DNA from: Apostichopus japonicus
Lineage: Eukaryota > Echinodermata > Holothuroidea > Aspidochirotida > Stichopodidae
Length of the DNA stretch: 64,000 nucleotides
NCBI RefSeq assembly: GCF_037975245.1
Contig: NC_092571.1
Location: 2,524,501 to 2,588,500 of the forward strand
Direction: 5' to 3'
Below the pieces are notes generated by a model that was given only the letters and a program-made list of their open reading frames with translations, was not told the DNA's origin and made no database searches. A program made the translations under genes and the position numbers. Positions 1 to 64,000 of this stretch are shown here, piece after piece (within the stretch, counting starts at the first letter, position 1; each line of letters begins with the position of its first letter).

Positions 1-709
1 AATCATTAATGATAAAAACCCGAAACACTTTTGGAAAATTAAAAAAAAAAAAAAATCATTAACCCCATTACAACCCCAAACACAGGTAAAACAGACCAAG
101 GCATTAGAGATAACGTAGGTAACCTCATCACAAAAACCCAAGACCAAATAAAGCTAATTGAATCGTACTTTAAAAGTATATTCAAATATCTGCGATGGCC
201 CCCATACGATATCAGCTGTAAACACGAAATAGACCGTACAATTATCAGTAATGCAACTAGCTTTAACCCTGGCAACCCCTTAGGATGTCTCAACGAAAAC
301 ATCCCTCTACTCAAAAAAAAAAAAATAGATATAAACAATTGGTATAGTGCCACTATAAAATGCATCCTCCACTGGTCTTGACAACATAAATGACCAAATG
401 CTTAAAAACTCCCAGTCCGATATTCATTAACTCTCATATTTTCCTTACCCATTATTTCCCAACCCCATGGAAATCCCCCCAAAAGATTTTAATACCGAAG
501 CTAAGTAAAGACCGCAACAAAATTCAAAACTATCGACCAATTAGTCTCCTCCCCAGCCTTAGGTATGATTTTCGAAAGAATTAAAGATAACCGCACCAGA
601 ACCCACCTAGAGGAAATTAATCACCTTTCCCCGTATCAAACGGGCTAATTCCGCGCACACAAATCTACAATAAACCAACTTTCTGCTTATCTTTTAGGCA
701 GAACAAAGG
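1..709 (+). mobile_element. Degenerate LINE (non-LTR retrotransposon) fragment, reverse-transcriptase part
   Basis: Three-frame reading of the plus strand gives interrupted stretches typical of the linker and first part of a LINE reverse transcriptase: a KHFWKI-like segment near 20-50, a YRPISLLP motif near 525-560, then HLEEINHLSPYQTG and HKSTINQLS near 605-685. Frameshifts (one at the A-run near 41-54) and stop codons break it repeatedly, and the catalytic YADD region is absent, so it is a dead, truncated copy. It runs off the left edge. The clade (Jockey, CR1 or L2 type) cannot be settled from this piece. It ends close to a short hairpin at 691-737. Confidence 0.8.
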
Positions 710-737
710 TTTGAGAATCCTTTGTTCGTCCTAAAAG
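691..737. repeat. Short hairpin at the broken end of the LINE
   Basis: The arm at 691-709 pairs with 719-737 with two mismatches around a 9-base loop. It sits where the recognisable LINE reading ends, so it may mark an insertion or a rearranged end. Confidence 0.6.
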
Positions 738-1982
738 TTTTTCGGGTTTCTATTGTTCCTCTGAAGTTGCAAACTGACCAAAAAAGAAAAGAAAAAAGAG
801 GCTGATAGAGGGCGCTCGACGCATCTTGCCAGTCATACGTGATTTCAAAGCAGTCAAATCAAACCTTTCTTATTCATAAATGTTCTCCAGTTTTACGGTG
901 TTGTTTCCTCGGAAGTTGTATGCTAAGCGATAGAAGTGTTCAATGTTTTAATCGCAATTTTTCTTCAAAACTGGAACGGAGGGTGATAAAATACTGCCTG
1001 ATACCGTTGTTTTAACTGGTTGTTGTATATTAATAGTTTTCAACCGCTCCGCGACATGACTCGGCTATGCAGATTCAGGAAACGGTGCCTTGACCATTAC
1101 TTTAGCAACTAGGCAATCAAAAGAATTAAGATCTTTTAAGGACTAAAAAATGTAGAATTTATATTCCAAAATGTTTCAATACCCAGAGAGAACAGTCTTC
1201 CTGTGTGAAATAAAGACATACAGATGCTCTATGTATGAGCACATGGACATATTCAATGATCAATTTGAGCATGAAAGGCAGCTCTGCAACCCCTTTAATA
1301 ATTAATGAGTTACATTACATTGTTTTATTTACACTATTTCAGTTCCAAGTTCAGTACTCACTGAAGGTTTCGATTCTCTATCTGCCTTCAGTTTAGGTAA
1401 GATCTTGGGATTTTCATCCCTACATATCGCTAGATATTGCTAGAAATCCATACAGTACAGTGTTCTTGGTATTTCTTGAGATTTTTCGGGCCTGATCTTG
1501 AGAAATTGCAAAATCGGGAGTGGTCACACTCCATTTAGGTCAGTTCACGGCCTCTAGACGTCACTAATACACAGCCCGATCACTAGACTTGTTATCGATG
1601 AAGTGGTGTTGCCGGACTTTGTCAAGGTTTTGGTACTACAGGCGAAGGTTATTAATTAAGTTTTGAAACTCATCGGGAAGCGATAAGAGGGGTGGGGCGT
1701 AGGGGTTGTGGGGGGTGTTCATGCAGATTGGAACAATCTCAAGAAGTGATAGGTGCGTCCGCCTCCCCCCCCCCACTCCCCCCTCATGCACTACATGATA
1801 TTCACAGGAGATGTGCTCAATTCTCCAATCACATGCGGAATTTATTTTTAGATTCATTGTATGAGTTACGGTACTAGGTTTAGGGTAACAATTAGCATTC
1901 AGGTCGGAGTATAACATTTAATATCTGGATGGCAGTGTTGCATCGAAGGACATATGTCTAGTGCAGTTCGCATATAGATCCT

Positions 1983-2035
1983 GGTCTAATACCGAAATGC
2001 ATGATGTTCCCGACGACTCGGTTGAGTTCGAGACC
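1983..2035 (+). mobile_element. Possible tRNA-derived SINE remnant (weak)
   Basis: A box-A-like TGGTCTAATACCG near 1983 is followed about 40 bases later by a box-B-like GTTCGAGACC near 2026. Spacing is tRNA-like but the rest cannot be folded convincingly. Chance resemblance is quite possible. Confidence 0.25.
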
Positions 2036-2089
2036 AGCCACAGTTGGTTTCATAGCACAATTGTTTATATATATATATATATATATATA

Positions 2090-2126
2090 TTTTGACGTTT
2101 TCATATTTCCTCACTCACTAATGCAA

Positions 2127-2171
<45 letters not shown>

Positions 2172-2205
2172 CATTAGTGAGAGAGGAAATATGAAAACGT
2201 CAAAA
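2090..2205. repeat. Near-perfect 41-bp inverted repeat with an (AT)n loop
   Basis: Left arm 2090-2130 and right arm 2165-2205 are reverse complements with one mismatch, separated by a run of AT dinucleotides; another (AT)n run lies just left at about 2065-2089. The whole could form one long hairpin. It looks like a small foldback or MITE element carrying or hosting the microsatellite. Confidence 0.85.
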
Positions 2206-5063
2206 TGGAGTTGTCGGTGTAAGGGGTAAGGTGAGGCGCACGCCCCTTCTGAAATCATCGATCCGTCACTGGCTACCCTATGTGTATAATAGGGATCAGC
2301 CCTGTAATTATGTCACTGTTCCTTTTTTCTCTTCCTGGTTGCTAGCCGTTTATTCTACTCCCTCCTTTTCCTCTATTTCTTCTCCCTTGCTTTCCCTATT
2401 TTTTTTCCCCTTTTTTCTTCTCTCTTTTTTTTCTCTCCTCTTTTTCTTACCCGGGAGGCGCGCGCCCCAACGCCCCTGGATTCTTGTACATTTCTGAGCA
2501 TGAGGATAATCGCAGCTTTGATTTGAAGCTATGTCGACAAGGATTTCAGACTATTGGCAGCTGACTCCAATTTACATTTGACCTCTTAACAGAACTGCTT
2601 AAAGTGTAATACTCAGAGAGGGGGACTTACCACCTAATTATGACATTTTACCGATGCTACAGATGTTAACTAAACTCGACTACGAGGTTTTTGTATTTTG
2701 GCCGCTGATGGCCTCAATTGACCTTTGACCCCGCTCATTAACTTGAGCAGCCAAAGAATTCAGTGCTGTAAATTTACATCCTAATTTTCCTGAAATTCAT
2801 GCAAGATATGCTTGGTGAGTCATCCCGTTTAAAAGTTGGAACATCACATATACTAACGTTTACCTGCATACATACACGCCTAGATTCCCTTTTGCATTTT
2901 GGCTAGGAATCAATCAAAGATTCCTGGCATAGGATACTTATAAATTCCTCTCTTCTGAATTTACAGACTCTTTATGCATTAGACTATCTTTTAGCATCAT
3001 CACATGACCATCCTTAACGAAAAACCTTTTATAATTACCATCTGAAAATATTTTCAACATGATACCCTTGAGAAGAGCACTTTTGAAAACATGCAAGAGA
3101 GAAAAAAAACGGTATTTTTTAGGTGCATGGCAGAGATGGTCTTATGGTATTGCATAAGTATTCAAGACTATGCATGAAATAAAGATAGATTTCCCCAGAA
3201 AAAATTCTGCCAAACTGTTCCTAAAAATTTAGGAAAGCAGTTTTTCAAGTGTTTTAAGTACAGCTTTCATAACAGTGTTCTCCATTTTATCTCTTGCTAT
3301 TTCAAGGAAAAAAAAAACTGCATATCTTAGTGCTTCAATATTTACACACATGGTGATAGTATATCTTTTGAGAAGCTGCAACATCGGTGGCTCAAAAAGT
3401 TTGTGATCCTGAAATGGATCGAATCACTTTCCGATTCTTCTTCAACTTTAGTCCTATTTCTAATCCCTTTGGAGGAAACTTCCATCGGCTTGTCTCTTTG
3501 GATTGATGAAGCATTCGGCATGTCGCTACCAGAATTTGCCTTCAGGAGGTTATCCTCTTGTAAGTCTTTCCTGATCTGGTAAGAGTTAGATCGTACTTAA
3601 CTCCGAGGTGAGATGGAGGCTTTTATGTCCATAATGAGACTAGAGACTCAGTCTTGCCTGTCACTTTTCTCAATTAAAATTCTACATCCAATAAGCATTT
3701 ACAACAATGGCAATGACACACAAGTCATGTGATGTCCGTCATCACATCAGTTTCCAGACTGGCAGTTGGAACTTAATTATAACCTTAATGTCTTTGATCA
3801 CAAACACAAACTTGAAAACGTAAAAATAAACAAACAAAAAACAAAGATCAATAATAACAACAATAGTGGAATAAATTTAATAAAACTCACCATTTGCTGT
3901 CCCTCCCCAATCTCCAGTTTTATGATGATATGTTATAAGCAGTTCAAGTACTAAAATGAAACCCTTACAAAGAAATCAAGTTTGTGCAGTTTACAGAGCA
4001 TCTCACCTGAATCCTGACAACAGTACATAGACCTATATATGTCCAGTTCATGAGGTTGTGTGTACACAAGTAGACGCTCTACTGTGTTAGGCTACAAACA
4101 AATCAAAACACTGTCTACCAGTTTCTTCTAATATTCTTATTTGCAAAGAAATTTTGAAATATCATTTTTCTCTAACTACAAACTTGAAAAAAAAAGATGG
4201 GAAGCATATGAAGGAATTGTCATATTAATTATAAATAAACAAGTTTTGTGACGGTCATCTATATTCCCGTCCTCAATCCAATGTACGCCTCCTCAGATGA
4301 ATATTAATTAAGTAACAGCATGGATAAGGATGTTAATGATGTATAAAAGTCTGAGCAAGAGTTTGTAAATAATGAATATGCCTTTGACTGAGCATCAAAC
4401 AGCAGTTGATGAAGGTTCATGTACTGTATGAATGTGTACACTGTAAATAAATGTGTTCTCCAACGGTTAGTACTGACAAACCACTCAAAGAGATCGTATC
4501 AAGCGTTAATGTTGTCTGTCAGACGGCCAATCGAGACTTGATGTTGCTGGCATTTCACTTATCGACGGTTGTTAAGGCCAGACTTATGGGCAATCTCGCA
4601 AGCACAATCTCCCATCTGTTGTGCTATATAACTCTTAGCACTCCCGTAAATAGTGTAGGCACAAGAGTCGACTTTGATAGGCACAGGAGTCAACAACATG
4701 GACTGGCTGGTCGAAAAAATGTATGTTCCCTCCAGGTTCTTACTATCAGCAGCATTTGAGAGCTACTGGTATATTATGCAGTGGATTCATAGGAAGGCAT
4801 TCTTTCCACTCATCCATCTTTGATGTCGTCAATCACACAAGCCTACTCAAGACTTCCTTGTAGCTGGAGTTTGATTTGTTAGATTATGAACAATCTCGCC
4901 AAAACTTCATTGCATATAAAGAAACACTATACCTTCCGGATTACCGCAGTCCGGCCGATAATCGTTGAGACACCGATAACGTCGGGTCTAGTATCTGCTC
5001 GACTCCCATTGTCTTTGTCAGTCAATTGTTTTTCTTTCTTCATTGTTCGTCTTTTGATCCTTT

Positions 5064-5403
5064 TTAATCATCATCTTCACTGTCACTGACAAAGTTGTTT
5101 TTCTTAAACGACTTGGGGGATTCTTTCTTCTTCTTCTCCTTTTCTGGAGTCTTTTTCTTTTCTACGATTTCAATTTCCACCTCCATCATTTCAGCATCCT
5201 CTTTGGATTTCTCCTCGATATCTTCCTCTTCCTCTTCCTCCACCTTCTCCTCAGTCTCTTCCTCTTTCTCCATCTTCTCCTCGGGTTCTTTCTCCTCGGG
5301 TTCTGTCTCCTCGGGCGCTGTCTCCTCGGGCTTCGTCTCCTTTTTCTTGGACTTCTTTATCTTGGATTTATCCTTTGTCTTTGAAGATGTCGGCACATCA
5401 TCC
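5064..5403 (-). CDS. PCLAF: PCLAF coding exon 4, acidic/lysine-rich tail
   Basis: Encodes residues 92-203. A strong pyrimidine tract and AAG acceptor precede it, and its phase fits exon 3. It holds Glu/Lys blocks, with proline-spaced PEE repeats near 114-130, then SFKKNNFVSDSEDDD at the C-terminus, whose serines fit casein-kinase-2 sites. Nothing like it is in human PCLAF. Confidence 0.82.
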
Positions 5404-8400
5404 CTTAAAGGGAAAAGACCAAAAGAGAAACAATAAAGTTAATTCATCTCAAAAATTCAACATCTTCTAAAATACCAGCTGGATAAAGATTCCAGCTGCG
5501 GGTTTCTTTTACAGTAGCTGCCCCTGTTGGAGTGAAACTGTTCACAACCTTTTCAGACTTCCTGTGAAGGAGCTCAACAAAACTTGAATTACAGTAAAGA
5601 GTTTTTGTGTTTAGTGGGGTTTCAGATATTCCCACAATCTTTGACTACCAAACTCAGTTTACAAGGGCGATCTACATGGCAAATATTTGTGCTCACTGCT
5701 CAACATTTGATTTGGGAAGTCGAAATAACAAGGACTTGAACATTTAATGAGCTCTTAAAATCAGTCATGTGATCTCTGAACTCCTTCAGAAACAATCAGC
5801 TGCATGAACTTTAACCTTTGACATCTGTTAACTTTACCTCTGACAAACACAATTAATTAGGGAATAATCAACAACAGGGAGTTGATGGAAATGCAGAAAC
5901 ATTTGACCAGTGTTACATTCAAGCAACATATACTGGGTGCATGTTGTGATGGGTTGGGGTGTGTATGACAGGTGCGTACACAAAACTGCTTCAGTTCACC
6001 AACAACAACAAGAATAATAAATATATCACCAATTCACCATGCCACTTAACACAACTACACAAGAGAAACAGTTTCTAAAAAATAATGAATGTACTACCAA
6101 ATCTACATAAGGCAACATTCAAATTTGTAAGAAACAAAGGGGATGAATTCCAAAAAGATGGGCGAAAACTTTGAGTGGTAGCGAAGACACCTTAGTACTT
6201 TGAAGACTTAGTACAGGGAAAGTTTTATTAGCACTACCAAGTCATCTGGACGGTAAGTGAGGATGCAAGTTCGTCAAGGTAAGGGTTGAAAAATAACCAA
6301 GTTTGTTTTTGGCTAACAATTCTACAAATGTTTAAACTTTCTAATATTAGTAAACTACTCTAGCAGAGCAGAATCAACTTGTCATTGCACTGTACAGTAC
6401 TGTACCTACGTCAATATAACCTGTGGTAACAAATAAAGTAAAGACTAAAGAGTTTAAAAATAGTCAAGATTATCCGTAGCAAGATTAAGGAGCTTTCAGC
6501 AGGCTTATGTAACTTCAGTGAAAAGCTGAAAATATGCAGTTTTCAGAGTTGACAAAAGGCTCCATAGATCCAATAAGCTCAGTATTTCTTGCAGCCAGGG
6601 CTGATGTAGCAGAGAATTTATGCTATGTCAGTATGTCTCCTACCCAAATAAGAGATATTATTTGTATGTTTTGGATGAACAAAGGTAAGGTCTTGTAACT
6701 GATATCCTAGTATGCCAAGCACAGCCAAACTCAGCAACTTGGTAACAGGCAAACCATCCACTGCCACACTAAAGACACTAAATAATACCAAGGAATAATA
6801 ATATGACTAATTGTGTAATGATCTGCACACTTTCTGTTTGACTGGCAATTTGGTTGGGCATTCTCAAACTTGCATATTGGTCATTCCGTCTCAAATCACA
6901 GATGGCTGGTGCTGGAGCTTATCCCAAACTTACCACCCTAATTGCACGTTTAGAGCACCATGAAATAAGGATATTCTGAGAATCTCAGTTACAGTGCTTC
7001 AAAATTGGCCAAATAATCACACTTTGAAAATTCAGTAGATTTGTCGCCACCATGGCATTTTCTTGATTTTTGAGGTCTCATTTCTCAGCAATTAAACATC
7101 TTACTCCCTTTCTATAACAGAAGCCCAAAGATTCTATCCCACAGGAATGGGGGGAAAAATTAGGTTATAAAAGCATCATCTTGTAGAGTTAGGTGAAGTT
7201 AAAACAAAAATGTTCAATTTTGGTATTTTTTGCTAAAAAAAGTGCTATATTTAGTGATAAATTACTCCTAAACTATTGCTTCAGGACTTGATTCTTCCAC
7301 AGATCATTATGTTCAGTCCAAACAATACAAAATAATGACTACAATGCTTGCTTTCCTGTGATATATTTGCAAGTTGTGCAAGTTGCTATTTCATGCTGTG
7401 ATTCAGCATGAGGATGGGGGTTTTGATGCCAATGTTTTACCAACATAACCATGTGCTTCAAGCATACAATAAATTTGGTAATTTTGAAAGAGGTCACACT
7501 ACAACATACTCTAAAATTGAGTTGGAATGACCTATATGTCTGATAGCAAACTTTACAAACTATGATATCTACAGAATATTATTTATGCATATGACATTGA
7601 CAACCATGAATGTCTATCATAATGAATAAACACAGATTAAACTTTAAATTCATATTCACTACAAGTATATGGGGGGGGGGGGCAGGGGGGGAGATGATCA
7701 AGGAAAAGGCATTAACCATGAATTTATCTAGGCTCTATACAATTTGCTCAAAACAAGGTACATGTGGAAACATTTACCATATTTATCACAAATGTACATC
7801 CTTAAAGTTTTCACCAATGCTATTCTTATGCACCATTATTGTATAGCGCCAACATATACAGTAGATTATTGTCTAGCACCAACATACTGTGGATTATTGT
7901 CTAGCACCAACATGTATATAGATTATTGTATAGCACCAACATATAGATTATTGTCTAGCACCAACATATATAGATTATTGTGTAGCGCCAACATATAGAT
8001 TATTGTCTAGCACCAACATATAGATTATTGTCTAGCACCAACATATAGATTATTGTATAGCACCAACATATATATTATTGTATAGCACCAACATGTAGAT
8101 TACTGTATAGCACCAACATATAGATTATTGTCTAGCACCAACATATAGATTATTGTATAGCACCAACATATAGATTATTGTATAGCACCAACATATAGAT
8201 TATTGTATAGCACCAACTTATAGATTATTGTATACCACCAACATATAGATTATTGTATAGCACCAACATGTAGATTACTGTATAGCACCAACATATAGAT
8301 TATTATAGAGCTCCAACATATAGATACTGTAATTGTGTAGCATAAACATATAGATTATTGTATAGCACCAACTTATAGATTATTGTATAGCACCAACATA

Positions 8401-11400
8401 TAGATTAGTGTGTAGCGCCAACATATAGATTATTGTATAGCGCCAACATATAGATTATTGTATAGCACCAACTAATAGATTATTGTATACCACCAACATA
8501 TAGATTATTGTATAGCACCAACATATAGATTATTGTATAGCACCAACATATAGATTATTGTCTAGCACCAACATATAGATTATTGTATAGCACCAACATA
8601 TAGATTATTGTATAGCGCCAACATATAGATTATTGTATAGCACCAACTTAGAGATTATTGTATACCACCAACATATAGATTATTGTATAGCACCAACATG
8701 TAGATTACTGTATAGCACCAACATATAGATCTATGTATAGCACCAACATATAGATTATTGTATAGCACCAACATATAGATTATTGTATAGCACCAACATA
8801 TAGATTATTGTAGAGCACCAACATATAGATTATTGTGTAGCACCAACATATAGATTATTGTCTAGCACCAACATATAGATTATTGTCTAGCACCAACATA
8901 TATGGTTGCACATATATGGTCGCACCAGTTGGCGGCTCTGGTCTCTCGGTTTTCTGATGGAGTACAGAGAACAATGGAAAGATCTAGCCCCTTAAAATTA
9001 CTCATGTTTGGCTCATTATTGAATAAGTAGCTTATTAAAACAGGGGGGGGGCTGGGGAGATAAGTAGTTATATAGCAAAATAATGCTGCACAAGAGAAAC
9101 TTTGGTGGCGCTATACAATAATCGTAACACTCCTATTACAAGACATCCCTGGACCTACCACTGGGACTGGGTCTGCTCAGTGTGGCCAAACAGAGTGGCC
9201 AAACAATTTAACAAAGGTCCCCAAGACTTCCCCGCACAGGACTGAACTAAAATAACTTACTCTTCCATCTTACTGCTGCCGGCCCCAGCATCCTCAGGAT
9301 CCTGGTTTTCTTTGTCTAATTTTGGCTCTTTTGGGGTCTTTATGAAGAATTTGGTGATCTCAGCCTGCCATTCCGGAGTTGGTCTCGGACAGTATGGGTT
9401 GCCTCCTGCATGTTTGTTTGCCTTTGCTGTGGTCAGAAAATGAGAAAAAAAAAAAGATTTGTCAAAGCCCGGATATGATCATTAATCTTTGTATATTTAT
9501 AGCTTGGCACAGCTTGGCATTCATCTGATATTGCATTTTAACATCGCGATGTTGGAATTTGTCAAATTGCAAACCAAAAACAAATATGCGTAGAATTCTT
9601 GGAACACACGGAGGCCACAGCTCAAAATTACTGGATTAAGACAAAGCGCTATTTACTTCCAGGCAAGGCAAATCAGAGACATTCACGGCCAAATCTGTCA
9701 CAAACCGGGTCAATTAATGATGTGCTTGAGAATCTTTGCAAACCACCGTTGAACCAATTTTTGTTACACCTTACCAGATTTAACCAGAAAGACTCTTTTT
9801 TGTTGCTGCGGCAGCAAGGAGGAGAAACTGGGCACCTTCATGCTTTAATATCGATATCAATACTGTAGGTCACATCGACTTTGATAATACTAGTTGGTCT
9901 ACTAGTTCCAGTCCCTTCCTTTAGGTGAAGAACATTTTATCCCAGAAATGTCTCCCTTCTCCTCAGTCAAGAAGGATACACAATGGTGTCCTGTAAGAAC
10001 TGTATCATGGTACATCGAAACCACAAAATCAGCTTTTCTCTTTATACTTCCTACACTAGGGTATCCAAGGATACCATATCTAAGTGTGATTCTTATAGAC
10101 AGAAACTGCCACCAGAATTTTCACGAATGGTAGATTCGGAAAAAAGAGGTGATGGGCGTTAACCCTGAGAAAGGTTGATGGGAGGGGGGGGGGCTGTGCT
10201 AAAATGTTACCTGTTAATAGGCTAGGCACTGTACAGTAGATGAGAAAGTGCAAACTTTTCGTGACAGGAGAGGAGCGCAGTTAATTCAGTCGATCGAATG
10301 AGGTCAACTTTGCGGTAACCACCAAGCTGGTTACCCAAAAGTTGTGGGCACCACAGAGCAAAAATTAGTTCAAGCCGTTACCATTGAGAGCTTGTGAAAT
10401 GGCCTAAATACGTCTATACCATGGTATGGAAACAAACAGTACCGCTGCATTGCAGGGTTACCCTACCATTGACCATATATGACTAATATGAGGAATTTAA
10501 GGGAACAACACTGCACAAAACGAAATTGGGATGTCATTTTATGATGGAAACAAACTAACAACTACTGTACACAACAACACAGCTCAGTATCAACAAAACA
10601 ATCAGACAACCTCTTTCAAGTACTGGGAGGTATGTTGACCCACTATCTCATCATTTCTAGATTATTCTCGCCAAATTAACACACTTTAACCACCCGGAAT
10701 ACCTGGAGGCAAGCGGTGGTCTTTCAAGACAGAGGTTTTTACCTGAGGTTGGTGATGTCGATGATGAACTGCCTGCGTTGAAATTTTTACGAGGAGCCTT
10801 GGCAGCAACAGCTGAGAAGAAACAGAAATTTCAACAATTTAACAATTTTAACATACTGTACAATACACAGAATAGGTTTACCTTTAAAATTGGTGAAATT
10901 AGGAACTTAAGATGACGGTAAATTATACTGGAAAAGCAAGCTTTGCAAGAATAAAGTGGTCACATACAAAAAAATAAAAAATTATGATCAAGATCTCTGT
11001 AGCATTAAAAGATGACATTTAGGCAAATTTGTAAACTATTTACAGTAGAAAAATTGAGTGCTAGTAATATTTCTAGACACAAATAAAATCTATATTTGCC
11101 ACCCACAGAATTGAATCCAAAAATGTGAGCCCAAATGGTCCTAAAAGTATTGGGCGTCACAAATTCACGCCCAAAGAATGTGTCCCAAAAAGCATTGTGG
11201 TGGAAATAAAATTTGGGCCCACCCGGCCCAAAATGCACCCAGAAATATTTTGGGGACCAGATGGTCCAATAAATTTGGCACCTTAATGGTCCCAAAAATT
11301 ATTTGACACAAATTGGCTCAAAAATATATTTGCCCCCCCCCCCCAAACATTGAACCCCTAGATATACTTGAGTCAACGTTTTACACCCTTGTTTACAAAT

Positions 11401-14400
11401 GAAATTTATTCTACAGTTGTACGTGCTAAGCATGCACTTATATTGCTAAGCCACCTCAGAAGTTCCAGTACCTCAGGTGTTTCATTTATAGGATAAATAT
11501 AAGTACTACTTATGCAGATGAAGTCTTGTGTGGTTAAGTGGTCATACACAAAACTAAACAAGAGCATCAATGATGCAGTATCTCAATACTGGAAGTTTTA
11601 ATTTTGATTCCTAATTTCAAATCTTTGCTCTGTCAATATCAATATCAATCATGGTACAACAAATATATAACTTGCATTTTTGCTACTTTGCCACGAATAG
11701 TCTCTGCAGGTTACACTTTATCCTGCTAGTCTTGCCTTTAGCGCTCATTGCCTGTTAGTCGAAAGAACGACGTTGCAAGGTTTAGTAATGTCATAGAATA
11801 TTTAAGAACTTGTTTTTTATGTGGTATCCTTCATCTTAGGTTAGTCTCTGTTGGACTTTTTGGTCATATAGTTTGACGTCAATGACAACAGCCAAATTAG
11901 AAGAGGCGAACAACTCGACCATATTCTTGATGCATGCCTTGAGAGCTAGGCCTATTGACCTACTGTATGTTACTGAAGACTGTAGTGGTGACTACCATCA
12001 CAACTGTGTTCACTTCTAGATATCAAAACAACCCACGTTTTTCCATCTCAATTTTTCGGACATGAAGATTTCATGGATTTATGACTTGGAAAAAATAATG
12101 TAAAAGAAGATTACAAGTTTTTATATGCAAGTGATAGGTGGCCTCCTCTTCCCCTAATAGCCACCTCAGTTCCACTCCACTTTGTTATTTTATTTTAATT
12201 CTTTGTACATTTGATGTCAAACATTACAGGTTCAAAAGAAAGCTAAACATACTTCTTATAACCTTATACATCTTATATCCTTATAAATAAAACATAACCT
12301 TATACAATTTTTATAGTCTTATCAAAGTTGTGATGCTATGGTCGGCTCCTCTTTTATACGTACCCATCAAACAAACTTACCCTGGTCCTTCCTAGGAAAA
12401 GCTGTCTGAACACCAGTACAATGCTAATGTGGCTATCACTGAAAGCCTAATAGGCCTAGGGGCCTAGGCCTATATATATATATATTTTTAAATTGCACTA
12501 GGCCTACAGTAAGTAGCCTTCAGAAATACAAGAATGTGTATACGTAATTATACAAAATACATGAAGGGCAATCAAACAAACTTATCATGGCCCTTGCTCT
12601 GAAAAGCTACCTGAACACCAGTACTATCCTTAAATGGATGTTACAAAAACGAAGGCCTAATATAAATTAAATGCACTAGCCTACATAGAATTCAGCAGTA
12701 CAGAATGTAATTAGCATGCAATACACTAACACCTCGCGTACCTAACTACAGAACAGAAAATTGTTCGCGAGGGTAGCCATTTTCGTATATCTAACATGTA
12801 GCTGTTATGAGTCATAGCCAATCTGCTACAAAACAGACTTGGGGGCGGGGCTTAATCATCAAAAACGGACCTTTTTACTAAAAGTAGGGGCGGCAGCTCA
12901 GTGTTGTTTTAAGAAAGAAAAATCATTTAAACATCAAATAAAGCAAATAAAAGCCATTAAATGTCATATACAAGTAGTAAAATTCTTATTAATACCTACC
13001 TGTAAACAACAAATGAAAGTTTAAAATTTTAATAAAATATATAATACATAGGACCCTATCTTAGACGATACCACTGTTGAAAGACAGTTCTATTCTATTC
13101 TCTTTCATAAAACATAAGTTTTGGAGCGTGTGCAAAACAGGTCTGACAAAGTGTGTTTTCAGTCCAAATTGGCCCGATTTGGACATAAATCGGTGAAAAA
13201 GTCACAGAATGAGATACAATTCTGGAATAAAAAATAGTAACTTTTGTTGGTCTATATGATATATTCTTGCTCTGGAAATTCCAGAGAAAAAGAACTTTGT
13301 TTGAAGACGCTGAAAAATTTTTAAGAGAAGAGAAAGTCCCACTTACTGTTACAATATCTCTATACATGTAATGTATTGAGATAAAAATTATGATCAAGTT
13401 CTCTGTAGCTTTAAAGATGACATTTAGGCAAATTTGTAAACTATTTACAGTAGAAAAATTGAGTGCTAGTAATATTTCTAGATACAAATAAAATCTGCTT
13501 GCTTAAATTGTTCATAATCTTCCATTTTTTTTGTAACCAATTAGAAAGTTGGCCGAGTAAACAAGAGAAGAGTTTTCCAGTACATCAACTTATCACATTC
13601 AGAATAATTCAATTCGGGTCATGTTCAAAACAATATTAATTTCTGTGCTTTTCCCAAATAAAAAGAGCTTGGAGTACATGGTAGGGGGGGGGGGTGGGGT
13701 GTTGGGAGGTACATATGTTGGCTCGAGTGAGCAACTTGACACTTTGAGTTGCAGCTCCGGTTTATGTGCAGATAGAATCTCATGCTATTTTTTGGGTCCA
13801 AACACCCAAATTTTTGTGGAAAGTTTCAAATAATGCCCGCTAATCCGTTGTTTTTCTATCTCTACTGTTCTTAGATCACGCAATCTTTTACATTTGTAAC
13901 TTTCCAGTACAGACACTGTCATCCTTATACAGTATGCAACCTGTGCTTGGAGTAATTGAATTTTTTATTTTTTCAAAATATATACAAAATATTGAAGGCC
14001 ATGAAACATCTTTAATAGTGTGCGCCAAAGCAGCGCCAATAATCTGAGAATAAAAGTTGTAACATGTTGAAACCTCCTAATAAATCATTCCAAAATTTGC
14101 ATATCTTTCAACGAGAAAATGAAAAAGGTTAGTGGTTACGATGCCTAAAATATTCATAGTGTTGTAAGCCATACATGTGAATATACATTAACTTGTGCAC
14201 ACCAAAATGAAGAGGATTATCTAATATTGACTAATGTGGTAACATATAAAGGAAGGTACTAGAATTCAGTTATCATGTTGACAAAGTTATAAGTCTGTTT
14301 AATAGTGGCATAGTATATTAACCAGAAAACCAGTTGGGTTTTTGACTCCTTACCATACAATGTGTGCAAAATTCAAAATAACTATCTAATGTAGAGCAAG

Positions 14401-16219
14401 TGAGTTAATTATTTCTAATAATTAAGTGAGAGCCAGAAAAGATCAGAGACTTCCAGCTCTTAGTTGTAGAACTCCCATGTGGGCACCAACCATTTCAAAA
14501 TGTTTCAATATCCAGAAAGAACAGTCTTCCTAAGTGAAATATTGACAAAAGCAAAGTCAGTATAAATCACAGAGAAAATGTGACCTTTGACCATACCAAC
14601 TTCAATAGGGTTCTAGAACTCACCAAGCTGGATCTACAGGTCTACTAGGTATGGCATTGATTCAACCTGTGTATGTTGAGACCTCATGTTTACAAGCTAT
14701 GTTGTATATGTCAGTCATTCCAATAGTAAAGTAAATGCTAACACAAGAGCCCACATGGCGCTATCCAAAATTGGGTCCAGAAATGTAAGTACTACATCTA
14801 TGTAGTCTTGTGTGGTTAACTCTGATTGGTTCTGAGTGCTGCTCATGGTAGCAAGGGTGTGTTTAGGCCAATGAGATGGGTTAAGTTGGTCACATGTTTA
14901 TATTCTGTGGTTCAGGAGCTCCCTTCCAGTAATCTTAGGAAGAGATGTAGTTTTTCTGTGAGCCAGCCAACAGGGCATTAGTGGAATTTTGGTTACTCTT
15001 GTGTCCACTGTGGAGATATCTAGTAGTTGTTGTTAAACAATTTTCAATGTACTTTGCCAAGTTTTCTCACAGTGCATATTTTCTTCAATGTTGAGGCTGA
15101 GCTTATATAGCTAAATAGTAAATCTAACAGCCAGTCTTATTCTTTATTTAGCTTGTTGTATTCGAAATATAGTGGTTAGACTTAGCTGGCACCACACTAT
15201 GTAACCACTAGCCCGCTGGTCCCAACAAGCCTGCTGGTCAGCTAGCAACAACCCTGCTTTGCATCTCTTACAATATCACAATATCGGCTGAAAAGTTGTA
15301 TAGTTACAACTTCTAGGATTGTAAACAGCAAACCAGTTAAAAAGTTTTAAGTTTCGGAATTCTGGCTATTTTGTGGGTCAGTATCACGAGGATTTATCTG
15401 GTATTCGACGACACCGGTTTATTCTTTGCTACATTCTGGGGGGGGGGGGATGTGCTGCCTTCTATTGTTGTTTCTGAACATAATTTGAGCAAGCATGAGT
15501 GAATGTTAGGCATATGACCATTTATAAATGATCAATTAAAGTTACTTGGAATGTATGAGGCAATATGATATACAATAACAAAATTGTGTTGCATCACATA
15601 GTACACTACTAACACTAGGCCCTATATACTTACTCACTTGGGCCTCCTACCACTACTAGTACTAGCATAGAGCACATGGAAACAAGAGAAGCCTCCAAAA
15701 ACTGCAAATAGCTAGGCCTATTTCCTCAAACTAAAAAGTTAGTTGTGACCCTGCTTGACCTAGCATAAAGTTGTGAGTGCCATGGTTTAAAAGGTCTAGC
15801 CTTAAATAATATAGGCTTAGGCTGGCCTAGCCATATGCTACTGCTAGCAGTAGCATGTAAGGAAGGAGTACTAGCCTTAGGCCTACCAATTTTACCCTTG
15901 AATGTCTAAGAAAGCCTAAGCGTAACCAAATATGATATGAAGTTAGTGATATAGTCATGTTAGTCTTGGTCGATATGCTAAATTTGTACGAGATCTGTAA
16001 GAGTTGCCTAGGCTAGGCCTTAACTTAGTTAACGGTAGGCCTAACAATTAGGCTAAGCCTACCTTAGTTAGTATACTGTATAGGCTAGGCCTAAGTTTAG
16101 TAACAGGTCTGGCTATAACATATTAACAACATATAATTTAATATACGCTAGGCCAGCAAATGGCTTGTAAAATGATACCCACTTTTTCTAGCCGTGTTTT
16201 CTGCCCTTGTTCGAACCAT
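5064..16219 (-). CDS. PCLAF: PCNA-associated factor PCLAF/PAF15, four coding exons
   Basis: Join 16219-16183, 10811-10743, 9426-9261 and 5403-5064 on the minus strand: 612 nt, 203 codons plus stop, all introns GT-AG and in phase. The family is a small disordered nuclear protein that binds the PCNA clamp at replication forks and is ubiquitinated to guide DNMT1 and translesion synthesis. Seen here: start MVRTRAEN; lysines K12 and K21 in RK and APRK contexts, matching human K15 and K24; the family block NKHAGGNP at 39-46; PIP box QAEITKFF at 56-63; KEN box at 74-76. Human PCLAF has 111 residues; this one adds a Glu/Lys-rich tail (92-203) ending SDSEDDD. The start has a good context (A at -3, G at +4). 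Residues 1-91 are certain as PCLAF; the tail rests on phase and splice signals, so a cDNA could still change the last exon. Confidence 0.92.
6879..7532. mobile_element. MITE-like element with GGTCATTCC ends
   Basis: The ends 6879-6887 and 7524-7532 are perfect 9-bp inverted repeats. The interior has no coding capacity. A chimeric relative lies at about 50219-50470 in a USP5 intron: it matches the left half here directly and the right end in reverse complement, which supports one mobile family. Superfamily unknown. Confidence 0.65.
7834..8902 (+). repeat. 26-bp minisatellite, about 40 copies
   Basis: Tandem units close to ATATAGATTATTGTATAGCA plus CCAAC, period 26 with occasional length changes. 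Variants swap TATAG/TCTAG, CACC/CGCC and ACATAT/ACTTAT, and some variants recur in blocks, pointing to higher-order duplication (for example ACTTATAG...TATACCACC blocks near 8212, 8470 and 8640). There are no spacers, so it is not a CRISPR array. Confidence 0.95.
9107..9122 (-). repeat. Lone inverted copy of the minisatellite unit
   Basis: GGCGCTATACAATAAT is the exact reverse complement of the core of array units (ATTATTGTATAGCGCC), about 200 bp beyond the array. It may be the opposite end of the element that gave rise to the array. Confidence 0.75.
9261..9426 (-). CDS. PCLAF: PCLAF coding exon 3 (PIP box and KEN box)
   Basis: Encodes residues 36-90 plus two bases: the conserved AGGNP block, PIP box with Q56, I59, F62 and F63, and KENQDPEDAG (human KENQIPEEAG). 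The donor GTAAGT overlaps an in-frame GAG TAA, so reading into the intron stops at once after residue 91. Confidence 0.95.
9427..10742 (-). other. PCLAF intron 2
   Basis: 1.3 kb, no exon or clear mobile element seen. A G-run of about 10 lies near 10182-10192. The plus-strand open frames here show no family features. Confidence 0.6.
10743..10811 (-). CDS. PCLAF: PCLAF coding exon 2
   Basis: Encodes VAAKAPRKNFNAGSSSSTS..., matching human VAARAPRK and the Ser/Thr-rich stretch after it. It is preceded by a pyrimidine tract and CAG, and followed by donor GTAAAA. Confidence 0.92.
10975..11090 (+). repeat. Dispersed direct repeat, copy 1
   Basis: About 115 bp, closely matching 13379-13495 (small substitutions only). 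It shares ATGACATTTAGGCAAATTTG and the following TAAACTATTTACAGTAGAAA. Cause unknown; recent duplication or a short mobile element. Confidence 0.85.
13379..13495 (+). repeat. Dispersed direct repeat, copy 2
   Basis: Partner of 10975-11090, 2.4 kb away in the same intron and the same orientation. Confidence 0.85.
15600..16140. repeat. TAGGCCTA-rich low-complexity block
   Basis: Many overlapping AGGCCTA, TAGGCT and CTAGGCC words in both orientations, just downstream of the PCLAF first exon. They do not form a regular tandem array. A smaller patch occurs at 12440-12475. Confidence 0.65.
16183..16219 (-). CDS. PCLAF: PCLAF coding exon 1
   Basis: Encodes residues 1-12 (MVRTRAENTARK) plus one base. 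The donor is GTGGGT, weaker than consensus. The join to exon 2 restores a Thr codon and gives TVAAKAPRK, the family sequence. Confidence 0.88.
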
Positions 16220-16385
16220 TTTTGGCACGTTGAACTTTCGTTAGTAAAACGAGTTAAAAGGAACTTTCTTCTGCGCTATAGCTTGACTTAGCCTGCGACA
16301 CGACGACAACCAGGGACTGATCGATAATGGCTTCAGTGTATTACATACATTTGTACGTTGAGCAGTGTTATACATCTTGTATCTC

Positions 16386-16404
16386 GCGCCAAATTGTTTC
16401 CCGC
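16386..16404. promoter_or_regulatory. Two E2F-type sites upstream of PCLAF
   Basis: GCGCCAAA at 16386-16393 is TTTGGCGC on the PCLAF strand, and TTTCCCGC lies at 16397-16404 on the plus strand; both fit the E2F consensus TTTSSCGC. They are about 165-185 bp upstream of the PCLAF ATG. Mammalian PCLAF is a cell-cycle gene under E2F/Rb-type control, so the placement makes sense; occupancy is inferred. Confidence 0.7.
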
Positions 16405-17324
16405 GGGGTTACGAATCGAAAAATAGGGAAGACGATTGTTAATAACTTATAAATATATTACACATTACACGTAAGCTATTCTAATTTGATTTAAACATCA
16501 TTAATTAAATCCAAAAAATTGAATGTTTGCTTTTGATACGGATATCATAAGTCAAAATTGTAGGAATGTTTTGCAAAGATTGTACCATTATTGCCTGGGT
16601 ATAAATATAGTAGCAGGGCTTTCGGCTGTTATGAATATGAGTCAGCAGCGGTAGCGTAACTCTATGAGCTCGGACCGTGCTGAGCCGGGGCCCCCCGGTA
16701 TACCGATGCACAGAAAAAGGGTACCGATATGTTTGCTGAGAAAAAAGCCAGGCTTAGTAAATTCAAGGTCTAAAAATATGGGATTGCATCTGCAATGTTC
16801 CTTACTTCAAGAATGGAAATGGGCATCGAGGTTATTCATTGGACATATCAGTAATCAGTTTTTTCAGTACCGTTTTCACTCATAGTCATACCAGTGGCGG
16901 ATCCAGGATTTCGCCGAAGGGGGGGCCCAGATGGGAAATGCCTAATCGTCGTCCTGGGGGAGGGGTCTAAGGGGAGTGGGTGCCCCCTCCCCTTTGGGAA
17001 AATTTCACAAAATATGGAGGTCCTCGGTGCAATCTGGTGCTACTTTTCGTGAAAGTTTGGACTAAAATTTATTTCCAATAAATCATGTATTCATGGTTTG
17101 CCGGGCATATATTTGCAATTTCGAGCAATGAGCTGGGACTTACGTCTTTGGGGAGTAGGTGGTGATGCAAACTACTTTTTACCAGGCTACTCCAGGCCAT
17201 TTCATCTTGGATGCCCCCTCCAGATGGAGACTATTGATGCAGTCAGAGTGCCCCTCTCACCTTCACTTTATCAGAATGATGGTGTACTCTTTTTGCAAAT
17301 TTATTTTACAAAAAATTACACGCA

Positions 17325-18651
17325 CAGTGGCGTAGCTAGGAATTTTTTGAGTGGGGGGCCATGGGCGCTGTTCTTTCTTGTGGGGGGCGGAGTTTACTAT
17401 CTAAGCGGAGCGCCACCTTGGTTGGCGCGGAGCGTACAAAGAAAATTTGAGATTTCAGCACCCCCCAGATCGCAGGAGATGTCACCTGTGAGGCAAAATA
17501 GCAACCAAAAAGATGTGCAACTTTGGTGACAGAAATGCAAAAAAAGTTTTTTCTCTTTCATGCTGACTGGCCTTGCCAACTCAGCCAGACTTTTAACTTG
17601 AGGGAAGTTGGCATCATTTGTCGTTTCAAGCTGTCAAGGCCTTTCTCCCAACTCAAACCCCTGTGGGCTACCGGTAGATTTGCAGGATATGCCCACATGT
17701 GGACTTAAATAGCGTTAGAGGAAGGGGGTGGAAGACTAACACGCATCGATGTTTCGGTAATGGTCCACATTGATGGCTCGGTGCTTATTAGGCCATTTAT
17801 TGGGTTTCTTGAGGCAGCTGTCATCAGAATCTGGCTTTTTGTGCCAATCGATGACCGATAACATGTATTGGTATGTAAATTTCTTCTTCATATATCTAGC
17901 AACACTCTAAAAACAAATGAGTGGATTTCATTCCATTGGAGTGATCACTCGGCGCACTTCAAATTAAGAGTAAAATTTAACTCTATTGGAGTTAACCCTC
18001 ACTCCTAATATGAGTGAATATAACTCTATTAGGAGTTAAGATTTACTCCAATGGAGTGGAAATTCACTCTTATACCGGAATGTGCTCAGTGATCACTCCC
18101 ATGGAGTGAAATCCACCTATGTTTTTATCAGTACAGTTCAGTGCATATCATCATAGACGTACGTACTACGTACGTTCGTATATCAGACGCACTCGATACC
18201 CACGATACGATACGGTCCTGGAGAAACTATTTCCACTCATCATTTTTTAAGGCGATACAGTAGTGAGTATTGAACAGGCACAGCCACATGTTTGCAGGAA
18301 ATTCAGAATTCCCAATATTTTATATCTCTCCCAGTAGTGAAAATCATGTTTCGACAGTTTCGTGGACATATAAAGTTGTTTTGTGGAATATTCAATGACA
18401 TATCAGGGGCGGATGCAGGATTTGTGACGGGGGGGGGGGGGGTCTGACTGGTCCAGCCGCGCCTGAACGCAAGACTATCTAAGCGGAGCGCCATCATCGG
18501 TTGGCGCGGAGCGTACAAGAAAATTTTTGGCTTTACAAACCCCCCAGATGGCCGGAAACGGCACTTCCCGAGTATTCTAAGCAGCATGTACCTAACCTGA
18601 AAATATGGATCTCATGTCTGCAATTTCAGGCCCCCCGTAGCTACGCCACTG
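17325..18651. mobile_element. hAT-like non-autonomous element with CAGTGGCGTAGCTA ends
   Basis: The ends at 17325 and 18651 share a perfect 14-bp inverted repeat. The 8 bp outside are TACACGCA (left) and ATCACGCA (right), six of eight identical, as expected for an aged 8-bp hAT target duplication. The interior contains a repeated block (17395-17475 and 18470-18557), a palindromic MITE (17908-18126) and another left-end-like sequence at 18404. Confidence 0.65.
17908..18126. mobile_element. Palindromic MITE, about 45-bp terminal inverted repeats
   Basis: The ends pair over about 45 bp with a few mismatches (core GTGGATTTCA, CTCCAT, GAGTGATCACT), and the interior is itself built of inverted ACTC/GAGT words, so the 219 bp could fold almost fully. 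It has no coding capacity. Confidence 0.8.
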
Positions 18652-19627
18652 ATCACGCATGGGGCACTTTCCCTCGAACGCGGTAAAAAAAAAAACAAAA
18701 AACAAAAAAAAAAAATCAGGATTTTCAAAAAGGGGGGCCCGGGCCCCCCCTGGATCCGCCCCTGCATACAACTTGTAAGATGTATCCAGAAGCCGAATTC
18801 CTCAATCCTCATTCCATGGTATATAGTTACAATTTGTTTTTGTAGCTATGTGCTCTTCTGGCAGTTCTCTTGGATGTATTTTAGCATTAAACCATATTTG
18901 TCAGCTGGAAAAAAAAGTGTAAATGCTATAAATGGCCATTCAAATGTTCTAAACCAAGACCCTATGCATTGATCCTGCATAAATCCAATTGGACTTTGGA
19001 CCCGAGGGCGTCCGCAGGGAGGGGAAAGGGGGGCACTTGCTCCCCCTGGAAGATAAAAAATTGAAGAAAAAAAAGTTAAACATTTTGACACTTCAATGAT
19101 TTCACCCAACCAACAGTTATCTTGTTATGTTCATTACATACGGACCCATAATGCATTACTGAAATTATTGAAAGTCAAAATCCCAAGACATGAGATCTCA
19201 AAATAACTGAAGTGTTAAATGGAACTTGAAACGCCCGGGATGTGTCTTTTCCGACGATCTAGGTGTATTTTTTGGCAACAAAAAAATCGTGCTAACATAT
19301 ATTTATATATAGTTTATAATTGAAATTGTAAATATATACCCAATGCTCAAGAGTTAGGCCTGTATCAGTACATGATTTACAGCTTGGCGATGTAGTAAAG
19401 GCTGTTCAGTAGGAGAAACACAGAACAAATTGTTAGTTATAATTTTCCTGACATGTACAAAATGGCGGTATTATCAAAATATTCTTCAGGAAAAAAAACT
19501 AAAATGGAAGACTTTAGCTAGGGTACGTTTTCCCCCTGGAACTCCTTACAAGGCTTTGCCGTGGACTCCATCTGGGTTCCCCAGCGGGTCCCAGTATCAA
19601 ATGATTTAGCCTAATGTTGCATGTGCT

Positions 19628-20980
19628 GACATAGAATTCTACAAGTCGCAATATAAGTGACACAATGACTGATTGTTGTCAAATAACGACCAGCAACAAT
19701 TTCGTTATTATGTAATCATCACATTACCACATAAAGATCGCATAATGAACATATAACTTTATTCACAAGTCATTATCTTGCAATGATTTGTTATCACATA
19801 GTAACTTCCTTTCTCGTTTGTGTACATTATGATAACCAAACACACAAAGACTTCTGCTTCTAATGCAACTGTGATCACTTTAAATGCTAACTCTTCTCAT
19901 GACCATTGCAGTACTACATAATAACCTCCGAAACGGCGAAAGTCATTATCATGCTGAAACGGAACAAAATCTGCAAGTTATTATGATGCGCTACCACTTA
20001 ATCATGACTTCTGTTTCTACAAACACTTATTAAACAACTCACAAGTCATGAATGAAGACCCTTATAAGGCAATCTCCTCCAAAGAGGTGGCGCTAAGCAA
20101 AATTAAGATCGTAAGGGATATTGTGATCTCAAACGGTCCGATCATTAGAACGACCAAAAACCGGAGCGTTACTGTAAAAGTATTTACCCCCCCCCCCCCC
20201 CGTGTGATTCGTATTACTGTTTTTGAAGTTATGAAATTAAATAGCTTACGGAAACTGACACCAAAATACATAGCTTGAAGGAAAAGCTCATCGAATAACA
20301 CATCTGTGGAAGCCGTCAAATGTGCCTATGATAAGATATGTGCATTCTCCGTAGCCTAACTTTAGGATATCGATAGATTTTCTTGATATAAATGATCGTA
20401 CCAAGATGAATGGTGGATACAATCTTCGTACGAATCACCCGACAGGACATTAAATACTTTCTACAGGTGTTGGCATGGTATCAGATCACCATAACGATCT
20501 TAAACTTGCTTAGCGCCATCTCATTGGTGGCGATTGCGTTAGAAGAGTCTTCATGACCTGTGAACCATAGAAATGTATACGTTGTGAGCACGTTATGAAG
20601 AGTTTGCCCTTTATTATACGGCAGTGCATGTAATGACTTGGGGATTTTGCCAATTTCAGCATGAAATGACTTTCGCCGTTTCGGAGGTAATATGTCGTAA
20701 TGCTATGTCATGAGAAGAGTTGGCGCTTAAAGTGACCGCATAAAAAGAGTTCGCAGTAGAAGCAGAAGTTCTTGTGTGTTTATCATCATATACACATAAC
20801 GAGAAAGGAAACCGTGTCATTATGTGATTATAAATCATTGCAAGGTAATGACTTGTGAATAAAGTACGTTTTGGCGAGCATTATGTGGCAATGTGATGAC
20901 TATACATCAGAACGAAAGTGTTGTTGGTCTTTATTTGACGACAGTAATTGTGTCACATAAGGTCGTGTAGAATTCTGTGC
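19628..20980. repeat. Large inverted repeat (foldback), arms about 550-600 bp
   Basis: The left arm (about 19628-20225) and right arm (about 20440-20980) are reverse complements over their whole length with substitutions and small gaps. Matching anchors include TAGAATTCTAC at the outer ends, CCGAAACGGCGAAAGTCATT mid-arm and GGCGCTAAGCAA nearer the centre. A loop of about 215 bp lies between. Both arms are crowded with short CATTAC/GTAATG-like words. No conserved ORF; open frames at 20048-20319 read through a C-run and look accidental. Confidence 0.85.
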
Positions 20981-22969
20981 CACTATGTGACGTCAATTCT
21001 GTATTAACATGATCTAGGACCACATGTGTTTCCGGATGTCTGCCGTTTCGGCGTTCCACAGGGGCTAGGTTTATTGGGGTTTTATTTCATCCACTGCTAG
21101 GCTGTAAATTTACCCAATATGCAGACGATAACCAACAAAAGCCCACTGTTTTCTCGCAAAATGAAGCACCATGGACGCTGACATTAAACAATGAGCGAAC
21201 ATAGGTATTCGAAGATCGACTCTGTATCGAGCAGTTTGACACCTTATTACCAACTCAAGGACTCAACAGGAATGAATTTGGTGGGAAGTGGACTTCCGTC
21301 CATTATACCGCGGCAGCATTGACCTTGCCTTGTTCTAATAACTTTGACAATTTAAGAATTACGTGTGAAAGAGTCGTCCACATTAATGTACATTGATTGT
21401 CTTCTTTAGTGTGGGAATTTCCCTTAACGTTTATTTATATTGCCCCACTCCCCGACCCCTCCTCTTTTGCCGAACAGTTTGCCCCTATTATATTGCGATT
21501 TTGTTAAGACTTGCAGTTCTTTAACAAGTACATCGACTCCTCCACTCTTAAAAGGAGATGCTAGTCTGAACACAACTTTATCGTGCCAAGCTGTCCACAA
21601 AGTTTAAACTGGCGCGTATAGCCACGGGGCTACCAGAGGACAGGCCTCGTAAATATTTGGCCATTGGTCCCCAAATTTCTCAGAAAATATTTTTTTGTTC
21701 TAGAAAACAAGTTGTCTCAACTCCCTCACCCAATTCTGAAAAGCATTATAGCTACTCCCTTTGTGTGTCTACTGCACAATGCCAACTTGAATGTATTACA
21801 AATTTCTACAGAAACCAATGTTGTGCCTATTACGTTTCATAATTTTCGTGATTATAAAATCAATCATACTAGTAAGGTAGACCACAAGGCTGTTACAATT
21901 GTGGTTTTCCAAGACATTGCCAATCTGCCCAGAAATCAAAATACAGGGAGTTGCTAACCGAATGCAACCCCCCCCCCCCCCCCAGCTAAAACAATTATTC
22001 TACAATAACAGATGCACACTGGGAGGTAACATAACCACAGCGCTTTACTGAAATTCGAGATAATTGTCCTCGGTTTTGGGAATATGACTTTTAATCTTTG
22101 AACAAATTAAGCTTTCCCAAGATTACAAAACTAACATTTTTATATTGTATCTTTTTCACTTTCCCTTGTACTAATATTTTATGACCAATGTTAAGTCATA
22201 ACAGCTCTCTGAATATATGAATAACCTTTTAGCTATATGAAACCCCCATCGTCAATTTTGTAAATTTACAAGTTTACAACAGTTTGAATTGCATGCTTGC
22301 TAACAATCTTTGGGCTCCGTTGTCACAATATCCAATCTATTATTTCATAATACCGGATACTGGCACATAAATGTCCATTATTATTATTGATACTCAAACA
22401 ATGGGTTTCCAGAAACACAGATGGTGACACATAATTGCGCCCTTTGAGACAATCTCAAACCAAATTGAGGAAGCTATTTCTGTATATAAAAGGATGACTT
22501 CAATCCGAAACTAATTTTGATTTATATGTTGTAGATCATCTACCAGACACTCCAAGCAATATTTCTATGAAACTTTTAATATTTAAAAAAAAAAGAAGAC
22601 CATTTAAGAAGCTGAGGTTCATCAATTAAAGTGACTGATATACATAGTCTAATAAATAGACCATTTAGTCAGTCCATCAGTGGGAAATGTAAGACTTTTA
22701 TGGTCTCAAATGACATCTTGTATAACATTGTATAACATGTTGTATGTTGTATAACACTTATTTAACATGTTGTATAACATGTTGTATATCATGATACATA
22801 CCATTGTCAAGGACAAATAGTGTTGAATGTCATCCAACAATGTTCAGTCTGTTTATATAAAGTTAAAAGAACATGTTTTTGGTCAAGATTTTTTAGAATT
22901 TGATGAATGGATTAAAATTAACATTAAGTCCTGCACTAAGGTGCGGTCACCACCAAGGCAGCTTAATTT

Positions 22970-23100
22970 AAAGGAGTATTCCAGTGACATCACATGTTTT
23001 TAAGCTGAATATCTTGAAAACAAGAATAGGTTGAGAACTATTACTAGCAAATCAATTTTTCATATTTCTTGAACTATGCCGTAAAGTCATCCTTTAAGTC
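22970..23100. mobile_element. Possible short MITE with TTAAAGGA ends
   Basis: TTAAAGGA near 22969 and its complement TCCTTTAA near 23090 bracket about 130 bp. The ends are short, so chance is possible. Confidence 0.3.
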
Positions 23101-25330
23101 AGTTATCCGTCAGTTTATCTTTATTTTTGTTGAAAAATGGATAATTTGACGGCTAACATATAGGAACTATCCAAAACAGCTAAATCTTTATGCAGTATTT
23201 GATATTGCTTTGTACACCATAACATAAAAATTCTTTTAAATGAGTATTTAAGAAGAACCGACCCCCCTCTCCCTTCCACGGTGCCTTCATGCAGTTCAAC
23301 ATATTTTCATGGTAGGTTATATATATACTTATATATATATATACTTACATATATATATCTATATATAAAGTTAAACTAAAAACTTGCAAATAAAAAATTC
23401 AAACAGACTAAAAACTGTTTACAAACTGCTTTTCTACTTCCAAAATGTCTGCTTAGGTAAAATGTATAAAAAATGAGTGGGCCTGATGTTTCGATCCTGC
23501 AGGCATCTTATTAAGTAGCTGAGGCAAAAACAGAGTATGGACACAGAATAGAGACAACTTCTTTGGACAGACAGGTAAAGAGTAAAATTTGTGAGATCGG
23601 ATGAAGGAGTTGAAGGGATAAACTCCCCAGAGAGTGTAACAACGGGACTTAATGAAGTAATGGAGGGAATAGGAGAAAAAGGAAATATATGGTAACAGGC
23701 TGTTAACTAAGAGAAACCACCCAGACACAGTTTGCTTAAGTAAGGAATGACTGTGGATGCAATGCCTTACCACCATTCAACCTCATGAATGTAACATCCA
23801 AGAAGGAAATGTCTATCCCCTCCCCCCCCCCCCCCCCATCCCCTTTCCTCTCCCTTCATCCTCTCTCTCCTCTTCAAAACATTCTCCTTTCTTTCCTTCT
23901 CCCCAATCAACTCCATTACTAATTAACTTCAGGCCCTTCGACATTTATTAAAAAATATATATATATATATAAAGTATAGACAAAGAATTAAGATATAATA
24001 ATTGTGTTTAGTAATAATGATATATTTAACCAACTTTTCCCACATTTACAAATTTATAAAACTTTTATCAAATATATCAGTCAGTTTAAGGTCTTCAAGT
24101 TCAGATTTATTTACAACGGTCAAATTAAGTCTTACAAACGAACTAAACGTTTTACAAATAAGCCAAAATTTCCTTTTTTTCCCCCCTGACAACAACATAA
24201 CTCTTTTCCATGTGGCATCTACATCACGTCGTGTTCCATAAAATCAAGAAAAGAGTAACAATACATCTTAATCAGTGAAATCTTAATTGCTTGTTTTTCT
24301 TGCCAAAATGCAGCAACCCTTTACATTAACATGTAAGTTTCAATCAAGAAAAAAAACTCAAAAAAGAACATGATTCTTACAAAAGTTATTGAAAACAGAA
24401 GAAAGAGGAAAGGATGGAATGACCATGCTACATTTTAAAGATAATGGCAAAACCCGGCATTTGAGACTTAACCAATCGAAACATGTCTCTTATTATTTCA
24501 AATATCTGTCATATTAACCAATTTTCTACATTGGGAGTACTTTTCTTTGAAACAAATGATGCAAAGTCAAACCCCCCCCCCAAAAAAAACCCCAGCAACA
24601 ATCCAAGTGGAAAAAAATTGCTAATTGCAAGTGTTTGGAAATGTAGATACCAAGTTTATTTGTAACGGACATACCAAGATGGAGCATTAATGACACACAT
24701 TCTACCAAGTTATGCAAAGAACACTGATTTTTTTTTATCCACATGGAGACGCATGTGACTACAGTATGTATCGCACGATACATCTCATATGTAAATCAAC
24801 CGTTGACAGGTGATGTTTCCATACTAATATAATCCCATACCACCCACATACGCTGCAGGGGTAAAATCACTACAGCATAATTGATCTAGAGATATTGTAA
24901 TATCACTAATTACTTAGTCACTAGTTAGTTTTCAGGCAGCATAGTAATTAATCTAGCATTTAAGTTATCTATTCACCAGAAGAGAAACCTTAGGCAGAAA
25001 AAAAAACCCAACAGGAAACAATTTGAATCCTTTCTCTTTAGTTATTTAAATTTGTGGTTGTACAGAAAATAGCTTGGCGACATAGGTAATTCTATCAGCG
25101 AAATTTTGACAACAAAGGATATCAAGCTGTGTGGAAACTGTGAGGCAGGAAGGAGCAGAGGGTTAGGCAGTTACTGATACCCCCATGTATTGGATATTTG
25201 TTCAACTCATTGTCTTAAAATGGGTGTTGTTGGTACTTCCATGCCATAAGTATCAATAAATAACTGAAGGCTTACAGTACTACTTCTTGGCTATGGAAAG
25301 GAGAATGAAGGGGGGGGGGGAGGTGTGTGT

Positions 25331-25412
25331 TGGGGGGGTTAAGGGATGAGCATGGGAGGTTAGTACCTTGTGGGGGGGGGCTAAGGGAAGAGCATGGGAG
25401 GTTAGTACCTTT
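25331..25412 (+). repeat. G-rich tandem duplication
   Basis: Two copies of a unit with GAGCATGGGAGGTTAGTACC, each preceded by a run of G and CTAAGGG or TTAAGGG. Only two units. Confidence 0.75.
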
Positions 25413-26954
25413 AGGCACTACAAATATCTTCTACGCATACAGTAACTGGCACAAACTGTGCAAAATTACTCTTTCATATTTTATTTATATTATATTATTA
25501 TTATATTTTGGTTTATCAGTCCTCACTTCCACTTTATCAACTGCTGAATCTTTGCAATTCTGTTGAATTGATTAAATCATACAAATATGAGACTCCCATA
25601 CTTGTTGTGTACCAAGAAACTTCACCTGTTACCACTCCATATTAGATAATGACCTATTTCTCAGCACATCCTATTTCTTCTCTCCCAAAACACTCCACTG
25701 AATTCTGCCGCACAACCTGACTAAACTGTCAAAACATTCAAAATATCTGTCATCATTTCATCTGACATTTTAAAGACGGTTCAATTGACGAAATTCAAAA
25801 TTTTTTGCTCAAGGCCAATTTTGCTTGAAAACACTTGGCGAGCATCACTATTCTCTTTTGTTACAACTTGCCTGAGAAATTGTCTTAACCTTTTCAAAAA
25901 GGCACTCCTCAAAAGCTGCAATTTTCTTTTGATGCTATCTGTCTGTCTGCATTTATAAGAGAGATCTACGGACGGAGAACTCGTCATGATGGCCAGGTAA
26001 TAATCGGACGACAATATACATCTCCATCTCCACTGTGAGAGGAGTGACCATGAATGAGAAATGAAAGGGAAGGAATAGAAAATGTCAAAAAATACAAAGA
26101 GGAAAACTGAATTGACAAAAGGTCAGAGTGACAGTCTGCATCTTAGGTGAATGTATAAACAGTTAAACACTGATGATGGAGGGGGGGTGGGGGGAGGGCT
26201 AGAGGTTCTGCCAAGGGGCAGTCCAAAACCATTCTCTACTCTATCTCTGAATCTCACCATCAATTAACATCCAACTTCTCTACCCGTTTCTGACTTTTCT
26301 TTAAAGCAGTTTAGAAAAAAAAAAACTTTTCATGGTTTTATAGTCACATGTTGATGTTCAAAAAGATTCCATCTTGATTAACTGCTAAAGTCTGAACCCC
26401 TAGGGAGGGGGGGGGAATGGGTGCTCCTCCCTTGTATAAACTTTCCCTGACCTACTTACTTTTCCAATTATTTTCTGTTTCATGCCAAGGTTTATAGATG
26501 TGAAGACTGCAATGGCTCTGTTTATCTTCATTAGTTGGAACTCCTGGTCATTAAGTTATAAGAATAGATACAACTTTCTGACTTACTGAATGTTTTGAAT
26601 CTGTCAAAGCCATTGTTTATGGATAGCTTTTCACTCTTTGACCTTTTCATACACAATACATGGTTTCCTTGAACTTGTGGGTTAAGGTTTTCCCCCCTGG
26701 GTGGTAAAATTACCTTGTGGTGACTCGTGCAAAAGAGATGCTAGATATTGTTGACTGAAATAATCCTACTCAATGAAGCTCCTGGCTGTGCTTGTTTTTG
26801 TCAATTTCGTTGACAAAACTGTCCACTTCTAATCAAATAGCTTACTTCATGGCCATTATCAAAGGAGGGCTTAATGACATGATTCAATGCCAAAAATGGA
26901 GAACAAACTGCGTTGTTCTTCACGGGTACACAAGGAATTAATATTCGTCCTTTA

Positions 26955-27307
26955 CAGTCTGAATAAGTTGTCCCCCTTAGAGATGAGTCATAACTTCAGA
27001 TCATTCTTACACTACCCACAGAAAGAACCCTGCCAAGACAAAACGTCTATTAAAGAGATATGGTTTACCATGTATGGTAGCCCTATGTACAATGACACAT
27101 TGTCTCAGTGACATGGTTTACCATGTATTAAACATCTGTGGTAGCCTATGTACAATGAAACAAGATTACCTCATTCATAAAAACAAAAGTTTTGAGTAAC
27201 AATGGAGTACCCAATTACAGTCTGAATAATTTGTGGGCCTTAGAGATGAGTCATACCTTCAGATCATTCTTACACTACCCACTGAAAGAACCCTGCCAAG
27301 ACAAAAC
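26955..27307 (+). repeat. Local direct duplication
   Basis: About 90 bp at 26955-27045 recurs at 27217-27307 with few changes (shared TTAGAGATGAGTCATA and AGAACCCTGCCAAGACAAAA). The ATGGTTTACCATGTA words between are repeated too, so a segment of about 260 bp seems duplicated. Confidence 0.8.
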
Positions 27308-29684
27308 CACCATTGTCTCAGTGACATGGTTTACCATGTAGGGTAGCCCTATGTACAATGACACATTATTTCCTCATTCAAATAAACAAAAGTTTTAAGT
27401 AACAATGGAGTACCTGATCAAAGCCTGGTACACTATTCAGAGTGACAGTTAAGTATTGTATCTATGCCATGAGAAGTTACAATGGAGTTCTAAGTTAAAC
27501 CTGCAGAAAATGCAGAATAGTACAGTAGTACTTCATAACTAGTTACTGAGAGGAACCTCACCAATGTCACATTAACGAGACCCTACACTAACTGGCATTG
27601 AGGTATGGACATCATTAACAGTTAGGTGTACAGATTCTTATCAAACTAAAAATAAATCTTCTTTAAAAGCTCCCACATTTCTCTGGGCAAAAAAACCACA
27701 TTGTTGAGTATGTTAATACCTGACACACTTTGTTTGGGCATTTCATCACACAAAATACATTGATGATCTAAGCATCTCCCTAGATGATGTGTTGCTCTAT
27801 CCTATATAACAACTCCCTGGGTGTGACCAGCCCATTCTTCAAATTTCATTTATGAGAAATACTAAAAATAAAACTCTTTGTAACCTTCAAACAATTTAAT
27901 GACACTATTACAGTGTTGCAGCTGTGGACATTCTGTGGTCTTGTCATATTAAGGTTTTCACACCTATTGTAGAAGAGAACTTTTGTAAAAGCTTTCCTGA
28001 ACTCAATGAATTGACAACGGGACAAAAATAGACCTTCTTTTCAAATCCATGTGAGATTTGCGATGGTCCGTAGTTTCATATATTGGTAGTTAATATCATC
28101 GGTTACCATAAATCACATGCTTTCAAACATGTGGAGATATCAACGGTTTTTATTTGCTCTCTCTTCATGCATAATAGCATAACAACTAGAAACAGTTTAT
28201 AATAGTATGAAGTTTTGCACAAATAAACCTAAACACCATATTCAATTTTTATATTCCATGTACATGGCTCCATTGTCAAAGCAGAGCTTCTGCCTGTAAA
28301 GGCTAGTTTTGTTCAAGGAACACATTTTTCAATGAGTAAATTCAAAATATTTCATCCAAATGTCAGAAATTCTTGATTCTGTTTATACGACGCATAAACA
28401 AGAAAGATAGACCACTAAAATCGTTAATTCATAACCAGATACAGAAAGGTATCTTACCCACCAAGTGGATTCCCACATTTAAATTTAACAGTGATTTATG
28501 TAAAAATACTCTTCCTCGATGCGAAAAAAGTACTCGTAAAATTTGCCATTGAGATCAGGCAGAATCAACCCAGACGAAAAACAGTCTGCAGATTTCAAAG
28601 GCAGTATTTATGACTAATGCTTGATGAGTCACAAACAAGTTTGTTTAAGTCTTACTCATTCTGTTTTCATTTATTCCTTTTCCCCCAGCAGGTTTTTTGG
28701 CAGTGCCTCCAGCTAACTAAAAATATTACAACCCCTTGAGGAAAAGCATTTAAAAAAAAAAAGAACAGTGATGAGAAATCTTAAATAAATGCCCCAAAAT
28801 GCAAGCAAGAGCATTTTTGCACTTTGTCATACATCGAAACTTCATCTTCGAGCCATACAGTCCGCGTGTCTGTACTACAGTATGTCAACACTATGTTTCA
28901 TAGGTAGGAAGCTACGGAAACGAAAGATAGCTCTGCGGGATGCAGTTCCTGTCAGTAATGGAAACTTGAGAAATGACTGTCGGGTCATTCCTGCAATCAC
29001 TTAAAATTATGTGAATTGTTGTTTTCTTTATAGCAATGTACAAATATTAAATATTGGTTTCTATGGAGACTGATGTGCACATATTTAAACCCAAAAGTCA
29101 TACAGTCCACATATTAGTAATATATATTGTTTTAATGATCACAACACACAGCCTAACATATATATATATATATATACATGGTTTATAAGACAGCAGGCAC
29201 TACAGTGGATAAATGAATGACCTAGGGCAGTTGATATATAATGTATGTATGCTTTGGATATTAAAATCAACAAATCTTTCAACGGACAGTCGGTTTTTCT
29301 CACCTTCTTAACTCTTCACTTAATTTCTACTTGTAAGGTTTTCTATAGTGGTGGGGTGCACAAAGTGTTTCCAACAAAAAGCAAAAGAAAAGCTGTAATC
29401 ATAAATTATGATGATAACCTTGATAATATACAAATTATATTAAACTTTTTCCCAAATCTGGAATTGACATCCAAAAAAAAAAAAAACTTCACTAGGATTA
29501 TTGAAACTTTTCCAAATAAACTTTTTTTCCTCCCGACATCTTTTTTGTTTGTTTGTTTAATCAAAATGCTGTACAGTAAAAAATCTCATGCAAAAATCAA
29601 GGTTTTTCTCTTATTATTAACAAATTTATCCCTGGTTTATGCAGATATTGACGTTTTGAACATTTTGTTGTAATGTGCGGCTTT

Positions 29685-29914
29685 TTAGACATTTTCCTTG
29701 TCGAGACCAGCCGGCCCGTATCTTGCGATTAATCGAGTCGGGCGAGTGGCCCCCACTTGCTGATGCTTTGTCGCCGTGGCGGACGGAGAGTTCTTGGCGA
29801 CGACGTTGTTCCGAGAAGACAATGGTGATCGTGATCTTTGGGTCAGCGATGCCTGAAAGTTATCCTTCAGAGATCTCTTTGCAGTGGTATTACCTCTGTA
29901 TTTCACTCCTGACT
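29685..29914 (-). CDS. CDCA3: CDCA3 terminal coding exon with KEN box
   Basis: Encodes residues 220-295. It is basic and Ser-rich, with RSRSPLSS and the end DKENV, closely paralleling the human C-terminus. Acceptor AACAG, stop TAA at 29685-29687. GC content is visibly higher than in the flanking DNA. Confidence 0.93.
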
Positions 29915-32900
29915 CTGTTAGGAAAGGAAAAAAATGATATACTAGGTAACTAATGCTGCTAATGGAGCACTGGAAGGGAGGGGGGGGGTGGGGAGATAAG
30001 AAGATGATATACAACCAACTCGAGGGTGTTTGGTATGTTAGTGGAGGTGCCATTGGTTAGAATTGTACACACACCAATGTACAGGTACCCATGCCAATTT
30101 TATTCAGATTTGCACAAGTGTATAATATAGAATCAGGACATAACTTCTCCACAAGATACATTAGTTCCACAATACTGTATGTGCATGTACAATTATTTCA
30201 GAAAATAACATTTCCATTGGTGGGGGATGTGGGGGGGGGGTAGGAAGTAGACTGGAGGGGGTTGACTGGATAGCATATGTAGTAAACTTGCAGTCGTTTT
30301 CACGATGTGTCACTTTGTACCAATCATTACTTAAGTGCCACTGATGAAATGATTTGTAATGTTTTTTACAAATAATAGCAGATATCATAGACCTATATAT
30401 AACAATTTGTTAATTGTTCTTTGGGCGGGGGTTAACAATGGAAAATATAATTACAGCAGGATTACAGGTATGTGAACCTCTCCCCAGCTGTGACATTTGT
30501 CTTTCATACCATGTCCATTTATCACAGTTTTAAACAAACACTCCCACCTACTAATTACTCATACACAATCAACAGCTGTGCTACTGTAACACCACTGAGA
30601 CTTTTTAAGCTAATGAGAAAATGACTCACAAATCTGACTTTTTATTTATAAATTCTATCTATTTATTAGTTGACTAATTAATGCACTTCCCAAAGGTAGG
30701 GGAGGCAGGGGTATGGGCAAATACAGTTTCACCAGACAACACTCCTACAGTATGGTATCAAAAGTCACCCAATAAATGCTAACGATGGTAATGTTACAGT
30801 ACATATTGTCAAAGTACAAAAAAGAAAGAAAAAGGAATACCTCTACTATGACTATCACTGTATGATCTATCATAACTCCAGGCGTGATTAACAAATAACC
30901 ACCTCACCCACACCCACCCATCCATAACATATACACTGTATCCCTCCCTCAGAATAAATTTATGATTTACAGGAATGGAATCTTAAATGACCTTTGAAAC
31001 TCACTGACTGTACAGTAGTTCCTGTTCAGTACTTGTACCTCGCTTGTCTAGAAAACTGTGGGTTTATTATTGGTTCACTGAGCACTGAGTACATAACGAC
31101 AATAGACATAATTTGAAAAGTAAACAGTGTTTCAATGTGCAGTAAGTACCAAATAAACAACAGAATATATAGATCCTTTGCCAATTATAGGTTTTAAGCC
31201 GAACAACCTCTGTCCTGGATTGACAATGAAGTTACTGTGTGTTACCACCAAATATGGAAGTAGCCAACTAAGACATAATATACTAATACTGTAAATACCA
31301 CAGTTATATGTCACTGCTTTGTGTTTTCCTTATTCTGGTTGTACATTGCGTGGAGGAGGTGGAGACTAAACAGCTTCCTGTCATTATAAAATATCAAGTT
31401 TGTTGGTTAAGGTAAAAGACTTGAAACTGGCAATTTAAATTAAATTTTTTTTTTTTTTAATTCATATGGCAGGCAGGAAGCTACTTAGAGAGAACTTAAA
31501 GTAAGCCAGAACCAACCCCCAACAAAAAATGATTGTTTGGTGGTATGACCATAAGAATACAAGTTCTGTTCAAACGAATCAACTGTTAAGTACTGTATAC
31601 TAAAGTGTATGCTACCTGAACAGAAAGGATCTAGCAGAAAGGAAGAGAGCGTAGAGCTTTAAACAGGAAACCAAACTGTCTGACCCCGTTTGTGAAATCC
31701 CGCAGTATTCTTCGAAAACCTTCGTTAGGTTACCGGTTAAACTGACGGATGCAGTAACCCTCCCAATAAGATAATATTACAACACATCTGACCGTCATCG
31801 AATGTTAAAGTTAATAGCATGCTTGTATGCAATCATGGAACGGTACTGAGCTAAGCTAGTTGTACTGTAAAATGACCCCGTTTACAAGAGAAAGTTCCTA
31901 TTATTGTCTGCTGGTTTTCAAAGTTCAATATTATGCATAATGAATTTATATAAACAATGAATGGAAACAATGACACTAAGCCTTTCATGTCGGATTGAAT
32001 TCAAGCAATTTTTTTTTCTTCTTTCCGGGTTTTCGTATCCAGGAAGAGCGTCAGTAAACTCAATGTTTTTATGATAATGTTGGATAATTTGCAGAAATTT
32101 CTACAAAAGCTGTCATTCTTGTGATTTACATACTTAACTTAAACCCTTCAGCAAAACCTTACCAGCGTAAGTGGTCTATGTGAAAGAGAAATAAGAAAAA
32201 AAAAAAAAAGAAATATTCCATTTAAAACTTACTGGTTTGTGGATTTACGACCGACGATACTGACCTGTCTCCCAGTCAATATATATGCAATTTCCTATCT
32301 ACCTTGAAACTACACGAATGGAATGTTTTATTAGCACTACGCCCTCACTTTATACATCACCCAATTCTAACTCTACCATTCAAAGAAGCAAAATACATGT
32401 TTGCAATCTACATATTCATTTATTGAGTTTTAATATTCCTTCACACATTTAAGACCAAAGACGTCTAAATATGGCATTATCAAGCCACATTGCTCTTAGA
32501 AGGTTGGTTTAATTCCTTCTTTATTAAGATGGATATTTTCTATAGACTATAATTGAGATTTGCAGGCGTAATCTAATTTTTTTAAAGCTTTTATTATCTA
32601 ATTTAGCTACAATAAGTCTTTCATTGTTATCTCAATGTCAACACTGATTTACATAACTCACTTTGAAAATATCAACCCCTCCCCCCACCCAAGAGAAACC
32701 CCAGTACATTTCATTTATTAGTTGCAGTTACAACAAGACAGACTGACAGCCTCTGTAGAAGCCTGAAACCCTGTGATTTCCCCCGAAAGGAGCAAGATTT
32801 CTCCCCAGATAATTGGGGAAGATTTTCAATGCAAAGATCTTTATCTTACTGTACTCAACTGTCATTGCTTTCAATGTCAAAAATGTTACAAAATTCCCTT

Positions 32901-35900
32901 CGAAAATATTAATAAAAGGAAAGTAAAATATTTCATATCCATAGTGGCACTATGACACCACACACAGGTAAAATGGCAACCTCTGACATGACCCTGAAAT
33001 CCTGTTACCCCCCCCCCCACCCCTCCCGAAATGAGCAAGATATTTCTTCAGATAATTGGGGGCAGATTATCAACACAAAGATTTCATTATCCTAGAAGCT
33101 AAAACTCAAACTTGCAGAAGAGACTTTACTACCTACGGTGGCCCTGACATGAACAAATGATGAATTTTTGGCAGTAAAAACTTGACAGATTTGACAAAAA
33201 CCAGATTCTTTAATAATGTAACATACAATAGTTAGGGCAGCTTTGTCTCTGTCAAGGACAAATTCATGAGTGTTTGTGGTTTGGTTTTTCCCTTCATGTC
33301 CCTTAAACCAGACTGCAACCTGTGGTTTTCCTCTAAATAATATTCATTTTAGAAATGTGACAAAGAAGAATCTGTCACTTTCATTTATTCTCCAAAGAAT
33401 TTGGGATTTTTTTTCCATCTTGGCCCAAGTTGAGTAAAGACCACCAACCTTACAGTTTGACAAGCTGTACTTATCATACTGTACTATGAATATGTAAAAA
33501 CTTTTCAAGTACAGTGTCTTGAAATCCACACCATATTGGCATTTCATAGATTGTAGCTGTTGCATAGATTCACCACTATAATTAAGTACAGCAATTACAG
33601 TACATAATGCCACTGCGAGTAAATCAGGGACTATGTTAATGCAAAACCACATGCAGTCTGCATTAAATTAAATACCCAAATATATTTCAAACCTAACACA
33701 GAAATATGTTGACTTGAGTGTGTTTTAATGTTGTTTTGGTAATTACTTTTTGATTAGAAATTTGATGATTATCACAGCACAGTATGTGAAATCTCTCAAA
33801 TAATAAGTACAAGTTAATACATCTTTAGCTAAACAATCTGTGACTTAGGTATTACAAAAATGCTAAAATATTACTTTAATGGGGGAAGACCTACAGGTGC
33901 AATACAAGTAGTGATGAGGCAGGTACAGTACAGTAAGAGAGGACTGTAGCAAAAATATGGAAGGAACTGTACATGAGCTGAACATATATATATATACAAT
34001 ACTTAACACTGTAAACAAGTCTGTATGTATAGTACTATATATGCAACAATAAAACCATGGATGTGCACTTATACCACATGCCTCCACTATGATAGTTTAA
34101 GACAGAGGAACTACTCCAAGCTAGTTTGAAATTTGAAGACAAACATTTGCAAGGAGATTGATCGAGTCGATTTTCTGGTTCAGTTCTTGCATTTTCCTTT
34201 GCAACTTGGAGGAAACGCAATCTACCACACGTGACCGACCGCATTCCGTGTGGCATTATTCAAATACATGGCAGGTGCTACGGTTAAGAGGCACTTCAAC
34301 TTAAGTAAAACCGGACAGGTCTGATCCGACGGTCACGGTTCCATAACAAATCAGGTCTAATTACAAATAATTTGGTCGCTGATTAGATAAGGTAACTGAA
34401 AACTCAAACTGACACTCAGAATTTCTTGTCGAGCTTTATAAAGGTTATTCTTCATTGCAAGTCCAAACTCGGCAGAGAAGTACAGTAAATATCTCAAACA
34501 TCACTGGGGGGATGGGGGGTGCATTCATTGTGTACTGTGTGCAGCTAGGACATACAGTAGGCAACCATGATTGTGAAGGGCTTCTAGGAATTTATAATTC
34601 CGACTTAATTACAAATGACTAAGTTGTATCAAGGAAAATGTAGGAAGACAAGCTACAGTAAGCATGGAAGGGGTGAAGCGCATCTGAATTAATTACAAAT
34701 GGTTCAAAAGGTTTGTAGTCTGAGGAGAGTATGAGATGGAAGGGATGGGGGGGGAGGGGATGGGGTGAGGTTGTCTGAATTAGGTGCAAATGATTCACAA
34801 AGAATGGAGGAACTACTTAAGCTGAGATGGAAGGGGGAGGAGGGGGGAAGCAGTGGGTGGAAAGAAGGCTGAATGGCATTTAAAAATTACAAATGATGCA
34901 CAAAGGAATGAAGGAAGAAACTAAGCTGAAAATGGAAGGGATGTGGTGGGAATTGGGGAAGGGTAAGGGGCAGTTGGACAAACAAAAGGATTAGTCTACT
35001 ATAATAACTTCATGACTGACCTTTAAAATCCAAAGGGATACCAGCTTGGTTCATTATGACATTATATGGCTGTCTTTACATTTCACCATATTTTCCATAT
35101 TCCAATAATTTTCATTCAACCTTGTTGCAATATTTTATTTTTTTCAACAAACAATTATACCAATTATTATTCTCTGTGAAATCAGAGAAAGAGTTACTGT
35201 CGAGCAACGAAGCAAGAGAAACTTAATGACGATATTACCACTTCAATAAAGTACAGGTAATATCCAGATATCCAAGTACAAGCTACTCTCTCTGGGAGCA
35301 GGAAATATTTAATTTATGGTTACTCCACTCCTCATCATTTTCTATGAAATTTCTTCAGATCTGCATCATTAAACCAAACACACAGCTTACAAGTCCTTCT
35401 GGGAAATGGAAAAGTTGTAAAACTGTCCTCTACAGTACATATGAATTTTAATTTGAGCAACTCTCAACAACAAGTGTTTACAAATTTTCTTCTGAAAATA
35501 GGATCAAAATACTGATCTAACGCACTTTGCTCATCTGAAAATAAATTCTGGGAAATGGCTTGTTTACAATTGCAATAACCACGTTCAATTTCGCGGAGGG
35601 CACACATCAACTTAATAGCTCATTGTTCAACGGAACAGAATATGATTAATTAGCTAATAAAACCGTAAATTGCGTTTTAATTTAAATGTTCCGTGGAACC
35701 TATCAGAGAGAGAGACAGAACATCAGTCTTTTCTATCTAGATATATTGAACGTACTGTACTGTCTTGTAAAAGCTTCAATAGGCCTATAATGTACTGTAC
35801 TGCTGACTGGACTGTGCTGTGTAAACTTGTACTGTACATGTACATGAAACTAATAAGTTATGATGTATACAACTTACAAAAAGGGGTCATGGAACAAAAA

Positions 35901-38900
35901 GGAAAAAGGTCTCTCTGATCAAGAAAGAGGAAAGACAATCAACATTCATTGTCATCTCAATGCTGGATGCTCAAGAGGACTACTAACAACGGTACTACTG
36001 TACATCATTCATGCATAACAGACTTTAACATTAACATTAACCTTTTTCAGACAGTATTAACAGACTTGAAGGTACCTTGAAATGTCACAGAAGAATTTGT
36101 AATGAACGTAGCCTTTGATACATGTACTGTACGCATCTTACAAACCAAAATGGAGCAAAACACAGAATTTGCAAAATAATTACAAAGCAGTAAATCACCT
36201 CAAATTATGACACAACTCTCTGATTTGATTTCAATTTCCCAGTAAACAGGAAACATAATATCATATCTGTTTATAATGAATGATTTCTGACTTCATAGTC
36301 ATTCAAGTACTGAAAATTCAGAAAATGTTTACATGGAAAAATGCCAGAAACAGGAAGTGAATGCTTCTCTTTTGCACTCATTCTACTTAATACCATGTAA
36401 AGGAAATGCAAAGGAGTGCACCTGATAAATTTGACACTGTCATGACTGTACATAGTCTAACACTACATGGTACACTGCACCACTGTTATGGATATATGTA
36501 TGTACTCAGGGTTCACCATTCACAATTTCCCAGAAAACTTTCCAAAGCAATCAACAACGGATATAAATTACTGTATGTCTACCAGCAAGTAATTTGGTAT
36601 TCCAGCTAGACATGTTAAAGGAAACACCACATGTGGGCATTAGTCCAACATTCAGGGATGGGAAAACTTCCATTCAAAAGTTTCAGGGACAGGAAGGGAT
36701 TAAATATTAGTTTTACTTCTCACATGCTATGTAGCTATGTTGGTATCTATGCAAATAATGCTAATAACTCATTATTTCCATGAAATTGCAGCCTTGTAGT
36801 AGGTCCTGTTTATCATATATGGTTTTTATGCTGTATTACTTTGAACTAAAACAGAGGCGCTATGTGTTTAGGTTGTAACTTTGAAGATATATATACTGTA
36901 CATGTATTAATGACATATCATTCTAGAAATTTCAGGTGATAATTTGATGCTCCTCAAAATGAGAAGACATTCTGGGTTTAAACCAATGGGAGGGGGAGGG
37001 GGGCTCTCCAGCCATGCAATAAAAAATAAAAAAAATAAAAAAAACAATGGGTGCTGCCTTATCTAGATAGGTCCTATGTATCTACAAGGGGCAGCCATAT
37101 CCAGTACAGTATTAAACAAACACAAATTTGTTGTACATACTGTATACTGTAGCCTCTGATGCAGAGTTTCAAATCAGGAATCAATGAGTCATCTACTAAA
37201 GTCAGTGATGATCTGAAGTAATTATCTGCTCCTACTGACAGGAGTAATACTGTACAGTAGTCTACAGTACACCTATTTATGCCACAATTCCCCGGTGATG
37301 CCAGTTACTGTACTGTACTGTATGTCAAACAGTATAGGCCTAGATGCAGCACTTGTGATATACTGTCCATAAGCATGGACACCATAGGAAGACTACTACC
37401 CTGGGAGAAATCCCAACAAATTATCAAATGATATAATTGAGTTAATTTTATTGGTTGATGAGAAAATACTGTCAGGGTTATAAATCAATATTCAAAATAT
37501 TTGAGCTGAAAATATGAAATGTCAAGAGGTCACACTGAATATATGATACATAGATGGAAATAGTGAATTGGATGACATTACACTGCACAACATGTGTGCA
37601 AGTGTAACCTAAGTATTGTAACATGAATGTTCTATGTATGTATTATATTTGTACACTACAGGGTCAATTTTCATTTCAATGATTCCCCCCATTTTCTCTC
37701 AGACAGCAAGGTCTTAATTTTTGGTTGTCATAGCAGAAAAATTGGTTGTCGGAAAAATATAGTATTTTAAAATAACACAGAATGAACAATATGCATGCTG
37801 TCTACAGGAGAGATGTGTAGGTTTGGTTCCTGATACACTCATCAGGGAGCTGCTACTCTAACGTAGCAGCTCCCTGCTTACATCGTGGTCTGAATCAGTG
37901 GGAAGTTACAAAACAGAGGAGGTATATATTGGGATGCAGTGCTTGGTTCTCAATTTGGTGTATGCTGGGTCAGATAGAAACTTACCCCTGTGTGTGGGAG
38001 GGGGGGGGGAGGAGGCTAGGAAGAAGTTAATAATTCCATCAGATCATACAGTGAACTAGATGTAAGAGATTTCTATCTGACTACAAAATAGTTCTCCAAG
38101 ACCGTATACACAGTGCAAGACTGTCACAAGTGGTTAGGCTGGGGTAGATAGGTGTGCATAGGTTAAGGAGACAGGTAAGTGAGGCGTGAAGTAAGTATGG
38201 CTGGGAAGAGATAGGGGCAGTGGGATGGTGATATTTGATCCCTACTTACACAGAAGAGACACCCAAGTTTCTGCATCTATCCAAGCACTGGATGAACAGT
38301 TTAAGCACTTGAAGACGGGTGGAAGCACAGCAATTAAAAAAACGGGCAAAGACTCGAACAAGACAGTAGTGATTTGAGAGAGTTGAGCTGAGAGCGATTA
38401 ATGGAGTGGAGAGCTTTGTGCACAGAAAAGAGACAAGATTCTGCCTGTCACTCTGGGTTCCCAGACGGCCATGTTTTTTTTTTTTTTTAAAACCCTACCT
38501 GAATTAGTAAGTACCAAAGTAGCACAGTGAGAAACTTCCTGTACCTCTTTAGAAGTGTTCTCATCCACCAGGCGCAACTTGGCAAGTTCCGCTTCGTATT
38601 GGGGGGTGTCAATCGCCTCGAGAGGTTCCGCTTTCGTGTCCACGTCTTTTTCATCATCGGTGTTGGACTTTTCTTTCTCGTCTTCATTATCTCTCAGTCT
38701 ATTGTCTTCAGCATTGTTTGAGTTATTGTTCATTGTTTCGTTAGTCGAGTCCCCGCTGTGCTCAACTTTTCTTCTCCTCAATTCTGCCAATTGGTCTTCT
38801 GATTCTTGAGCAATTTCCCTTTCTGTTTTCAAAAAAAAAATAATAAAAAAAATAAATAAATAAATAAACAAATAAGCTTAATCTGCTTGTACAGTATCAT

Positions 38901-41900
38901 TACGACTATAGGATTTCTAAGCACTAGATGGAATAATTGGGGGCTCTAAGGTTTGCTCTATATTGTCATCTGAACGAAGGAAATGGCAGGGAGAAAAAAA
39001 AAGACAAAGAGTGTTACTGTACCTGCACAGTAATTAGACACAGGACATCACTCCTTCATTATCTTTGATAATTACAGTACTTGTACAGTACCTTACAAAC
39101 AAAACATTTGTTGGAAGCAAAATGACACAAGTTCATCAACTGTACTGTACAGTCAATATTCTCTGATCATTGCATCTATACATACATTTATATTGTGGGC
39201 ACATATTGTTGCTATACACTGGGACAGTTTATTCTTGCACTGTTGTTAAGATGAAGGTAAAAAAATATGACAATTCACAAACCTATTTTGTTTTGGAAAC
39301 AATCTCAATGTTTCATATCTATCACTCTCTAATGACCTTCCTCTAAATCATTTAAAATTATTAAATTCATTATCAAATTATTAAAAGTCATCAGATTGTA
39401 ATTTGTACCATGTAACTGTGGAAACCTTCCACAAGTAGGCCGAAAATGTTTATGTGTTAGTGCATATACAGTGTAAATTGATCCACTGGAATGAATTTAT
39501 GATCCCTGCGAAAAATATCCCGAAATTTCTAGGCCTGTTGATAATTATTCACTTTTCTCTTATTTCGTCCACTCGATTTCACAAAATCAACTGAACTTTC
39601 AATCGGCAGTGACACAAATTTCAGCCATATTCTTATGGTAGACTTCACATGACAAATACACTTAATACAGTCAATTATGCAGGGCCACACAAACAAAGCC
39701 CTGAGGGATTAATTTTAACCACAATGTAGGGCAATACATGGACCTTGGCTTCAGCTTTGTACATAGAGAAACTACAAACTTGGTACTTCAGTATTGAGAA
39801 AGAGTCTGTTTTTTTTACTGTCAAAGGGCTTTAATAATGAAACTCTCTAAGAAATGAATTGCTCAGATCTTAATAATACAGGATGAATTGTTTGGTGGTT
39901 TTCACCTTTTAAAGTTTAACCAGAAACCACAATTTATCAAACCTGGGTGATTCATTTTAAAATGGCCTTACAATTATGTTAAATAGGAACAAGGTCACAT
40001 GATGGGATAACAGTTTAGCCAACTTATCAATACAGACTTTTTGTGTTTCCAGTTAACAAAAATTTGGAAAATAAGCCCTGTTCAGACATACTGAACATTG
40101 TAAACTGATATATATGGGACATTAAGTATTGGAGATGATCATATTAGCATAATTAATTAATTAACTAAATTAAAAACTTGAAGTAATTGTCAAAAGTTTG
40201 CAAAGGATGGGTCAATAAATTCCATTGTGAGAAAAATCTAAATTATTTCAATAATGCACTAGTTTAGCTACTACTCATCAAGATTTAAAGGTCCCATGGA
40301 TACGTCACACTCCTTTGATGTTTACGCAATATGCACTTTCATTATGCACTTTCACAAATTAAAATTGCAGTTTCACAAATTATGCACTTTCACAAGTCAT
40401 TCATTAACTACACAAATTACATTAATCTCTTTGGGAAAATAGAAACTTCAGACCTTTAGCTTTACAATCATATGTTCACAGCTGGGGCACAATAAGCTTG
40501 GACTTGCCCAAGTACAGTATGGGAATCATGCCAATTCTTTGAAGAGACCATAATTATGTGCTTCTACTGGCAGAAAATTGCTAGTGCCTTCATTTTATTC
40601 TACCAGTTGGCAAATTGGCAGAATCCAATGGCATTTAATGTAGCCAATAAACAGCACAAATTTTGAAGCCTGTCCTCAGTAACCTGCTGCATATTACTGT
40701 CAGTCTTCATCATATATTTGTGCATGTCTTGGTTTGTCCAAAGTTGCTTCAAATTTTACAATTTACTTGGAAAATTTGAGGAACTTGCCCGATTCCGAAC
40801 AAACAAACAAAGTGCGTGACATTTTTTGTAAGTGATTGGATGCACTTTGATGATTATTGAACCACAATCTCCTTACTTGCGTACTACTGTGGTATGAAAA
40901 TGCTAAGTTCGTTTTGTTACAATTTATACCGAAAAAGAAAGTAAACAGGATGTGTGTGATATTTTCATTTTCTGTTTCTTTTCACCCACTTCAAAAAAAG
41001 GAGAAAAAAAAGACAGAAAAAAAGACAGAAAATCAAGAAGAAACTTAGAATAAGATGCAGACGTTACTGTTACTGAACAGTAAAATTATGCAAGAAACCA
41101 GTTTCTGTATTTTGTCATATACTGTAGTGTACATACTGTATGTAGAATATATCTGAAGAAATTGGAACAAAACAGTTACATTGGAATAAGAACAACATAA
41201 CTTGGGCCTAGAGTACTTTACTTTCAATCTGAAATTTCTGCAATTTAAACAGTAATGATAACCTCAGGTTATACAGTAACAGTATAATAGGTGCAAGTTA
41301 CTTTGGGATGAATACTGTACCTTACAAGCCTCATAATACAAGGCTTACAGTACTGTAGCTGGATTTTGCAATTGACCTCTGACTCAGAGCAATATGCAAA
41401 AGTTTATCTTAGTACTTTCTCTTACAATACTTGTACAGGAGTACAGTACATAATGTTGATTTTGGTAAGTCATGGCACTGTTGACATAACTCAATACTAT
41501 ATGCAGACTGTATAGCTTTGGGCTAAATATTTTAAGTCAACAACTTCCATAATTCAGCAAATTGATTGTGTCTGGATTTTTTCAGTTTAAGCAAACCGCA
41601 CAGACTGTAAGTTACTGTACAATGAATGGATCAACTGTAGATTAGACTTTCGCGAACAGATCCATGTACAGTATGAAGACTGTAAAGCAGTTCTATGCAT
41701 TAATCATTTAACTGTACAATATCAATGTTACTGTTCAATACAGTAAGTGCTGTATTAATGAACAGTAAAGTACTGTCAGAAACCATGCAGAATGTACAGT
41801 AATGAAGCTAATATACAGTAATTTTACAATATAGCATGTTGATCTAACTTTCATTTGAGGCTGAGAAGGAGAGCTTTCATTTTTAATACTCCAACTTGTT

Positions 41901-44057
41901 ACAGTTTGCATGTATACTGTAATTAATTACTATTTAAGGTACAGTAGCTACTACATAACAATTTAACTAAACTAATATGTAATGCATTGTAAAAGGTTTA
42001 CAGTACATGTCATGTTTTGATTCACAATGAACTGTCTCCACAGCTTTAGCACATGCATATATACAGTTACTGTAGTACCGTTCACTGTGGGCTACTATGT
42101 ACATACTAGTACTGTAGCACAATGGTACTGTAATGTATCGTAACAGTTTACAGTACATGACACATACATATGTATTTTGAGTCACAATGAACTGCCTCCA
42201 CAGTTTTTGCTGTGCACAGTTACTTTAAATCCCCTTTCACTGTAGGCTACTCTGTGTACATAGTTGAAGTACCATAATACAGTACTAGCAATGCATTTAC
42301 CTACATGGTATCTGTATTGTACATGTATGTCAATCTACCAATCTGCCAAGGCCAGCCCAGCTTCCTGTACATTAACCACTACTTTGACCACAGTTTAGAC
42401 AGCACTTACTGTATCTAGAACATCGTGTCAGACAAGCTGCCTTCATCATATTGCCCAATAGCTACAAGAATATTACATCACACATTACACTGAACAGGTC
42501 AGTACTGTACTGTAAGTGGCATACATGTATGCTTAGCAGGAAACCCACTACAGTAACTAGTTTTATTCCCTTTTTAACACCCCAGTGGTTTTCCAGTGTA
42601 CAGTGCAATTTGACCACACACTAACCAACCATCCTGTGACCGACTGTCCTTCCAATTGCTTCAATGCTGGAAAAAGGGAAACTAGGGAAAGGATGTGCTT
42701 GAAATACATGTGCGCATCTGTCGCAAATTCATGGAAACCGTAGCTATGACAAATCAAATGAGCATGCTACACTTCTTACATTTATAAATTTATGCCAAGT
42801 TTGCAAGTTATTTTATATACTGTATATTAATGCAAAAAATTATGTTTCATGATTCGACCACAATGACATTTTTATCAAGATTTGAGTCAATCTCAACACT
42901 TTTGTGTTCTAGTTAATTCCAGCAAGGAATGACATCATCGTGGCAACATTTTAGCAGATTTAACCTCTTCAGGTACAGTAAATCTGTATCTGTATGGGTT
43001 AAAAGTAACAGCCTGTGGCATATATATTTTACACAGTACTGTACAGTATATGTATGAAGAACCAGAAGTCCCGCAGTTTTGAAGAAGCACTGTGAATTTT
43101 GTCTACGTAATGGAAAGTCTCCTCTTCCTGAAATGGTTTTTGGATGGAGTAAGGAAGGAAGAAGATAAACAAACTGCACAGAGCGGGTCACTTAATCTGG
43201 CAAAACCAGTATTGATTTGATGTCATGCTGTGTAGTCATTTGTTGACGAGAAGTCGCATGAGTTCACCACCAACACTAACAGTGAAATTAAAGTTACACA
43301 AAGATCGTTCACGTATATTGAAACTATAATTGAAACTTTGCAAATTTAATAGTCATACAACTTCTGCTGGTCATAGTTTTGCTTCATAGTTTTAAAGCAA
43401 ACTAATTACCAGTGAATCAAAATTCAAGTGACCAATATTCAAGTGACAAACAAAGCTAAAAAGTCACAGGTCACATTAAAGTAGTAACACTTATTAGAAA
43501 GCAAATATTGTCTGCTTGAAATAAGAACATCTAAGTCAAGCTACTCTTAATATAATTCATGGGACAGGGGATAATGCCTAGTCTGTACCAAACCCAAGAG
43601 ACCTCTATGAAGGAATAAAAAACCACTTTTTCCATGGCTCATATTTATAAAAGTTTTCAACAACAAGAAATAATAAAAAATTTAAAACATTAATCTGAAA
43701 ATATATTTTTTTCTTCAACTCACCCTCAATAGTTTTTATCATGGGCGTCCTTGTAATTCCAATTGATGGAGATCGTGGATCGGGAAAAACGAAAGGGTTG
43801 GCTGGTGTTCTTGGGATGCCCTCTGTGGGCGATCTCGGATCGCCTGTCTCCTCGACCGGTGTCCTACATATCTCTGCTGTAGGGGAACGTGGGTCTTGAA
43901 AGTCTGTGGTATCGGTTATGATCGGTGTTCTGTGAATTGACTCTGATGGAGATCTTGGATCTTGTAACGTTAAGATCCTTCTGTTCTGAATAGGTGTAGC
44001 GTTCTTTTCTTCAACTAATTTGTTATGGGAGTCTTCTCTACTTTCTGATGCACCCAT
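29685..44057 (-). CDS. CDCA3: Cell division cycle-associated protein 3 (CDCA3/Tome-1), three coding exons
   Basis: Join 44057-43724, 38822-38499 and 29914-29685 on the minus strand: 888 nt, 295 codons plus stop, all phase-consistent. CDCA3 is described as an F-box-like factor promoting mitotic entry through Wee1 destruction and is itself removed by APC/C-Cdh1 in G1. Seen here: N-terminus MGASES, fitting N-myristoylation (human MGSAKS also fits); four repeats of DPRSP with RTP at D33, D55, D73 and D93 (human has two); a charged, Asn-rich middle; RSRSPLS near 247-252 like human KRPSPLS; and KEN at 292-294, one residue before the stop (human DKENQ). The start context is strong (A at -3, G at +4). 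Human CDCA3 has 268 residues. Small extra exons in the long introns cannot be excluded. Confidence 0.92.
34600..34965 (+). repeat. Degenerate tandem repeat, about four units near 100 bp
   Basis: Each unit reads roughly TTACAAATGATTCA, then AAGGAATG-GGAAG, AAGCTGA and ATGGAAGGG followed by a G-rich run. Units differ in length and G-run size. Confidence 0.7.
37843..37876. repeat. Perfect 14-bp hairpin with 6-base loop
   Basis: CAGGGAGCTGCTAC, loop TCTAAC, then its exact complement. A relative (CAGGGAGTT stem) lies at 56648-56676 inside a MITE, so it may come from a mobile element; it is too short for a microRNA precursor on its own. Confidence 0.8.
38499..38822 (-). CDS. CDCA3: CDCA3 coding exon 2
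   Basis: Encodes residues 112-219. It begins with a probable coiled coil (EREIAQESEDQLAELRRRK), continues Asn/Asp/Glu/Lys-rich, and ends with the AELAKLRLVDENTSKEVQEV segment. Acceptor ACAG, donor GTAGGG. Confidence 0.85.
38823..43723 (-). other. CDCA3 intron 1
   Basis: 4.9 kb, no exon recognised. Very dense in GTACTGTA/TACAGTAC words, with a local tandem duplication at 41994-42290. Confidence 0.55.
41994..42290 (+). repeat. Tandem duplication of about 155 bp in CDCA3 intron 1
   Basis: Segments beginning near 41994 and 42149 share GTTTACAGTACATG, TTCACAATGAACTG or GTCACAATGAACTG, CCTCCACAG or TCTCCACAG, and CACTGT-GGCTACT in the same order. Moderately diverged. Confidence 0.75.
43724..44057 (-). 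CDS. CDCA3: CDCA3 coding exon 1, four DPRSP repeats
   Basis: Encodes residues 1-111 plus one base. All four repeats keep DPRSP, Ile and RTP at the same spacing (IHRTP, ICRTP, IPRTP, ITRTP), each a potential proline-directed phosphosite pair. Donor GTGAGT. The exon probably extends upstream to an acceptor at 44095. Confidence 0.95.
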
Positions 44058-44095
44058 GATGGTAATCTTTAGGTTGTGTTTAACTCTTCGCAAAA

Positions 44096-45174
44096 CTGTT
44101 GTATAGATACAAAAAATCAAGTTACTTGGAGTACTATGCAAAGGGCATGTTAAGGAAAATATCAACCACAAATGTATCTGTGTGTTTAGTCTGAATCAAA
44201 AATTTAAATTGGGAAACATTAAAGCAACAGGCCAAGTACTAACAGTCATTGAAAGTGTTTGTAAACTGTAGGTAGCAAGAATGCAAGATTAGTACTTACT
44301 GCATGATAATTGATAATGTAGAATATATAACATATATAACATTCAGACTAAAATAGTTAGTTAAGAAGGTGATTAAAATTGATCAACTACTCTAAAAATT
44401 AAAGGGTATTCTTGGAGATTACATATTCTCTAAGTCTAAGGCCTACTTCTATTCTAAGGCCTATATATACAAAGCCAATAAGAAAATTAAAACAATAAGA
44501 ATAAATAAATAGTACAGACAGAAAAATTTAAGAAAAAGAAACAAAAACCTTCATACAGATAACCAACAAGTTAATTTTTCAAGCAAACTTGTCTATACTT
44601 AGGTGAAATTATAGCAAACACACAAAAACCAACTGATACCGACCAAAAATTGTCATATTTGAAGAAAAAAAATAAAAAAATAAATTATCACTAGTAATAT
44701 TCACTAGCCTAAAGATTGCAAATTCTATTAGTATTAAGCCTACCTAAACTCATTTTCCTATTTGTAATTGAATGTGTTGACTCCATGTGTTGCTCTGGCA
44801 GTGTCTTAGAACTGAATGAGGCCAAAATAATAATGTTCTTAGAAAGCCACCTTACACACAAAAGTATTAGTAATATATCCTGAGTCACGGACATTACGAA
44901 TTTACCACCGAATATCCTAACCTAGATGCGTAATACAACAGTACCCACACAATCGGTTAATGCTAACACAATGCATACCTCAGTCACCACTAATACTTCG
45001 TGTAATGTAGAAACGATGTGTGCGGTAAAGGGTTGCAATGAGTCACAAACGGTCAAATCGTCCACAGACTAATCACTCATTTAACCACCATTATATGCAA
45101 CATTTGCCAGCCTGACGGGTGATTTGAATTTTTGCACTACAAACAGTATATGAAAACAATGAAGAACAACTCAC
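44096..45174 (-). other. Probable intron in the CDCA3 5' UTR
   Basis: Bounded by an acceptor (minus-strand ATACAACAG, ending 44096) and a donor GTGAGT (45174). No coding signal inside. The boundary choice is inference from splice motifs. Confidence 0.45.
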
Positions 45175-45235
45175 CATTCACCCTTTATATCCTAAGAAAA
45201 CGTAATAACTTGACTACGCTTGTCGTTGTCTTCAG
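45175..45235 (-). other. Probable CDCA3 5' UTR exon
   Basis: The minus strand has a good donor (AATG|GTGAGT) at 45174, in the right place for a leader exon; the upstream edge is a guess. If spliced to 44095, the ATG at the exon end opens a nine-codon upstream ORF ending before the main start. A TATAAAGGG word at 45189-45181 could instead be a TATA box for a start further downstream, which would remove this exon. Confidence 0.35.
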
Positions 45236-45643
45236 CTGATCCTGAACTAACTTGAATCGTTTGAAAACAAATCGATGAAGACCAATGAGATGATCCGTTA
45301 TATCACAGGATACACACCTGTCGTAATAACAAACGATAATATTGGATGAAAAGTTAAAATAAGTTTAAAAGCAAACTACATACTGTATAACACATGAATA
45401 TAGCTTGGCAAAGGGCATAAATTGCAATTTTCATTCTAAATTATAACCATATATCAAAAAACACAAGACCACTACAATCTAGGTTATTTTACGTATCTTC
45501 ACAAAGGACTAGTTGGTGTTTACCTAGAGCTAAAGTCAGACAGCCCCCATTGACTGAACAGTTTTGTGCTGTACGATATGAGCAGTGCGTACTGATATCT
45601 GAAGGCAAATCGACCGTCTGCTATGTGTAGTTTAAATATCAAA
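45176..45643. promoter_or_regulatory. Shared CDCA3/USP5 upstream region
   Basis: This is the only DNA between the divergent CDCA3 leader and the USP5 start. It contains CCAAT at 45282-45286 (inverted relative to CDCA3), as in NF-Y driven cell-cycle promoters, and a TTTGAA word at 45260-45265 on the plus strand. AAAATGGCGGC at 45641-45651, overlapping the USP5 start codon, resembles a YY1 site. Bidirectional activity is inferred from layout. Confidence 0.55.
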
Positions 45644-45754
45644 ATGGCGGCGCCCATGTCACTGGAGCTTTTGAAGAATCTCCCGTCTCCGCGTGTTCCA
45701 CATGGTGGTGAGAAAGTGTACAAAGATGAGTGTGTGTTCTGCTTCGAGAATCTG
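45644..45754 (+). CDS. USP5: USP5 exon 1
   Basis: Residues 1-37, from [10 protein letters not shown] to [11 protein letters not shown] (human HKDECAFSFD). Start chosen as the first ATG, with AAA before and G after. Confidence 0.93.
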
Positions 45755-48700
45755 GTATGATTAATATTGTTTAACGTCAGTAGTGTTATATTTCTGTCTT
45801 TTTGAATGAAATCGAACCCCGGATTTTTAATAAGCATTGTCATTGTCCTAACGTTACTCGTTAGTGAACAGTAACATTGCGCTAAGTTAGGTTAGGCTAG
45901 CTTCAGTCCAACTTCTACAGCAAGTTACGTTAGCTTACAACTTTACAAGTTAGTAAAGAATGGTTAAGGATGTTTTGGTACTAATTTATAATCCGTACCA
46001 TTCCTAACCCCTAACCCTATTCCCTACTTCCTAACCCTAATTCCTAACCCCTAACCCTATCCCCTACTTCCTAACCCTACTTCCTATCCCTACTTCCTAA
46101 CCCTTATTCCTAGCCCCTAGTAAGCTTTCCCATATGGTACGGATTCTAAAGTTAGGCCAATGTTTTTTCTTAACTTCATAGGCACGTAAGTTGATATTTA
46201 TCTTGCCAAGGTCATGGGTTTGTGCCAAATGTCAGCATGCTAAAAGTCTTCAAAGCAATTTAGTACAAAGGCTTCATAATTGACGCACCTTCGTTATTGA
46301 CGCACCTTCAAATATTACTAATACTAGCCTAGCAATGATACATCAGGCAACCTAAACTTTTTGCAGGGAAGCAGAGTTAGATATTTCATGAGTTTGAATC
46401 CCTTTCAGCTATGTGCTGATCACTTTTTTTTATTTAAGCTTTTAACACCCTCTCCCCAGTTTTGCACGCATTTTGGGGATTTGGAATTTGCAAACAATCA
46501 TTTTGACCTTTACACCAATAGCATATATTGCTCTTTCCTTCGATGCAAATCCAACAACCTTTCATTACTGTGAACGTTTTCTGGGATCAGCTTAATTTTC
46601 TTCCTGAGGGATAACAAGGGTACCTTTGGGTTCTTAGATTATAATGTAAACAGGGGTGTTCATGTTACCAATGAAATATTCTGTCCATCTGATAAGTGTC
46701 ATCTGTACTTTTGTAAGTTTTCCTCCCATATTAGTTCCTGCTATTGTAAATTGCAAATACTCTTTAACTACTGTACTTACTTTACATTTAAGCAAATCAT
46801 TCCTATATATGGTACTATTTTGTTTTTTAACAGTATTTGCTCTTAGAAGAAAGTTATGGCACTTAATGTATATGGTTATCATGTGTTATCATACTTGCAC
46901 TATGCTATAGTAGGCCTATCCAACATTGAAAGCATGCAAGTATGGAATGTGGAGAGATTGCTTCTAAGGCTAGACAGTACAGTACACTACACATGTGCAC
47001 AAATGAAAATGAACGAACATAGTAGCTCAAAATTTCTCGGCTGGGATAGGACTTGACAAATTTTACACTGAACTACTGTACCTCAAATTAGGGATTATTA
47101 CCAAATGATGAAATAACGGAAGAATGCACACAAATTTATTGCTCCCTTACATTCCCCCAGTAAAATGTCACTAAACATGGAAAACGATGACGTTAGTGAA
47201 TTTAACAAATTTCCAGCCCAAGTAGTAAATGGCTTGGCCCAGGTGGTAATTTTTTGGTCAGTCCCCGAGTTCCCAGATACCCATTCTCATGACTAGTAGT
47301 CTAGTTGTACCAGTATGTAGGTGAATGTAAGATCTTTAAAAATGGGGATTAGGATTGAGTGTTCAGGATGTGTGATGAAGAGGGGAGGGGGGTGGAGGGG
47401 GAGGGGAGGTCAGCCTTCTGGGATTGTTGAGACCATGAGGTGGAATGTTGTCAGGTGCTGCATCCACAGTCTTACCTGCTGAGGCGACCTGTATTAGGGT
47501 TGTAAACCTAAAAATTCACTGCCCTGTAAAGAAAAAAACATCAGATTTCAAAGGTGTGGTTTGGAAGGTTGAAACATTGTCTTTCAAATGTGTTCCTTTT
47601 CAGGAGAGCAAAGATGGGCTGTACATTTGTATGAATACATATCTTGGATTCTGCAAGGACCATGTTCTACCACACTTCAAGTCAACAACTAACCCTCTGT
47701 ACTTGCAGATGAAAGTTATTAAGACAAAGGTAACCACATTTTTTCTTCTCCGACTGTAAAAGTTTGATGTCTGGTAAGACTAGATAATTATGATAAAAGA
47801 GAGACTGATAGAGGATTGATGTGTAGCTGAATCGTGTGTATTGAAAATCAGTTTTACAGAGGCTGTGTAGAACCACAGAGAAAGTATTAAAGAGTTAATT
47901 AAGAGTATGATTATGTTAGACCGGCGAGGCCCTAAAACGATGTGATATTGAATATCAAAACTGTTCAGGCCTGCGTGTCTTCGTGGCCTCCATGTCTTTC
48001 AAAGCCTACTGTACAGTACTTCTGAACTGTTCAATTCTTGTACGATTCTTTTTACATTTTTTTCAGAAACCAAAAGAGGAAGTTGAAAAGTTGGAAAAAC
48101 CAACCAGGTTGGCAATAGGTAAGATTTTAGGAAACATTGTATTTGTAAAATCATGCCTTGACTATCCTTTTTTTTTTGCAATCCAATTCGATCACTTTTT
48201 TTTTAAAACAGGTATCAAGGTGTGTTTAGTTTTAAGAATCACACTATGCAGCATACACACCTCAAGCAAGCAGTTTCTCTTTATTAGAACATTATTAAAA
48301 GAATCTGGGTGATGCATAATTATATTACTTTTTTACTTGTAAATTATGTGGGACCTGCAATAAATTCAAAATACGGGTTTACTTCCTAAACAAATTTAAT
48401 ATTGTTGTTTATAATTTTACAGAAAATTTGAAAACATACAAAACTGCTATAATGGAATCATAGAGCCAAGGCAAATTTTGAATGGTCTTCCGGTGGTATG
48501 AGATGACTAAATTGTTGTTCCGTGAACCAAAATCAGCCTTGGAAGTTGTTCGATGGACGAATAGTTGTTGACTTCAAATTCAAATTTCATTGTAACTAAT
48601 TCCCTCCCAAATAGGTAGAATGATAAATTCATAACACCCTACAGCTTTTTGGATATACTGAAATAAAACACAACAATACTTTTGATGGTAACGATCCATC

Positions 48701-51700
48701 CGAGCGGGAGTTTTACTGGCCCACATCTGGTGATTTACTTCGCTCCTCTCTTACCTGTCTCCCACTCCACAATTGCTCTTTCCTATCTACCTAACTACAC
48801 ATTTGGAAATAGTTTAGCACTGGTCCCTCGCTCCCTGGGCCACGCCCACTAATTACTGTACTCCTTCCGTATCTACCACCCGGAAGTAGACTACATGTAA
48901 TTTTTCGCGAAAATTTTCGGCCCACATCTGGTGTTCTATTAACCAAACCTACTCATCTCTCATACAGTGTAAATTTTTTTTAATTTTTAATTTTTTTTTA
49001 CTGTTTTACTGTTTTGATCATTCTTTGATATGTTGCTACATTTTTTGGGACAACCAACTGATAAGTCCTGGCTCTCTGAAGGTTAACCTTGACAATCTTT
49101 TATAGTTTCGTCCATGGAACACATGTACTGTATGTAATACTGCAGACACGACCATGCAGCAGGGGCACACACTGTGATCATTCTTCTTTTGCTTTGTAGG
49201 TGTCGAGGGCGGCTTTGATGTAGAAGATGAGAACCTCTTTGATATCCAGGAGATAAACACATTGGTGGTGTTGCCAGATCGTGCCGAATTCCCATTACCA
49301 AATCCAGAGTTACCTGCTGAGGTAACTTCTACCGTTTTGAAATTTCCTTTCAGTTACAGAAAATTTGTCATATGCCCCAAAAATTGGTTAAATGGCATTG
49401 AACAACCATCATCAACTGATTTTAATATTTCCCGTCAATTTTGTTTTCAGATATAAGATTGACTTCATTCCTCACTTACCTGTCTCTACACAACTGCCAC
49501 ACTCTAGCATTGACATCTTTAGATACATCTCGTACATATTTAGTATTCATCCCAATGCAATAATTACCACTTAGATGTAAAGGTAATTTCTGCTTAAGAT
49601 GTATGATATGTGATACTAGCTCCATTGGAGTTCTGTGGAGGAAAAACGGAGGAAACAGATCAAAAGTTTATAATACAGTATCGTTTTCAAATCCATGAGC
49701 TCTTGACGTAAAGAGTTCAACTAGTCTTAAATCTCTAGTAATTCCAAGTCCAGATTAGGTAGATTCCAAGAAGAGTTCAGGATACCTCGGGTCGACAATG
49801 TTGGCTTGAAAGGTAGGGAAGAATTTATCTGGTTAAAAGCACAACGAAACGCTTCCACTGCACATGAAATGACTAAATTGCAAATGTAAAGATGTATGTT
49901 TATGTACACGGAAACTAAGTGTGCGTAGTGTTTCTGTGATAAATACAAATTTAGATAATAGAAATACTTCATTAATTCCCCACAAGGCAAACATATTCTA
50001 AGTAAGTCTTGAGAAAGGTGGAGGTTTGGAGTACTACAACCATATAATATAGAGAATGTAAACTTGTAAAGTACAGAGTGACTATTCTTGTGTTGGTTTC
50101 AGATCCAAGCATCCATAGCTGGTATCATCACTGCTGATTCTGCCTCTAGACAAGAGGATGTGGCTGCCTGGGATGGAGACCAAAAGTTTATCTCCAAGTG
50201 AGTCATTTCATATCCTGTTGGGACGTTCCATATCAAATCACCAAATTTTGGAGTATGTTGTACTTCGACATCTTTCCAAAATTACCAAATTTATTGTATG
50301 CTTGGAACACCATAAAGTAAACATATTCTGATAACTTCAGTTGCGTTGCTTCAATATTGGCCGATTTTGAAATAGCGCAATTTGTCGCCCAGTGACATTT
50401 TGGCAACTTCTTGATTTTTGAGGTCTCATTTCTCAGCAAATCAACATCCTACAACCTTTTTATTACAGAAAGGTAAGGTATCATGAAGTGTGTAACTGCT
50501 TTTGCTTTACCAAAATGGTTGCAATTTTAGTACTGGCACCCCTGATCAATGCAACAGTCTGATAGGGCAACACTATATGGCTTCAACACTGTTCTTAGGT
50601 CTACATTGATCTCCAGAAATGTATGTGAAAAGCTGTCAAAATGTATCGATGACTGCTTTCATATGGCGATCCACTAAATGAGATAATATTTTTCATAGTT
50701 TGTGATACGATATTGGATTTCTTTTAACCTGATTAGACATGCCGAAAACTTGAAACAACTGGACAATGGCGTGAAGGTGCCTACCAGTGGCTGGAAGTGT
50801 AGTCGATGCGACCTAAAAGACAACCTATGGTTGAATCTAACCGACGGCACCATCTTGTGTGGCCGGAGGTATTTTGACGGCTCTGGCGGTAACAACCACG
50901 CCCTGGACTATTACAAAGAGACCGGATTCCCATTGGCGGTTAAACTTGGCACTATCACACCTAGTGGGGCAGGTATGTGTGAGAGTTTTACACTTTCTGT
51001 GTAAATTGTACTGCAATGTCAAATATTTTAGTCTGGAAGGAATAAGGATAATAGGAATTGTACTTCTTCATTACTTATGGTAGGCAAATATCCGTTTTGC
51101 AAATTATATTAACTTTTGCCCTATGAAACAATAATGTCATGTTTCAAGAGTTATTTGTGTGACTGTAACATCTGTCTTGATATCGTCAAGGACAATGGGA
51201 TGTAACACATTTTTAGGCACAGTTTGTGAATTAAGAAAGATTTAGTTACCGCTGTACAAACCACTGAAGGTATGTACTAGATTTTTTGTTAAGTGTCCAT
51301 CCAAATTCAGTTCGAGCATGTGTTGCTGGATTGATAGAATGCCCTATCGCGCAATTAATTGCTCTAGAATCAGTTTCCAGGGGAGTTTCCTTTTCTCCTC
51401 AACAACTATATTTTATTACCTTTAGCTTCAATCACTTTCTCATTCGATATAATTCATATCGTACGGTTCAACCAGCAGGATATATACCTAATTTGTTCCG
51501 CCTTTCGAAACCATTTCTTTGGGGAAAACAGCTTAACTACTACTGTAGGCAATTGCCAATAGATATTGATATACAAAAATGTAAAATGTATACTTGTTAT
51601 ATATGACTCATGGGACTTATTTTCAGTTTTACTTTCAGTTTTGCAGTTTGTGGCAAACACCACTTACTACACAGATTCTTGCTTAAATAAACATTTCAGT

Positions 51701-54700
51701 TTGATTGCCTGCAGTTGTTTGCTTTCATGTTTGTACAGTGATCTATAGATCTCCCACACCACAAGAAGAAAGATATGATGTTACCTTATGCATTGTTCTG
51801 GCAGCACTGTTTGAGTGGCATGTATATATATATATATACACATAATATATACAGTATATATATATATATATAGCCTATGTGGCAAATGCTTCATAGCATG
51901 TGGCTGACCATCTTACCCTTGTTAAATTGTGTGGTTACGCTTATACAGTTGTTGCTAAAAGCGTTATCATTTTCATGGTAAATATTGTAGGATTTTTTTC
52001 CTTCTGTTTGTCCCTTTTTTCTTTTTTTTTCCCTTGGACAACCAGGTCTTACAGTTTGGTGGTCTAAGCATCTAAGATAAGGTCATCATACAAATGAAAA
52101 TATTCAAGAGCTGGTTTACATGCATATCAGTTAATAGTTTTCTTAAATTGCCTGAGTCTGAGCTTTTCGAAATGCATGAAATTGTTGACAAATTTGATTT
52201 GATCTTTGATTTATATTTCTTTGAATCAGATGTTTACTCTTATGATGAAGATGCCATGGTAGATGATCCTCATCTGGCCAAACATATCTCTCATTTTGGC
52301 ATCAATATGTTGATGATGGAGAAGGTAAAAGTGCTCAGCTTAGGCTGAATTTGTTGCATTCTTCCCCCTACTAAACGTGACTGTAAAAATGGATCATCAT
52401 TAAATTTCAAGGTAGTTTATTTCATAACACAATCTCATTGTATATCTCAATTGGCTTCTTTTGAGATCTTCATCATACATAGGTTGTGTTAATGGGAAGG
52501 TTATCACCATGGTAACAGTGCAATTGTTTATTTCTTATATGCTTGCAAATAGATCCTTCAGATTTAATTTGAGGTCAAAGAAGAAACCTTTATTTCTTGT
52601 CAATAGACTCTTACATAAATATGGATAATTTACTTTATTATTTCAATAGAATGGACTGTGTGATTTGAGGGAGGGAAGTGGGAGGGGGGGTGGGTGGGGT
52701 AACTAATACTTGTCAGTTAAAAGCTACCATTGTAACCTCTGTGCTCAAAAGTATGTAAATTCATATCCCCGTGTCCCACTAGATTAATACCATTGCTGCT
52801 TAGGGATATAAAAATCTTGGGCCTTTCACTCATGCCTGCACTTTTCAAAAACAGTTCATTAGAGCCCTTATACCAGGGATTCCTTAACTGGGGTACATGA
52901 ACCCCCCATCGGGTGCGCGAGATGTTTCTGGATGTCAAAACTAGAGTAAATTTGTTGAACTAAAATCTGATATATCATATAATTTAGTAATGTACAAAAG
53001 TCGTACCTATCGACAAACACTTTTCGCGTTCCATATGCATATGTTGCCATAGTAGTACCGTACCGTGCATGTGATATAAAACAGGAGCATCGTGTGAGAT
53101 GGATGATCGATATATGATACAATTCCTGATCAGATCTAGAAGTTTCCAAATAAATATTTGTTCATCTCTTGTTTTTTTTTTCCATGACAATATTACACTA
53201 TGAACTTGATCTTTTACGAAGCACTGTTATGCGTATCATAGTATAATAATGACTCAGATCATGTCTCGAAAAGTTGGGGGTTCGTGAACAACTATGACAT
53301 CCACAGGGGGTTAGTGGGGGGATAAAGGGAGGGAAACCCTGCCTTATGCTCTTTAGTATGCCCAATGGGAGTGGGTACACTTGTTTGTCTGTTTGTTTGT
53401 TAGTTAACATACAGTCTGCTGATAACTTTGCTCGTTTACTCTTGGCAGACGGATAAAACGATGACCGAGCTAGAGATCGACCTCAACACCAGAGTCTGGG
53501 AGTGGGACGCCATGCAAGAGGCAGGTAGCAAGCTGAAACCACTCTACGGACCGGGCTATACAGGCTTGAAAAACTTGGGCAACAGGTAACGTTTAACCTT
53601 TTCTCGACAGCTAGTTCGAATCCTTGTACATGTATTATCTGTTCCTCTGAGGGTGTAGGGTAATGTAATGTTAGTATCCCATATCTGTTTCAAAGATAGA
53701 GCTCTAGCTTCTTAGATTGTCCCCCTACCCTGTGTATTTTGCCATTAATAAGTCAAGCCTCTGGGGTCCATGGTACATATCTGATACCTGTGCTTGCATT
53801 TTATTGTAGTCCCTTCCCCCCTATAGAGCAATTAATCACCCCTATATGGGGTGACAATCCATTCTAGGACACTGTTTCTCATTCTCTTTATTGGATTACA
53901 TTACAGCTGTTATATGAACTCTGTCCTTCAAGTTCTCTTCACAATTCCTGATTTTGTACAAAGGTGAGTTCTTCATTTTGATAAAACCTTTTGCCCTATT
54001 AACATTCATCGCAAAGTCCTTATTTTCTTGCCTTTATTGGGGGGAGGGGGGGGGGTTCAAATTAAGTTGTGAGCAGTGGTATTAAAGTACTCTACAGCAT
54101 TTTGAAAAATCTTGCATGGAACAACAGTTCACACCGATCAAGAAATCTTTTGTACACAACACAAACAATTTCCACGACTCTGTTGGCAAATAAAAGGCAG
54201 TCATTTGTTTGATTGCAATGTTAGCAATTTTTTATGTGAGTTATATGTTTTTGTAGAAATTTGCTTGCTTTCGATGAAACATTTAAAGTGTGGTACTTTC
54301 AGGGAAGCCGCAGCATAGGATCTTAATGTTATTCTGTGAATATGCCCCCTTAGAACCACACTTATAAAGACGCTGTTTGTTTATCTACCACAAAACTCTG
54401 CAGGGGTTGGGAAGTCAATTCCTCTTATATTTATACAGTCAAACACACCGATTGGGGCATTTTAAATACAGTACTTAAGAAATAACAGTGATTTAGTCAG
54501 TTTTCAATTTACAAATTGTAAAATGTAGAAAGGTTACTGGATTAAACTGTAGTCTCTCCCTCAATTCGAGCTCATTATTTATTTATTTAATTTACTTTTT
54601 TAATTAATTAATTAATCAATTTTTTTTTTAAATTAATCAATTTATTAATTAATTAATTTTTTTGATTTATTTCCACTGCACATGAACAACTGAGAAATAC

Positions 54701-57700
54701 ATATTTTAACAAATGTACAACATAAATAATATGATCAGAAAAACAAATAATTCATGTATGTAAGATGAAGAGTCAACTGTATAAATGTAGTGGAGGAGAC
54801 CTGACAGAAGCAAAAAGCTTATGGAGATCAGGCCACCTTGGAAAAAACCTGTAAGATCAGAAATTTAATAATCAATCTTGCATCGGCCCTTTACAAGGTC
54901 TTGTTATTACCAGAGTTTGACATATAATTTCGTTTACGACCTTTCATCCTTTTTACGTCGTCTTCTTCATATTTGTGTCTCCCTTTGTCTGATTTATATT
55001 GCGCGTTGAGGCATATGTCAGAAATTGATGTTAATTTGCCATTGATAATATCTTTCCTCCCCTCTCATGCATATTCAGATATGCAAATCAGGTGGAAGCT
55101 CTTTTCAATGCTGCTCCACCAGATGCCACAGGGGACTTTAATGTGCAAATGTAAGTAGCTACACATTTTTGTCTGATTAATAAAACATGTTTTTGGCAGT
55201 TTTGTGTGTGGTCCCATATAGCCAAAGGGATTTTTAGAAAAGCTACCATGTATCACTCAAAATGGGATCTAAAAATTGTTCAAATTGAAGATTTTGCTGC
55301 ATGGATTTTTGCTCACAGTCTTGTTAACCACATTGCAAAATAATGTGAAAATTATATGTAAAAAATCCTTTATTATATTGTAAGAAAACTGACTGGTGTA
55401 GTATTCTAACGTGCATGCTTGATGGCGAGCAACAAGATATGCTACAAATGTAACCGGCATCTTTAATCTATTCTCTTCCCCCAGGGCTAAATTTGGACAT
55501 GCGATATTATCTGGAAAATATTCCAAAGCACCAGCTGCTGATAACGGAGATAGTGTTGAAGATGAAGGGGTAAGATGAAAACTTGTTTTTTAATAATAAT
55601 ATTCATCAATTATCCATAAGTTTACATGGCAAAAGCAGCGACAGTAATTATTAAAACTATTCATATCGCAATGCCATTAACAAAGTTAACATAGGTTGCA
55701 CACGTATGCTGTGTTAGCAGTGAGTTTTTCTACCACCCATTAAAGAGTGTTAAGTTCAACTTCTTTGCATACAAGAATCTGAATAAATCTTATAAGACTA
55801 AATTACTGGCTTATTACTCCATTTTGGACAAGAAGAAGGGACTTTTAAAACGTTACAAGGGGAACATATTGTCAATATTTTTGTATGAATATGCTTGTAA
55901 GTAGAATATTGTTATGTAGGGTTGAGTAATGAAGTGTAGGCATAATCTATAACTCATGAAGCTTGACCAGCTTTGTCCAGCTTTAGTTTGGACATTTGCA
56001 ATCCTTCTGCAATCAGTTCTTTGCAGCTGTATCAACATGGTTCAAAACAATAATTAAAATGCTATAAATGTTGTTTTTAGAGAATTTACTGCTAGATGTA
56101 ACAAGATCTTGTAACGTTAATTGATCAAACACCATCTGGTTCTTGTTCATTCCTGTTCTATAGAGGCAGGATGGCATTGCTCCGAGAATGTTGAAGGCTC
56201 TAGTAGGAAGGGGGCATCAAGAATTTGCTACCAACAGACAACAAGATGCCTTTGAGTATCTGCTTCATTTATACAGTCTGGTAGAGGTAAGTGCCTTATC
56301 TGTAAACGTGAAATATAAATATGTTTTGTACATGATTGTGTTAAAGCAGCATTTTGCGTTTGGTCGCCGTTTCTACTTTTTTGACATGTCCATTGAGTTT
56401 TTTACATATATCAATCACAAAACAGCAAACTAAGATATTAGCCAAGTTTTTCCCTGCCAACAATGTTAATTGGCGAGTAATTAAGGATATTTGCAGATAA
56501 TGAGAAAAGTGTCCACGACAAATTCCACATTGAAAATTAATCGCATACAGTTCCCCCAAACCCACTAGTTTGAATTCAACCAATCAGAGATGCAGGTTTA
56601 GTTATGAGCCGTTGCTAAAAATAGATTCAAGACTTTGCGTTGGTACAACCAGGGAGTTGTTATGGAACTCCCTGGTACAACTGCCATTTAGACTGTACAC
56701 AAATCAGGTGTTGTATTACGTAGTGGTTAATGACGTTCGTAGTGTATAGGCGAGGTTTATTGGGATCCCAACGAAAAATATCTTGGAGAAAAACAAAGTT
56801 GAAAGTTGCAAATTTTTCGACTTTTATGCCACCATTTGAAGTAAGATTTAAATAGATAAGCTAGTTATTTATGTTGTTATGGCATAGTGGAGTCAGTGAG
56901 GTTGAGAAAAATCATAGAAAAGGATGCAAAATGCTGCTTTAAAATGGATACGACAATGATGGACAATATGACCTTGTTATATATATGTGTTTCAATGCTT
57001 AGTGAAATGGTATGTTAATTCATATTTTTATCATCTGGTTGGGGTTGTCTTCTTTGCATTTAAACTTAAAAACTAGATTATATTTGCACTAGTAGCTTAT
57101 AGCTATTCTCTGCCACTAGTTTTCACATAACATAATATTATTACATTACACAGTACACTAAGTCAGTGTGTTATTTTATGTTGTTGTTACTTAATAATCT
57201 GGAGAGGATACTCTACTTACCATTTTCACGATGGAACGATCACACCTTCTTTTCTAAGTTTTCAATTGAGAATGGGCTTGTCACAAACTTGCACATAATT
57301 TAATTCAGCACTTTTTGTCTTCTTCAACATTTTCAGAGGAACAGCAGAGGCCAAGTAAATCCCTGCGAAGCTCTCAAATACGAAATTGAGGATAGAATAG
57401 AGTGCGGTCAGTCGAAGCAAGTCCGTTACACAAGGAGAAGTGATTATGTATTCTCATTACCGGTCGCTGTAGAAGCTGCCACTAATAAAGGTACTCAATT
57501 ACTAAAAAAATATATGAATAAACTGTCAATCTGTCCTATGTGTAACAGGGATGTCAATTCTTTCTCATTCCACTTCTTCGTGGCAATAAAGGTAGCCTAC
57601 CACACTCTTTAGTTTGGAAAATTAGAATCCTAAGCTTAGAAAAATTTTAATCTTTTTAAATTTATTTATTTATTTTTAATATTTTTAAATTAAATATTTT

Positions 57701-60700
57701 TTTTTTTAACATTTTGTTGTTGTTATTATTATTATTAATTTTATTTATTAGTATCCTTCTTCTTAATCCTTTGTCTTGTTACATTCATACATTCATTTCT
57801 CCTCCTGTCAGATGAAGTTGCTGCTTACGAGGCTAAACTGGAGGAACTGAAGGCCGAGGCTGGCGATGGTAAACCATCGAAACCAGCACCGAGGCTGAAG
57901 GTTCCTTTTACAGCTTGTCTGGAGAAATTTGCTGCCACTGAGTCAGTCGATGACTTCATGAGTCCTGCTACAAAGGCCAAGGGTATTGCACATAGGTAAG
58001 CTAATAATACTATTGTGATACCAAGGGTATTGCACATAGGTAAGCTAATAATACTATTGTGATACCAAGGGTATTGCACATAGGTAAGCTAATAATACTA
58101 TTGTGATACCAAGGGTATTGCACATAGGTAAGCTAATAATACTATTGTGATACCAAGGGTATTGCACATAGGTAAGCTAATAATACTATTGTCATACAGT
58201 GTGTAAGCTTATGTCCTTAAAGTTAATCAGTGCAGATGGCGGTTGACTGTGTAGGGTTGAAGACTGTTTCTCATCTGTTTCTCATCCATCCATCCATAGT
58301 TTGTGTTTTGACAACTTACCAAGAAAGCTACAATATAACACTTTGGTAAGCTTATAAATTTGGCACACTGGCTGAATTTTCTGTGCTCAGAATGCTGAGC
58401 AGAAGTTGATTATGTATTGAACATGGGCTAACCTTATTATCACAGCATATTGTTTTAGTTTGCTTTTTAAACTAACTAGTCAATGCTGACATGGAGGTAT
58501 GTGGCAGCAGTCCTCAAACTCTTAGGCCCCACAACACAGACCCTTCTGTGAGGACCTGTACTCCTCAGAATCGATGCTCAGCATTTATGAGAGGTAAACT
58601 TGGACTTTGGATGTGATGTTAGAAGAAATTTCACAATCAACCTTTGGGTCACACCCCATAGTTTGCATTCTGTCAGTGTATGGTAAGCTTATTAATGTGA
58701 CACAATGACTGAGGTTATGGTATTGCACTTGGGTATTATGCAATGATCTTTGACAGAAAGGTCTTAGCTTGCCTGCTCCTACAATCTAAGTAAAAACAAA
58801 AATTATTTCTGTCTTTTTGTTTTGATTCTCCCTTTCATTAGAACAAGCAGACTTGCCACCTTTCCTGATTACCTTACTATTCATTTCCGAAAATTCACTT
58901 TAAGCGATGACTGGATTCCCCAAAAATTGGGTAAGAATGAATTGCTTATTATGAACCTCTGTAACAGCTTTTATAACTTTATGTCAAAGTAGAAGGCTAT
59001 TGAGAGGTTTTCATAAAAAATAAAAAAATTAATGTCTTGTGTGTTTGTTTGTTTTTGGGCATGAGTCAAAATCTGTAATAGTGCGTATCTTCAGTGAACA
59101 GACATGTCTTTTTCAAAAGGAGGTGAGATATTTTCATTCATTTTGTCGTTTATCAGAGTTATATGGTAGAGAGGGTTACACGATTGAACTTTCAATGTCA
59201 TCGATCTTCTGCATGTTTTGAAGTAAAGTGATAAACATAAAAACATTAAAACTTAAAAATCACTGTATGAGGAATAAGTGACAGATCTGTGTTTATTTGT
59301 TGTTTCTGTTCTTATTCCGTAATCATGTCTTCGTTAGATGTATCCATCGATGTACCTGATGAGCTTGACCTGACCGCATACAGAGGTCAAGGGTTACAAC
59401 CTGGAGAAAAGGAGTTACCTGAAGGAGGAGCAGATGCAGAACCAGGTATGAAATAGAAGGCAGTTGTTTGATGACAGCATCGTCAAATTGTCATAACTGT
59501 AACTTACTAAATGTTGTATCTAAATATTGTAGGGGGGGGGGGTGGGGCATGGGGGAGAATTGGCTTTAAAGAATAAGAACAGAATGGTTACCAAAACTCT
59601 TTTTTTTCTCTAACTTTTCTGCAATGAACCAGCAATACTCTGGTAAAGGAAGGTATCTTTTAAAGTGGGGGGAGGTAGAGGGGGGTAGTGGTGGGTGGGG
59701 AGAGGGGAGAGGGGGGAGGGAGGAGGGCATGAATGAGACGAGTTGGGTCATGTTTAGGATCCAACTCAGCGTTGATCAATGTCAGGCAGTGTCATGTCAT
59801 GGCTACTGGAGTTTCTGTTGTAATCCACGCATACATTTCTTTAATAACCATCCTCCATCGGGCCTTATCATCACCAGAACCCCAAATTAACGAAGCAATT
59901 GTCGAGCAGTTAATGAGCATGGGATTCCATCGAGAAGGCTGTCGCAAAGCAGTCTACTACACAAAGAACTTGGGCACTGAGGCGGCTATGAACTGGGTCT
60001 TGGAACACATGCAAGATCCCGGTAAGTGCTTTTATCAAAATAGATATTGTTTTTGATGTTTATTCTGTATTAGTTTAGGTGTGCAAGCAAGCATTGACAT
60101 ACAATGATTAAGTGCAACATTAATGACAGCAATAAAACCCTCCAATTATTACACAGATTGTAGTTTACATTTTACTAAACAACAGACTATTTTAATTTTC
60201 CAAATAGCCCAAGGGGAAGTTATAAAACAAGGGAATTAAAACATAGATTTTTGTTTGTGTAACTGATTCAAATTGAGGGATTTGCAAACACTGTAACGAC
60301 CTGGAACAGTACTCAGGTCAATGAATGACGTCACTAAGATGATCTTCAGATTGTAGCACACTGCTCAGTACAGAGCTGTGCGTGACTTTCATGTCAGCAT
60401 AACTGTTATTTTAGTTTAATTTAGGACGCAATGGTCATGACCTAACTAGATAAATAATGTCATTGCATTTCTTCATAATCTCACCATGTGTGAATGGAAT
60501 TTGACAACGTTTTTTCCTCCACATTGTCTTGTATTTCGTTCACCCAGCAAGCAAGCAAAATCCTAAAGGTATATGCAACGATAAAGTCGCATCTAGAACA
60601 GTAATGATTATAAACCGACCCCTTTAATGATTCTATTGATATTGCACATTTTCTAAAGAACAATCGACAAGTTTAAGCCGTAATTTTACAGCATTTCCCG

Positions 60701-63444
60701 ACATCGGATTGACTGTAGATAATAATTGTAGTAGTAAGGAAGTGAGGCATCCTTTTTACTATCCAGAGATGCCAATGGTCATTCGATAGTGTGGACCTAA
60801 CTGGGCTCAAAAGTGATGTCGTCATTTAGAAATCTGCTTCATATAGTGTTATATTGATTATGGAAATGAAATCCATGTAGATTCAGGTTTTGCTTTGTGG
60901 TTGGAGAGTGTAGGTGAAAGGGAGGCGGGGGGGTTACATTTTTTTGCCAAATTTATATTGGATGGGGTAACACTTTTCCCAATCTTCATTCCTCACAATG
61001 ATTTATGTGTGAGCCCTGTTTACAATAACAAGTCACTACCTTTGTTACACTAAATTACTGCAGATAACATATAACTTCCATCTTAAAGACGGGTCCAAAT
61101 AGCTTTCACTGTTTGTTACATATGTATGTTTGTGTTTAGTTGGTTAATTGTTATTATTATCTTTTTCTAAGTCATTATTTTGTTTTCTGTTGTCTTTAAA
61201 CCAAAATGTTCTCTTATAAACCCTTCGATTGTTTTGTTACATCTTTGTACACACTTGAAACCATCTCCATTAATGAACTTGCAACGGAAAGGAAATAATT
61301 TTGTTGTTAGGAATGAGCTAAAAAACATACAGCTGGTCAGTAGAGCTCTGAACATACCATTCTCAAGTCACAGACGGCAATTGCATTTCAACAAATTTTC
61401 TCTCTTTTTGCTAAAGTGGTCCCTGTTAGTCTTGTTAAATAGTTCCCACCTTTTATAATTCGTATTCCTGCCACAGATTTTTCGGAACCCTTGCAAGTCG
61501 GAAATTCTCAGAAGAAACAGAAGACTGAGCAGCCAATCAGTGAAGAGTCGTTAGTCATGATCCAAAGCATGGGATTCACCAAAGAGCAGGCCACAAAAGC
61601 CCTGAGAGCCACAGTAAGTATACTCGGGATCACCACCTGTATCTGACCCTACAAAGATGGATCAGTTTATCGTGGCTTCATCACTAGCCTGCATCTGATC
61701 CTGTCAAGTGGATTAAAGGCTAATAAATTAAAAGAGCAAGCCACAAAAGCCCTGAGAGTCACAGTTAGTTTACTTAGGACCACCACCTGTATCTGATCCT
61801 ACAAAGATGGATCAGTTTATCGTTGCTTCTTCGGTAGCCTGCATTTGATCCTGTGATGTGGATTAAAGGCTCATAAATAAAAAGAGCAGGCTACAAAACC
61901 CATGAGAGCCACAGTAAGTATACTCTGGATCACCACCTGTATCTGATCCTACAAAGATGGATCAGTTTATCGTTGCTTCTTCGGTAGCCTGCATTTGATC
62001 CTGTGATGTGGATTAAAGGCTCATAAATAAAAAGAGCAGGCTACAAAACCCATGAGAGCCACAGTAAGTATACTCTGGATCACCACCTGTATCTGATCCT
62101 ACAAAGATGGATCAGTTTATCGTTGCTTCATCGGTAGCCTGCATTTGATCCTGTGATGTGGATTAAAGGCTCATAAATTAAAAGAGCAGGCTACAAAACC
62201 CATGAGAGCCACAGTAAGTATACTCTGGATCACCACCTGTATCTGATCCTACAAAGATGGATCAGTTTATCGTTGCTTCATCGGTAGCCTGCATTTGATC
62301 CTGTGATGTGGATTAAAGGCTCATAAATAAAAAGAGCAGGCTACAAAACCCATGAGAGCCACAGTAAGTATACTCTGGATCACCACCTGTATCTGATCCT
62401 ACAAAGATGGATCAGGTTAGCATTGCTTTATCTGTGGCCTTGTTTCTGATCCTGCGGGATTGACCGAATTTTCATAAATTAAAAGATCAGGCTACAAAAG
62501 CCATGAGAGCCATTGTAAGTACTGTATGGATCACTGCCAGTATTTGATCCTCCAGGATGGATCAGTTTAGCATTGCTTTATCTGTAGCCTTGTTTCTGAT
62601 CCTGCGGGATTGACCAAGTTTTCATAAATTAAAAGATCAGTCTACAAAAGCCATGAGAGCCATTGTAAGTACTGTATGGATCACTGCCAGTATTTGATCC
62701 TCCAAGATGGAGCAGTTTAGCATTGCTTTATTTGTGTCTTGTCTCTGATCCTGCGGATGAGACTGAAGGTTCATAAATTAAAAAATCAAAAGCCCTGAGA
62801 GGCGCTATAAGTTCTGTATGGATCACTGCCAGTATTTGATCCTCTAAGATGGATTGGATGTTAATTAATTCAACAAAAGGGAAGAAAGTAGTTCATGTTG
62901 GGATTTGTTTCCACTGTTGGCTATCATAGCAAATGAATGTGATATATCAGAAACTATCTATCAGTGGGTATCTGATCCCATTAGAAGAATAGTATGTTCA
63001 GGAACCCTCATAAAGAGTAAAAAACGAACCATTCATGTTGAAATTATACCCTGGATGTGTCCATTTGCAATGGCCCATTTCTTTACTGACCGGTACCCCT
63101 CGCACAGTAACAGTCACGAGTGACCAGCCAAACTAGATAGATCGGTTGGCTTGGAAGAGCACAGGACTTGAAATCCAGAAGTCACTGGTTTCAATTTCAT
63201 TTTCATGAAAGATTTATTCCGCTCTCGTTAAATTTATTTACTACATCATAGTCAGTATTCTATTTTACCTCATTTATTCATAAAATGAATTGTTGATGTT
63301 GTTTACTATCACAGGACAACAACGTGGAGAGAGCTGTTGAATGGATCTTTAGCCACATGGATGAACTTGACTCTGACCCAATGGACACAGGTGAAGCTGC
63401 TGCCTCAACCAGTCAACAATCCACTTGCCGAGATGGCAGCGGAA
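45644..63444 (+). CDS. USP5: Ubiquitin-specific peptidase 5 (isopeptidase T), 19 exons, 3' end beyond window
   Basis: Nineteen exons join in phase to 2257 nt (752 codons and one base), all GT-AG. USP5 is a cytosolic/nuclear cysteine protease that disassembles unanchored polyubiquitin. Domains in order: cryptic N-terminal UBP zinc-finger-like region (about 1-165); UBP zinc finger with ligands C190, C193, C210 and H223, and ubiquitin-tail contacts R212, Y250 and Y252; catalytic Cys box GNSCYMN with C326 (human C335); NRQQDAFEY box near 418-426; UBA1 (MGF 630-632) and UBA2 (MGF 695-697) inserted in the catalytic domain. The C-terminal part with catalytic His (GHYV) is missing because the gene runs off the right edge; about 60 residues are expected. 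The segment before UBA1 is short, as in the shorter human isoform. Confidence 0.97.
45990..46145. mobile_element. Element with 12-bp inverted ends and telomere-like interior
   Basis: AATCCGTACCAT at 45990-46001 is exactly complementary to ATGGTACGGATT at 46134-46145. Between them run irregular CCTAACCC/CCTATTCC/CCTACTT words with CCCTAA-type telomere similarity. Probably a MITE with an expanded internal repeat, not a relic chromosome end. Confidence 0.75.
47604..47729 (+). CDS. USP5: USP5 exon 2
   Basis: Residues 38-79, including [13 protein letters not shown], nearly identical to human [13 protein letters not shown]. Confidence 0.95.
48067..48118 (+). CDS. USP5: USP5 exon 3
   Basis: Residues 80-96: [17 protein letters not shown]; the PTRLAIG motif, split with exon 4, is conserved. 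Confidence 0.93.
48700..48960 (+). repeat. Dispersed repeat (TTACCTGTCTCCCACT family)
   Basis: CTTACCTGTCTCCCACTCCA, followed by TTTCCTATCTACC and AACTACAC, recurs with changes at about 32260-32360 and 49470-49510, and inverted near 38160-38200. GGCCCACATCTGGTG occurs twice inside this copy (48718 and 48921). Confidence 0.6.
49200..49321 (+). CDS. USP5: USP5 exon 4
   Basis: Residues 97-137, [14 protein letters not shown]... then [12 protein letters not shown], where human has VILPDYLEI. Confidence 0.93.
50103..50197 (+). CDS. USP5: USP5 exon 5
   Basis: Residues 138-168, with [15 protein letters not shown] (human ADSASRKQEVQAWDG). Donor GTGAGT. Confidence 0.93.
50219..50470 (+). mobile_element. 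Relative of the 6879-7532 MITE in USP5 intron 5
   Basis: The last part (CTTCTTGATTTTTGAGGTCTCATTTCTCAGCAA) matches 7058-7095 directly, while AGTATGTTGTA and AAAATTACCAAATTTATTGT match the reverse complement of about 7468-7515. The copy is therefore rearranged relative to the other. Confidence 0.65.
50737..50972 (+). CDS. USP5: USP5 exon 6, UBP zinc finger
   Basis: Residues 169-247. Carries the four zinc ligands C190, C193, C210 and H223, plus W200 and R212 of the ubiquitin C-terminus pocket; [14 protein letters not shown] is identical to human. Confidence 0.97.
52230..52324 (+). CDS. USP5: USP5 exon 7
   Basis: Residues 248-279, beginning [12 protein letters not shown]250 and Y252 match the human ubiquitin-tail contacts Y259 and Y261. 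Confidence 0.95.
53449..53585 (+). CDS. USP5: USP5 exon 8
   Basis: Residues 280-324: [15 protein letters not shown], then [12 protein letters not shown] leading into the Cys box, which is split by intron 8. Confidence 0.95.
53907..53963 (+). CDS. USP5: USP5 exon 9, catalytic cysteine
   Basis: Residues 325-343. S325 is split across the junction and is followed by the nucleophile C326 in [11 protein letters not shown]. Only 57 bp. Confidence 0.95.
55079..55150 (+). CDS. USP5: USP5 exon 10
   Basis: Residues 344-367: [20 protein letters not shown], parallel to human KYVDKLEKIFQNAPTDPTQD. Confidence 0.92.
55485..55569 (+). CDS. USP5: USP5 exon 11
   Basis: Residues 368-396: [18 protein letters not shown] (human VAKLGHGLLSGEYSKPVP), then an acidic stretch. 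Confidence 0.93.
56164..56286 (+). CDS. USP5: USP5 exon 12
   Basis: Residues 397-437: [16 protein letters not shown] and the box [13 protein letters not shown]. Human has QDAQEFF; the QEF-to-FEY change here is unusual within the QQDA box. Confidence 0.95.
56341..56942. mobile_element. MITE with TTAA-flanked AGCAGCATTTTGC ends
   Basis: TTAAAGCAGCATTTTGC at 56341-56357 is a perfect 17-bp inverted match of 56926-56942. Each edge includes TTAA, the piggyBac/Kolobok-type target. The 602-bp interior has no coding capacity and carries a hairpin (56648-56676: ACCAGGGAGTT stem, 7-base loop). Confidence 0.75.
57337..57490 (+). CDS. USP5: USP5 exon 13
   Basis: Residues 438-488: [20 protein letters not shown], ending [20 protein letters not shown] (human VKYTQRVDYIMQLPVPMDAA). 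Confidence 0.93.
57812..57995 (+). CDS. USP5: USP5 exon 14
   Basis: Residues 489-549: charged helix [19 protein letters not shown], then [19 protein letters not shown]. Its last 19 bp and donor are the first unit of a 44-bp tandem repeat. Confidence 0.93.
57977..58196 (+). repeat. Five tandem 44-bp copies of an exon-intron junction
   Basis: Units start at 57977, 58021, 58065, 58109 and 58153. Each has the last 19 bp of USP5 exon 14, the donor GTAAGC and 19 bp of intron. Copies are almost identical, so the amplification is recent or homogenised. Only the first donor keeps the reading frame; using a later one reads CAT AGG TAA and stops. Confidence 0.95.
58842..58930 (+). CDS. USP5: USP5 exon 15
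   Basis: Residues 550-579: [19 protein letters not shown] and DDWIPQKL (human TTRFASFPDYLVIQIKKF and LDWVPKKL). Confidence 0.95.
59338..59445 (+). CDS. USP5: USP5 exon 16
   Basis: Residues 580-615: [12 protein letters not shown], then [16 protein letters not shown]. It lacks the longer Ser/Pro-rich insert seen in the long human isoform. Confidence 0.93.
59878..60021 (+). CDS. USP5: USP5 exon 17, UBA1
   Basis: Residues 616-663, first UBA domain: [39 protein letters not shown]. Confidence 0.96.
61477..61613 (+). CDS. USP5: USP5 exon 18, start of UBA2
   Basis: Residues 664-709: a polar linker, then [22 protein letters not shown]. Its last 33 bp are the first unit of the 150-bp repeat that fills the next intron. 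Confidence 0.95.
61581..62856 (+). repeat. Nine tandem about 150-bp copies of another exon-intron junction
   Basis: Units begin at about 61581, 61731, 61881, 62031, 62181, 62331, 62482, 62632 and 62781. Each starts with a copy of the last 33 bp of USP5 exon 18 (part of UBA2) plus its donor and intron. Copies 3-6 are near identical and keep CACAGTAAGT; 7-9 are more diverged and the last is short. Confidence 0.95.
63139..63200 (+). mobile_element. tRNA-derived SINE head (tRNA-Ser-like)
   Basis: Box-A-like TGGCTTGGAAG at 63147-63157 and box-B-like GGTTTCAATTTC at 63187-63198 stand at tRNA spacing, with an anticodon-loop-like CTTGAAA (TGA) between. Stems are imperfect and there is no intact acceptor, so it is a degenerate SINE head and not a working tRNA. 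Confidence 0.5.
63315..63444 (+). CDS. USP5: USP5 exon 19, end of UBA2 (last exon in window)
   Basis: Residues 710-752: [18 protein letters not shown] completes UBA2, then CRDGSG leads to the split codon before the expected KYQLFAF segment. Donor GTAAGG at 63445. Confidence 0.95.
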
Positions 63445-64000
63445 GTAAGGAAACAAAGTCTGCGGCAACATGTTGCCCATTAGTCTGTAAATTACTGCAA
63501 CTTATCCACCTCCATAGTCGACATTTGATCTTCATTTTTGCACATTTTTTGTTCATTTTAGGACTGGAATGTAGATGTCATTTATGACACCTGTAAACAT
63601 CACAATTATTTTGGTACTTTGTGTAATGCAATTACTATGTAAATGTTAACATTAACCATTTGAGTATTTCTAAAAGGCAAAAATGCAAACAAGTGCTTGT
63701 GGTTGGTGAGTAACATAAACTCAGTGAAATAGAAATATAGAGCTAGTCTATTGCAGTTAGCACAGAGAATCAAACCCAGCCATCATCAATGGTCTATGTC
63801 AAGGGTTCTCAATAGGTAACCTGTGCGCCAAATTTGGCTTGTGAAAGATTTTGATTTTAAAGTAAATCTGTCCTTAATATTGCACCAATAGGTTGTTTGA
63901 ACCTTTAAAGCGTTTAGGCTTGAGCACCTTACTGGCCTATCCTGCACATTGCTCAATCCAGGAAAAGTGACCATTTGTTTCTGTTGGGCCCTTTGCTCTA

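What the first reader, a model, noticed from the sequence alone, without database searches (positions are those of the whole stretch)
43724..45754. CDCA3 and USP5 are divergent neighbours, as in human
CDCA3 (minus) and USP5 (plus) lie head to head with under 0.5 kb between the probable CDCA3 leader exon and the USP5 ATG. From memory, human CDCA3 and USP5 are also divergent and about 1 kb apart on 12p13. Keeping this pair from an invertebrate deuterostome to mammals suggests a shared promoter under constraint, linking a mitotic factor to a ubiquitin-recycling enzyme.
Basis: partly seen in the sequence, partly recalled or inferred. Interest (0 to 1): 0.7.

Follow-up and report, generated by a model that had tools for sequence, protein, structure and literature searches.

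The report
Ancient head-to-head CDCA3–USP5 gene pair
In an animal genome that is probably a sea cucumber's, a cell-division gene and a ubiquitin-recycling gene sit back to back across roughly half a kilobase; both genes share one locus in mammals and fish too, so this small promoter region has probably kept the two together since the common ancestor of sea cucumbers and vertebrates.

Summary
A CDCA3 gene (minus; 295-aa model with four DPRSP…RTP repeats, D-box RSPL, C-terminal KEN) and a USP5/USP13 gene (plus) lie head to head. 468 bp separate a candidate CDCA3 leader-exon donor from the USP5 ATG; the start codons are 1,586 bp apart. One exon of each gene was searched genome-wide; each has one match. 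The assembly (671.58 Mb) fits published Apostichopus japonicus (671.60 Mb).

Six of seven other human 12p13.31 genes or families tested map to the same 28.4-Mb contig, 1.6–20 Mb away; two off-region controls map elsewhere. So linkage was kept and local order largely lost, except in this pair. Papers place CDCA3 and USP5 in one locus in mammals and fish; their strict adjacency and orientation there I recall.

Best reading: an old bidirectional promoter kept because both core promoters occupy one short region. The CDCA3 side carries a CCAAT box and CHR-type sites, as expected for a G2/M gene; a YY1-type site lies at the USP5 ATG. Motif evidence is modest, starts are unmapped, and a functional link is not shown. 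A known kind of arrangement; amphioxus, hemichordates and other echinoderms could not be tested here.

The parts
43724..44057 (-). CDCA3 first coding exon (exon A), MGASES..., four DPRSP...RTP repeats
   Evidence: one match in genome
38499..38822 (-). CDCA3 putative coding exon B (phase 1 in, phase 1 out)
   Evidence: inferred from compatible splice sites and phase; no convincing family match
29685..29914 (-). CDCA3 putative last coding exon C with D-box RSPL and C-terminal DKENV stop
   Evidence: degron order as in human CDCA3 (PMC9926468 passages)
44058..44095 (-). CDCA3 5' UTR part of exon A, candidate acceptor just before 44095 (...CAACAG|TTTTGCG)
   Evidence: sequence; inferred
45175..45240 (-). 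candidate CDCA3 leader exon ending at donor 45175 (ATG|GTGAGT); its upstream limit is a guess. Alternative donor at 45318
   Evidence: 14 equally strong minus-strand sites in 64 kb, 0.35 expected in this 1.58 kb
45176..45643 (.). intergenic bidirectional promoter region, one match in the genome, CpG o/e 0.91
45251..45265 (+). CHR-type sites CTTGAA (45251) and TTTGAA (45260); TTTGAA reads TTCAAA on the CDCA3 strand, called a functional inverse site in PMC4705690
45280..45288 (+). CCAAT box GACCAATGA (RRCCAATSR)
45641..45651 (+). YY1-type site AAAATGGCGGC overlapping the USP5 start codon
   Evidence: only full site of the pattern AANATGGCGGC in 64 kb
45644..45754 (+). USP5/13 exon 1 ([37 protein letters not shown]); an in-frame ATG also lies at 45623
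47604..47729 (+). USP5/13 exon 2, part of zf-UBP_var
50699..51001 (+). open frame holding the USP5/13 zf-UBP exon
59733..60053 (+). open frame holding a USP5/13 UBA exon

Best explanation
This is an ancient bidirectional gene pair: the CDCA3 and USP5/13 genes are transcribed apart from one short region of about half a kilobase, in a genome that is probably that of the sea cucumber Apostichopus japonicus, as in vertebrates. Shown: adjacency and opposite strands here, one genome match per exon searched, chromosome-scale linkage with other 12p13.31 genes. Inferred: both core promoters lie in 45.2-45.65 kb; on the CDCA3 side a CCAAT box and CHR sites give G2/M expression (NF-Y and MuvB/DREAM), on the USP5 side a YY1-type initiator gives constitutive expression. 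The pair is kept because a break in or near the region would damage one promoter or both, not necessarily because the proteins work together.
For: Gene identities and orientation. One match each for the exon searched from each gene and for the intergenic DNA. Of 7 other 12p13.31 genes or families tested, 6 lie on contig C11: TPI, 8 of 8 matches; enolase, 5 of 5; GAPDH, 4 of 4; NCAPD2, 2 of 2; MRPL51, 2 of 2; G-beta, the best four of 49 matches. 0 of 2 controls do (PGK, PGI). Yet the nearest is 1.63 Mb off, and TPI is 4.15 and 7.55 Mb off. CDCA3 and USP5 share a locus conserved between mammals and fish. CpG o/e is 0.91 for the 468 bp and 0.93 for 44850-45849, reached by 5.5% and 2.3% of windows. 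Human TOME-1 (CDCA3) is described as a CDE/CHR gene activated through CCAAT elements, and CDCA3 is in a list of 210 potential DREAM-CHR targets. RRCCAATSR within 60 bp of TTTGAA occurs in 0.7-1.2% of simulated regions.
Against: No transcript data, so TSS distance and co-expression are unknown. CCAAT and TTTGAA singly are not unusual (66-78% and 44-52% of simulated regions). No E2F-type site was found and no CDE was seen beside the CHR sites (read). In MKI67 the CCAAT boxes set activity, not cell-cycle timing, and functional CHR sites had otherwise been found only singly (PMC8629999 passages). Higher CpG o/e peaks lie elsewhere in the window, near 16 and 20 kb. No other deuterostome genome was searchable; vertebrate adjacency and orientation are partly recalled. 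EMG1, recalled as a 12p13.31 gene, is on C15. G-beta stays just below its family cut-off exon by exon (148.5 of 150 bits). Exons B, C and the leader exon are inferred from splice signals.
Confidence: 0.65

Rival explanations
1. Passive retention: the two genes simply have not been separated, with no selection on a shared promoter.
For: Human divergent pairs are often kept between related genomes (708 of 1,427 with mouse; PMC2670823 Table 2). Chromosome-scale linkage is kept on C11 in general.
Against: All six other 12p13.31 genes or families found on C11 lie megabases away; only 12 of 1,427 human divergent pairs are fully conserved with Drosophila; [quoted passage not shown]
Confidence: 0.18
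2. Functional co-regulation: the pair is kept because CDCA3 (mitotic-entry ubiquitin-ligase adaptor) and USP5 (unanchored polyubiquitin recycling) must be expressed together.
For: Both act in ubiquitin pathways (recalled). [quoted passage not shown] bidirectional genes are co-expressed (PMC3403606 abstract); cell-cycle genes are enriched among divergent pairs (PMC3815023 passages).
Against: The two sides carry different motif classes; PMC3403606 (abstract) failed to support functional relevance of partners; USP5 is not known to me as a G2/M gene (recalled).
Confidence: 0.12
3. Convergent adjacency: CDCA3 and USP5 became neighbours independently in the two lineages.
For: No intermediate lineages could be checked here; PMC2670823 (abstract) concludes that divergent pairs arose independently in insects and vertebrates.
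Against: The pair shares one contig with TPI, GAPDH, enolase, G-beta, NCAPD2 and MRPL51; with about 20,000 genes (19,828 in A. japonicus) chance adjacency of a given pair is very unlikely.
Confidence: 0.02
4. The minus-strand gene is not CDCA3 but another disordered RTP-repeat protein.
For: No Pfam family, no PDB relative of note (best E 0.17); the human CDCA3 repeat motif is recalled, not tested.
Against: Repeat motif, D-box RSPL and C-terminal KEN in the order of human CDCA3, position beside USP5, and one genome match for the exon that holds the repeats.
Confidence: 0.03

Closest known systems
Vertebrate CDCA3 and USP5 (human 12p13.31; CD4 locus of fish and mammals)
   Same: Same two genes in one conserved locus (PMC4470515 and PMC12077880 passages); adjacent and divergent in human as I recall
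   Different: Here TPI is 4.15 and 7.55 Mb and G-beta 1.63 Mb away; PF12248-like exons, not TPI, were found about 15 kb beyond the USP5 UCH piece. Gap here about 0.47 kb, in human smaller as I recall
Putatively ancestral bidirectional promoters of chordates (372 in the amphioxus study, PMC6292497)
   Same: Divergent, short gap; that study ties bidirectional promoters to ubiquitous and housekeeping genes and scores YY1 motifs in promoters (passages)
   Different: Whether this pair is in that set could not be checked (neither gene is named in the main text; supplements could not be read)
CHR/CCAAT G2/M promoters (TOME-1/CDCA3, MKI67, CCNB2)
   Same: Canonical TTTGAA/TTCAAA with a nearby CCAAT box; two CHR-like sites close together, as in MKI67
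   Different: No CDE or E2F site seen; second site is the CTTGAA variant; binding untested

Membership tests
Bidirectional (divergent) gene pair | adjacent genes on opposite strands, 5' ends facing | tested here: met
Bidirectional (divergent) gene pair | transcription starts less than 1 kb apart | tested here: inconclusive
   468 bp between candidate leader donor 45175 and USP5 ATG; 1,586 bp between start codons; no RNA data
Bidirectional (divergent) gene pair | co-expression of the partners | not testable with these tools
   no expression data
Evolutionarily conserved pair | same head-to-head neighbours in distant lineages | tested here: inconclusive
   present here; same locus in mammals and fish by text, but strict adjacency and orientation there are recalled; other deuterostomes not searchable
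CDCA3 | DPRSP...RTP repeats (recalled motif) | tested here: met
   four copies at residues 33, 55, 73, 93
CDCA3 | RxxL D-box followed by C-terminal KEN box | tested here: met
   RSPL at 248, KEN at 292 of 295; human 198 and 258; depends on inferred exon C
CDCA3 | phylogenetic placement with vertebrate CDCA3 | not tested
   no animal proteome at hand; no Pfam match
USP5/USP13 | zf-UBP_var, zf-UBP, UBA, UCH architecture | tested here: met
   human USP5 match E 1.8e-135
USP5 rather than USP13 | closer to USP5 than to USP13 | tested here: inconclusive
   zf-UBP chains of unequal length score 225.6 and 210.4 bits (USP5) against 188.8 (USP13); the zf-UBP frame has one genome match, so best called pro-orthologue
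CHR-type G2/M promoter | CHR element near the start, with CCAAT box | tested here: inconclusive
   sites present: TTTGAA 45260, CTTGAA 45251, CCAAT 45282; the start is not mapped
CHR-type G2/M promoter | CDE four bases from the CHR (only in the CDE/CHR subclass) | tested here: not met
   sequence read by eye; no E2F-type site
CHR-type G2/M promoter | bound by DREAM/MuvB | not testable with these tools
   needs ChIP

The most novel reading that the evidence does not exclude
The 0.47-kb region is one of a small set of bidirectional promoters that survived from the deuterostome ancestor through two vertebrate genome duplications with its split logic intact: CHR/CCAAT cell-cycle control towards CDCA3 and YY1 constitutive control towards USP5, so that neither gene can be moved or freely re-regulated without harming the other.
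Probability: 0.25. Interest if true: 0.55.

Novelty: new member of a known kind. Interest (0 to 1): 0.35.

Why it matters
Very old divergent pairs are rare: of 1,427 human pairs, 12 are fully conserved with Drosophila (PMC2670823 Table 2). A pair kept from an echinoderm to vertebrates, while other genes of the same human region lie spread over 22 Mb of the same contig, is a clean natural test of whether shared promoters hold genes together, and gives a short sequence in which the CDCA3 and USP5 halves can be taken apart by reporter assays.

Tried and rejected
Pfam gave nothing for the CDCA3 exon, nor did the PDB for the 295-aa model (best E 0.17, unrelated). Microsynteny beyond the pair was looked for only in part: of the frames in 30 kb of flanks and the left of the window, 10 were sent (one of them the USP5 UCH piece) and one (5067-5438). 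PF12248-like exons turned up downstream; no gene could be named on the CDCA3 side (best there PIN_11, E 0.0027, below cut-off). CHR or CCAAT singly were rejected as evidence because chance gives them. EMG1 went against the linkage pattern.

Papers: no listing (20 of 29 papers listed; 7 of 9; 10 of 21) or 58 (10 of 29) describes CDCA3–USP5 as a divergent or bidirectional pair. Of the papers I opened passages of PMC12077880, PMC4470515 and PMC7994202 (the last uses bidirectional promoter only of vectors); PMC6995218, which holds CDCA3 and bidirectional promoter once each, was not opened. Most subscription journals are not in the library, Irimia 2012 was not held, and supplements could not be read. 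Neither gene is named in the main text of PMC3815023, PMC11175523, PMC6292497 or PMC13317027. One search printed one donor rank for a wrong position (45177); one search gives the right count. On re-checking I lowered the main confidence from 0.75 to 0.65, because vertebrate adjacency is partly recalled and PMC2871058 speaks for the functional rival, and trimmed two rivals so that the odds add up.
Full report
What is there. The window is G000:C11:2524501-2588500 of an assembly of 671,581,487 bases in 35 contigs. The published chromosome-level assembly of the sea cucumber Apostichopus japonicus spans 671.60 Mb with 23 chromosomes and 34 scaffolds (passages of PMC10344927), so that species is likely but not proven. 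On the plus strand USP5-like exons run from ATG 45644 past the window end; a C-terminal UCH piece is in the next 10 kb. Hand-joined exons match human USP5 (3ihp) at E 1.8e-135. The 101-aa zf-UBP frame has one match in the genome, so the gene is best called the USP5/USP13 pro-orthologue.

On the minus strand the exon that ends at 43724 encodes MGASES… with four DPRSP…RTP repeats. Following splice signals and phase, I joined it to exons 38822–38499 and 29914–29685; both junctions are phase 1 and the product is 295 aa, with RxxL box RSPL at 248 and KEN at 292. Human CDCA3 has its D-box from Arg198 and KEN from Lys258 (PMC9926468 passages). The repeat motif in human CDCA3 is recalled. No Pfam family matches. 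The first coding exon has one match in the genome. I accept CDCA3 at about 95%.

The gap. Between candidate donor 45175 and the USP5 ATG lie 468 bp, which match one place in the genome. A second donor of equal strength is at 45318; 14 minus-strand sites in 64 kb score at least as high as the weaker of the two, 0.35 expected in this 1.58 kb. A leader exon in either place puts the CDCA3 start in a CpG-rich stretch: CpG o/e is 0.91 for the intergenic 468 bp and 0.93 for 44850–45849, against a window mean of 0.43; 5.5% and 2.3% of windows of those sizes reach this, with higher peaks near 16 and 20 kb. At 44250–44749 it is 0.11, which speaks against a start just upstream of the CDCA3 ATG.

Linkage. 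PMC12077880 (passages) gives the human order … CD4, GPR162, GNB3, CDCA3, TPI1, LRRC23, ENO2, with USP5, SPSB2, LAG3 and P3H3 left out of its analysis. [quoted passage not shown] Neither passage states adjacency or strand, which I recall. In G000, six of seven other 12p13.31 genes or families tested are on C11: TPI, enolase, GAPDH, G-beta, NCAPD2, MRPL51; EMG1 is on C15. Controls PGK (C14) and PGI (C3) are not on C11. The G-beta call rests on the best four of 49 matches, an exon cluster whose best exon scores 148.5 bits against a cut-off of 150; the other matches, in large part on other contigs, are weaker. C11 is 4.2% of the assembly; if genes fell independently, six or more of seven would have probability 4e-8. 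This is rough: enolase and G-beta are families with, as I recall, one 12p13 member each, and the 12p13.31 places of GAPDH, NCAPD2, MRPL51 and EMG1 are recalled. Distances from the pair run from 1.63 to 20.22 Mb. So the ancestral chromosome was largely kept and its order shuffled, while CDCA3 and USP5 stayed together. About 15 kb beyond the USP5 UCH piece lie PF12248-like exons; I scanned only chosen frames of the flanks.

Promoter motifs. Human TOME-1 (CDCA3) is described as a CDE/CHR gene activated through CCAAT elements (PMC4419714 passage), and CDCA3 is in a list of 210 potential DREAM–CHR targets (PMC4705690 passages), a paper that also calls TTCAAA a functional inverse of TTTGAA and CTTGAA a known variant. 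The region holds CTTGAA 45251, TTTGAA 45260 and GACCAATGA 45280, within 38 bp. Against simulated sequence, a CHR with RRCCAATSR within 60 bp occurs in 0.7–1.2% of regions and two YTTGAA within 15 bp in 1.0–1.3%; in 636 sliding windows of the real 64 kb, which include this region, 12 and 25. Single motifs are common. I noticed the sites before reading the papers, so this is support, not proof. No CDE was seen. AAAATGGCGGC at 45641 is the only full YY1-type site in 64 kb, though Met-Ala-Ala coding may explain part of it.

Mechanism. I think the region carries two core promoters back to back, one cell-cycle regulated and one constitutive, and that breaks in it are selected against. Pairing for joint function is less likely, but the literature is divided: PMC3403606 (abstract) confirms co-expression and fails to support functional relevance, PMC2871058 (abstract) finds conserved divergent pairs more often related by function. 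[quoted passage not shown] This pair would belong to the minority kept.

Verdict. Real, well identified, of a known kind. The shared-promoter claim is plausible and testable, the functional-link claim unproven.

Noticed in passing
61581-62728: A 150-bp tandem array (7.7 copies) whose unit begins inside a USP5 UBA-region exon and includes the exon end and its likely splice donor.
   Followed up: partly
57977-58197: A 44-bp array, 5 copies at 99% match, repeating what looks like another USP5 exon end with its GTAAGC donor: a second exon-donor duplication in the same gene.
   Followed up: partly
G000:C11 6.59-6.73 Mb and 9.98-10.12 Mb: MRPL51 and TPI occur together twice, about 3.39 Mb apart: MRPL51 with equal scores, TPI exons with nearly equal ones; either a recent duplication or an uncollapsed haplotype in the assembly.
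   Followed up: no
44040-44057: CDCA3 begins MGASES, a fit to the N-myristoylation pattern (glycine 2, serine 6; pattern recalled); human CDCA3, as recalled, begins MGSAKS. A lipid anchor on CDCA3 would be worth testing.
   Followed up: no
7835-8902: 25-bp tandem array of 42 copies.
   Followed up: no
L004:1296-3270: Tandem array with long open frames on both strands (CTRHGALACWNQSVFGVVCFCAK repeats) in the 10 kb left of the window.
   Followed up: no
L003:6011-7910: Exons resembling PF12248 (Methyltransf_FA; one of two frames above its cut-off) about 15 kb beyond the USP5 UCH piece.
   Followed up: partly
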